IMG/VR virus record: IMGVR_UViG_3300048835_000976
Span: 1 to 35,684 of that record
Reading direction: 5' to 3' (one strand)
DNA: 35,684 nt
DNA from: a virus
In this document: positions 1 through 35,684 of the stretch, piece by piece
Position numbering within the stretch: the stretch's first letter is position 1
Layout of the letters: each line of letters opens with the position of its first letter
Position numbers and translations under genes: made by a program
Notes under the pieces: generated by a model
Seen by the model: only the letters and a program-made list of their open reading frames with translations
Database searches by the model: none
What the model was told of the DNA's origin: nothing

Positions 1-354
1 CTCCTCGATGATTCCGCAATGGACCACGAAGCCCGTGAGATAAGGCAGCCCGCGCGGGATGCCGTAGTTCCTGCTGGTATGGCGATCAATCGTCCACGCC
101 ATCCACTTGCGCGTGGCGGCGTCGATCGCGTCTGGCAGGCTGCGGCTGTCGTCGAAAGCATCCAAAACGCTGTCGGCGTAGTGGCGGCCAAATCGGCTGT
201 CGAGGAACGCGCGCACGGTGTCGAGCGACTCGCCTGTGGCCTTGGCGACGGCGGTCATCGCCAATGGCCATGCGGCCTCGGCGTGCTCGTTCAGCGTGCC
301 GTACAGGCCCCAGCCTTCGTTGCGGCTGGCGGGGATTTTGGCGGTCTGGGTCAT
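1..354 (-). CDS. Conserved accessory protein, C-terminus cut by window edge
   Basis: The reading frame is open from an ATG at 354 to base 1 (118 codons) and runs out of the window, so the C-terminus is missing. The start is chosen because GGAG lies just upstream and the 33-bp repeat at 391-423 precedes it. The protein begins MTQTAKIPASRNEGWGLYGT and contains a segment rich in Trp and Ala (EAAWPLAM) followed by a predicted helical middle with FLDSRFGRHYADSVLDAF. I do not know an experimentally defined function. From memory similar short proteins occur in proteobacterial mobile elements, which is inference. It is the most downstream visible member of a minus-strand run of small accessory genes. 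Two longer ORFs in other frames over the same bases have Arg-rich, shadow-like composition. Confidence 0.72.
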   Translation of the reverse strand, partial: MTQTAKIPASRNEGWGLYGTLNEHAEAAWPLAMTAVAKATGESLDTVRAFLDSRFGRHYADSVLDAFDDSRSLPDAIDAATRKWMAWTIDRHTSRNYGIPRGLPYLTGFVVHCGIIEE

Positions 355-390
355 GATGGACTCCTTGGCGTTGGCGGGTGGCGACGAGCC

Positions 391-423
391 CATGAACGCG
401 CTGTTCGACCTCAAAGCCAAGCG
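391..423 (-). repeat. 33-bp cassette element, copy 1
   Basis: Read on the minus strand this is CGCTTGGCTT, seven variable bases, then GAACAGCGCGTTCATG. It contains the perfect dyad GAAC-N5-GTTC. It ends 37 bp before the start codon of the partial gene at 354. TTGGCT and GTTCAT are 17 bp apart, a promoter-like geometry although both hexamers are poor matches to the sigma-70 consensus. Promoter or operator function is inferred from position and recurrence. Confidence 0.8.
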
Positions 424-459
424 TTCTGCCGAACAATCTTCGAACAAGTTTGAGCTCGT

Positions 460-672
460 TCAATCGACGATCTCGAAACTCCCCGGGCCGTTACCCTCGG
501 CATCGGACAACAGAATCAGCGTCCGTCGCTGGCCGTTCGGCAGCGTGACGACCAACCCGAAGAACTCCTCGTCGAAGGCGTCTTCGCCGGGGCCGGTTCG
601 GGCCAAGGCGGTGATGGTGCCGCCGACCAAGGGGTGCAGTTGCTGCAGATGAAATTCCACGTTGCTGGTCAT
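460..672 (-). CDS. Small conserved protein of unknown function (70 aa)
   Basis: This 70-residue protein starts MTSNVEFHLQQLHPLVGG and ends in LSDAEGNGPGSFEIVD. A longer upstream extension in the same frame is Arg-rich and is rejected, since it would run into the upstream gene. It is acidic, has no membrane segment, and has alternating hydrophobic stretches (FFGLVVTLP, RRTLILL) suggesting a small beta-rich fold. The start is 11 bp downstream of the stop of the 101-residue gene, so the two probably share one transcript from repeat copy 2. No function is recognised. Confidence 0.7.
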   Translation of the reverse strand: MTSNVEFHLQQLHPLVGGTITALARTGPGEDAFDEEFFGLVVTLPNGQRRTLILLSDAEGNGPGSFEIVD

Positions 673-683
673 GGCTTGGGCCC

Positions 684-989
684 TCAGTCGACGCGGAGGC
701 CAACGTAGCGCCCGTAGGACGATCCGGAAGGGTCGACGTAGAGCGTGGTGCGATTCGGCGCGGTGACCTCGACAACCCGGCGCCCGCTGCCTTCGAGGTA
801 GCCACCCAGTCCCGCCAGCCATTCGCGGTCGGCAAGTGGGGTGCTGGCGAACTCGTCGTACTCGACTTCGGTCAGCGCCTTGCGCGCCTGGATCTCGATG
901 CGATTCGCCAACTCGCCCTGGATGCTCGCGAGCACGTCGTCGAGGTCCTGCGGCTTGCGGACAAATCGGATTTTCAAGTTCTCAATCAT
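684..989 (-). CDS. Accessory protein of unknown function (101 aa)
   Basis: The 101-residue protein begins MIENLKIRFVRKPQDLDDVL and ends SYGRYVGLRVD. GGAG lies about 6 bp upstream of the ATG. It appears soluble, with a helical N-terminal half (LASIQGELANRIEIQARKAL) and a beta-rich C-terminal half. No family is recognised with confidence. It is the first gene after repeat copy 2, with the start 32 bp from the element, and is followed by the 70-residue gene. A 22-codon frame running through the repeat ends in a TGA that overlaps this ATG (ATGA), so translational coupling to a leader peptide is possible but unproven. Confidence 0.7.
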   Translation of the reverse strand: MIENLKIRFVRKPQDLDDVLASIQGELANRIEIQARKALTEVEYDEFASTPLADREWLAGLGGYLEGSGRRVVEVTAPNRTTLYVDPSGSSYGRYVGLRVD

Positions 990-1020
990 GGGGTGCTCCG
1001 GGGTTGTTGTGGTGTTGCGA

Positions 1021-1053
1021 CATGAACGCGCTGTTCGCGTTCGAAGCCAAGCA
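1021..1053 (-). repeat. 33-bp cassette element, copy 2
   Basis: Same architecture as copy 1 with TGCTTGGCTT at its left and GAACAGCGCGTTCATG at its right on the minus strand. It begins one base after the stop codon of the upstream DUF6900-like gene and ends 32 bp before the next ATG at 989. It therefore fills almost the whole intergenic gap, as expected of a compact promoter/leader module. Confidence 0.8.
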
Positions 1054-1054
1054 T

Positions 1055-1258
1055 CTATTGCTTGGAATCACTAACTCGCGCTGCCGTCGCGTTCTTGCGG
1101 CCTTCCGCCATGCCGGCGTCGTAGGCGGCCTGCAGGGCATCACGCACGCACCAGACGCCCACCTCGTGGAAGTCCAGGCTGTCGCGGTGGCGCGTCTCCA
1201 GGGTGTCGATGGAAAGATGCGTCTGGGCGATGCGGGTGAAGAGGTCGTTGGTGGTCAT
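1055..1258 (-). CDS. DUF6900-like small protein (67 aa)
   Basis: This 67-residue protein starts MTTNDLFTRIAQTHLSIDTL and continues with ETRHRDSLDFHEVGVW and a helical AA-rich tail. The pattern 'ia..hL.i.TLetR..DsLDFH.v.vw...aL..Ay.aG' is what I associate with DUF6900, a family of short accessory proteins of unknown function; the assignment is from memory. The upstream spacer carries GGAAC and repeat copy 3 at 32 bp. A frame through that repeat stops with a TGA overlapping this ATG. No catalytic motif or membrane segment is visible. Confidence 0.75.
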   Translation of the reverse strand: MTTNDLFTRIAQTHLSIDTLETRHRDSLDFHEVGVWCVRDALQAAYDAGMAEGRKNATAARVSDSKQ

Positions 1259-1289
1259 GGCGGGGTTCCGAGTGATGGGGTAACGACCC

Positions 1290-1322
1290 CATGAACGCGC
1301 TGTTCAATCGGAAAGCCAAGCG
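1290..1322 (-). repeat. 33-bp cassette element, copy 3
   Basis: Minus-strand CGCTTGGCTT, seven variable bases, GAACAGCGCGTTCATG. It is located between the DUF3489 gene (stop at 1349) and the DUF6900-like gene (start at 1258), with the dyad GAAC-N5-GTTC intact. Function is inferred as for the other copies. Confidence 0.8.
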
Positions 1323-1348
1323 TTTTCGCCCGGCTTCCCGATGCTGAT

Positions 1349-1939
1349 TCAGGCGGCGCGGTAGACCCGTTCTGCGCCCGTGGCCTTCTCGGAAGTCAAG
1401 GTCATGCCGAGCTTCTTCTTGAAGGCGCCGGCAAAGGTCCCGCGCACCGTGTGCTGTTGCCAGCCGGTGGCTTCGCAGATCTGGCGGATGGTCGCGCCCT
1501 CGGGACGTCGGAGCATTCGGATGACTTCCGCCTGCTTGCTGTTCTCGCGCGTGCGCGGCGTCGTGGCCGGGGTCGTGAAGGACGCCTCGGCGGTGGCAAC
1601 TTCGCCTTCGAGGCCGACGTGGTCGGGCTCAGGATGGGCTTCCGGCGCGTCCGTGCTTTCGGCGGCCGCGATGATTGCATCCAGCTTGGCTTCGAAGCTG
1701 GAAATCCGCCGCGCGTTGGCACGTGGACGCGGCGCGCCCAGTGCGTCGTAGCCTTCGGCGGCCACGCACCAACCCTCGCCGTTGGGCGTGATCAGTGCGC
1801 GATTGAAGAGGCCGTCGAGCACCTTGCTGCGCGCGCCACCCTTGATGTTGTCGGGGAATCGTTCGATGCGGCCGTCGGTGTGCTCGATGGCTGCGGCCAG
1901 GATGAAGTGTTGGGCGGGAGTCAGTGGATTCGTGTTCAT
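1349..1939 (-). CDS. DUF3489 protein with C-terminal winged-helix-like domain
   Basis: This is a 196-residue protein. Residues about 1-80 form an N-terminal region (LTPAQHFILAAAIEHTDGRI). An Ala/Pro/Thr/Glu-rich linker follows, and residues about 130-195 match the DUF3489 pattern: TRENSKQAEVIRMLRRPEGA, then TIRQICEATGWQQHTVRG, then GAFKKKLGMTLTSEK and RVYR. The C-terminal part looks like a helix-turn-helix, so DNA binding is plausible. The family's biochemical role is not known to me. The ATG at 1939 has GGAG about 8 bp upstream, and repeat copy 4 lies 36 bp upstream. It is the only member of the left-end cluster with a plausible regulator fold, so it could act on the repeats; that is speculation. 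Confidence 0.85.
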   Translation of the reverse strand: MNTNPLTPAQHFILAAAIEHTDGRIERFPDNIKGGARSKVLDGLFNRALITPNGEGWCVAAEGYDALGAPRPRANARRISSFEAKLDAIIAAAESTDAPEAHPEPDHVGLEGEVATAEASFTTPATTPRTRENSKQAEVIRMLRRPEGATIRQICEATGWQQHTVRGTFAGAFKKKLGMTLTSEKATGAERVYRAA

Positions 1940-1974
1940 GGTGTTGCTCCGTGGTTGGGTCGGGTGTGGTGCGT

Positions 1975-2007
1975 GATGAACGCGCTGTTCGTACGTGAAG
2001 CCAAGCG
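1975..2007 (-). repeat. 33-bp cassette element, copy 4
   Basis: Minus-strand CGCTTGGCTT, seven variable bases, GAACAGCGCGTTCATC. It is the only copy ending in C. The leader between this copy and the DUF3489 ATG resembles the leader after copy 5 (both contain CCACGGAGCA just before the start), so similarity extends beyond the 33 bp. Confidence 0.8.
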
Positions 2008-2054
2008 CAATCTGATGGCCAGACCGCGCGGGAGGACCCGCCCGGCGGCGACGC

Positions 2055-2315
2055 TCAGTTCTCGTCGTCCTCGGCGTCTTTGATCTCGTCGATGGTGTCC
2101 TCCAGGCTCACCATCGATTTGCCGAGGTAGCCGTGGTTGTTGCTGATGGCGGTGATGACCTGCGCGATCCAGTAGGACTCGGCGCGCATCAGCGCCCCCT
2201 GGTATTCGTTGTTGCGCAGGAGTGCGCGGGCCTGCTCGACCAACTCCAGGATCTGGGACTGGATCTCGCCGAGTTCGTCGACGACCTCCTGGCGGTCGCG
2301 GGTTGTCGTGTTCAT
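2055..2315 (-). CDS. Acidic helical protein of unknown function (86 aa)
   Basis: The chosen ATG at 2315 gives 86 residues starting MNTTTRDRQEVVDELGEI, with GGAG 9 bp upstream. An in-frame upstream extension would run through the repeat and is rejected. The protein is almost entirely helical: heptad-like Leu/Ile positions in the first 40 residues, then a central segment (ALMRAESYWIAQVITAISN) and an acidic tail (DTIDEIKDAEDDEN). It has no membrane segment or known domain. It is the first gene of the minus-strand cluster and is divergent from the terminase genes. Confidence 0.72.
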   Translation of the reverse strand: MNTTTRDRQEVVDELGEIQSQILELVEQARALLRNNEYQGALMRAESYWIAQVITAISNNHGYLGKSMVSLEDTIDEIKDAEDDEN

Positions 2316-2357
2316 GGTGGTGCTCCGTGGTGGGGTGGATGTGCTTGCTGCCGGACA

Positions 2358-2390
2358 CATGAACACGCTGTTCCGCGGTGAAGCCAAGCG
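2358..2390 (-). repeat. 33-bp cassette element, copy 5
   Basis: Minus-strand CGCTTGGCTT, seven variable bases, GAACAGCGTGTTCATG. One C-to-T change falls in the centre of the dyad, leaving both GAAC and GTTC arms intact. It lies 43 bp upstream of the 86-residue gene and is the outermost copy, in the divergent region facing the terminase operon. Confidence 0.8.
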
Positions 2391-2470
2391 CGTTTTGCTT
2401 AGGAATTGCGGCTTCAGATGCCTTCAGCGCGGCGATGCCCACCAACTGTTTGTCGTGATTGAAAAGGCCG
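2391..2470. other. Divergent intergenic region, accessory cluster versus late operon
   Basis: About 80 bp separate repeat copy 5 from the terminase small-subunit start. It should hold the promoter for the plus-strand late operon unless that operon is read from outside the window. I see no convincing sigma-70 hexamer pair on the plus strand and no long palindrome. Confidence 0.4.
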
Positions 2471-3007
2471 ATGGGACTGTCGATTCGCGCCTACGCGCGC
2501 CACCGTGGCGTGTCAGATGCCGCGGTTCGCAAAGCCATCGCTGCGGGGCGCATCACGCCAGAGGCCGACGGCACGCTCGACGCCGCGCGCGCCGATGCGC
2601 AGTGGTCGCGCAACACCGAGGCGCCGCGCGTGGGCACGCGCGCACAGGCCGCACGTGCGCCCGTACCGGCCGACAGCGCGCCGACTGGCGATGCCACTGC
2701 CACGCTGCCGACCGGTGGCGCGTCGTTGCTGCAGGCGCGCACGGTCAACGAGGTGGTCAAGGCACAGACGAACAAGGTGCGACTGGCTCGGCTCAAGGGC
2801 GAGTTGGTCGACCGCAATCAGGCCATCGCGCACGTGTTCAAACTGGCGCGTACCGAGCGCGATGCGTGGCTGAACTGGCCCGCGCGCATCTCGGCGCAGA
2901 TGGCGGCTCGGCTCGGCGTTGATCCGCACACCTTGCACGTCGCCCTTGAGGCGGCCGTGCGCGACCACCTGCAGGAGCTGGGCGAGCTGCGCCCGCGCGT
3001 CGAATGA
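2471..3007 (+). CDS. Phage terminase small subunit
   Basis: Small terminase recognises the packaging site on phage DNA and recruits the large subunit. The N-terminus (IRAYARHRGVSDAAVRKAIA) is a MerR/Nu1-like helix-turn-helix of the type found in lambda gpNu1-class small terminases. An Ala/Pro-rich linker (about residues 45-85) follows, then a helical C-terminal half (TNKVRLARLKGELVDR, DAWLNWPARISAQMAARLG). I chose ATG 2471, with AAAAGG just upstream; a TTG at 2459 in the same frame is an alternative adding four residues. Its stop overlaps the large-subunit start by four bases (ATGA), so the two are translationally coupled. Confidence 0.85.
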   Translation: MGLSIRAYARHRGVSDAAVRKAIAAGRITPEADGTLDAARADAQWSRNTEAPRVGTRAQAARAPVPADSAPTGDATATLPTGGASLLQARTVNEVVKAQTNKVRLARLKGELVDRNQAIAHVFKLARTERDAWLNWPARISAQMAARLGVDPHTLHVALEAAVRDHLQELGELRPRVE

Positions 3008-4962
3008 GCGACTCGGTCTACGACGGCGCGGCGGAACTCGAACGCGCGTGGCGCGAAGGCATGCTGCCCGATCCCTTGCTCTCGGTATCGGAGTGGTCGG
3101 ATCGACACCGGATGCTGTCGAGCAAGGCCTCTGCAGAACCCGGGCGCTGGCGCACCAGCCGCACGCCGTACCTGAAAGCCATCATGGATTGCCTGTCGCC
3201 GACCTCAGCGGTCGAGCGGGTGGTGTTCATGAAGGCGGCCCAGTTGGGCGCCACCGAGATGGGCTCGAACTGGATCGGCTACGTGATCCACCACGCGCCG
3301 GGACCGATGATGGCGGTGTGGCCGACCGTCGAGATGGCCAAGCGCAACTCCAAGCAGCGCATCGATCCGCTGATCGAGGAGTCGGGTGTGCTGGCCGAGT
3401 TGATCGCCCCAGCGCGCTCGCGCGACTCGGGCAACACGATCCTGGCCAAGGAGTTCCGCGGCGGCGTGCTGGTCATGACCGGCGCCAACAGCGCGGTGGG
3501 ACTGCGCTCGATGCCGGTGCGGTACCTGTTCCTGGACGAGGTCGACGGCTATCCCTTGGACGTCGAGGGTGAAGGCGATGCGATCTCGCTGGCCGAAGCG
3601 CGCACGCGCACGTTCGCCCGCCGCAAGATCTTCATCGTCTCGACCCCGACCATTGCCGGGGCCTCGGCCATTGAACGGGAGTACGAGGCCAGTGACCAGC
3701 GCCGCTACTTCGTGCCCTGTCCGCACTGCTCGCACCGGCAATGGCTGCGCTTCGAACAACTGCGCTGGGACAAGGGTGCGCCGGAGACCTCCGCGTACAT
3801 CTGCGAGTCCTGCGACACCGCCATTGCCGAGCACCACAAGACCTGGATGCTCGAACATGGCGAGTGGCGCGCGATGTCGGAGGTTCCAGCCAAGACTGCG
3901 GGCTTCCATCTGTCATCGCTCTACAGCCCGGTCGGCTGGCGCGCCTGGCGCGACATTGCTGCCGCGTGGGAAGCCGCGGTCAGCAAGGAGTCTGGATCGG
4001 CATCCGCGATCAAGACCTTCAAGAACACGGAACTGGGAGAAGCCTGGGTCGAGGAAGGCGATGCGCCCGACTGGCAGCGCCTTGTTGAACGTCGAGAGGA
4101 CTACCGCATCGGTACCGTACCGCTCGGTGGCCTGCTCCTGGTGGGCGGAGCCGACGTCCAGAAAGACCGCATCGAAGCGTCGATCTGGGCCTACGGACCT
4201 GGCAAGGAATGCTGGCTGATCGAGCATCGCGTGATGATGGGAGAGACCCATCACGATGCGGTGTGGACGCAACTCGCCGACCTGATCGACGAGCGCTGGA
4301 CCCACGAGAGCGGCGCCGAGCTTCCGCTGGCGCGCTTCGCCATCGACTCGGGCTTTGCCACCCAGCAGGTCTACGCCTTCGTCCGTGCCCGCAAGGACCC
4401 GCGACTGATGGCAGTCAAGGGCGTAGCTCGGGGCGCCGCCTTGATCGGCACGCCGACCGCGGTCGATATCAGCGTCGGTGGCAAGAAGCTCAAGCGCGGC
4501 ATCAAGGTGTATGCGGTGGCCACCGGCATCGCCAAGCTCGAGATCACGACGTGTCTGAAGAAGACCGTCGAGACCGACGCGCAGGGCGACGTAGCGTATC
4601 CGTCCGGCTATATCCATTTGCCCAAAGTCGACGCTGAGTTCGTCCAGCAACTCTGTGCCGAGCAGCTGGTCACGCGGCGCGACCGTAACGGCTTTGCGGT
4701 CCGCGAGTGGCAGAAGCTGCGCGAACGCAACGAGGCGCTGGACTGCCTCGTGTACGCGCGCGCAGCCGCCGCCGCGGCGGGCCTGGATCGCTTCGAAGAA
4801 CGCCACTGGATCGAACTGCAGCGCCAATTGGGCGTTCCGGATCGCGCCCCTGAATCGTCATCCACCGAACTCCCGGTCGCCGATCTGGCCGACCGGGCCG
4901 CTGCCGCCACGAAGCGATCGGGCCGACGCCTGATTCGCAGTCGCTGGCTGGGCGGAAGCTGA
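3004..4962 (+). CDS. Phage terminase large subunit, GpA family
   Basis: This is the ATP-driven packaging motor and DNA-cutting subunit. At 652 residues it is close to lambda gpA (641). Residues 77-85 (KAAQLGATE) occupy the Walker A-like position and residues 175-179 (LFLDE) the Walker B. A four-Cys zinc-ribbon-like element is formed by C239/C242 (CPHC) and C267/C270 (CESC). The C-terminal nuclease half contains conserved acidic positions such as D384 (VGGADVQKDR) and D448 (FAIDSG), and ends with the typical Asn/Glu-Ala-Leu-Asp segment NEALDCLVYARA. Family: phage terminase GpA (PF05876 type). No frame disruption is seen. This type usually cuts at cohesive-end sites, so a cos site would be expected near the terminase genes, but I could not identify one. 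Confidence 0.96.
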   Translation: MSDSVYDGAAELERAWREGMLPDPLLSVSEWSDRHRMLSSKASAEPGRWRTSRTPYLKAIMDCLSPTSAVERVVFMKAAQLGATEMGSNWIGYVIHHAPGPMMAVWPTVEMAKRNSKQRIDPLIEESGVLAELIAPARSRDSGNTILAKEFRGGVLVMTGANSAVGLRSMPVRYLFLDEVDGYPLDVEGEGDAISLAEARTRTFARRKIFIVSTPTIAGASAIEREYEASDQRRYFVPCPHCSHRQWLRFEQLRWDKGAPETSAYICESCDTAIAEHHKTWMLEHGEWRAMSEVPAKTAGFHLSSLYSPVGWRAWRDIAAAWEAAVSKESGSASAIKTFKNTELGEAWVEEGDAPDWQRLVERREDYRIGTVPLGGLLLVGGADVQKDRIEASIWAYGPGKECWLIEHRVMMGETHHDAVWTQLADLIDERWTHESGAELPLARFAIDSGFATQQVYAFVRARKDPRLMAVKGVARGAALIGTPTAVDISVGGKKLKRGIKVYAVATGIAKLEITTCLKKTVETDAQGDVAYPSGYIHLPKVDAEFVQQLCAEQLVTRRDRNGFAVREWQKLRERNEALDCLVYARAAAAAAGLDRFEERHWIELQRQLGVPDRAPESSSTELPVADLADRAAAATKRSGRRLIRSRWLGGS

Positions 4963-5002
4963 GCCAGATCGTCAATCCCACACCACAGGACTACCAACAC
5001 CC

Positions 5003-5509
5003 ATGTCGCTCGTCTCCCGTATCGAATCCCTGATTCTCCGACTCGCCGCCGAGTTCAAGGCCATCCGCCGCGATCTTGGCAGCCCCACCGAACTCACCAC
5101 GCGCGACCAGTCGAACCTGGTGGCCGCGATCAACGAAGTCCGCGCGCTGATTGATGTCACGCCGGGTTTGAACATCATCGACGACGAGAATCCGAACGCC
5201 GTCAGCACCACCTTCTCCGCGTCCGGCATCGTCCGTCGCCTCGACCAGCTCAAGGCTGACATCCTGGGCGGCGCCGACGGCGCGTTCGACACGCTGAAGG
5301 AACTCCAGGACGCGCTGGCCGGAGACGCCTCGGGCATTGCTGCGCTGACCCGTGCGCTGGAGTCGCGTGTGCGCCATGACGAGCCGCAGGACCTGACCGT
5401 TGATTCCCAGGCGCAGGCCCGCCAGAACATCGGCGCGGTCTCCGCCGAGGCGGTCGGCGACACCGAGGTCGACTTCGTCGTCGTGTTCCGCGACGCGCTG
5501 GCGGCCTGA
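5003..5509 (+). CDS. Fibre-like virion protein (168 aa), probable head or tail fibre
   Basis: The 168-residue protein starts MSLVSRIESLILRLAAEF, a short amphipathic coiled-coil-like anchor. It continues with motifs typical of phage fibre proteins: NLVAAINEVRALID, FDTLKELQDALAGD and the C-terminal QARQNIGAVSAEAVGD followed by FVVVFRDAL. Such 'NiGa' motifs recur in tail or head fibres of many siphoviruses. Its site between terminase and the gpW head-joining gene suggests a capsid-associated fibre rather than a tail fibre, which is inference from gene order. Its N-terminus resembles that of the next gene product, implying a shared attachment mode. No enzymatic motif is present. Confidence 0.68.
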   Translation: MSLVSRIESLILRLAAEFKAIRRDLGSPTELTTRDQSNLVAAINEVRALIDVTPGLNIIDDENPNAVSTTFSASGIVRRLDQLKADILGGADGAFDTLKELQDALAGDASGIAALTRALESRVRHDEPQDLTVDSQAQARQNIGAVSAEAVGDTEVDFVVVFRDALAA

Positions 5510-5513
5510 GCCA

Positions 5514-5957
5514 ATGAGCCTCGTTCGCAACATCGCGAGTCTGGCAACGCGGATTGCGCTCGAGCTCAAGGCTGCTCGCCAGCGGATCGGCGCTCTCGAA
5601 GGGCGCCTTCCGCCGGGTGAGACCGTGGTCACGCCGGGACATCCCGGCGTGGCCAAGGCCTGGGCCTGTTTCGCCACGCAAGCGCAGGTCGCTGTGCTTC
5701 GATCCGGCTTCAACATCGCACGGGTCGAACGCCAGGGCGTCGGTCGCTATAGGGTGCATTTCCAGGCGGAAATACCCAACGCGGACTACTGCTGGCAGGC
5801 ATTCGCGCGTAACAGCGGGCAACAGACGTCGATCAAGCTGGCCATTGCCCGAGTACGTGGCGACGCCAAGACGGCGCAATCGCTCGAACTGTCGGTGGTC
5901 ACGACCAGCGGCACGCCGGTGGATTCGGCGGAAGTGAATGTCGTGGTGTACGCCTGA
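5514..5957 (+). CDS. Second fibre-like virion protein (147 aa)
   Basis: The ATG at 5514 follows the previous stop by four bases and gives 147 residues. The first 25 residues (MSLVRNIASLATRIALELKA) match the anchor of the preceding protein. The rest (AKAWACFATQAQVAVLRSGF, VERQGVGRYRVHFQAEIPNA, SAEVNVVVYA) is a beta-rich domain of the kind found at tips of phage fibres. I infer a short fibre or spike with a common N-terminal docking helix. Its stop overlaps the gpW start by one base (TGATG). Host-binding function is possible but not shown by the sequence. An upstream in-frame start would overlap the previous gene heavily and has an Arg-rich shadow composition, so it is rejected. Confidence 0.7.
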   Translation: MSLVRNIASLATRIALELKAARQRIGALEGRLPPGETVVTPGHPGVAKAWACFATQAQVAVLRSGFNIARVERQGVGRYRVHFQAEIPNADYCWQAFARNSGQQTSIKLAIARVRGDAKTAQSLELSVVTTSGTPVDSAEVNVVVYA

Positions 5958-6178
5958 TGGCCTACACCGAAGCCCACCTCGCCGCGCTTGAGCAGGCCCT
6001 CGCGCGCGGCGAGAGTCGCGTGCGCTTCGAGGACAAGGTGGTCGAGTACCGCTCGGTCGAGGAGCTCAAGGCGGCTATCCGCGAGGTCAAACGCGGCCTG
6101 TTTGAGCAGGCGCGCGACAGCGGGCTGTGGCCGGGCGCACCGCGCCAGATCCGCGTGACAACCAACAAGGGGTTGTGA
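5957..6178 (+). CDS. gpW-like head-tail joining protein
   Basis: This 73-residue protein starts MAYTEAHLAALEQALARG, continues VRFEDKVVEYRSVEELK, and ends with a basic RQIRVTTNKGL. Size and pattern (N-terminal helix, short beta hairpin around VRF-x4-VEYRS, second helix, basic tail) match the lambda gpW family, which completes the head connector beneath the portal. It lies directly before the portal gene and overlaps it by one base (TGATG), as in lambda-like head modules. Confidence 0.9.
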   Translation: MAYTEAHLAALEQALARGESRVRFEDKVVEYRSVEELKAAIREVKRGLFEQARDSGLWPGAPRQIRVTTNKGL

Positions 6179-7665
6179 TGGCGCGCCCATCCCGCGGCTG
6201 GTTCGCCAGCGTCGCGCAATCCACCCGCAAGTGGCTCGGACTTCCCGTGCATGACGCCGCTGGCCGGGGTCGACGCTCGCTGGCCTGGTCGCCTGGCAAC
6301 CCGGGCGCCGTGGCCGCCATGCTGGCGACGCAGACCGAGTTGCGTGCCAAGAGCCGTGACATCGCACGGCGCAATGCCTGGGCCAATGCCGCGCTGGAGT
6401 CCTATGTGTCCAACGCGATCGGCACCGGCATCAAGCCGCAGTCGATGGTGGCCGATCAGACGCTGCGCGAGGCCATCCATCGCTTGTGGTCCGCGTGGGT
6501 CGCCGAAGCCGACGCCGCAGGGCTGACTGACTTCTACGGGCTTCAAGCACTCGCGTGCCGGGCGATGCTGGAAGGCGGCGAGTGTCTGATTCGCCTGCGT
6601 CCACGACGACCGGAGGACGGTCTGGTCGTAGGCCTGCAGCTGCAACTGCTCGAACCCGAACACCTGCCGGTGTCGTTGAACACGAGCACCGCGACCGGCA
6701 ACACCATTCGTGCGGGCATCGAGTTCGATGCGCTTGGGCGCCGCGTGGCTTATCACCTCTACCGTCAGCACCCGGAAGACGGTGCGCTGGCGCCGATGTC
6801 GACCAGCAGCGGCTCGGAGACCGTGCGCGTCCCGGCGCACGAGATCGTGCACCTGTTTCGTCCGCTGCGGCCGGGGCAGATCCGCGGCGAGCCCTGGCTG
6901 GCACGCGCGCTGGTCAAGCTCAACGAGCTGGATCAGTACGACGATGCCGAACTGGTCCGCAAGAAGACGGCGGCGATGTTCGCCGGGTTCATCACGCGCG
7001 TGCAGCCCGAGGACCCGTTGATCGGCGAAGGCCTGCCGGACGCCAACGGCATCGCGCTCGCGGGCCTGGAGCCCGGGACGATGCAGATCCTGGAGGCGGG
7101 TGAGGACATCAAGTTCAGCCAGCCTGCCGATGTAGGCGCCAGCTACGCCGAGTTCCTGCGCATGCAGTTTCGCGCCGTCGCGGCGGCGATGGGCGTGACC
7201 TATGAGCAACTCACTGGGGATCTGACCCAGGTGAACTACAGCTCGATTCGGGCTGGGCTGCTGGAGTTTCGGCGCCGGGTTGAGGCGATCCAGCACGGCG
7301 TGATCGTGCATCAGTTGTGCCGCCCGATCTGGAAAGCCTGGATGACCCAGGTCGTACTGGAAGGGTCATTGCCAATCGCTGACTACACGCGCCGACAGCG
7401 CGAGGTGCAGGCGGTCAAATGGATCCCGCAGGGCTGGCAGTGGGTGGATCCGCAGAAGGAATTCAATGCGGTGAAGACCGCGATTCGTGGCGGGCTGCTC
7501 AGCCGCTCCGAAGCGATCAGCGCCTTCGGCTACGACGCCGAAGATATCGATCGCGAGATCGCCGCCGACAACCAGCGCGCGGATCAACTCGGCCTGGTGC
7601 TCGACACGGATCCGCGCCGCGACCCCGAGCGTTTGTCCGACGCTACTTCGACCCCAGGCGCCTGA
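6178..7665 (+). CDS. Phage portal protein, lambda gpB family
   Basis: The portal forms the dodecameric channel through which DNA enters and leaves the head. The ATG at 6178 gives 495 residues, within the usual size; a longer upstream in-frame start overlaps gpW and is rejected. Hallmarks of the lambda family are the segment ARRNAWANAALESYVSNAIG near residue 65, PAHEIVHLFRPLRPGQIRG around 220, and TGDLTQVNYSSIRAGLLEFR around 345-365. The C-terminus is a short acidic/basic tail. No internal defects are seen. Confidence 0.95.
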   Translation: MARPSRGWFASVAQSTRKWLGLPVHDAAGRGRRSLAWSPGNPGAVAAMLATQTELRAKSRDIARRNAWANAALESYVSNAIGTGIKPQSMVADQTLREAIHRLWSAWVAEADAAGLTDFYGLQALACRAMLEGGECLIRLRPRRPEDGLVVGLQLQLLEPEHLPVSLNTSTATGNTIRAGIEFDALGRRVAYHLYRQHPEDGALAPMSTSSGSETVRVPAHEIVHLFRPLRPGQIRGEPWLARALVKLNELDQYDDAELVRKKTAAMFAGFITRVQPEDPLIGEGLPDANGIALAGLEPGTMQILEAGEDIKFSQPADVGASYAEFLRMQFRAVAAAMGVTYEQLTGDLTQVNYSSIRAGLLEFRRRVEAIQHGVIVHQLCRPIWKAWMTQVVLEGSLPIADYTRRQREVQAVKWIPQGWQWVDPQKEFNAVKTAIRGGLLSRSEAISAFGYDAEDIDREIAADNQRADQLGLVLDTDPRRDPERLSDATSTPGA

Positions 7666-7669
7666 ACCC

Positions 7670-9004
7670 ATGTTCCTTCCCCATCTGGCGAGCCGATTGA
7701 TCGGCACGCCGCTGCTGCTCGCGCGCGCCAAACTCGATGTCCTGCTGGCCGTGCTCGGCGAGCGCATCGGCGCACCGCAGGTCAGCGTCGCGGCATTCGA
7801 GCCGGTCATCGCGCCGAGTGTGCGCACGCAAACGTCGATCGCCGTGATCCCGGTATTCGGCACGCTGGTCCGACGCACCAACGGACTGGAAGCAGCGTCT
7901 GGTCTGACCAGCTACTCCGAACTCGCTGCGCGGCTTCAGGCCGCCTCCGTGGATCAGGCCGTCCGCGGCGTGCTGCTGGAGATCGATTCACCCGGCGGTG
8001 AAGCCGGCGGCGTGTTCGAACTGGCCGAGCACGTGCGCACGCTGGCGCAGCACAAGCCGGTCTGGGCCGTGGCCGTCGACTCCGCATTGTCGGCGGCCTA
8101 CGCCATCGCAGTCGCCGCCAATCGGGTCGTGGTCACGCGCACCGCGGGCGTTGGCTCGATCGGCGTGATCGCCATGCACATCGATCAGTCCGCCCGCGAT
8201 GCGCAACAGGGCTATCGCTACACGCCGGTTCTCGCCGGCGCCCACAAGGCCGATCTCTCGCCCCACGCGGTGCTGGCGCCGGAAGCATTTACTCGGTTGC
8301 AGCGCGAGGTGGATCGGCTCTACGACCTGTTCGTCGATCACGTTGCACTGATGCGCGGGCTCGACAGCGATGCCATCCGCGCGACTGAGGCGGGCTTGTA
8401 CTTCGCTGACGACGCGGTGCACGCCGGCCTGGCCGACGCGGTCGGCGGTTTCGACGACACGCTGGCCGAGTTCGCCCAGTTCCTTTCGCACCCCGAGCCC
8501 GTCAACCGGCTCGGGCACCACGCCGCACTGCTGACCCCCACCCCCACGATCAAGGACATCACCATGTCGACGGTACCCAACGACATTCCCTTTCCGAACA
8601 AGCCGACTCAGCCCGCCTCCGCGCCCGAAGTGTCGGAGCCCATCGAGGTTCCCGACGAGGACAACGAAAAGGTCGAGGTGGCGCCGAGTACGCCCTCTGC
8701 GCCTGCCACACCGACTGCCGCGGCCCAAGTCACCCGCAGCTTCGCCGACGCCCGTCTGATCGTCGAGATGTGCGCGCTCGCTGGCCGCGCCGATCGGGCG
8801 CTGGGCTTCCTCGACGCCAACGCCGGTGTCGACCAGGTGCGTCGAACGCTGCTGTCGGAACTGGCCGCAGGCCCCGAGATCGGCTCGCTGTTGCCACCGA
8901 TGGGTCATCGGACGAGCGCCACGCCTTCCGATCCCGCGGCCGCTGCAGCCTCGCCCACCCACAACCCCGTACTCGCAGCAGTCGCCAAACTGCGCAAAGG
9001 CTGA
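7670..9004 (+). CDS. S49 family head maturation protease with C-terminal scaffold domain
   Basis: Lambda gpC-type protease that cleaves scaffold and portal during capsid maturation. The ATG at 7670 follows the portal stop by four bases and gives 444 residues. Residues about 60-290 form the S49 domain: EIDSPGGEAGG, a candidate catalytic Ser141 in LSAAYAIA, and a candidate Lys193 in GAHKADLSPH. From residue about 299 the sequence turns into a Pro/Glu-rich low-complexity stretch followed by a helical end (FADARLIVEMCALAGRADRA), typical of a scaffold. An internal start inside the gene (8564) could yield the scaffold alone, as lambda C/Nu3 does. Confidence 0.92.
   Translation: MFLPHLASRLIGTPLLLARAKLDVLLAVLGERIGAPQVSVAAFEPVIAPSVRTQTSIAVIPVFGTLVRRTNGLEAASGLTSYSELAARLQAASVDQAVRGVLLEIDSPGGEAGGVFELAEHVRTLAQHKPVWAVAVDSALSAAYAIAVAANRVVVTRTAGVGSIGVIAMHIDQSARDAQQGYRYTPVLAGAHKADLSPHAVLAPEAFTRLQREVDRLYDLFVDHVALMRGLDSDAIRATEAGLYFADDAVHAGLADAVGGFDDTLAEFAQFLSHPEPVNRLGHHAALLTPTPTIKDITMSTVPNDIPFPNKPTQPASAPEVSEPIEVPDEDNEKVEVAPSTPSAPATPTAAAQVTRSFADARLIVEMCALAGRADRALGFLDANAGVDQVRRTLLSELAAGPEIGSLLPPMGHRTSATPSDPAAAAASPTHNPVLAAVAKLRKG
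8564..9004 (+). CDS. Nested scaffold protein, Nu3-like, internal in-frame start
   Basis: An ATG at 8564, in frame with the protease, is preceded by AAGGA seven bases upstream, one of the better ribosome binding sites in the head operon. It would give a 146-residue product starting MSTVPNDIPFPNKP. It consists of the Pro/Glu-rich linker and the helical scaffold end of the longer protein and lacks the protease domain. In lambda the scaffold Nu3 is made from an in-frame start within C. The internal start is seen in the sequence; its use is inferred. Confidence 0.62.
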   Translation: MSTVPNDIPFPNKPTQPASAPEVSEPIEVPDEDNEKVEVAPSTPSAPATPTAAAQVTRSFADARLIVEMCALAGRADRALGFLDANAGVDQVRRTLLSELAAGPEIGSLLPPMGHRTSATPSDPAAAAASPTHNPVLAAVAKLRKG

Positions 9005-9007
9005 CCC

Positions 9008-9379
9008 ATGCCCGCCATTCTCGAAAGTCAGAACCTGGGCGATCTGCTCAAGTTCGAAGCGCCCCAGTTGTACTCGCGTGACACGGTTACTGTGGCCGCC
9101 GGATCCAACCTGCGCCTCGGTGCCATCCTCGCGTTCACGCCCACCGGGACCATCAAGGCCCTGGCGCCCACCGCCAGCGACAGCACCAAGGTCGCGGTCG
9201 GCGTGCTGATCGTCGATGCCGATGCCACCTTGGCCGAGCGCGATGCACTGATGGTCTGTCGCCACGCGATCGTGTCCGACCGCGCGCTGCAGTGGCCGGC
9301 CGCTATCACCCCCGAACAGAAGGCCACCGCGGTCGCGCAATTGCGAGCGCTCGGCGTGCTGATCCGCACTGGAGTCTGA
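9008..9379 (+). CDS. Head decoration protein, gpD-like
   Basis: This 123-residue protein starts MPAILESQNLGDLLKFEAPQ, followed by VTVAAGSNLRLGAILAF and a C-terminal segment ALGVLIRTGV. Size, the 'v.v..g..l..G.vl' pattern and its place between protease/scaffold and major capsid gene match the lambda gpD family, trimers that stabilise the expanded capsid. It is three bases downstream of the protease stop, in a tight operon. Confidence 0.9.
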   Translation: MPAILESQNLGDLLKFEAPQLYSRDTVTVAAGSNLRLGAILAFTPTGTIKALAPTASDSTKVAVGVLIVDADATLAERDALMVCRHAIVSDRALQWPAAITPEQKATAVAQLRALGVLIRTGV

Positions 9380-9380
9380 G

Positions 9381-10382
9381 ATGCAGAACCCCTTTCACAA
9401 CCCCGCGTTCTCGATGGCCAACCTCACGGCGGCTATCAACCAGATCCCGAATCGCTACGGCAAGCTGGAGGCCCTGCGGTTGATGCCGGAGAAGTCAGTG
9501 CGCTTTCGCCAGGTGCTGGTGGAGGAGCGCAACGGCGTCCTGGCGCTGCTGCCGACGCTGCCGCCCGGGTCCCCTGGCACCGTGGGGGTGCGCGGCAAGC
9601 GCAAGATGCGCTCGTTCGTGGTGCCGCACATTCCGCACGATGACGTGGTGCTGCCCGAGGAGGTCAACGGCATCCGCGGCTTCGGGTCGGAGACCGAACT
9701 GGAGACCGTCGCCAACGTGATCGCGCAGCATCTGGAGACCATGCGCAGCAAACATGCGATCACGCTGGAGCATCTGCGCATGGGCGCCCTGAAGGGCGTA
9801 ATCCTGGACTCCGATGGGTCCGAGCTCTACGACCTCTATGCCGAGTTCGACATCACGCCCAAGGTGATCAGCTTCGCCCTGACGACGCCGACGACCAACA
9901 TCAAGGCCAAGTGCGCGGACGTGCTCCGCCACATCGAGGACAGCCTGCGCGGCGAGATCATGACCGGCGCCCACGTGCTCTGCAGTCCCGAGTTCTTTGA
10001 CGCCTTCACGGGCCACGACAGAGTGCAGAAGGCCTTTGAGAACTGGCAGCAGGGCGCCGGTCTGGTACAGGACCTGCGCTCGGGCTTCACCTTCGGCGGG
10101 CTGACCTTCGAGGAGTACCGTGGTCAGGCCACCGACGTCGAGGGCCGCACCCGCCGCTTCATCGCCGCCGGCGAAGCGCACTGCTTCCCGATGGGCACGG
10201 TCGATACGTTCGCAACCTACGTGGCGCCGGCCGATTTCAACGAGACGGTGAACACGCTCGGCCAGCCGCTCTATGCCAAGCAGGAGCCGCGCAAGTTCGA
10301 GCGCGGTACCGATCTGCACACGCAGAGCAACCCACTGCCGATGTGCCACCGTCCGGGCGTGCTGGTGAAGCTGACCGCATGA
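9381..10382 (+). CDS. Major capsid protein, gpE-like
   Basis: This 333-residue protein is close to lambda gpE (341). It starts one base after the gpD-like stop. Recognisable elements include the N-terminal FSMANLTAAINQIPNRYGKL, the mid-region LPEEVNGIRGFGSE, LEHLRMGALKGVILDSDGS near residue 130, and the C-terminal REGION-type segment with CHRPGVLVKLTA at the end, which is typical for gpE proteins. It forms the icosahedral shell. The stop overlaps the next start by four bases (ATGA). Confidence 0.95.
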   Translation: MQNPFHNPAFSMANLTAAINQIPNRYGKLEALRLMPEKSVRFRQVLVEERNGVLALLPTLPPGSPGTVGVRGKRKMRSFVVPHIPHDDVVLPEEVNGIRGFGSETELETVANVIAQHLETMRSKHAITLEHLRMGALKGVILDSDGSELYDLYAEFDITPKVISFALTTPTTNIKAKCADVLRHIEDSLRGEIMTGAHVLCSPEFFDAFTGHDRVQKAFENWQQGAGLVQDLRSGFTFGGLTFEEYRGQATDVEGRTRRFIAAGEAHCFPMGTVDTFATYVAPADFNETVNTLGQPLYAKQEPRKFERGTDLHTQSNPLPMCHRPGVLVKLTA

Positions 10383-10702
10383 ACGAGCTGACGCCACCTC
10401 TCGATCTGGTCGGACGCGTCTATGCCTCCGCCGCCAACGCGGGTCTGCTGAAGCGCTGCATCTGGCTGCGCAACCCACCCGACATGCCGCTGGTCCATCA
10501 CGTCGGCTTGCGCGCGCCCGATGACTCGATCCTCGAGAATCTGAGTCGCAGCAAGGAGACCACCATCAGCTATCCGTGCACGATCTTCCTCGGCCTCAAG
10601 GCCGGCGAGACCGTCGAACTGGAAGGCCTGCGCTACCAGGTGCGCGAGATCCGAGCAGTCGGCGACGGTGCCGAGCTGCGCACCAAGCTGACGCGCTTGT
10701 GA
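10379..10702 (+). CDS. Head-tail joining/connector protein (107 aa)
   Basis: The ATG at 10379 overlaps the capsid stop by four bases; a start 36 bases upstream would extend into the capsid gene and is rejected. The product starts MNELTPPLDLVGRVYASAAN and contains LKAGETVELEGLRYQVREIR, a compact beta-barrel-like pattern. Size and location between capsid and tail terminator fit a gpFII-like head completion protein to which the tail attaches. The family assignment rests on position and size more than on motifs. Confidence 0.72.
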   Translation: MNELTPPLDLVGRVYASAANAGLLKRCIWLRNPPDMPLVHHVGLRAPDDSILENLSRSKETTISYPCTIFLGLKAGETVELEGLRYQVREIRAVGDGAELRTKLTRL

Positions 10703-10705
10703 TCC

Positions 10706-11146
10706 GTGAACTCGATCCGCGAGCAAATCCTGCAGCGCCTTGCGGGCGTGCTCGGGGTGGTGGCCGCCGCACATAACGCCAGCGTCCATCGATCGCCCAC
10801 GGTGGCCATCGAGCGCGAGCACTGTCCGGCGCTGGTGCTGTTTCCGGAAGCCGATCAGATCACCGAGCGGGCCAATGACCGGGTGACGCGCGAACTTACG
10901 GTCCGCATCACCGCACTGGCCAGGGCGATCCCGCCGCTGGTCGCCGAGACGGAGGCTGACGGGCTGCTCACCGCTGCGCATGCGGCGGTGATGGCCGATG
11001 TGAACCTGGCAGGCCTGGCGCTCGGGGTTCGGGAGATCGACGCCGAGTTCGATATCGAAGACGCCGACGCCACCGCGGCGGCCATCCCGCAGCGCTACCG
11101 CATCACCTACCGAACGCTGAGCTGCGATCTCGCACAGCTCGGCTGA
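10706..11146 (+). CDS. Probable tail terminator/completion protein (146 aa)
   Basis: Begins with GTG at 10706, three bases after the connector gene, giving MNSIREQILQRLAGVLGVVA. The pattern of an N-terminal helix, central beta strands (RELTVRITALAR) and a helix rich in Ala (ADGLLTAAHAAVMADVNLAG) followed by YRITYRTLSCDL is common in phage minor tail/terminator proteins located before the tail tube gene. It would cap the tail tube and set tail length together with the tape measure. Exact family is not certain. Confidence 0.7.
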   Translation: MNSIREQILQRLAGVLGVVAAAHNASVHRSPTVAIEREHCPALVLFPEADQITERANDRVTRELTVRITALARAIPPLVAETEADGLLTAAHAAVMADVNLAGLALGVREIDAEFDIEDADATAAAIPQRYRITYRTLSCDLAQLG

Positions 11147-11171
11147 GCCATCCACCTTGAACCCCAACAAA

Positions 11172-11192
11172 CCATCGGCTTCGCGCCGATGG
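11172..11192 (+). promoter_or_regulatory. 8-bp stem hairpin ahead of the tail tube gene
   Basis: CCATCGGC, loop TTCGC, GCCGATGG form a perfect 8-bp stem ending two bases before AGGAG, the ribosome binding site of the tail tube gene. No T-run follows, so it is not an intrinsic terminator. A 5' stem immediately before a highly expressed gene could mark an mRNA processing or stabilising element; this is inference. Confidence 0.5.
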
Positions 11193-11203
11193 CAGGAGTC
11201 CTC

Positions 11204-11974
11204 ATGTCCACTTATGCCTCATTCCAGGGCCGCGTCTACCTTGGCCGGCGCGACGCGGCCGGCAACCCGATCGAAGTGCGCTCGCCCGGCAACGTCGCCG
11301 AACTCAAGTTGTCGCTGAAGACCGACGTGCTCGAGCACTTCGAATCGCAGACCGGCCAGCGCACGCTCGATCACCGCATGGTCAAGCAGAAGTCGGCGAC
11401 GATCATGCTGACCATCGAAGAGTTCACCAAGGAGAACCTTTCGCTGGCGCTCTACGGCAATCACATCGACACGCAGAGCGGCACCGTGCAGGTCGAGCCG
11501 ATCGGCGCTCCGCTGGCCGTGGGTCATCGCTATCTTCTGGCCCATCCCAAGGTGTCGACCCTGGTGCTCAAGGACAGCGCGACGCCGGCGAAAACGCTGG
11601 TGCTGGGCACTGACTACACCGCGGATCTCGACTTCGGCGCGCTGCAACTGCTGCGACTGGACGATGGCGCCGCGACGCCCGTACCGTTCACGGCGCCGCT
11701 GAAGGCCAGTTACGGGTTCGGCGTGACCACCGAAATCGGCATCTTCACGCAGCCGCTGCCGGAGCGCTTCCTGCGCCTGGAAGGCCTCAACACCGCGCAG
11801 GGCAACGCCAAGGTGCTGGTGGAACTTTATCGGGTGGCGTTCGACCCACTGAAGGAGCTGAACCTGATCTCCGACGAATACAACAAGTTCGAACTCGAAG
11901 GCTCGCTGCTGGCGGACAACACCAAGCCGGTCGATGCGGTGCTCGGGCAGTTCGGCAAAATCGTTCAGCTGTAG
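11204..11974 (+). CDS. Major tail tube protein
   Basis: The ATG at 11204 is chosen over 11189 because AGGAG lies at 11194-11198 with good spacing. The 256-residue protein starts MSTYASFQGRVYLGRRDAAG and contains long beta-rich segments (VAELKLSLKTDVLEHFES, KSATIMLTIEEFTKENLSLA, LIPKLENLISDEYNKFELEG-like end region). This matches phage tail tube proteins of non-contractile tails. The gene sits right before the chaperone pair and is preceded by the largest gap of the tail operon (57 bp), with a hairpin and a strong SD, consistent with high expression. Confidence 0.83.
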   Translation: MSTYASFQGRVYLGRRDAAGNPIEVRSPGNVAELKLSLKTDVLEHFESQTGQRTLDHRMVKQKSATIMLTIEEFTKENLSLALYGNHIDTQSGTVQVEPIGAPLAVGHRYLLAHPKVSTLVLKDSATPAKTLVLGTDYTADLDFGALQLLRLDDGAATPVPFTAPLKASYGFGVTTEIGIFTQPLPERFLRLEGLNTAQGNAKVLVELYRVAFDPLKELNLISDEYNKFELEGSLLADNTKPVDAVLGQFGKIVQL

Positions 11975-11982
11975 GCCCGACC

Positions 11983-12396
11983 ATGAGCACACCAACCGAT
12001 GAACTTGAACGACTGATCCCGCAGGGCACCAAGGTGTCCGTCGCCAGCGACACGGTCTTCCTCTACCCGCTCAAGGTCGGCCAGCTGCCGGCAATGCTGC
12101 GGGCAGTGGGTGGCCTCGCCGGCCACCTGCAGCGCGATCCGATCGACTGGCTGCAACTGCTCGCCGAGCATGGCGATGCGCTGCTCGATGCGGTCGCCAT
12201 CGGCAGCGGCAAGACGCGCGCATGGGTCGATGGACTGGCGCCCGACGATGCCTTGCTGCTGGCTTCAAAAGTGGTCGAGGTCAACGCGGATTTTTTCGCC
12301 CGTCGGGTGATCCCGCGGATCGAGACACTGTTCGACAGCGCCAGGACCCTCGCGGCGGCCAGCGGGACTGCTGGTTCGACGCCGCCCAGCGACTGA
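11983..12396 (+). CDS. Tail assembly chaperone, short form (G-like)
   Basis: This 137-residue protein starts MSTPTDELERLIPQGTKVSV and contains VFLYPLKVGQLPAMLRAVGG, the usual N-terminal beta region of phage tail assembly chaperones. Helical DALLLASKVVEVNADFFARR and a Ser/Thr/Pro tail follow. It is located between tail tube and tape measure, the conserved site for the G/GT pair. It coats the tape measure during tail assembly and is absent from the finished virion in lambda. A slippery heptamer near codon 103 allows a -1 extension. Confidence 0.82.
   Translation: MSTPTDELERLIPQGTKVSVASDTVFLYPLKVGQLPAMLRAVGGLAGHLQRDPIDWLQLLAEHGDALLDAVAIGSGKTRAWVDGLAPDDALLLASKVVEVNADFFARRVIPRIETLFDSARTLAAASGTAGSTPPSD
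12291..12297 (+). other. -1 frameshift slippery heptamer T TTT TTC
   Basis: In the frame of the short chaperone the codons read GAT TTT TTC, so the heptamer is in perfect X XXY YYZ phase. A -1 slip moves the ribosome from the 11983 frame to the frame that is open to 12593. A CGGG-TGAT-CCCG stem candidate starts 7 bases downstream at 12304. Tail chaperone -1 frameshifting is well established for lambda gpG/gpGT and is conserved across many tailed phages. Confidence 0.72.
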
Positions 12397-12593
12397 TCGC
12401 GGGCGGGCATGGGTTCGACGAGATCCTGGAGATGACACTCGGCCAGCTGCGTGGGTTTCTTCGGGCTATTGATCGTGCGGAGGCCACGCGCGAGTTGCGC
12501 CTGCTGAATCTCGTCCTCCTCGGCACCCGTGGTGAGGCGAAATCCGTCGAACGGCTTGAGGACACGCTCCGAAAGCAGGCCGACCTGGGCTGA
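12291..12593 (+). CDS. Tail assembly chaperone, -1 frameshift extension (T part of GT)
   Basis: This frame has no good start codon of its own: its internal ATG at about 12432 has an SD-like GGAG directly abutting the ATG. It is open through the end of the short chaperone to 12593. The distinctive part, starting WFDAAQRLIAGGHGFDEILE and ending in ERLEDTLRKQADLG, is a helical domain like the C-terminal extension of gpGT proteins. Fused to the first ~103 residues it would give a protein of about 203 residues. The bases between the slip site and 12396 look less protein-like in this frame, which is normal for a frameshift overlap. Confidence 0.7.
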   Translation, partial: FFRPSGDPADRDTVRQRQDPRGGQRDCWFDAAQRLIAGGHGFDEILEMTLGQLRGFLRAIDRAEATRELRLLNLVLLGTRGEAKSVERLEDTLRKQADLG

Positions 12594-12596
12594 CCC

Positions 12597-13241
12597 ATGC
12601 GCATCAAGATCAAGCTCGACAGCGCCGCGGCGAGCGCCAAGTTGCGCAAGTGGGGCGGCGAGCTGCGCGAGAAGGTGCGAAAGGCGGTCGGTACCGCCAT
12701 GCGTGCCGAGGCTCCGGCGATCAAGGCCGAGTTGCAGAACCATGTCGCGACCAAGCTCAAGGTCGTGCGGCGCTCCTTCCCGCGCAGCTTCACGGCCAAG
12801 GTCATTGATCGGGACACCCGTCGGTTACCGGCCCTGCACATCGGCGCGCGCATTCCGTGGATCGGCATCCATGAGTCCGGTGGCACCATCCAGGGCAAGC
12901 TGCTGATTCCGCTCTACGCCCGCGTCGGCCGCAAAGCCTTCAAAGCACACGTCACCGCTCTGATGCGCGGCGGCAACGCCTACTTCATCCGCAATGCCCG
13001 CGGAAACCTGGTGCTGATGGCCGAGAACCAGCGCGAGTACGACCGCACACTCGCGCCGTACAAGCGCCGTCACCGACGCGCGACCGGTGGCGGGCGACTC
13101 AAGCGCGGCGCCGACGTGCCGATCGCCGTGCTAGTGCCGCGAGTGACGATCAAGAAGCGGCTGGATGTGTATGCGGTGATTGCGAGGCAGGTGCCGGCGA
13201 TGTCAGCGGCGATTGAGAGGGAACTGGGCCGGCTTGGGTGA
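12597..13241 (+). CDS. DUF6441-like phage tail-region protein (214 aa)
   Basis: The 214-residue protein starts MRIKIKLDSAAASAKLRKWG and has a helical, basic N-terminal third. A central segment IPWIGIHESGGTIQGKLLIPL and a C-terminal basic region (APYKRRHRRATGGG) follow. The ESGGTI-G-LLIPL element reminds me of DUF6441, found in tail regions of proteobacterial siphophages with unknown role; the match is from memory. It begins three bases after the chaperone extension stop and is the last tail gene before the inserted HTH/Fic island. Confidence 0.6.
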   Translation: MRIKIKLDSAAASAKLRKWGGELREKVRKAVGTAMRAEAPAIKAELQNHVATKLKVVRRSFPRSFTAKVIDRDTRRLPALHIGARIPWIGIHESGGTIQGKLLIPLYARVGRKAFKAHVTALMRGGNAYFIRNARGNLVLMAENQREYDRTLAPYKRRHRRATGGGRLKRGADVPIAVLVPRVTIKKRLDVYAVIARQVPAMSAAIERELGRLG

Positions 13242-13260
13242 GTCGTCGGGGACCATGCTT

Positions 13261-13279
13261 GTGTGCAAAGATTGCACAC
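13261..13279. promoter_or_regulatory. 19-bp palindrome, candidate operator
   Basis: GTGTGCAA-AGA-TTGCACAC is a perfect 8-bp inverted repeat with a three-base centre, 23 bp upstream of the HTH gene start. Its size and symmetry are those of a dimeric HTH regulator site. The obvious candidate binder is the neighbouring DUF2442-HTH protein (autoregulation), which is inference. Confidence 0.6.
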
Positions 13280-13302
13280 GGCAAGGCACTTGAGTGCATC
13301 CC

Positions 13303-13755
13303 ATGATTCACGACCCGCAGCACACCATTATCGACGCCAGCGTGACCGCGTCGCATGGCCTCCGGCTGCGCTTCGCTGATGGCGGGGTCTTCGATGTTGA
13401 TCTGGCCGGGGTCATTCGTACTCACCCGGCGCTCGCGGGTCTGTCCGACCCAGACGTGTTTGCCAGCGCGCGCGTCGACGCACGCGGTGGCTACGTGGTG
13501 TGGGTGCCGGATGATCTGGAGATCGCCGCCGACAACCTGCGCAATATCGCGGTCGAGCAGGCAGGTGGCATCGGTCACGAGCGCCTGCTCAACTGGATGG
13601 CGCAACACGGGCTGACCCAAGCGCGCGCAGCCGATGCCATCGGCATTTCGCGGCGCATGCTTAACTACTATCTGTCTGGCGCCAAGCCGATCCCGAAGAC
13701 GGTATGGCTGGCATGCCTCGGTTGGGCTTCCAGCGCTGCGGTGTTCGCGTGCTAA
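13303..13755 (+). CDS. DUF2442 domain protein fused to a helix-turn-helix
   Basis: The ATG at 13303 gives 150 residues; a GTG nine bases upstream is possible. Residues about 10-80 (HTIIDASVTASHGLRLRFAD, VFDVDLAGVI, YVVWVPDDLEIAADNLR) match the DUF2442 fold. Residues about 95-150 are an XRE/HTH-like domain (HGLTQARAADAIGISRRMLN, YYLSGAKPIPKTVWLACLG). DUF2442 proteins often act as antitoxins or regulators next to DUF4160 toxins, but no such toxin is here. The gene interrupts the tail operon, carries its own palindrome, and its TAA abuts the Fic stop codon, suggesting an autonomous accessory gene. Confidence 0.82.
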   Translation: MIHDPQHTIIDASVTASHGLRLRFADGGVFDVDLAGVIRTHPALAGLSDPDVFASARVDARGGYVVWVPDDLEIAADNLRNIAVEQAGGIGHERLLNWMAQHGLTQARAADAIGISRRMLNYYLSGAKPIPKTVWLACLGWASSAAVFAC

Positions 13756-14805
13756 CTAGCCCAGGTCGTACCAGACTCCGCGACCACCACCGTGTTGGTT
13801 CAGTACTCCCCGCTCGACCAGAGCACGGAAATGCCGCTTGAGCGTGTTGCGGTTCGCGCCGGTCAGCTGGATCGCGTCGCCGATAGTCACGCGGCCGTGT
13901 TCGCGGGCGAATTCGACGACCTTGAGTGACAGCTCCGGCATTGCGGCCAGAACGATCTTTTCCCGTTCGACCTTCTTCTCCAATCGCCGGACCTGCTCGG
14001 CCAGGGAGCGCAGGAAAAACACCAGCCAGGGCTGCCAGTTGGGCGACTCCGTCCGGATCGTGCCCTGGGTCTGGCGCAGGGCCAGGTAGTAGGCTTCCTT
14101 GTTCTGCTCGACCACGCTTTCCAAGGAGCTGTAAGGCACATAGACGTAACCGGCCTGCATCAGCAAGAGCGTGGTCAGCACCCGACTCAGACGCCCGTTA
14201 CCGTCCTGGAAAGGGTGGATCTCCAGGAACACGACGACGCACAGGGCGATGATCAATAGCGGATGCAGGTGCGCCGTTTCGCGCTCCTTGTTCAGCCAGG
14301 CCGACAGTTCCGACATCAGACGGGGCGTGTCGAAAGGCGTTGCCGTCTGGAACACGATGCCGATCTGCACGCCGTTCTCGTCGAAGGCAGCGACGCTGTT
14401 CGAGTGGGTCTTGTAGTGGCCGCGGTGCCGAACGTCCTTTTCGCTATAGCGCAGCAGGATCTGGTGCAACTGCTTGATGTGGTTCTCGGTGGGCGGGATG
14501 TCCTGCCAAGATGAAAACACCAGATCCATCAGCTCGGCGTAGCCGGCGACCTCCTGCTCGTCGCGGGATGCAAAGGATTTGATTTCCAGGTTTGACAGCA
14601 ACTGCTCGACCTCCCGGTCAGAGAGCTTGCTGCCTTCGATGCGGGTGGAGGAGCCAATGCTCTCGATGGTGGCAACGCGCCTCAGCGCCGATAATCGATC
14701 CGGCGCGAGCGTACCCAAGGCGCGCCAGGCGCCTTTGAATTCGTCGATCCTGGCTATCAGCTTCAGGATCTCCGGGGTGATCTGGATGGTGTCGGTTCGC
14801 AACAT
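13756..14805 (-). CDS. Fic family enzyme with N-terminal inhibitory motif and C-terminal winged helix
   Basis: Fic enzymes transfer AMP or another phosphate-containing group to target proteins. The core motif HPFQDGNGRLSR is complete, with the catalytic His and the anion-binding DGNGR. An N-terminal STRIEG fits the (S/T)xxxE(G/N) inhibitory helix of class II Fic proteins, so the enzyme should be self-restrained. The last ~80 residues (VVEFAREHGRVTIGDAIQLT, NRNTLKRHFRALVERGVLN) form a winged helix that may bind DNA. I chose ATG 14805 (349 residues); a GTG at 14820 would add five. It is on the minus strand inside the plus-strand tail operon, with a perfect tandem 10-bp repeat directly upstream. 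Confidence 0.92.
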   Translation of the reverse strand: MLRTDTIQITPEILKLIARIDEFKGAWRALGTLAPDRLSALRRVATIESIGSSTRIEGSKLSDREVEQLLSNLEIKSFASRDEQEVAGYAELMDLVFSSWQDIPPTENHIKQLHQILLRYSEKDVRHRGHYKTHSNSVAAFDENGVQIGIVFQTATPFDTPRLMSELSAWLNKERETAHLHPLLIIALCVVVFLEIHPFQDGNGRLSRVLTTLLLMQAGYVYVPYSSLESVVEQNKEAYYLALRQTQGTIRTESPNWQPWLVFFLRSLAEQVRRLEKKVEREKIVLAAMPELSLKVVEFAREHGRVTIGDAIQLTGANRNTLKRHFRALVERGVLNQHGGGRGVWYDLG

Positions 14806-14815
14806 GAACCAATAA

Positions 14816-14835
14816 TGCACCCATTTGCACCCATT
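14816..14835 (-). promoter_or_regulatory. Perfect tandem 10-bp repeat upstream of fic
   Basis: On the minus strand AATGGGTGCA occurs twice back to back without mismatch, ending 11 bp before the chosen Fic ATG and overlapping the alternative GTG. Two sites one helical turn apart suit cooperative binding by a winged-helix protein, and the Fic C-terminus carries one. The repeat also lies just upstream of the tape measure gene on the other strand. Autoregulation is inferred. Confidence 0.55.
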
Positions 14836-14862
14836 TTATCGGTAGCCAAGAACTAGTCCACC

Positions 14863-17800
14863 ATGCCCAACCGCATCTCCCTCCTCGTCGCCTTGGAGGG
14901 CGCGGATGAGGGTCTCAAACGCGCGATTTCTTCGGCCGAGCGCTCGTTCAACGAGATGTCGGCGACCGCGAAGACCGCGGGCGCGAAGGCTGCGCAGGGG
15001 ATGGCGGAGCTCAAGGCGGGAACGGCGGCGCTGGGCGATCAGCTGACTCGTGCGCGGACGCAGTTGCTGGCCTTCGTCGGCGTGTCCTGGGCGACGCAGC
15101 AGGTCACGCAACTGGTGCAGGTTGCCGACCAGTGGAACCTGATGGTGGCGCGCCTGAAGCTCGCGACCGCGGGCCAGCGCGAGTTCGTGATCGCGCAGGG
15201 CGAACTCTTCGCCATCGCGCAGCGCATCGGCGTGCCGCTCGCCGAGGTTTCGACGCTGTATGGCAAGTTGCAGCAGGCCGTTCGTCAACTGGGCGGTGAG
15301 CAAAAGACCGCGCTGTCGCTGACCGAGTCGATCAGCCAAGCGCTCAGGATCTCCGGCGCCTCGGCGTCGGAGGCGCAGTCGTCGTTGCTGCAGTTCGGTC
15401 AGGCGCTGGCGTCGGGCGTGCTGCGCGGCGAAGAGTTCAACTCGGTCGTCGAGAACTCGCCGCGGCTGGCCCAAGCCCTGGCCGATGGCTTGAACGTTCC
15501 GATTGGTCGTTTGCGCAAGCTGGCCGAGCAAGGACAACTGACCGCAGACGTCGTCGTCAACGCGCTGATGTCGCAGAAGGAGAAGCTCGCCGCCGAATAC
15601 GCGCAGCTACCGGTGACGGTCGGCACGGCGTTCGAGCGGCTCAAGAATGCGTTTGCGCAGTGGATCGCCAAGGTCGACGAGTCGACCGGCATCACGCAGA
15701 AGCTGGCAACGGCACTCGATTGGTTGGCGCGCAACTTCGAGACGGTGATGGGTTGGCTCAAGGTCATCGCCGAGATCGGCCTGGCGGTGCTGATCTACCG
15801 CCTGATCCCAGCACTGATCACCGCTTGGCAACTCGCGGGCACGGCTGCGGTGACGGCCGCAGCGTCGACGGCGGCGGCATGGACCACCGCCAACCTGTCG
15901 CTGTCCGCGGCGGTGGCCACAGCAGGCTTGCTGAAAACGGCATTTGCCGTGCTGGCCGCCGCGCTGATCGGCTGGGAGATCGGCACCTGGTTGTCGGAGA
16001 AGTTCGAGATTGTGCGCAAGGCCGGCATCGGCATGGTCCAGGTGTTGGAAACCGGACTGGAGACGCTCAAGTTCTCCTGGGAACGCTTCGCCGCGATCTT
16101 CACCAGCGACACCATCGCGGCCGCCACGCAGCGCCACGAAGAGCGCCTTCGGCAGATGAACGCGATCTTCGCCGAGATGTACGTCGATGCGTCCGAGGCT
16201 GGGCGGGCGGCGCAGCAAGCGGCGACCACGGCAGCCGCCAGTGCCGAGGAAATGGCACGGCGGCTGGAAGCCGTGCGGCAGGGAACGCAAGAAGCGGTCG
16301 GTCGCGGCATCGAAGCCATCGATGCGACCCTGAACAAGCTCAAGAGTCAGATTACGGCCATCGAGCAAGTGGTGACCGCGGCGCAACAAGGGGCGACCCA
16401 GGCGATCTCAGGCATCACCGCGGCATATCAGGGGCTGACCGGTATCGTCGACGCGACCCTGCAGCAGCAGTTGGCCAGCACGCAGGCGCACTATGCGCAG
16501 AAGCACGTCTTGCTGGAGCAGTCGAGCGCATCCGAAGCGCAACTGATCAGGCAGACGACGCAGTTGTTGGTGGAATCGGTGCAGCAACAGTCGGATCTGC
16601 GCGCCCAAGCGCTCACCGAGACGCTGCGCTTGATCGAGCAAGAGGGCCAGGCGCGACGGGTCGCCGCGCAAGGCCAAGCGGAAACCGACGAAGCGCGCCG
16701 CGCTGCGACCCTGCGCGTGGAAAACGAGATCCTGGCCGCCAAGCAACAGGCGCTGGCGCAAGCGGCAGCCGACTATGTGCGCCATGTCGACGCGCTCAAT
16801 GCCGAAGCCAATCGCCATCTGGCCGAGATTCGGCGCATTGAGGAGGAAAAACGCGCGCTGTCGCAGACCACTGAGGACCGGATCCGCGAGTTGCAGCGCT
16901 CGACGATGGGCGAGTACCAGGCCTATCAGGACAAGTTGACCCAGGTCGCCGAACTGCAGCGCAAAGCGCGGGCCGCGATCTCCGAGGGCGAGTTCGAGCA
17001 GGCGATTCAGTACGCCAAACAGGCCCAGGATCTGGCCGCGCAGACCGCCAAGGTAGTCAAGGATGGCGATGCGACCGTCGTCACTCAGAAGCAGGCGGTG
17101 AAGACCGCTATCGATGCGATGCGCGAGAGCGAACAACTGGCGATCCAGGCGCTCGAAGGTGAGGGTCGCGCGCATCAGAAGGCCGCCAGCGAGGCGACTT
17201 CCGCGCGTGGCCAGATCGAGGCCGCGCTGCGCGGCACGCAAGCGCAGATCGAGCAGATTCAGGCGCAACTGGAGACCGGGCTGAAGTTCGCCATCGATGT
17301 CGACAGCAGCAAGCTCGACGCGGCGCTGCGCCAACTCGAAGAAGCGCTGCGCGAGAAGGAATACCTCGTGCGCATCGACGCCGACCTCAAGGCGGCCCAT
17401 GCACAACTGCGCGATCTCGAGGCGCAACTGAAGTACGGCAAGACGCTGCTGGTCAACGCCGATATCAGTCGCGCGAAGTCGGCGCTGGAAACGCTGCAGA
17501 CCTATGCCGATCGCACCGGACAGATCGATTTGAAGGTCGCCACCGAGAAGGCGCAGACCTCGTTGCGTCTGGTCGATAGCCAGATCCGCGCGCTCGACCA
17601 GATCAGGACCGAGTCACAGCATGCGATCAGCACCAACGCCAACCAGGCCCGGAGCGAGATCCAGTCCCTCGACGGCGTGAACACCAGTTCGACGCACACC
17701 ATCTACGTGAAACGGGTCGAACAGAATGCCGCGGGTGGTTTGGTTGGGTCCGGAATGACGGCTCCCCGCGGCTTTGCCAAGGGCGGCTCCGTATTGTCCT

Positions 17801-18843
17801 TCTCGCGCATGAAGTCGGGCGTGGTTCCCGGGTCGGGCGATGGCGACACGGTGCCGCGCGCGCTGGAGGCCGGCGCGTTCGTGATTCGCAAGGCTGCTGT
17901 GCGCAAGTACGGCGCTGAGACGCTGCGCAAGCTGGCTGGCGTCGCGCGCTTTGCGAGCGGCGGATCGGTGCCGGGCAGTTCGACGGGAACTTGGTCTTCG
18001 AGTCCCGCAGGCGCGAGCCCCGCGGGCGCGCCGGGCCCGACGCCTCGGAAGCCCAAACCGGTGGCTGCGACGGATAAGGTCAATCGCGACGTGTCTGAGG
18101 CGCTCAAGCTGATTGAACTTGGCCTGCAGGGCGCGAGGATAGGCCGGGCGCACATGGAGCGGATGAACTGGAGGCTCCCGATCGGCACCCAGAGCCTGAG
18201 AACCGATCCGATCGACATTCAGGCGTTTCACGACCGCGACTATCTCCAGCGACTGCTGCGAGTCCGCAAGCTGACCAGCCTGGAGTCAGGCTCGGTCGAC
18301 ACCATCAAGGGACGCTGGCGCACGGCGATGGCGCAGGCGCAGGTCGCCGGCGTGGATCTCGAGCGGCAACTGATGGAGTACATCGAGCGCGAGACCGAAC
18401 GACAGATTTACTTCGCCCGCGGCGGCCTGGCCAAGTCGGACAGCGTGCCGGCGATGCTGACGCCCGGCGAGTACGTGGTCAGCCGTGAGGCCGTCAAACG
18501 ACTGGGTGCCGGGTTCTTCGCCGCGATCAACGCCATGAAAGCACCGGCCCGCGAGATCGCCACTAAAGTTCAGGGCTTCGCACGCGGGGGTTTGGTCAGT
18601 CCGGACGCATCGACGCGGGTCGCGACAGCGCTGCGCACCATGCCGACCGACATCGACGATCTGGCGGCATCGGGATTGCGGCCGCGCCGCACACCGCGGC
18701 TCGACTGGGACGACGCGCCGCCGCCCAGCAAGACTATTCGTGTCGAACTGGCCAGCGGAGCGCGCACTGTGAGCGCGACGATCCCCGCGCGCGACGAGTC
18801 GCGATTGCTGGATTTGCTGCGCGAAGCGCAAGCCCGAAGCTGA
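14863..18843 (+). CDS. Tail tape measure protein
   Basis: This 1326-residue protein sets tail length and helps DNA ejection. Residues about 65-270 match the tape measure N-terminal domain (WATQQVTQLVQVADQWNLMV, EVSTLYGKLQQAVRQLGG, GEEFNSVVENSPRLAQALAD). Hydrophobic segments at about 295-322, 325-350 and 355-378 could insert in the host inner membrane. Residues about 400-930 are long Ala/Gln/Glu-rich helices, probably coiled coil. C-terminal Gly-rich motifs FAKGGSV (about 970) and ARGGLAKSDSVPAMLTPGEY (about 1185) are typical of tape measures. At roughly 1.5 A per residue the length suggests a tail near 200 nm, an estimate from the general rule. The start has no clear SD, perhaps because of the insertion just upstream. 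Confidence 0.95.
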   Translation: MPNRISLLVALEGADEGLKRAISSAERSFNEMSATAKTAGAKAAQGMAELKAGTAALGDQLTRARTQLLAFVGVSWATQQVTQLVQVADQWNLMVARLKLATAGQREFVIAQGELFAIAQRIGVPLAEVSTLYGKLQQAVRQLGGEQKTALSLTESISQALRISGASASEAQSSLLQFGQALASGVLRGEEFNSVVENSPRLAQALADGLNVPIGRLRKLAEQGQLTADVVVNALMSQKEKLAAEYAQLPVTVGTAFERLKNAFAQWIAKVDESTGITQKLATALDWLARNFETVMGWLKVIAEIGLAVLIYRLIPALITAWQLAGTAAVTAAASTAAAWTTANLSLSAAVATAGLLKTAFAVLAAALIGWEIGTWLSEKFEIVRKAGIGMVQVLETGLETLKFSWERFAAIFTSDTIAAATQRHEERLRQMNAIFAEMYVDASEAGRAAQQAATTAAASAEEMARRLEAVRQGTQEAVGRGIEAIDATLNKLKSQITAIEQVVTAAQQGATQAISGITAAYQGLTGIVDATLQQQLASTQAHYAQKHVLLEQSSASEAQLIRQTTQLLVESVQQQSDLRAQALTETLRLIEQEGQARRVAAQGQAETDEARRAATLRVENEILAAKQQALAQAAADYVRHVDALNAEANRHLAEIRRIEEEKRALSQTTEDRIRELQRSTMGEYQAYQDKLTQVAELQRKARAAISEGEFEQAIQYAKQAQDLAAQTAKVVKDGDATVVTQKQAVKTAIDAMRESEQLAIQALEGEGRAHQKAASEATSARGQIEAALRGTQAQIEQIQAQLETGLKFAIDVDSSKLDAALRQLEEALREKEYLVRIDADLKAAHAQLRDLEAQLKYGKTLLVNADISRAKSALETLQTYADRTGQIDLKVATEKAQTSLRLVDSQIRALDQIRTESQHAISTNANQARSEIQSLDGVNTSSTHTIYVKRVEQNAAGGLVGSGMTAPRGFAKGGSVLSFSRMKSGVVPGSGDGDTVPRALEAGAFVIRKAAVRKYGAETLRKLAGVARFASGGSVPGSSTGTWSSSPAGASPAGAPGPTPRKPKPVAATDKVNRDVSEALKLIELGLQGARIGRAHMERMNWRLPIGTQSLRTDPIDIQAFHDRDYLQRLLRVRKLTSLESGSVDTIKGRWRTAMAQAQVAGVDLERQLMEYIERETERQIYFARGGLAKSDSVPAMLTPGEYVVSREAVKRLGAGFFAAINAMKAPAREIATKVQGFARGGLVSPDASTRVATALRTMPTDIDDLAASGLRPRRTPRLDWDDAPPPSKTIRVELASGARTVSATIPARDESRLLDLLREAQARS

Positions 18844-18846
18844 CCC

Positions 18847-19254
18847 ATGGAACTGCGCCAACTGTCATCCGGCCAGACACTGACGCTGCCGGACGATCTG
18901 CTGTGGGCGGACGAGCACGCGTGGACGCCTGCGGTGGCGTCCACCACCTATCTGATCACCGGCGCGCTGCTGGTTCAGTCAGCGACACGGCACGCCGGGC
19001 GGCCGATCACGCTGGTCGGCCCCAGCGACATGGCTTGGGTGACGCGCGCCACCGTGGCCGCGCTGCATGAGTGGGCGGCATTGCCCCTGACGCTCGACGA
19101 TGGGCGATTCGAGTTGCGGTTGCACGATGACCGCCTGTTCGAAGTGGCATTCCGCCACGCCGACCTTTGCGTCGAAGCGGAACCTGTGCTGGGTTTCCCG
19201 GCGCGATCCGACGCCGACCGCTACCGATTGACGCTGCGCTTCCTGCAGCTCTAA
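18847..19254 (+). CDS. Tail-tip region protein of unknown fold (135 aa)
   Basis: The 135-residue protein starts MELRQLSSGQTLTLPDDLLW and ends in DRYRLTLRFLQL. It is beta-rich with charged loops (GRFELRLHDDRLFEVAFRH) and has no membrane segment. It lies three bases after the tape measure stop, where distal tail proteins are usually encoded, so a role at the tail tip is inferred from position. No named family recognised. Confidence 0.65.
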   Translation: MELRQLSSGQTLTLPDDLLWADEHAWTPAVASTTYLITGALLVQSATRHAGRPITLVGPSDMAWVTRATVAALHEWAALPLTLDDGRFELRLHDDRLFEVAFRHADLCVEAEPVLGFPARSDADRYRLTLRFLQL

Positions 19255-19270
19255 ACCTGATAGGACCCAC

Positions 19271-22200
19271 ATGCCGATTCTCGTAGGCGACGTGAAGCTC
19301 GTCGCCAGCCAGGTCATGGACGACGTCGCCGAAGGCGGCGGCGCACCCACCTCGACCGTCATCGTCGATGGCGCGAGCAACTCGCTGTTCAACGACATCT
19401 CGGAAATGGACCGCGCCGGTGGCCGGGTCAACCTGCGCAAGGTGTTCGCCAGCATCCAGACCAACACCACGGACACGTATCTGGGCGGCAACGTCATCGT
19501 CGCCGAAGCGCCGAGCGATCCGCGCGTCGCGGTCACGATCTTCTCCACCGACGAGGTCTTCGACCGCCGCACGAATGCGCGCGACCGCATCGAGGCCTAT
19601 CTCAACAAAGGCTCGCTGTGGAACGGCTATCTGCTGGAGAACCACATCACCGGCCAGCGCAGCATCCAGTTGTTCCAGCGTGTCGGCGCCGAGTTGCCGG
19701 CCATCGGCAAGACCCTGTACCTAGTCGCCAACGAGGGACTGGCGAACGAGTTTGCGCAGTACATCCGTGTCACCCGCGTCGCGTCTGAAACTCGAACTTT
19801 CAGCTATGGCTCAGGCAGTGGCATCGTTGACTACGAGGCGGTGGTCGTCACCTGCGATCTGTCGGACGCGCTGCGCTTCGACTTCCCCGGCTCCCCGCCG
19901 GACCGCCTGTTCACGATGGTGGCAGGCAAGACCAAAACACGCGACACCGTCGTCGCCGATGCCGCCAAGTACTGCGGCGTGGTCAAGACCACCCAACCGA
20001 TCGCGATTGGCGACGTGGCGGCCAGCGTCACCAGCATCTTCACCCAGTTGGTGCCCTCGGCCCAGACCGAAACGCCACTGCTCGATCTGACCGCGGGCGG
20101 CACGTCCGAAGCCTTGGTCGAATCGGCCAATGGCACGGTGAGCTACACAACTTCGGTCGGATTCAGCGCCGCCACGATCCTGTCGGTCGGCAATGCGATC
20201 CAGCCCGGCACGCTGTCGATCAGCGTCAGCGGCGCCACACTCATCGATAACGGCGGCCAACTGATGTCCGGCGCGACCGTCATCGGCACGGTGAACTACG
20301 CGCGCGGCCAGGTGGCGATGGCCACCAGCGCGCCGAACTACGCCGGCAACAAGACCATCACCTTCCGCCCCGCGGCTGCGCCGATCCGCGTGGCCGACAC
20401 CGCGGGCGTGCGCGTCGACATCGAGAACCGCGCCTACAACTACGTGCTCACCATTCTGCCGAGCCCTGCGCCCGGCACCCTGCAGGTGAGCTATCGCGCG
20501 CAGGGCAAATGGTACGACCTGCGCGACAACAGCGCGGGCGTGCTCAAGGGCAGCAGCCCGGAGTACGGCGTCGGCACCGTGAACTACAGCTCGGGAACGG
20601 TCGCCGTGACGGTGGGCGCGCTACCCGATGTCGGCAGCGAGATCGTCTACGCCTGGGGCGGCAAGGCCAACTACTTCAACCGCTCCGACCAGACCATCGC
20701 GCCGCCCTCGGTCACGTTGCAGCTGGCGCAGGGCGGCATCACGCCGCAGTCCGTGACGATCACCTGGAACGACGGCGCGCCGCGCACCGCCACCGACGAT
20801 GGCGCAGGACACATCACCGGCGCGGCGACCGGCACCATCCACTACCAGTCCGGACTGATCCAGATCAGGCCGACCGCGCTGCCGGCCGGTGGCCAGACCT
20901 ACAACGTCGCCTACACCTGGGGCCCGCCGAGCGAGGAGGAGTTCCACGCGCCGATGCGCGATGGCACAGGTCGCATCGACGTCGAGGTGGAATTCGACGG
21001 CCTGATTCCGGGCACGGTCGAACTGGAATGGAATCTGCTGATCGAGACCTTCGATTACATCTCGACCACGCCGGCCGAACTGCAACTGGTGCAACCCGTC
21101 GATCCGATCAAGATCGTCAGGGACGACCGCAACGGCAACCTCAAGGACACGCAAGGGGTTGTCTACGGCACCGTGAACTACGCCACCGGCGTGCTGCGCT
21201 TCCTGCCCGACACCACGGTGCGCATTCCCGTGGCCCGCTATCTGGTAACCCAGATCGGACTCACGCGCATTGCCGACGGCACCCTGGTTCCGGTCTATCG
21301 CAATGTGTTCTCGCACTGGGAGTACATCACCGCGGGCGCGGCCATGCCCATCGACGAATCGGCCTGGGCCAAGGTGCGCTACCGCGCCGCGGGAACGTCC
21401 AATGCGGTCACCGCGACCTTCACCGCCACCGGCTTGGCACTGGATCTGACGCCGAGTTTCGCTGAACCCATCGTTCCCGGCAGCGTCGGTTTCACGCTGG
21501 GCGGCAAGACCTACTTCGACCGCCTGGGCAGCCTGTACTACGATCTCAACCCGGTCACTGGCGCGGCGACTCTGGCCGGCGCCCTCAACTACGCCACCGG
21601 CGCAGTAAATCTCACGGCATGGGTGCCCGGCCAGCCCACGGCGATCCAGTTGCGCTCGCTGCTCACCAGTCTCGATGGCACGCCGGTCGATGAAGTCACC
21701 TTCCGCATTCCGGCCTCGCCGGTGCGGCCGTCGAGCCTGCAACTGCTGGCCACGCGGCTGACCGGCGGCACCATCAATGTCAGTGCCGACAACCACGGCA
21801 TCATCGCTGGCGCGGGCATTACCGGCGCCATCGACTACGAGACCGGCGTCGTGCGCGCGCGGTTCGGATCCTGGGTGATCGCGGCTGGCAACGAGGACGA
21901 GATCTGGTTCGATCCCGATGCGGTCGTGATGCTGGATGGCGTGGCCAAGGTGTTCAAACCGGCGCCGGTGTTTGCCGACACCATCAAGTACAACGCGGTC
22001 GCGTACTCCTACCTGCCGCTCGATGCCGATCTGATCGGTCTTGATCCCGTCCGCTTGCCCCAGGACGGGCGCGTGCCGATCTTTCGGATGGGCGATTTCG
22101 CGGTGATCGGCCATACCGAGACGGTCGGCCCGTTCACCGCGAGCGCCGGCCAGATCATCGACTGCGACCGGGTGCGCCTCTCGCGCGTTCGCGTGCTCGA

Positions 22201-22876
22201 TGCCAACGGCGTGGTCATCACCGCCGGATACTCGGTCGACCTGGAAGCAGGGCTGGTGACGTTCACGAGCGTCACGGGACTCGCCCAGCCGGTCACGGTG
22301 GAGCACCGCATCGAGGACATGGCGCAAGTGTCCGACGTGCAGATTTCCGGGCGCCTGGCGTTCACCCGACAAATCACGCACGACTATCCGACCGGTTCCC
22401 GCATTTCCTCGGCGCTGGTGGCGGGCGATCTGCGCGCCTACGTGTCGACACTGTTCGATCAGGCGACTTGGAACGGCGCGTTCACCGACGCCCTCACCGG
22501 CAATGCGGCCACGGCCACGTTCAACGACGTGCTGGCGCCGATCACGGTGACGAACGCCGGCGCCATCACCGAACGCTGGGCCGTCCAGTTCACCAACACC
22601 ACGGCATTTCAGGTCATCGGCGAACACGTGGGCGTCATCGCCACCGGCACGACGGCCAACGATCTGGCGCCGATCAATCCAGCGACAGCGAAGCCCTACT
22701 TCACGCTGCGCGCCCTCGGCTGGGGCTCGGGCTGGGCGGCGGGCAATGTGCTGCGCTTCAACACCATTGGCGCGCTGTTCCCGGTGTGGGTCGTGCGAAC
22801 GATCCAGCAGGGCCCCGAAACCGTCACCCGCGATTCCTTCACCTTGCTGGTGCGCGGCGACGTGGATCGCCCGTGA
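19271..22876 (+). CDS. Giant repeat-containing tail protein (1201 aa)
   Basis: The protein starts MPILVGDVKLVASQVMDDVA, 16 bases after the previous stop. An N-terminal part (about 1-250) contains EMDRAGGRVNLRKVFASIQT. Below this a motif of the form G-(T/A)-(V/I/L)-(N/H/D)-Y-x3-G-x-(V/L/I) recurs at about residues 339, 435, 521, 633, 770 and 852, with a weaker copy near 986. Spacing is 80-140 residues, suggesting a chain of beta-sandwich modules. Gene order (after tape measure, before tip genes) suggests a tail-tip or straight fibre structural protein. No peptidase or glycan-degrading motif is seen. I do not recognise a named family. Confidence 0.75.
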   Translation: MPILVGDVKLVASQVMDDVAEGGGAPTSTVIVDGASNSLFNDISEMDRAGGRVNLRKVFASIQTNTTDTYLGGNVIVAEAPSDPRVAVTIFSTDEVFDRRTNARDRIEAYLNKGSLWNGYLLENHITGQRSIQLFQRVGAELPAIGKTLYLVANEGLANEFAQYIRVTRVASETRTFSYGSGSGIVDYEAVVVTCDLSDALRFDFPGSPPDRLFTMVAGKTKTRDTVVADAAKYCGVVKTTQPIAIGDVAASVTSIFTQLVPSAQTETPLLDLTAGGTSEALVESANGTVSYTTSVGFSAATILSVGNAIQPGTLSISVSGATLIDNGGQLMSGATVIGTVNYARGQVAMATSAPNYAGNKTITFRPAAAPIRVADTAGVRVDIENRAYNYVLTILPSPAPGTLQVSYRAQGKWYDLRDNSAGVLKGSSPEYGVGTVNYSSGTVAVTVGALPDVGSEIVYAWGGKANYFNRSDQTIAPPSVTLQLAQGGITPQSVTITWNDGAPRTATDDGAGHITGAATGTIHYQSGLIQIRPTALPAGGQTYNVAYTWGPPSEEEFHAPMRDGTGRIDVEVEFDGLIPGTVELEWNLLIETFDYISTTPAELQLVQPVDPIKIVRDDRNGNLKDTQGVVYGTVNYATGVLRFLPDTTVRIPVARYLVTQIGLTRIADGTLVPVYRNVFSHWEYITAGAAMPIDESAWAKVRYRAAGTSNAVTATFTATGLALDLTPSFAEPIVPGSVGFTLGGKTYFDRLGSLYYDLNPVTGAATLAGALNYATGAVNLTAWVPGQPTAIQLRSLLTSLDGTPVDEVTFRIPASPVRPSSLQLLATRLTGGTINVSADNHGIIAGAGITGAIDYETGVVRARFGSWVIAAGNEDEIWFDPDAVVMLDGVAKVFKPAPVFADTIKYNAVAYSYLPLDADLIGLDPVRLPQDGRVPIFRMGDFAVIGHTETVGPFTASAGQIIDCDRVRLSRVRVLDANGVVITAGYSVDLEAGLVTFTSVTGLAQPVTVEHRIEDMAQVSDVQISGRLAFTRQITHDYPTGSRISSALVAGDLRAYVSTLFDQATWNGAFTDALTGNAATATFNDVLAPITVTNAGAITERWAVQFTNTTAFQVIGEHVGVIATGTTANDLAPINPATAKPYFTLRALGWGSGWAAGNVLRFNTIGALFPVWVVRTIQQGPETVTRDSFTLLVRGDVDRP

Positions 22877-22904
22877 CGCCAACTGATTCCCAGGAGCTTA
22901 ATTC

Positions 22905-24170
22905 GTGAGCAACAAGGTCAAATGGATGCACAGCAACATGGTCGGCGCGCCGGTGCTGACCAACAACTGGGGCAGCCTGACGGCGATGCTCGACGCACTG
23001 CTCGTCAACGGCTTCAACCTCAAACCCGTGCTCGCGCTGACCCGCAACGACGCCACCGCGACCGCGACGATGAGTTCGGGTCATGGTTTCCTGGTCGACC
23101 AGGTGGTGCGCATCGAGGGCTGCGAGGAGCCGGCGTACAACGGCGAGTTCACGATCACCGCCATCACCGCAAATAGCATCAGTTTCAGCGTTTCGGGCGA
23201 GCCCGCATCGCCCGCGACCACGGTACTCGGGATCACCGCCAAGATCGCGCCGCTGGGATTGGAGATCGCCTTCACGGGCGAGAACAAGCGCACCTTTCGC
23301 AGCCCCAATCCGCTCTCCAACCGACCGTTCCTGCGGGTCGATGACAGCTTGCCGGAGGGTTACACGACCACCTGGGCGAAGTTTGCGCGCGTGACGCTGG
23401 CCGAGGACATGGTTGACGTCGATACCTTCGTCGGCGCGCGCGCACCATTCGATCCGGCGAACCCGAATGCCAACGAACTGCCATCGGGCAGCGGCACGTC
23501 GATGTACTCAGGTTGGTTCAAGTGGTACTTCGCTCGCAACAACACCGCCGAGACCTATGGCGACAATGGCGCCGATGCTAGGAGTTGGGTGCTGGTAGGC
23601 GATGACCGCGGGTTCTTCCTGGCGTGCGCTTCCGGCTGGGGTGGTGATCGCCGGGTGCTCTACACATTCACCGACTTCGACAGCTACAAGCCGGGGGACA
23701 ACTACGCGTCCTTCCTGACCGCATCGGATCGCTACCACAGCGTCAGTGCGTGGCCTTACAGCTATCCGAACCAGGAATCCTATTCGACGCATTCGCTGGA
23801 TACGACCGGCAAGGTCTGCATGCGCGACTACACCCAGGTCGGCGGCAATGTTCGCCTGGGCCTGTTCTCGTTGAACGATGGCAACAACCAGAACATCTCC
23901 GGGCGCTCAGGTCACATCCCGTTCCCGAACGGTCCCGACTACGGTCTGATCCTGCACCCGATCTACCTGCGCGAAACCACGGGCCACATGCGCGGGATGC
24001 TTCCGGGCATGTACTGGATTCATCAGAACCAGCCGTACGAGCACATGACGCTGATCGACCAGGTCCTGGGTTACCCCGGGCGCAAGTTCCTGATTGTGAC
24101 GCTGGACTACGCCCACGAGGGCAACACCAGCGGGTTCGCGTTCGACATCACGGGGCCGTGGAGGCCCTGA
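22905..24170 (+). CDS. Tail structural protein of unknown family (421 aa)
   Basis: Starts with GTG at 22905, with CAGGAG eight bases upstream. It begins MSNKVKWMHSNMVGAPVLTN. The first ~110 residues hold an Ig-like segment (GHGFLVDQVVRIEGCEEPAY, ITANSISFSVSG). The remainder is rich in aromatic residues, Asn and Gly, typical of virion beta-structures (SGWFKWYFARNNTAETYGDN, MYWIHQNQPYEHMTLIDQVL). No transmembrane helix or enzyme motif. Role in the tail tip is inferred from neighbours. Confidence 0.72.
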   Translation: MSNKVKWMHSNMVGAPVLTNNWGSLTAMLDALLVNGFNLKPVLALTRNDATATATMSSGHGFLVDQVVRIEGCEEPAYNGEFTITAITANSISFSVSGEPASPATTVLGITAKIAPLGLEIAFTGENKRTFRSPNPLSNRPFLRVDDSLPEGYTTTWAKFARVTLAEDMVDVDTFVGARAPFDPANPNANELPSGSGTSMYSGWFKWYFARNNTAETYGDNGADARSWVLVGDDRGFFLACASGWGGDRRVLYTFTDFDSYKPGDNYASFLTASDRYHSVSAWPYSYPNQESYSTHSLDTTGKVCMRDYTQVGGNVRLGLFSLNDGNNQNISGRSGHIPFPNGPDYGLILHPIYLRETTGHMRGMLPGMYWIHQNQPYEHMTLIDQVLGYPGRKFLIVTLDYAHEGNTSGFAFDITGPWRP

Positions 24171-24173
24171 TCG

Positions 24174-25145
24174 GTGGCTTATCCCCTGGACGAGAGCTTC
24201 GACGCCGGCATTCCTGCGGGCTTTGCCAGCAATGGCGGGGCCGGCGGCATCACCGCGACCTGGAACGCAGGTGCGCACGCAGTCGATCTGGTGCTCACGC
24301 AGGCGCAGAACTTCTGGCGGATCGATGCGGCCGAGGTCGCGGATAACTTCTGGTTTGAGATCGACGCCGAAGTAAGGGCCTTGACCTACAGTTCGACCTG
24401 TTTCGGCTTCTGGCTATGGACTGGGTCGGGAACCTACGAGGGCCACCGCCTGACCGTTTGGCAGCAGCAGTGGCATCACAGCTTATGGGATGCTCATGGC
24501 AATCAGTCCGAACTGACTGCGCACGCGCCCGCACCATGGGCAGTGACCGGTGCTCGCCGCACGCTGCGCATCGACGTGAAGCGCGGCGTCGACGGCGTCT
24601 GGCGGTACCGCCTCAGCGAAAACGGCGACGTCGTGTGGGAAGACTACAAGCGGCACTACGCGAGCTTCCGGCCGAGCATCTACGGCTACGGCCTGACCCT
24701 GCGTGTGCATCGCGTGTCCGGCGGCGTGCCGAGCGCGCTACCCGAGGCACCACCCGCGCAGTACCAAGCGCTGCCCATGCGACTGGGCCGCACACATCCG
24801 GTACCGGACCTTGCGGCGCTGCAGCGGTTCTCCCACCGTGCCCTCCATCGCCTCGCTGGCACGCGCAATCACTACTACGCCGGCGATCACCACATCACCG
24901 GTACGGTGAAGGAAAAGGGCGTTCCGGATGACCGGCCAGTAGCACGCCGAGTGCTGTTGTTCGACGAGCGCACCTACGCCGTCGTGCGCGAGACCTGGAG
25001 CGATCCTGTCAGCGGTGGCTACTGCTTCGAGAAGATCAGTCCGGTACCGCGCTACGTCGTGATTGGCTACGACTACAGGCACAACTTCCGAGCGGTCATC
25101 GCCGACAACCTGCGCGCTGAGCCGATGCAGGCTGCGCCGCCGTGA
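24174..25145 (+). CDS. Tail-tip protein with lectin-like N-terminus and transthyretin-like C-terminus
   Basis: Starts with GTG at 24174, three bases after the previous stop, and has 323 residues. The N-terminal half (DESFDAGIPAGFASNGGAGG, WRIDAAEVADNFWFEIDAEV, RTLRIDVKRGVDGVWRYRLS) looks like a concanavalin/LamG-type beta sandwich, a fold that often binds glycans. The last ~75 residues (ITGTVKEKGVPDDRPVARRV, YAVVRETWSDPVSGGYCF) resemble carboxypeptidase-regulatory or transthyretin-like domains. Host surface binding is therefore plausible, but no catalytic residues are evident. Fold calls are from pattern only. Confidence 0.68.
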   Translation: MAYPLDESFDAGIPAGFASNGGAGGITATWNAGAHAVDLVLTQAQNFWRIDAAEVADNFWFEIDAEVRALTYSSTCFGFWLWTGSGTYEGHRLTVWQQQWHHSLWDAHGNQSELTAHAPAPWAVTGARRTLRIDVKRGVDGVWRYRLSENGDVVWEDYKRHYASFRPSIYGYGLTLRVHRVSGGVPSALPEAPPAQYQALPMRLGRTHPVPDLAALQRFSHRALHRLAGTRNHYYAGDHHITGTVKEKGVPDDRPVARRVLLFDERTYAVVRETWSDPVSGGYCFEKISPVPRYVVIGYDYRHNFRAVIADNLRAEPMQAAPP

Positions 25146-25531
25146 TCCAGATCTCGGACCCACTCAACGACTACCGGCTGCAAAGCGTCATCACTTTCCT
25201 GGCGCTCGGCACCGAGCAAGCCCGCGCTCATCTTTACGCCGGGCCGCGCCCGAGTTTTGGCGCGCCGCCGCAAGGGCCGCTGCTGGCCTCCATCGTGCTC
25301 GCCGAACCGCTGGGCAGCGTCGCTGATGGCTTGCTCGAAGTGGCACCAAGCAACGAAGCGCTGATCCTGACCACCGGAGAGGCCACGTGGGCGCGCATCG
25401 TCAACGGGCAGGGCACGCTGGCGTGGGATTGCGATGCGTCCGATCTGGAGGGCCCCGGCGAACTGCGCCTGCCCACGACCACACTGTACGCGGGCGGCTA
25501 CACCCGCATCCTGACGGGACTGCTGGGGTGA
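25142..25531 (+). CDS. Small tail-tip protein of unknown function (129 aa)
   Basis: GTG start at 25142 overlaps the previous stop by four bases. The protein starts MIQISDPLNDYRLQSVITFL and is mainly beta (LYAGPRPSFGAP, LLASIVLAEPLGSVADGLLE, TLYAGGYTRILTGLLG). No recognised domain; position in an unbroken tail operon supports a virion or assembly role. Confidence 0.62.
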   Translation: MIQISDPLNDYRLQSVITFLALGTEQARAHLYAGPRPSFGAPPQGPLLASIVLAEPLGSVADGLLEVAPSNEALILTTGEATWARIVNGQGTLAWDCDASDLEGPGELRLPTTTLYAGGYTRILTGLLG

Positions 25532-25537
25532 TCGCCG

Positions 25538-27424
25538 ATGGCGGCTGTCGATCTGCGCTTCGCCCATCCACCGGGCAGCGCTCACCTGGTGTTCGGTGGC
25601 GATCCGACCGGGTCGGCGCCACCACTCGATGCGCAGTTGGTCAGCACACTGCCGGCGCTGCGCTTCGAAGCACTGGTCATCCCGAATGCGTCAGCGACGT
25701 TGGTCGCCATGTTCCCGGCGTTGGAGATGCTGGTCGAGGGGCGATACCAGTCTCGGGCCGCACGTCCGCTGGTGGGCAGCAACAGGTCGGCTTGGCAACG
25801 CGGTCGCGGGTTCGAGGACGGGGCCGAGCATCGCACCGCATCCACGGCCCGCCACCCGTCGCAGGCGCGGACGTCCTGGCGAACAGGGCAATCGCACGAC
25901 GCCAACGTAACCACGCGGCGCGCGGCGACGTTGATGCGCGCACCGGTGTCGGCGACGGCGCGGTTTCACGGCGCGGTTCCGCAATCGCCGGGTGCGCTCC
26001 GGGTTCCGCATAGCGAATCGCTCCACCTGCGAACGGCAGGCCCGGTGGCCTATGCGAATGCCGCCCGCATGGACGTGCTGGAACGTCGCGTGCGCCATGA
26101 GGACGGCCTGCGAGATCGTCGTCCGCCCATAAGCTGTCGCTTCGACGTGGCCCAGGCTCACCCAAGCCTGCGCTTCTTCGAAGCGATCCAGGTCGCCACA
26201 ACCATGCGCCGCTGGATGGCCGCGCGCTGGCAGAACGCGATGCGGCCGCCGCCAGGGCGCCCTCCAGTACGCCCGGATGACCCCGATCCACCGTTCGTTC
26301 CCTGCTACACGCCGAATCCGAACCTGCTGTTTGCCGAAATGGCGACGACGCAGGGCCATCTGGTCTTCGTCTGCGAAAACCACCCTGGGCCCGGCCAAGG
26401 CGGCCCGGTCGTCGTTCCGATCCGAGGGGTCTATGTCGTGCTGAACCACGTGACGCTGCATCGATGGCCGGATGGCGTGCCGGCTCCGGTGATCTCGCTG
26501 TCGCTGAGTCTCGACGTCGACTCCTGGGCTTGGGGCTTCGAGGCCACGCTGCCTGCCATTGCCGAGGCCTTGATCGCCCCGGCAGATGGGGCGCCTCCGG
26601 TGGAACTGGTCGCTCACATCAACGGCACCGATTTTCGCGTGCTGGCCGAGAACCTGACCCGTGAGCGCAGCTTCGGCGAGGCCAGCCTTCGTCTGTCCGG
26701 GCGCGGGCGCACGGCGGTGTTGTCCGCGCCCTACGCGCCGGTGATGTCGTTCGCCAATTCACAGCCGCGAACCGCACGGCAGTTGATGGATGACGTACTC
26801 ACCATCAACGGTGTGCCGCTGGGCTGGAGCATCGACTGGGGCCTGCCGGACTGGAATGTGCCGGCAGGCGTGTTCGCCCACCAAGGCACCTGGATCGATG
26901 CGCTGGCCGCCATTGCTGAGGCGCCCGGTGGCTATCTGCTGCCGCATCCGTCCGAGGCGATCCTGCGGGTGCGCCATCGATACCCGGTGGCGCCCTGGGA
27001 CTGGCATGCCGTGACCCCTGATCTGATCCTGCCGGTCGATGCGGTCTCGCGCGAATCCCTGCGCTGGCTCGAAAAGCCCGCCTACAACCGGGTGTTCGTA
27101 TCTGGCCAGAGCGCCGGTGTGCTCGGCCAGGTCACGCGCACCGGTACGGCAGGAAACGTGATCGCACCGATGGTGGTCGACGCGTTGATCACCGAGGCCG
27201 CCGCGGCACGCCAGCGCGGCACTGCGATCCTGGCCGACACGGGTCAGCAGTTCGAAGTGGGCCTGCGTCTGCCCGTACTGCCGGAAACCGGCATCGTCGA
27301 GCCGGGCACCTTTGTCGAGTACCAGGACGGGAGCGTGTCGCGGCTCGGTCTGGTGCGTTCCACGCGGATCGAGGCGGGGTTCCCGGAAGTCTGGCAAACC
27401 CTCGGGGTGGAATGCCGTGCATAA
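25538..27424 (+). CDS. Probable tail hub/tip protein with repetitive linker (628 aa)
   Basis: ATG 25538 gives MAAVDLRFAHPPGSAHLVFG. Residues about 70-245 are unusually rich in Arg, His, Ala and Trp with degenerate units such as SAWQRGRGFEDGAEHR, TSWRTGQSHDANVTTR and RRWMAARWQNAMRPPPGRPP, and then a Pro-rich bridge. Residues about 260-628 form an ordered part (MDDVLTINGVPLGWSIDWGL, WIDALAAIAEAPGGYLLPHP, NRVFVSGQSAGVLGQVTRTG) that resembles tail hub proteins of the gp27/late-control kind in layout. Function as the hub is inferred. The coding frame in the repetitive part is supported because it is continuous with both flanks. Confidence 0.72.
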   Translation: MAAVDLRFAHPPGSAHLVFGGDPTGSAPPLDAQLVSTLPALRFEALVIPNASATLVAMFPALEMLVEGRYQSRAARPLVGSNRSAWQRGRGFEDGAEHRTASTARHPSQARTSWRTGQSHDANVTTRRAATLMRAPVSATARFHGAVPQSPGALRVPHSESLHLRTAGPVAYANAARMDVLERRVRHEDGLRDRRPPISCRFDVAQAHPSLRFFEAIQVATTMRRWMAARWQNAMRPPPGRPPVRPDDPDPPFVPCYTPNPNLLFAEMATTQGHLVFVCENHPGPGQGGPVVVPIRGVYVVLNHVTLHRWPDGVPAPVISLSLSLDVDSWAWGFEATLPAIAEALIAPADGAPPVELVAHINGTDFRVLAENLTRERSFGEASLRLSGRGRTAVLSAPYAPVMSFANSQPRTARQLMDDVLTINGVPLGWSIDWGLPDWNVPAGVFAHQGTWIDALAAIAEAPGGYLLPHPSEAILRVRHRYPVAPWDWHAVTPDLILPVDAVSRESLRWLEKPAYNRVFVSGQSAGVLGQVTRTGTAGNVIAPMVVDALITEAAAARQRGTAILADTGQQFEVGLRLPVLPETGIVEPGTFVEYQDGSVSRLGLVRSTRIEAGFPEVWQTLGVECRA

Positions 27425-27638
27425 CATCTACCGGCAGTTCCGACAGCTGTTGCCTGATCCACCGCTGCAAGCCGGCATCGTGATCGAAGTTGGCGCGAGC
27501 CGCGCCGTGATCGCGTTGCCGGGCGGCGGGCTGGTCCACGGACGTGGCGAAGCCAGCCTGGGCCAGACCGTATTCGTCCGTGATGGCGTCATCGAAGGCG
27601 ATGCGCCGTCTCTGCCGCTGGAAGTCATCGACATCTAA
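27417..27638 (+). CDS. Small beta-barrel-like tail protein (73 aa)
   Basis: GTG at 27417 overlaps the hub gene by eight bases; the upstream in-frame extension is a shadow of that gene. The product reads MHNIYRQFRQLLPDPPLQAG, IVIEVGASRAVIALPGGGLV, then a short strand-rich end. The Gly-rich strands suggest an OB-like fold, seen in some hub-associated proteins. It is the last gene of the structural operon. Confidence 0.65.
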   Translation: MHNIYRQFRQLLPDPPLQAGIVIEVGASRAVIALPGGGLVHGRGEASLGQTVFVRDGVIEGDAPSLPLEVIDI

Positions 27639-27664
27639 GCCGCACCCCTTCCACTTCACCCCTG

Positions 27665-27701
27665 AAACCCGCTCCGGCTCCCGCTGGGCGGGTTTCGTCA
27701 T
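27665..27701 (+). terminator. Intrinsic terminator-like hairpin after the tail genes
   Basis: AAACCCGC at 27665-27672 pairs perfectly with GCGGGTTT at 27688-27695, a 15-base loop between, followed by a T-rich tail (TCGTCATTT). It falls in the 78-bp gap between the tail operon and the lysis cassette. The tail is not a pure U-run, so termination may be partial, letting lysis genes be read through. Confidence 0.7.
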
Positions 27702-27716
27702 TTCTGGAGACCGACG

Positions 27717-28016
27717 ATGACCGAAGAAACTGATGTACCGCCCATCGAACCCACGCTGCTGCTGCGGCACGAGGACTTTGATGAGCTGCTGAACATCGCT
27801 GCCCAACGGGGCGCCGAGCGTTGCCTCGCCCATCTTGGGCTGGAAAACGGACACGCGGCGAAGGACATCCGCGAACTGCGCGACCTCCTGGAAGCGTGGC
27901 GCGATGCCCGTCGCACAGCGTGGCAAACCACGGTGAAGGTCATCACCACCGGCATCCTGGCCGCGCTGCTGGTCGGGGCCGCCATCAAGCTCAAGCTGTT
28001 GGGAGGCGCGCAATGA
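27717..28016 (+). CDS. DUF6127-like membrane-anchored protein in lysis cassette
   Basis: This 99-residue protein has a soluble helical N-terminal part (LLLRHEDFDELLNIAAQRGA, DIRELRDLLEAWRDARR) and one C-terminal membrane segment at about 72-95 (VITTGILAALLVGAAIKLKL). The RELRDLLEAWRDARRTAW pattern is one I associate with DUF6127. GGAG lies 12-15 bases upstream of the ATG. As the first gene of the lysis cassette it could be a holin partner or antiholin; the sequence alone cannot decide. Confidence 0.75.
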   Translation: MTEETDVPPIEPTLLLRHEDFDELLNIAAQRGAERCLAHLGLENGHAAKDIRELRDLLEAWRDARRTAWQTTVKVITTGILAALLVGAAIKLKLLGGAQ

Positions 28017-28234
28017 AACCCAAGCTCTGCCTGCTCGACGACTGGCGGCAGGTTCTGCGCCGTGCCTGGAGCATCCGATTCTCGCTTATGGCGGCTGCCC
28101 TCACGGCGGCGGAAGTGGTGGTGCCACTGTTCGGCGACATCCTGCCGCGTGGCGCGTTTGTGCTGCTGGCCTTTGCTTGCAGCATCGGCGCGACGGTTGC
28201 CCGCATCGTGGCGCAGCCGGGGATGCACCGATGA
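28013..28234 (+). CDS. Holin-like protein, two membrane segments (73 aa)
   Basis: ATG 28013 overlaps the previous stop by four bases; GGAGG is 8 bases upstream. The protein starts MKPKLCLLDDWRQVLRRAWS, then has membrane segments at about 22-42 (IRFSLMAAALTAAEVVVPLF) and 47-67 (GAFVLLAFACSIGATVARIV). Small size, two helices and a place directly before the endolysin fit a holin that permeabilises or depolarises the inner membrane. Because the endolysin has a signal-anchor, depolarisation (pinholin type) is the expected mode; this is inference. Confidence 0.72.
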   Translation: MKPKLCLLDDWRQVLRRAWSIRFSLMAAALTAAEVVVPLFGDILPRGAFVLLAFACSIGATVARIVAQPGMHR

Positions 28235-28740
28235 TCCCGCCGCCAACTCCAGCGGTGCGCAGGACGGTGGCCGGTCTTAGCCTGTCCGCCGCCGCCCTGG
28301 TCGGCATCTTGCTGCACGAGGGCTATACCGACCGCGCGGTTATCCCGGTCAAAGGCGATGTGCCGACCATTGGCTTCGGCGCCACCACAGGGGTGAGGAT
28401 TGGCGACACCACCACGCCGCCGAAGGCGCTGGCTCGGGCGCTAGCCGATGTGCAGCAGTTCGAGGGCGCGCTCAAGCAATGCGTGACCGTACCGCTAGCT
28501 CAACACGAGTACGACGCGCTGGTGAGCTTTTCTTACAACGTCGGCAGCCATGCGTTCTGCCAGTCCACGCTGGTGAAGAAACTCAACGCCGAGGACTACG
28601 CCGGGGCGTGTTCCGAGTTGCTGCGCTGGAGATTTTTCCAAGGCAAGGACTGCGCGCTGCCCGCCAATGCGCGGCTGTGCGGCGGACTGGCCAAACGGCG
28701 TGAGGTCGAATATCGGCAGTGCCTCGGGGAGGCATCGTGA
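28231..28740 (+). CDS. SAR endolysin, glycoside hydrolase 24 lysozyme
   Basis: This muramidase cleaves peptidoglycan. It overlaps the holin gene by four bases. The 169-residue protein has a weakly hydrophobic N-terminal segment (VAGLSLSAAALVGILL, residues 13-28) typical of a signal-anchor-release domain. Candidate catalytic residues are Glu30 (HEGY), Asp43 and Thr46 (GDVPTIGFG). FSYNVGSHAFCQSTLVKKL is the usual GH24 helix. Compared with P21 R the Glu-Asp spacing is longer, as in many related phage lysozymes. Several Cys (near 103, 128, 148, 157) may form disulfides in the periplasm. Confidence 0.92.
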   Translation: MIPPPTPAVRRTVAGLSLSAAALVGILLHEGYTDRAVIPVKGDVPTIGFGATTGVRIGDTTTPPKALARALADVQQFEGALKQCVTVPLAQHEYDALVSFSYNVGSHAFCQSTLVKKLNAEDYAGACSELLRWRFFQGKDCALPANARLCGGLAKRREVEYRQCLGEAS

Positions 28741-29234
28741 GCGTGATTCCTTGGCCGTACCGGCTGCTGGCCTTGGCGGCGCTCGGCCTCGCCCTGGTCG
28801 GCTTCGGCTGGGTCAAGGGCGCGGGCCACGTTCAAGCCAAGTGGGATGCCGCCGTCCAGCAACAAGCTCTGCAGGCCACCGCTGTCCGCGAGGAGCAGGC
28901 GCAAGCCACCGTCGAGGTCATCACCGAATACGTCGACCGCGTTCGTGTCGTCCGCGAGAAGGGCGACACCATCATCAAGGAGGTGCCCGTCTATGTGCCC
29001 GTCCAAGCCGATGCTGCTTGCACTATCAACCGTGGCTTTGTGCGCCTGCACGACGCTGCCGCCGCAGGTGCATTGCCCGAGCCCGCCCGAGATACTGATG
29101 CGGCCGCCGCAGACATTGCGCTCTCTGCCGTCGCGGGGACTGTTGCCACCAACTACCAGACCTGTCACGAAAACGCCGAGCAACTGAGGGCGCTGCAATC
29201 GTGGGTCAGGGAGATGGCGTCCACCACCGAGTAA
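28737..29234 (+). CDS. Rz-like inner-membrane spanin
   Basis: GTG 28737 overlaps the endolysin stop by four bases and gives 165 residues. One N-terminal membrane segment (YRLLALAALGLALVGFGWV, about 8-26) is followed by a long helical periplasmic domain (HVQAKWDAAVQQQALQATAV, EEQAQATVEVITEYVDRVRV), the layout of i-spanins. It pairs with the o-spanin encoded in another frame inside it to fuse inner and outer membranes in the last lysis step. Confidence 0.85.
   Translation: MSVIPWPYRLLALAALGLALVGFGWVKGAGHVQAKWDAAVQQQALQATAVREEQAQATVEVITEYVDRVRVVREKGDTIIKEVPVYVPVQADAACTINRGFVRLHDAAAAGALPEPARDTDAAAADIALSAVAGTVATNYQTCHENAEQLRALQSWVREMASTTE
28993..29187 (+). CDS. Rz1-like outer-membrane lipoprotein spanin, embedded in Rz
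   Basis: In a frame other than Rz, ATG 28993 opens a 64-residue protein starting MCPSKPMLLALSTVALCACT. It has a lipoprotein signal whose lipobox is LCAC (lipidated Cys19), followed by a Pro-rich mature part (TTLPPQVHCPSPPEILMRPP). Embedded position, short length, lipobox and Pro-richness are the hallmarks of Rz1. No SD is obvious, as is common for embedded Rz1 genes. The whole mature chain would be about 46 residues. Confidence 0.78.
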   Translation: MCPSKPMLLALSTVALCACTTLPPQVHCPSPPEILMRPPQTLRSLPSRGLLPPTTRPVTKTPSN

Positions 29235-29266
29235 TCGACGCTTGTCGAGCGCCAGTTTGTGGTGCA

Positions 29267-31369
29267 CTACGACTTCAAGTCCCCCAGGAACTCTGACGCT
29301 GGCGAGACGCCGGACACATGCAAAAACTCGCGTGCCCGCGTACAAGCCACATAGAGCAGATGCCGCTCCGTGGCGTAGACCTCGTCGAGATCGCTCTCGT
29401 CGCTCACGCCCTCGATGCGGGATTGCAGCGGGATGACCTCGTCGTCGCAGGCCATGACCGCCACAGCGCGGAACTCCAGGCCCTTCGCGAAGTGCATGGT
29501 GGCGACAGATGCCTTCCCGGTCACCGATTGCAGTTTTTCGTCCAGCACGACGAAGGGCAACCCCGCGCGTTGCAGCGCCTGTTCGGCGCGATCCAGTTCA
29601 GCGGCGCTGCGAACGAACACGCCGATTTCATGCGGGGCCAGTCGGCCCTCGGTTTGAGCCCTGAGCCAGTCGCCGACACCTTCGATCTCCAGCGAATGCG
29701 ATTTGAACTCGCGGACGCTGGGCGCGGGGCCGTTGAACACTGACACCGTGCCCTTGCGGGACTCGGTGTTGCCATCCACATCGGCGATCTCTTCACCGAG
29801 CAGCCGGTCCGCCTGCGCACGAATCTGATGCGAAGTGCGGTAGTTGACGGTTAGGGATCTGGACCGTCCGCGCACATCCACTCCGAGAGACTTCCACGAG
29901 AACGCTGTCTGGAAAATTCTCTGGCCCAGGTCGCCTGCGAAGAACAACGCATTCGGGCGCGCGCCGCCCAGGGCGGCCAGAAACTTCAACTGGGCCACCG
30001 ACACGTCTTGCGCCTCATCCAGCACCACATGCTCGAAAGGCGGATGCTTGCGCTTGGGTATTTCGCTCGCCAGCCGCGTGAAGACGCCTGCCATCGAGAC
30101 CAGTCCTTCGGCCTTCAGTTCCTGACGGACTGCGTCGAACACCGACCACAACGTCGATCGCTGTGCGTCAGACAATCGGGTCTTGCGCCCCAGCCGCTTG
30201 ACGTCTCGGTAATCCTCCCACGTCTCCAACTGCCACGCATCGACGACCTGCTGCCACTCGCCGAACAGAAACGTCTCGCCGAAGCGCGAACTGGATGCCC
30301 CCGCGCGATGCTTCGCCAGTCGCGCCTTCACATCGGCGACGGTCGCGATTCGAGCCTTGCCGAAACTGGACTCATAAAGCCGCAGGCCCACGGCATCCAG
30401 CGCGGCGACTTCGATGCGCTCGCCCAGCCTTGGCTCCGAGCTGATCAGGTGTCGCAGCTTCGCGCGCAGTGCGGTTGCAAGACCTTCAGAAAATGTCGTC
30501 AACAGCACCCGTGCATCGACATTGTCGCGCGCCAGGTGGGCCGCACGATGCAGGGCCACGATGGTCTTGCCGGTGCCCGCCGAGCCGGAAACGCGCGCCG
30601 GGCCGTTGTAGTCGCGCTGGACGAACTGACGCTGATCCGGGTGCAGGAAGATCGTCCACTTCTCCCACGGCGCCTCGAAGGCGCGCTCCAGTTCCTCCAC
30701 GTTTGCAACAACACGGAAGCGGCGCAGCGCGTCGGGGTGCTCGAAGGGATCGGCATTCGGGGCCACCGCCACCGGTGCCACCTTCGGCGTGCCGCCGGTC
30801 GCCAGTTCCAGCAGGGCTTCGCCGGCCTCGGCGGGAAGATGGTCGACCAGATCGAGCAGCGAATCTTCGTCCGCGCCGCGCACTTCGTCCAACCATTCCG
30901 CCGGAACACCGAAACCGAGCAGCAACTGCTCTGGCGTATGGGCGAACAGCAGGGGCTTGGGTGTGCGCTTGGCGGATTCGGCGCGTAGCGGCGTCGGCGC
31001 TTCCACCTCGACCACTTTCCGCACGCGGATTTCCTCCACGCGCTCACGCACCTCCACGAACTGCGCCGCTCCAGTGGTCGGGTGTACTTCCAGTTTCCGT
31101 CGTTCAGCCCACGCGTAGGCCTTGTCGTGGTGATCGACGTAGCACAACAGCAGGCTTCTGGATGACTTGTGCACCATCAGCCGGAGGTCGGTACCAACCC
31201 GTACTGACCAGAAACGTGGGTCCTTGGCACGGTCGAGCTTGTGGAAGCTCATGCCAGGGCTGGCTGGATTGAGCTGCAAGTCGAAGGCGGTGCTCTTGAC
31301 GGCTTTTTGCTCGTCGCCGGTCAGCCGCGCGAGACTATCGGTGAAGGTGTCGGCGATGCGGAAGTCCAT
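29267..31369 (-). CDS. UvrD/Rep-like DNA helicase with N-terminal RelE-like domain
   Basis: This is a 700-residue superfamily 1 helicase. Residues about 1-97 resemble the RelE/ParE toxin fold (FTDSLARLTGDEQKAVKSTA, KLDRAKDPRFWSVRVG, LLLCYVDHHDKAYAWAERRK). The helicase core follows: Walker A SGSAGTGKTIVAL with Lys268, Walker B VVLDEAQD with Asp451/Glu452, VNYRTSHQIR (motif IV area), MHFAKGLEFRAVAV (motif V) and LLYVACTRAREFL (motif VI), so ATPase motifs are intact. It lies four bases after the 127-residue gene, last in a four-gene operon with a methyltransferase. Whether the RelE-like part is an active RNase or a protein-contact module cannot be told; a role in defence or DNA processing is inferred. 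Confidence 0.9.
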   Translation of the reverse strand: MDFRIADTFTDSLARLTGDEQKAVKSTAFDLQLNPASPGMSFHKLDRAKDPRFWSVRVGTDLRLMVHKSSRSLLLCYVDHHDKAYAWAERRKLEVHPTTGAAQFVEVRERVEEIRVRKVVEVEAPTPLRAESAKRTPKPLLFAHTPEQLLLGFGVPAEWLDEVRGADEDSLLDLVDHLPAEAGEALLELATGGTPKVAPVAVAPNADPFEHPDALRRFRVVANVEELERAFEAPWEKWTIFLHPDQRQFVQRDYNGPARVSGSAGTGKTIVALHRAAHLARDNVDARVLLTTFSEGLATALRAKLRHLISSEPRLGERIEVAALDAVGLRLYESSFGKARIATVADVKARLAKHRAGASSSRFGETFLFGEWQQVVDAWQLETWEDYRDVKRLGRKTRLSDAQRSTLWSVFDAVRQELKAEGLVSMAGVFTRLASEIPKRKHPPFEHVVLDEAQDVSVAQLKFLAALGGARPNALFFAGDLGQRIFQTAFSWKSLGVDVRGRSRSLTVNYRTSHQIRAQADRLLGEEIADVDGNTESRKGTVSVFNGPAPSVREFKSHSLEIEGVGDWLRAQTEGRLAPHEIGVFVRSAAELDRAEQALQRAGLPFVVLDEKLQSVTGKASVATMHFAKGLEFRAVAVMACDDEVIPLQSRIEGVSDESDLDEVYATERHLLYVACTRAREFLHVSGVSPASEFLGDLKS

Positions 31370-31372
31370 CGT

Positions 31373-31756
31373 CTAGGCTGCGTCGCCTGCCGCATGCAGG
31401 CAGCCGCGCTGGACCGCGTGGTCGCGCAGTCGCTTGGCCAGCTTGCGACATTCCTTCTCCGGTCGCTGGCCAAAGTCGATCACTGCGTGCGCGGGCGATT
31501 CCGTCAGCGGATCGGGGACATACGCCAAACCGACGCCGGCGCTCTCTGCGCCGGACACGGCCCAAACACCTTGAGACTGGAAGCCCAAAGCTTCGGTGTA
31601 GTGGCGGTATGACGCTTCCGCCGAGATCTGATCGCCGTCGTACACCGACAATCGCCCGTTGTCCTTCGGAAACGGGAAGAAGGCCTGACTGGTGAGCTGA
31701 TCGTCCTTCAAGAACTGCGGATGCACCTGGCGCAGCAGCAGGGTGTCGTCGTTCAT
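31373..31756 (-). CDS. Conserved protein of unknown function in methyltransferase-helicase operon (127 aa)
   Basis: ATG 31756 overlaps the previous gene's stop (ATGA) and gives MNDDTLLLRQVHPQFLKDDQ; a longer in-frame start is rejected because it lies inside the upstream gene. Features: TSQAFFPFPKDNGRLSVYDG, ISAEASYRHYTEALGFQSQG, and a C-terminal helix ECRKLAKRLRDHAVQRGCL. It is soluble with no catalytic motif that I can name. I have the impression that similar sequences recur next to other genes of this kind, but cannot verify this. Tight coupling on both sides argues that it works with its neighbours. Confidence 0.78.
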   Translation of the reverse strand: MNDDTLLLRQVHPQFLKDDQLTSQAFFPFPKDNGRLSVYDGDQISAEASYRHYTEALGFQSQGVWAVSGAESAGVGLAYVPDPLTESPAHAVIDFGQRPEKECRKLAKRLRDHAVQRGCLHAAGDAA

Positions 31757-32853
31757 GCCTGGCGCTTCCTGATGTTGGCGCTCAGGAAAGCGTGCAATTC
31801 GCTCCATCCCTGTTCGCCGTCCAAGCGGAAGTCGCGCTCGATGTCAGCGCCGTCGTCATCGAAGGCGTGATAGCTCGCCAACAAGTCGGCGAGCCGCACA
31901 TCCAGTGAAGGATCGCCGACCGCATCCCACTCCAGCAGCAGGTTGCCATCCTGCGTGGGGAAGATGGCAGGCAGCACCAGACCGTCGGGATACGATGCGG
32001 TCAACTGCTCGGCAAACTGCGACAACCGATCCTTGTCCGGCGCCAAGCCCGCGCCCTCGAACCAGCCCGGCGCGAGCTGCGCCAGTTCATCGAGGCGATT
32101 GGCGATCACGACGTTTTTCACAACTTCCGACGATTCGGCGGACAGGATGCGCTTTAGACGGTCCCATGCGTTGAAGGTTCCTACGCCCTTGACGATGACC
32201 CAGTGACGCGAACGTCCACCGTAAGCGCGCGCTTCGTCATGAAAGGATGGCAGCAACGGAACGTCCATCGTGCTGTTGTCGGCAAGCCGAAGTCGGAACG
32301 TGGACTTCTCCCAATCCACCTCGCCGATATAACCCTGCAATTCGACTTCGCGTTCGTATTCCTCGCTGGCGGCCAACACCAGCTTCTTGCGGCGCTCGGG
32401 GTTCAGCACGGCGTTGCCGGAGGTGGCTAACGGCAATTCCAGGGCTTCGCCATCGCGCAGAGACCGGCCAAACTGGTTGAAGTGGCTCAGCAGTTCCTTC
32501 GGGAAATGCTCCGGCAAGCGGCCTTCCGGGGCGGCGACACATTCGGCGATCAGATCGCGTGCGCGCTCGAAATGGCTGGGCTCCGAGTTGGACAACGCCA
32601 ACATGCCGGACATCACCACCGCCAGCAGCGGCTTGGTGCTGCCGTCGCCGATCTCCTGAATATCCAGCCTGAAATTGGCCGCAAAGCCTTTGGGTGCCCG
32701 TTCGCGTTTGGGGTTTTCCAGCTTGTAGAGGTGCTTCGCCAGATCGATGACCAATGCCTCGTAGGCCGCGAGGTCACGCGCCACCTCCACCGGCAGTGTG
32801 TGCTCGTCGAACCGTTGCCCAGTGAACCGGGGCTGGCAAAAGGTCGTCTTCAT
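31753..32853 (-). CDS. Protein of unknown function in methyltransferase-helicase operon (366 aa)
   Basis: It starts MKTTFCQPRFTGQRFDEHTL and is mostly helical in the first 130 residues (ARDLAAYEALVIDLAKHLYK, GDGSTKPLLAVVMSGMLA). A beta-rich middle follows (RREVELQGYIGEV-type region, FRLRLADNSTMDVPLLPSFH), then a C-terminal half with NAWDRLKRILSAESSEVVK and LLLEWDAVGDPSLDVRLADL. The last part, speaking of an encoded property rather than a domain call, has the WxxxxDP-like acidic face often seen in protein-binding modules. No nuclease, kinase or ATPase motif found. It lies 38 bp downstream of the methyltransferase and overlaps the next start by four bases, so all are likely one mRNA. Confidence 0.8.
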   Translation of the reverse strand: MKTTFCQPRFTGQRFDEHTLPVEVARDLAAYEALVIDLAKHLYKLENPKRERAPKGFAANFRLDIQEIGDGSTKPLLAVVMSGMLALSNSEPSHFERARDLIAECVAAPEGRLPEHFPKELLSHFNQFGRSLRDGEALELPLATSGNAVLNPERRKKLVLAASEEYEREVELQGYIGEVDWEKSTFRLRLADNSTMDVPLLPSFHDEARAYGGRSRHWVIVKGVGTFNAWDRLKRILSAESSEVVKNVVIANRLDELAQLAPGWFEGAGLAPDKDRLSQFAEQLTASYPDGLVLPAIFPTQDGNLLLEWDAVGDPSLDVRLADLLASYHAFDDDGADIERDFRLDGEQGWSELHAFLSANIRKRQA

Positions 32854-32891
32854 GCGATTTTGGCCATCGAACTGGCTTCTTGAATCACAGG

Positions 32892-35684
32892 CTACACCAC
32901 CCGGAAAACCTTCATCACCTCGTCTCCCAGGTGATTGATGACTTTCACCGCGATGCGCCCGGAGGTGGGCTTGTCGAAGGGGCGCGAGGTGTCGCTGTTG
33001 AGGCTGGTCCAGGCATCGGCGTCGATCTCCGCCTTCAGGGTGGTCTTCAACGCCTTGTAGGGGTCGTTCGCCCCTAGGAAGTAGGCGTGTCGAACGAAGA
33101 AGCTCTCCTCGTTGTAGTCGGTGTCGATGAACCAGCAGGCAATGCCATCGGCACTGTCGCTGCGGATCTCACCGCTGTTGGGGTGGAACACGTCGACGCC
33201 GTTCACCTTGACGCGCAACTGACCGGGCTCGCCGGTCTCGCCGGCGTCGAGCAGGGTGATGTCGGGTTCGCCGAAGATCACAAACAAGTTGCCTTTGCCA
33301 GTGTTCTTCAAATCCTCGGCCATGTGCAGGTCGGCGTTCATGCGCGCCTGCAGCACGCGGATGCGGCCGAGCTTGCCGAGTTCGCTGGCGTGCGCGTCGA
33401 AACCGAAGGCGCAGGCGATCAGCACATCGAAGTCGGCTTCAGCCGCCTCGCGCGCGGCGGCCGCGAGATCGACGCGGGTGACGGTGCCGAATTCCGGGCC
33501 GATGAAGATCGCGGCTCGGCGTTCGTCGGCGCCTTCGAGGTAGCGCCCCTCGGCACCGATCAGTTCGCCCGGCCACGGCGCAAGCGCGGTGAAGTCGATC
33601 TTGTCGGCCTTGCGCGCCTGCTGCACGCCCGCGGTACGCAGATTCTCCAGGATGATGGCGTTGAAGTCGCGGCCGTACTTGGCTTGCGCTTCGGCAACGT
33701 GGTCGATGAGTTCGTCGTTTTCGTCGACACCCAGGACGCGGTGGGGTGAGAGGCTCTCCACGGTGAACGGCCCGGCCACGCGCACCTTCTTCTTGTCCTC
33801 ATAGGGCTTGTCGTACAGGAACTCGGAATCGGCCTTGGCGGCAATCGAGGCGTCGATTTCCCTCTGGCGGGCGATGCGCTGCTGCCACCAGTCGGCATGC
33901 GCCTGTTTGGCGGCGTCCGACCACTTGGCGTCCGCTTGCCGCGGGATTTCCCAATCCTCCCACTGTCGGCCAACTGCCTTGTTCAAGGCAGCGCGCAGCG
34001 GTTCCAGAAGTGCCTGGAACTTGTCCCAGATGACGTCAATCTCGGCGTTGTTGGCGATGGACTTGAGCGTGATGTGCGGCACGCGCTCGTAGACAAAGCC
34101 CTGACGGAGGTTGCCCTGGGTGGGCTTGCTGCTGGGCGCGGTGCGCGTGAGTTCGGCTTCCTTCTGCTGGCCTTCGCGGCTGTCGGCGAGCAGGTAGAAC
34201 GGATAACGCGCGCCCATGATGCGGGCGCGGGCCAGCGCGAGCGCCACACGCGAGGTGTCGATGGTGATCCAGCGACGGCCCCATTGCTCGGCGACATAGG
34301 CGGTGGTACCGGAGCCGCACGTCGGATCGAGAACAAGGTCTCCTGGATCTGTAGCCATAAGAAGGCAACGCTGGACCAGTTTGGTCCCGCTTTGCACAAC
34401 GTAGATTTTCTCATCGGTGAAACTGCCCGTCCCAGTATCTGTCCAGACGTTTCCGATGGCTTGGGCCCGAAAGTCATCAAGAAAGCGGACGTATCTCAAG
34501 CTGTTCGTCGCTTGCGCAACTCGGTTGGCTCGGATCAAGCGAGCCATCCCTAACTCACCGGTCTTCCAGTATCCCTTGCCCGGCCCGAAGATTCGATTTC
34601 CGAGCGTTACAGGGAAGCTACCTGGGGGCCGCTGAGATGTGATGTTATCAGCGGCAAAAACGTTGGCAGTCGACCGTGTCGAACGCTCCTCATCAGTGAG
34701 CGAACGCTGCGATCCATCCGGAAGTCGAACCCAACGATAGACTCCTGAACGATCCGCATCGAGCCCTTTTGATAGGAGCGGGGTCCGAAACTTCACGTCA
34801 TCGCGATTCTTCGCGAACCAAAGCACATAGTCCGCGGTTCCCGCTATGAGTTCCGCCGATTGACTCGCCGTCTTTACGACGGTGATCTGCGCGCAGAGGT
34901 TCCCATCGCCAAACACCTCATCCATCACCGCCCTTACACGATGCAAATTCTCATCCCCGATCTGCACGAAGATCGAACCTGAGTCCGTCAACAGTTCCCG
35001 CGCCACCGTCAGCCGGTCGCGCAGATAGGTCAGGTAGGAATGGATGCCGTCGCGCCAGGTGTCGCGGAATGCCTTCACCTGCTCGGGTTCGCGAGTGATG
35101 TGATCAGCGTTGCCGTCCTTGACGTCGCGGCTGGTGGTGGACCACTGGAAATTGCTGTTGAACTTGATGCCGTACGGCGGATCGAAATAGATGCACTGCA
35201 CCTTGCCGCGTAAGCCCTCGCGCTCGGCGAGGCTCGCCATCACCTGCAGCGAATCGCCGAGGATGAAGCGGTTGGCCCAGTGCGCGTCGTGCTGGTAGAA
35301 CTCGGTGCGTGCGGCCTCACTGGGCAGGCCATTGAAGTCGGCGAACAGGTCGACCATCGCGCCCATCTGCTGCTGCGCCTGCGCCTCGCGCCGACGCTGG
35401 CTTTGGCGGCGCAGGTCGTCCACCAGCACCTTCGGATGCACCTTCTCCTGAATGTAGAGCGGCGCGGCCTGCACCACCAGGCTGGCGTCTTCCCGCCCGT
35501 CCTTGCCACGCCACACCAACTGCGGATCGAGATCGTGGTTGCGCCGCTCCATCGCCACGCGCACCGGCGCCTGCTCGGCCTTGGCGAGCACTGCTTGATA
35601 TTCCGCCGTGGGGATGTTTTTGCGCGTGGCTTCATCGTGCTTGAGCGCTTCGACGCTGATCGGGGTTTTCTTGCTGGTGGCCAT
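32892..35684 (-). CDS. Site-specific DNA methyltransferase, beta-class N6-adenine type (type III Mod-like)
   Basis: The 930-residue enzyme methylates DNA with S-adenosylmethionine. Motif IV DPPY is at 168-171 (YFDPPYGIKF) and motif I DPTCGSGTT at 453-461; IV before I marks the beta class used by type III Mod subunits. DPPY fits adenine-N6 methylation. The region between them (about 240-450) should be the target recognition domain. The C-terminal half (about 500-930) is long and includes YERVPHITLKSIANNAEIDV and DVLIACAFGFDAHASELG, more than a minimal methyltransferase needs. The ATG at 35684 is the last base of the window, so anything upstream, such as a restriction subunit, is out of sight. 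The start is plausible but its SD cannot be seen. Confidence 0.93.
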   Translation of the reverse strand: MATSKKTPISVEALKHDEATRKNIPTAEYQAVLAKAEQAPVRVAMERRNHDLDPQLVWRGKDGREDASLVVQAAPLYIQEKVHPKVLVDDLRRQSQRRREAQAQQQMGAMVDLFADFNGLPSEAARTEFYQHDAHWANRFILGDSLQVMASLAEREGLRGKVQCIYFDPPYGIKFNSNFQWSTTSRDVKDGNADHITREPEQVKAFRDTWRDGIHSYLTYLRDRLTVARELLTDSGSIFVQIGDENLHRVRAVMDEVFGDGNLCAQITVVKTASQSAELIAGTADYVLWFAKNRDDVKFRTPLLSKGLDADRSGVYRWVRLPDGSQRSLTDEERSTRSTANVFAADNITSQRPPGSFPVTLGNRIFGPGKGYWKTGELGMARLIRANRVAQATNSLRYVRFLDDFRAQAIGNVWTDTGTGSFTDEKIYVVQSGTKLVQRCLLMATDPGDLVLDPTCGSGTTAYVAEQWGRRWITIDTSRVALALARARIMGARYPFYLLADSREGQQKEAELTRTAPSSKPTQGNLRQGFVYERVPHITLKSIANNAEIDVIWDKFQALLEPLRAALNKAVGRQWEDWEIPRQADAKWSDAAKQAHADWWQQRIARQREIDASIAAKADSEFLYDKPYEDKKKVRVAGPFTVESLSPHRVLGVDENDELIDHVAEAQAKYGRDFNAIILENLRTAGVQQARKADKIDFTALAPWPGELIGAEGRYLEGADERRAAIFIGPEFGTVTRVDLAAAAREAAEADFDVLIACAFGFDAHASELGKLGRIRVLQARMNADLHMAEDLKNTGKGNLFVIFGEPDITLLDAGETGEPGQLRVKVNGVDVFHPNSGEIRSDSADGIACWFIDTDYNEESFFVRHAYFLGANDPYKALKTTLKAEIDADAWTSLNSDTSRPFDKPTSGRIAVKVINHLGDEVMKVFRVV

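What the first reader, a model, noticed from the sequence alone, without database searches (positions are those of the whole stretch)
19271..22876. 1201-residue tail protein with at least six recurring G-T-V-N-Y modules
The motif recurs at about residues 339, 435, 521, 633, 770 and 852, with a weak copy near 986. The units in between are divergent but of similar length. It may be a modular beta-sandwich rod whose length can evolve by adding units. I know no named family for it.
Basis: seen in the sequence. Interest (0 to 1): 0.5.

Follow-up and report, generated by a model that had tools for sequence, protein, structure and literature searches.

The report
Phage tail-tip protein, six repeated domains
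This is a large structural protein from the tail of a bacterial virus, carrying six related beta-sandwich domains in a row; most long relatives keep six, but some carry fewer and several lineages encode the same protein as two separate chains broken between the domains.

Summary
The 1201-aa ORF at 19271-22876 carries six copies of one homologous unit at exactly the stated residues. The weak copy at 986 is real but different: it belongs to an Ig-like domain homologous to the decoration domain of the phage's own tail-tube protein (hhalign 97.2%; plain HMMER down to E 4e-9 in relatives).

The protein is a member of phrog_6128, a family without known function, encoded just after the tape-measure gene and one small gene. 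Orthologs in two phages were found in virions by published mass spectrometry.

The 'modular rod that grows by adding units' idea is partly supported. Of 173 long relatives, 169 keep six units. Distant syntenic orthologs show about two; Acidovorax phage ACPWH shows four. In 72 fetched loci (70 distinct contigs) the gene is natively split into two ORFs, nearly always between units 4|5 or 2|3, and nearly always with a ribosome-binding site. The 4|5 split changed more than once.

A chain that can be cut in the middle is unlikely to be a load-bearing rod. Best reading: a distal-tail-type tip protein anchored separately at both ends, with Ig-like decoration domains between. The fold of units 1-6, copy number and position in the particle are inferred, not shown.

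The parts
19271..22876 (+). 1201-aa tail protein (phrog_6128)
19271..19618 (+). N-terminal conserved domain, residues 1-116; found in all three length classes compared
19598..19957 (+). residues 110-229: predicted OB-like domain, aligned by VIA to JBD30 (Z 8.7) and Chi (Z 8.4) tail-tip chains and to a K1 lyase (Z 9.9); no counterpart in the 703-aa class
20201..20371 (+). unit U1 (residues 311-367, motif at 339)
20468..20662 (+). unit U2 (residues 400-464, motif at 435); best conserved unit
20699..20725 (+). place equivalent to the natural gene break U2|U3 (about residues 477-485) in Marinobacter phage AS1-type relatives
20738..20923 (+). unit U3 (residues 490-551, motif at 521)
21005..21220 (+). 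unit U4 (residues 579-650, motif at 633)
21212..21388 (+). stretch equivalent to the natural gene break U4|U5 (within residues 648-706; long predicted strands 648-666 and 672-691, block pLDDT 63-76)
21473..21670 (+). unit U5 (residues 735-800, motif at 770); counterpart in the short classes
21719..21880 (+). unit U6 (residues 817-870, motif at 852); counterpart in the short classes
21929..22870 (+). C-terminal conserved region, residues 887-1200
22130..22315 (+).
11189..11974 (+). tail tube (major tail) protein, phrog_807 / NCBIfam tail_tube_6XGR; its residues 106-178 match U7
14863..18843 (+). tape measure protein
18847..19254 (+). 135-aa protein, phrog_4408; a homologous closed ORF was found in 187 of the loci held at that point
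22905..24170 (+). 421-aa protein (phrog_9998; weaker match to phrog_9600, tail assembly protein)
25538..27424 (+). 628-aa tail protein (phrog_6079); probable hub by place only. A Psychrobacter phage Y8A record labels the tail protein at the end of its cassette Mu gpP-like; homology of that protein to this one was not tested

Best explanation
It is a structural protein of the siphophage tail tip that plays a distal-tail-protein-like (ring or adaptor) part between tail tube and hub. Its two conserved ends are each anchored in the tip. The N-terminal domain carries an OB-like insertion. The C-terminal region carries the same Ig-like decoration domain as the tail tube. Between them lies a string of six Ig-like units that most likely decorates the tip and offers docking surface for fibre and accessory proteins encoded just downstream. 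The string is not a load-bearing rod, because nature cuts the chain between units 4|5 or 2|3 and still keeps both halves as adjacent genes. Shown by computation: six homologous units; the tail-tube kinship of the 954-1015 domain; synteny; near-fixed number in the long class and fewer units in distant classes; native gene splits with ribosome-binding sites. Shown by others: presence in virions for orthologs in two phages. Inferred: Ig-like fold of units 1-6, about three copies per particle, ring position, docking role, non-covalent pairing of split halves.
For: Position: tape measure, a small gene, then this gene in the window and in phages 1/44, MuM16-1, HS6, S1, AS1, PCA1, Lodos, LR797314 and B8b; in Vibrio 1.055 and ACPWH the upstream gene is annotated 'coil containing' and 'TolA'. 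Virion presence: MuM16-1 p45, the ortholog at L192:3468-5942, was found in particles by mass spectrometry (PMC8541194, passages). Both B8b pieces were found, sequence count 12 each, 21 and 38 spectra (PMC4294664, table passage). Spectra per residue are 59/1087 = 0.054 against 74/1403 = 0.053 for the tape measure and 290/254 = 1.14 for ORF21, which sits where the tube protein should; so copy number is like the tape measure's (my arithmetic, one label-free experiment). Tail-tube kinship: residues 954-1015 vs tube decoration domain 97.2%, E 4.3e-11; reversed control 3.9%. C-terminal region vs tube protein 94.0%, E 1.3e-7, 128 columns; reversed 0.9%. The family HMM alone hits tube ORFs at E 4.1e-9 (L160) and 3.4e-7 (L111), at model positions about 926-1012. 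The JBD30 decoration domain is Ig-like (PMC11445458, one section read); the two tube families match at 100%. OB-like domain 110-229 aligns with JBD30 and Chi tail-tip chains, Z 8.7 and 8.4. In 18 of 21 relatives that I chose, it is the best conserved of the tape measure and the genes downstream of it, as expected of scaffold rather than receptor binder. Splits: 72 loci after three were dropped; restart 9-13 nt after the stop in 70 of 72; SD-like motif in 69 of 72 against 9% of background ATGs.
Against: No sequence match to the JBD30 distal tail protein profile and no significant match to a solved chain. The best Z (9.9) for the OB-like domain is a polysaccharide lyase, so that domain is not specific to distal tail proteins. 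The tube-core part of the C-terminal match is weak alone: 19.0%. Units 1-6 do not match the decoration domain directly (0.2-13.8%), so their Ig-like fold rests on U7-U1 kinship and the model. Array rows in the VIA table reach at most Z 5.8, a common level. The model's pTM is 0.59, so domain packing is unsure. Split halves have not been seen in a particle; B8b's two pieces lie on two contigs and may be one gene. In Psychrobacter phage Y8A no tape measure is annotated in the stretch seen upstream.
Confidence: 0.58

Rival explanations
1. A side tail fibre: the N terminus anchors it and the six units form a rod that holds a receptor-binding C terminus away from the tail.
For: Linear array of similar units between two conserved ends. 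Both ORFs of one relative are annotated 'tail fiber' (Marinobacter phage AS1). Unit number differs between distant classes.
Against: The C-terminal region is among the most conserved parts and carries a tail-tube-like domain. The gene is cut inside the array in 72 loci, which would free the distal part. Unit number is six in 169 of 173 long relatives. Six VIA rows starting at residues 229-235 and ending at 1047-1048 with only 67-74 aligned residues suggest that both flanks build one barrel.
Confidence: 0.2
2. A baseplate hub or central-fibre protein of the lambda gpJ kind, with extra Ig-like domains.
For: Residues between 235 and 1048 align with lambda gpJ residues 490-562, Z 6.4, 67 residues. 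Large beta protein in the tail-tip operon.
Against: Z 6.4 is in the range of common arrangements, and an EF-Tu barrel scores 6.0. Another gene, the 628-aa one, fits the hub place (by place and a label only). No sequence match to the JBD30 hub profile (at most 5.5%).
Confidence: 0.15
3. The two-ORF relatives are decayed or mis-sequenced genes and say nothing about function.
For: Two loci do show ordinary breaks away from the unit boundaries: a stop at residue 110 in L137 and a frame change at 916/917 in L135. L369 has a further break in its second half.
Against: 69 of 72 restarts have an SD-like motif against 418 of 4917 background ATGs; the gap is 9-13 nt in 70 of 72; 20 of 72 restart in another frame.
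Confidence: 0.04

Closest known systems
PHROG phrog_6128 (unknown function)
   Same: Full-length match 1-1200 of 1200 positions, 1401.7 bits
   Different: No difference found; the family has no assigned function
Distal tail proteins of JBD30 (gp49, phrog_1082) and Chi (chi_066, taken as the 557-residue chain 8vjh_B by length and place)
   Same: Place after the tape measure; OB-like domain; the JBD30 protein also imitates the tail-tube protein (PMC11445458, passages)
   Different: No sequence homology found; here 1201 aa with six extra units, and tube kinship seen only in the C-terminal region
Ig-like decoration domain of siphophage tail-tube proteins (phrog_807, NCBIfam tail_tube_6XGR)
   Same: Homologous to residues 954-1015
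   Different: Sits singly on each tube subunit; here one copy lies in another tail protein that also carries six distantly related units
Evolved distal tail proteins (evoDit) of phages of Gram-positive bacteria
   Same: A tail-tip ring protein that has taken up extra beta domains (search listing with abstract starts only; details recalled)
   Different: evoDit inserts are carbohydrate-binding modules, for which no specific search was made here; most bacterial records with this gene are titled as proteobacteria
Distal tail protein gp17 of Shigella phage Sf11
   Same: DTP whose C-terminal extension docks the tailspike (PMC12724387, passages and one section)
   Different: 457 aa; homology to the window protein not tested

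Membership tests
phrog_6128 | Full-length profile match | tested here: met
   E 0, 1401.7 bits, 1-1200 of 1200
Distal tail protein (DTP) | Gene place between tape measure and hub | tested here: met
   one small gene lies between; the hub is assigned by place only; Y8A shows no annotated tape measure upstream
Distal tail protein (DTP) | Tail-tube-like fold | tested here: inconclusive
   decoration part matches (97.2%; HMMER E 4.1e-9); core strands only 19.0% alone, 94.0% as part of the longer alignment
Distal tail protein (DTP) | Sequence kinship to a proven DTP (JBD30 gp49 profile) | tested here: inconclusive
   no match (0.0-2.2%), but the same set-up gave only 12.6% for gp47 vs gp48, which both match phrog_687, so this negative is weak
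Distal tail protein (DTP) | OB-like domain as in JBD30/Chi | tested here: inconclusive
   Z 8.7 and 8.4, 83-84 residues, but a K1 lyase scores 9.9
Distal tail protein (DTP) | Ring bound to last tube disc | not testable with these tools
   needs cryo-EM
Ig-like phage tail domains | Homology to a solved Ig-like domain | tested here: inconclusive
   supported for residues 954-1015 through the tube family; units 1-6 reach 0.2-13.8%
Tail fibre rod with variable unit number | Unit number varies among relatives | tested here: inconclusive
   six in 169 of 173 long relatives; two in 27 of 34 short ones; four in ACPWH
Tail fibre rod with variable unit number | Unbroken chain from anchor to tip | tested here: not met
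   native two-ORF genes in 72 loci; the window's own chain is unbroken
evoDit | Carbohydrate-binding module inserted in a Dit | not tested
   no CBM-specific search was made; Pfam gave no match at E 1

The most novel reading that the evidence does not exclude
The Ig-like string is a portable, self-assembling seam: several phage lineages have independently turned one tail-tip protein into two chains cut at the same inter-unit joint (or fused two into one), and the halves rejoin in the particle through unit-unit contacts. The string would share its origin with the tail tube's own decoration domain.
Probability: 0.35. Interest if true: 0.6.

Novelty: new variant of a known kind. Interest (0 to 1): 0.42.

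Why it matters
It gives a functional reading to a common tail family without one (552 of 585 matched stretches in one viral scan encode a relative) and says what the recurring motif is. The naturally split relatives make a sharp, cheap test of whether beta-domain strings on phage tails bear load or merely decorate, and mark places where such proteins tolerate a chain break.

Tried and rejected
Single-sequence model of residues 300-922: pLDDT 30.9, not used; a hasty submission that spent one of two jobs. Foldseek against PDB and the viral library: no usable whole-length match (query TM at most 0.12 in the rows shown). PDB by sequence or profile with the family, units and neighbours: only the 129-aa neighbour has a significant hit (9rkv_A, E 6e-12). 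The unit's best hit, 9ukm_A 'Gp23' (E 0.029), is a lead only. hhalign against JBD30 tail proteins: nothing; sensitivity doubtful (see Membership tests). Internal duplication N- vs C-terminal: 0.6%, rejected. Scan with the Vibrio 819-aa form: no relative found. VIA: families not listed there are not excluded; antibody and EF-Tu rows are read as common folds.

Literature searches that could have shown this architecture or its gene fission (listings only) listed no paper on it; neither spelling of phrog_6128 occurs in the 10 listed of 15 papers found. Most subscription papers are not held.

I also corrected a wrong statement about VIA rows and added exceptions.

Full report
Observation. The ORF 19271-22876 is real and translates to 1201 aa. 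All 15 pairs of unit profiles match at 84-98% probability, three of them over only 14-20 columns; 30 reversed-unit controls reach at most 26.7% and 48 other-segment controls at most 8.7%. The majority residues of the unit are roughly PGSL, G, DxGxGxL, GTxxYxxG.

Structure. A model built from 70 rows has mean pLDDT 85.8 and pTM 0.59 and is nearly all beta. VIA-align placed residues 110-229 on the JBD30 (Z 8.7) and Chi (Z 8.4) tail-tip chains and, higher, on a K1 lyase (Z 9.9). The JBD30 range 244-326 nearly equals its OB domain V, residues 252-320 (PMC11445458, passages). Six rows (two lambda gpJ, four EF-Tu entries) begin at residues 229-235 and end at 1047-1048 with only 67-74 aligned residues, which suggests one barrel built from both flanks of the array; the table gives only first and last aligned residue, so this is suggestive.

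The weak seventh copy. Residues 954-1015 match the Ig-like decoration domain of the window's own tail-tube protein at 97.2% (E 4.3e-11; reversed 3.9%), and match unit 1 at 82.2%. The C-terminal region matches the tube protein at 94.0% over 128 columns (alignment). In the short class the same place gives 19.9%. With plain HMMER the family model hits 96 of 208 tube ORFs at E up to 10, the best at 4.1e-9 and 3.4e-7; in the 15 best rows shown the matches lie at model positions 926-1012, apart from two minor ones; no other kind of ORF lies between E 1e-8 and 0.01. Units 1-6 show no direct match to the decoration domain.

Unit number. Of 190 loci examined, 173 give closed ORFs over 1100 aa, 155 of them of 1185-1208 aa, the window's own copy and near copies included; the other 17 are truncated by contig ends, split or broken. 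With a unit HMM built from this family, 169 of 173 show six units at i-E below 0.01 and four show five, two of these with the sixth below threshold. Syntenic orthologs of 690-712 aa (Pseudoalteromonas HS6 type, one more cut by a contig edge) and 815-824 aa (Shewanella and Vibrio phages) keep about residues 1-116 and 887-1187. Of these 34, 27 show two units above threshold, 5 one and 2 none; six of the last seven show two if E up to 1 is allowed. Acidovorax phage ACPWH shows four, two in each of two ORFs; S1, Lodos, LR797314 and Y8A show six, Curvibacter PCA1 five.

Native splits. Of 325 fetched stretches searched, 247 show one ORF, 74 two, one three and 3 none. At least 23 of the 325 are second fetches of contigs already held, and the set was enriched on purpose by queries with split genes, so the share is not a prevalence. 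I dropped L135 (frame change), L137 (stop at residue 110) and L160 (its second hit is its tube protein), leaving 72, or 70 distinct contigs (L036/L315 and L046/L353 are the same). Many are near copies. Unit tallies at i-E below 0.1 are 4|2 in 59, 2|4 in 10, and 1|4, 2|2 and 4|1|1 once each. Breaks fall in linkers in 69 of 72; the three others touch the edge or a loop of unit 4; units cover 376 of 560 array residues. The restart follows the stop after 9-13 nt in 70 of 72, with an SD-like motif in 69 of 72 against 418 of 4917 background ATGs; 20 of 72 restart in another frame, which rules out read-through for those. On a quick tree of the C-terminal region (89 representatives of 304 labelled, seven partial ones dropped), the split state needs at least five changes; the 4|5 split needs three, at least two forced by starred branches; the 2|3 split is one clade. 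So the independent events are few. Holding the ten 4|5 rows together is rejected (p-AU 1.3e-94; label set by gene structure, test run after the tree was seen). The tree cannot tell fission from fusion and contains long branches.

Place and role. Order is tube, tape measure, 135 aa, this gene, 421, 323, 129 and 628 aa. In 18 of 21 loci that I chose, this protein is the best conserved of the tape measure and downstream genes; exceptions are L006, L021 and L026. Counting the tube protein too it is best in 14 of 21, two genes being missing in one of these, L070. Within it the N-terminal domain, the C-terminal region and unit 2 are best kept. Orthologs were found in virions of MuM16-1 and B8b. The small gene before it is not in the MuM16-1 list and has no peptide figures in the B8b table, which leaves this protein as a candidate for the ring next to the tube; small proteins are easily missed. 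Spectra per residue equal those of the tape measure (my arithmetic).

Mechanism. Both ends are conserved; the array between them differs in number over long times and can be cut. A tether cannot be cut, a decoration can. I therefore prefer an adaptor of the tail tip anchored at both ends, with the Ig-like string on its outside, possibly gripping the fibre-type proteins encoded downstream. The docking role itself has no direct evidence.

Noticed in passing
window 29267-35684, minus strand: Likely defence cassette carried by the phage: Type III-like methyltransferase (930 aa, PADLOC 1500 bits), PDC-M32A (366 aa), PDC-M32B (144 aa) and a UvrD-like helicase (700 aa).
   Followed up: partly
window 25142-25531: 129-aa protein matches chain A of 9rkv (Agrobacterium phage 7-7-1, entry deposited for the tail fibers) at E 6e-12; perhaps its garland protein, which is my inference.
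   Followed up: partly
L021, L026 versus window: Identity drops at the start of this gene: tube protein 77% and 135-aa gene 65-68%, but this protein 50-51% and the 323-aa gene 34-37%, as if a recombination boundary lay there.
   Followed up: no
window 25538-27424, N-terminal half: The family consensus of the 628-aa tail protein has a long Gln/Ala/Pro-rich stretch with repeated WQxA-like words, unusual for a hub.
   Followed up: no
window 20621-22882, minus strand: A 753-aa open frame lies antisense to this gene, probably a by-product of codon usage.
   Followed up: no
L295:1501-5415 (Acidovorax phage ACPWH): In the split ortholog units 1 and 4 are not detected and the ends at the break are rich in Pro or in Ser/Thr.
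   Followed up: partly
window 20468-20662 (residues 400-464): Unit 2 is better conserved than the other units, in distant relatives near the level of the two ends, hinting at a specific partner.
   Followed up: no
L395 (Psychrobacter phage Y8A): The stretch upstream of this gene shows no annotated tape measure between a 245-aa ORF and the small gene; the tape measure may lie elsewhere.
   Followed up: no
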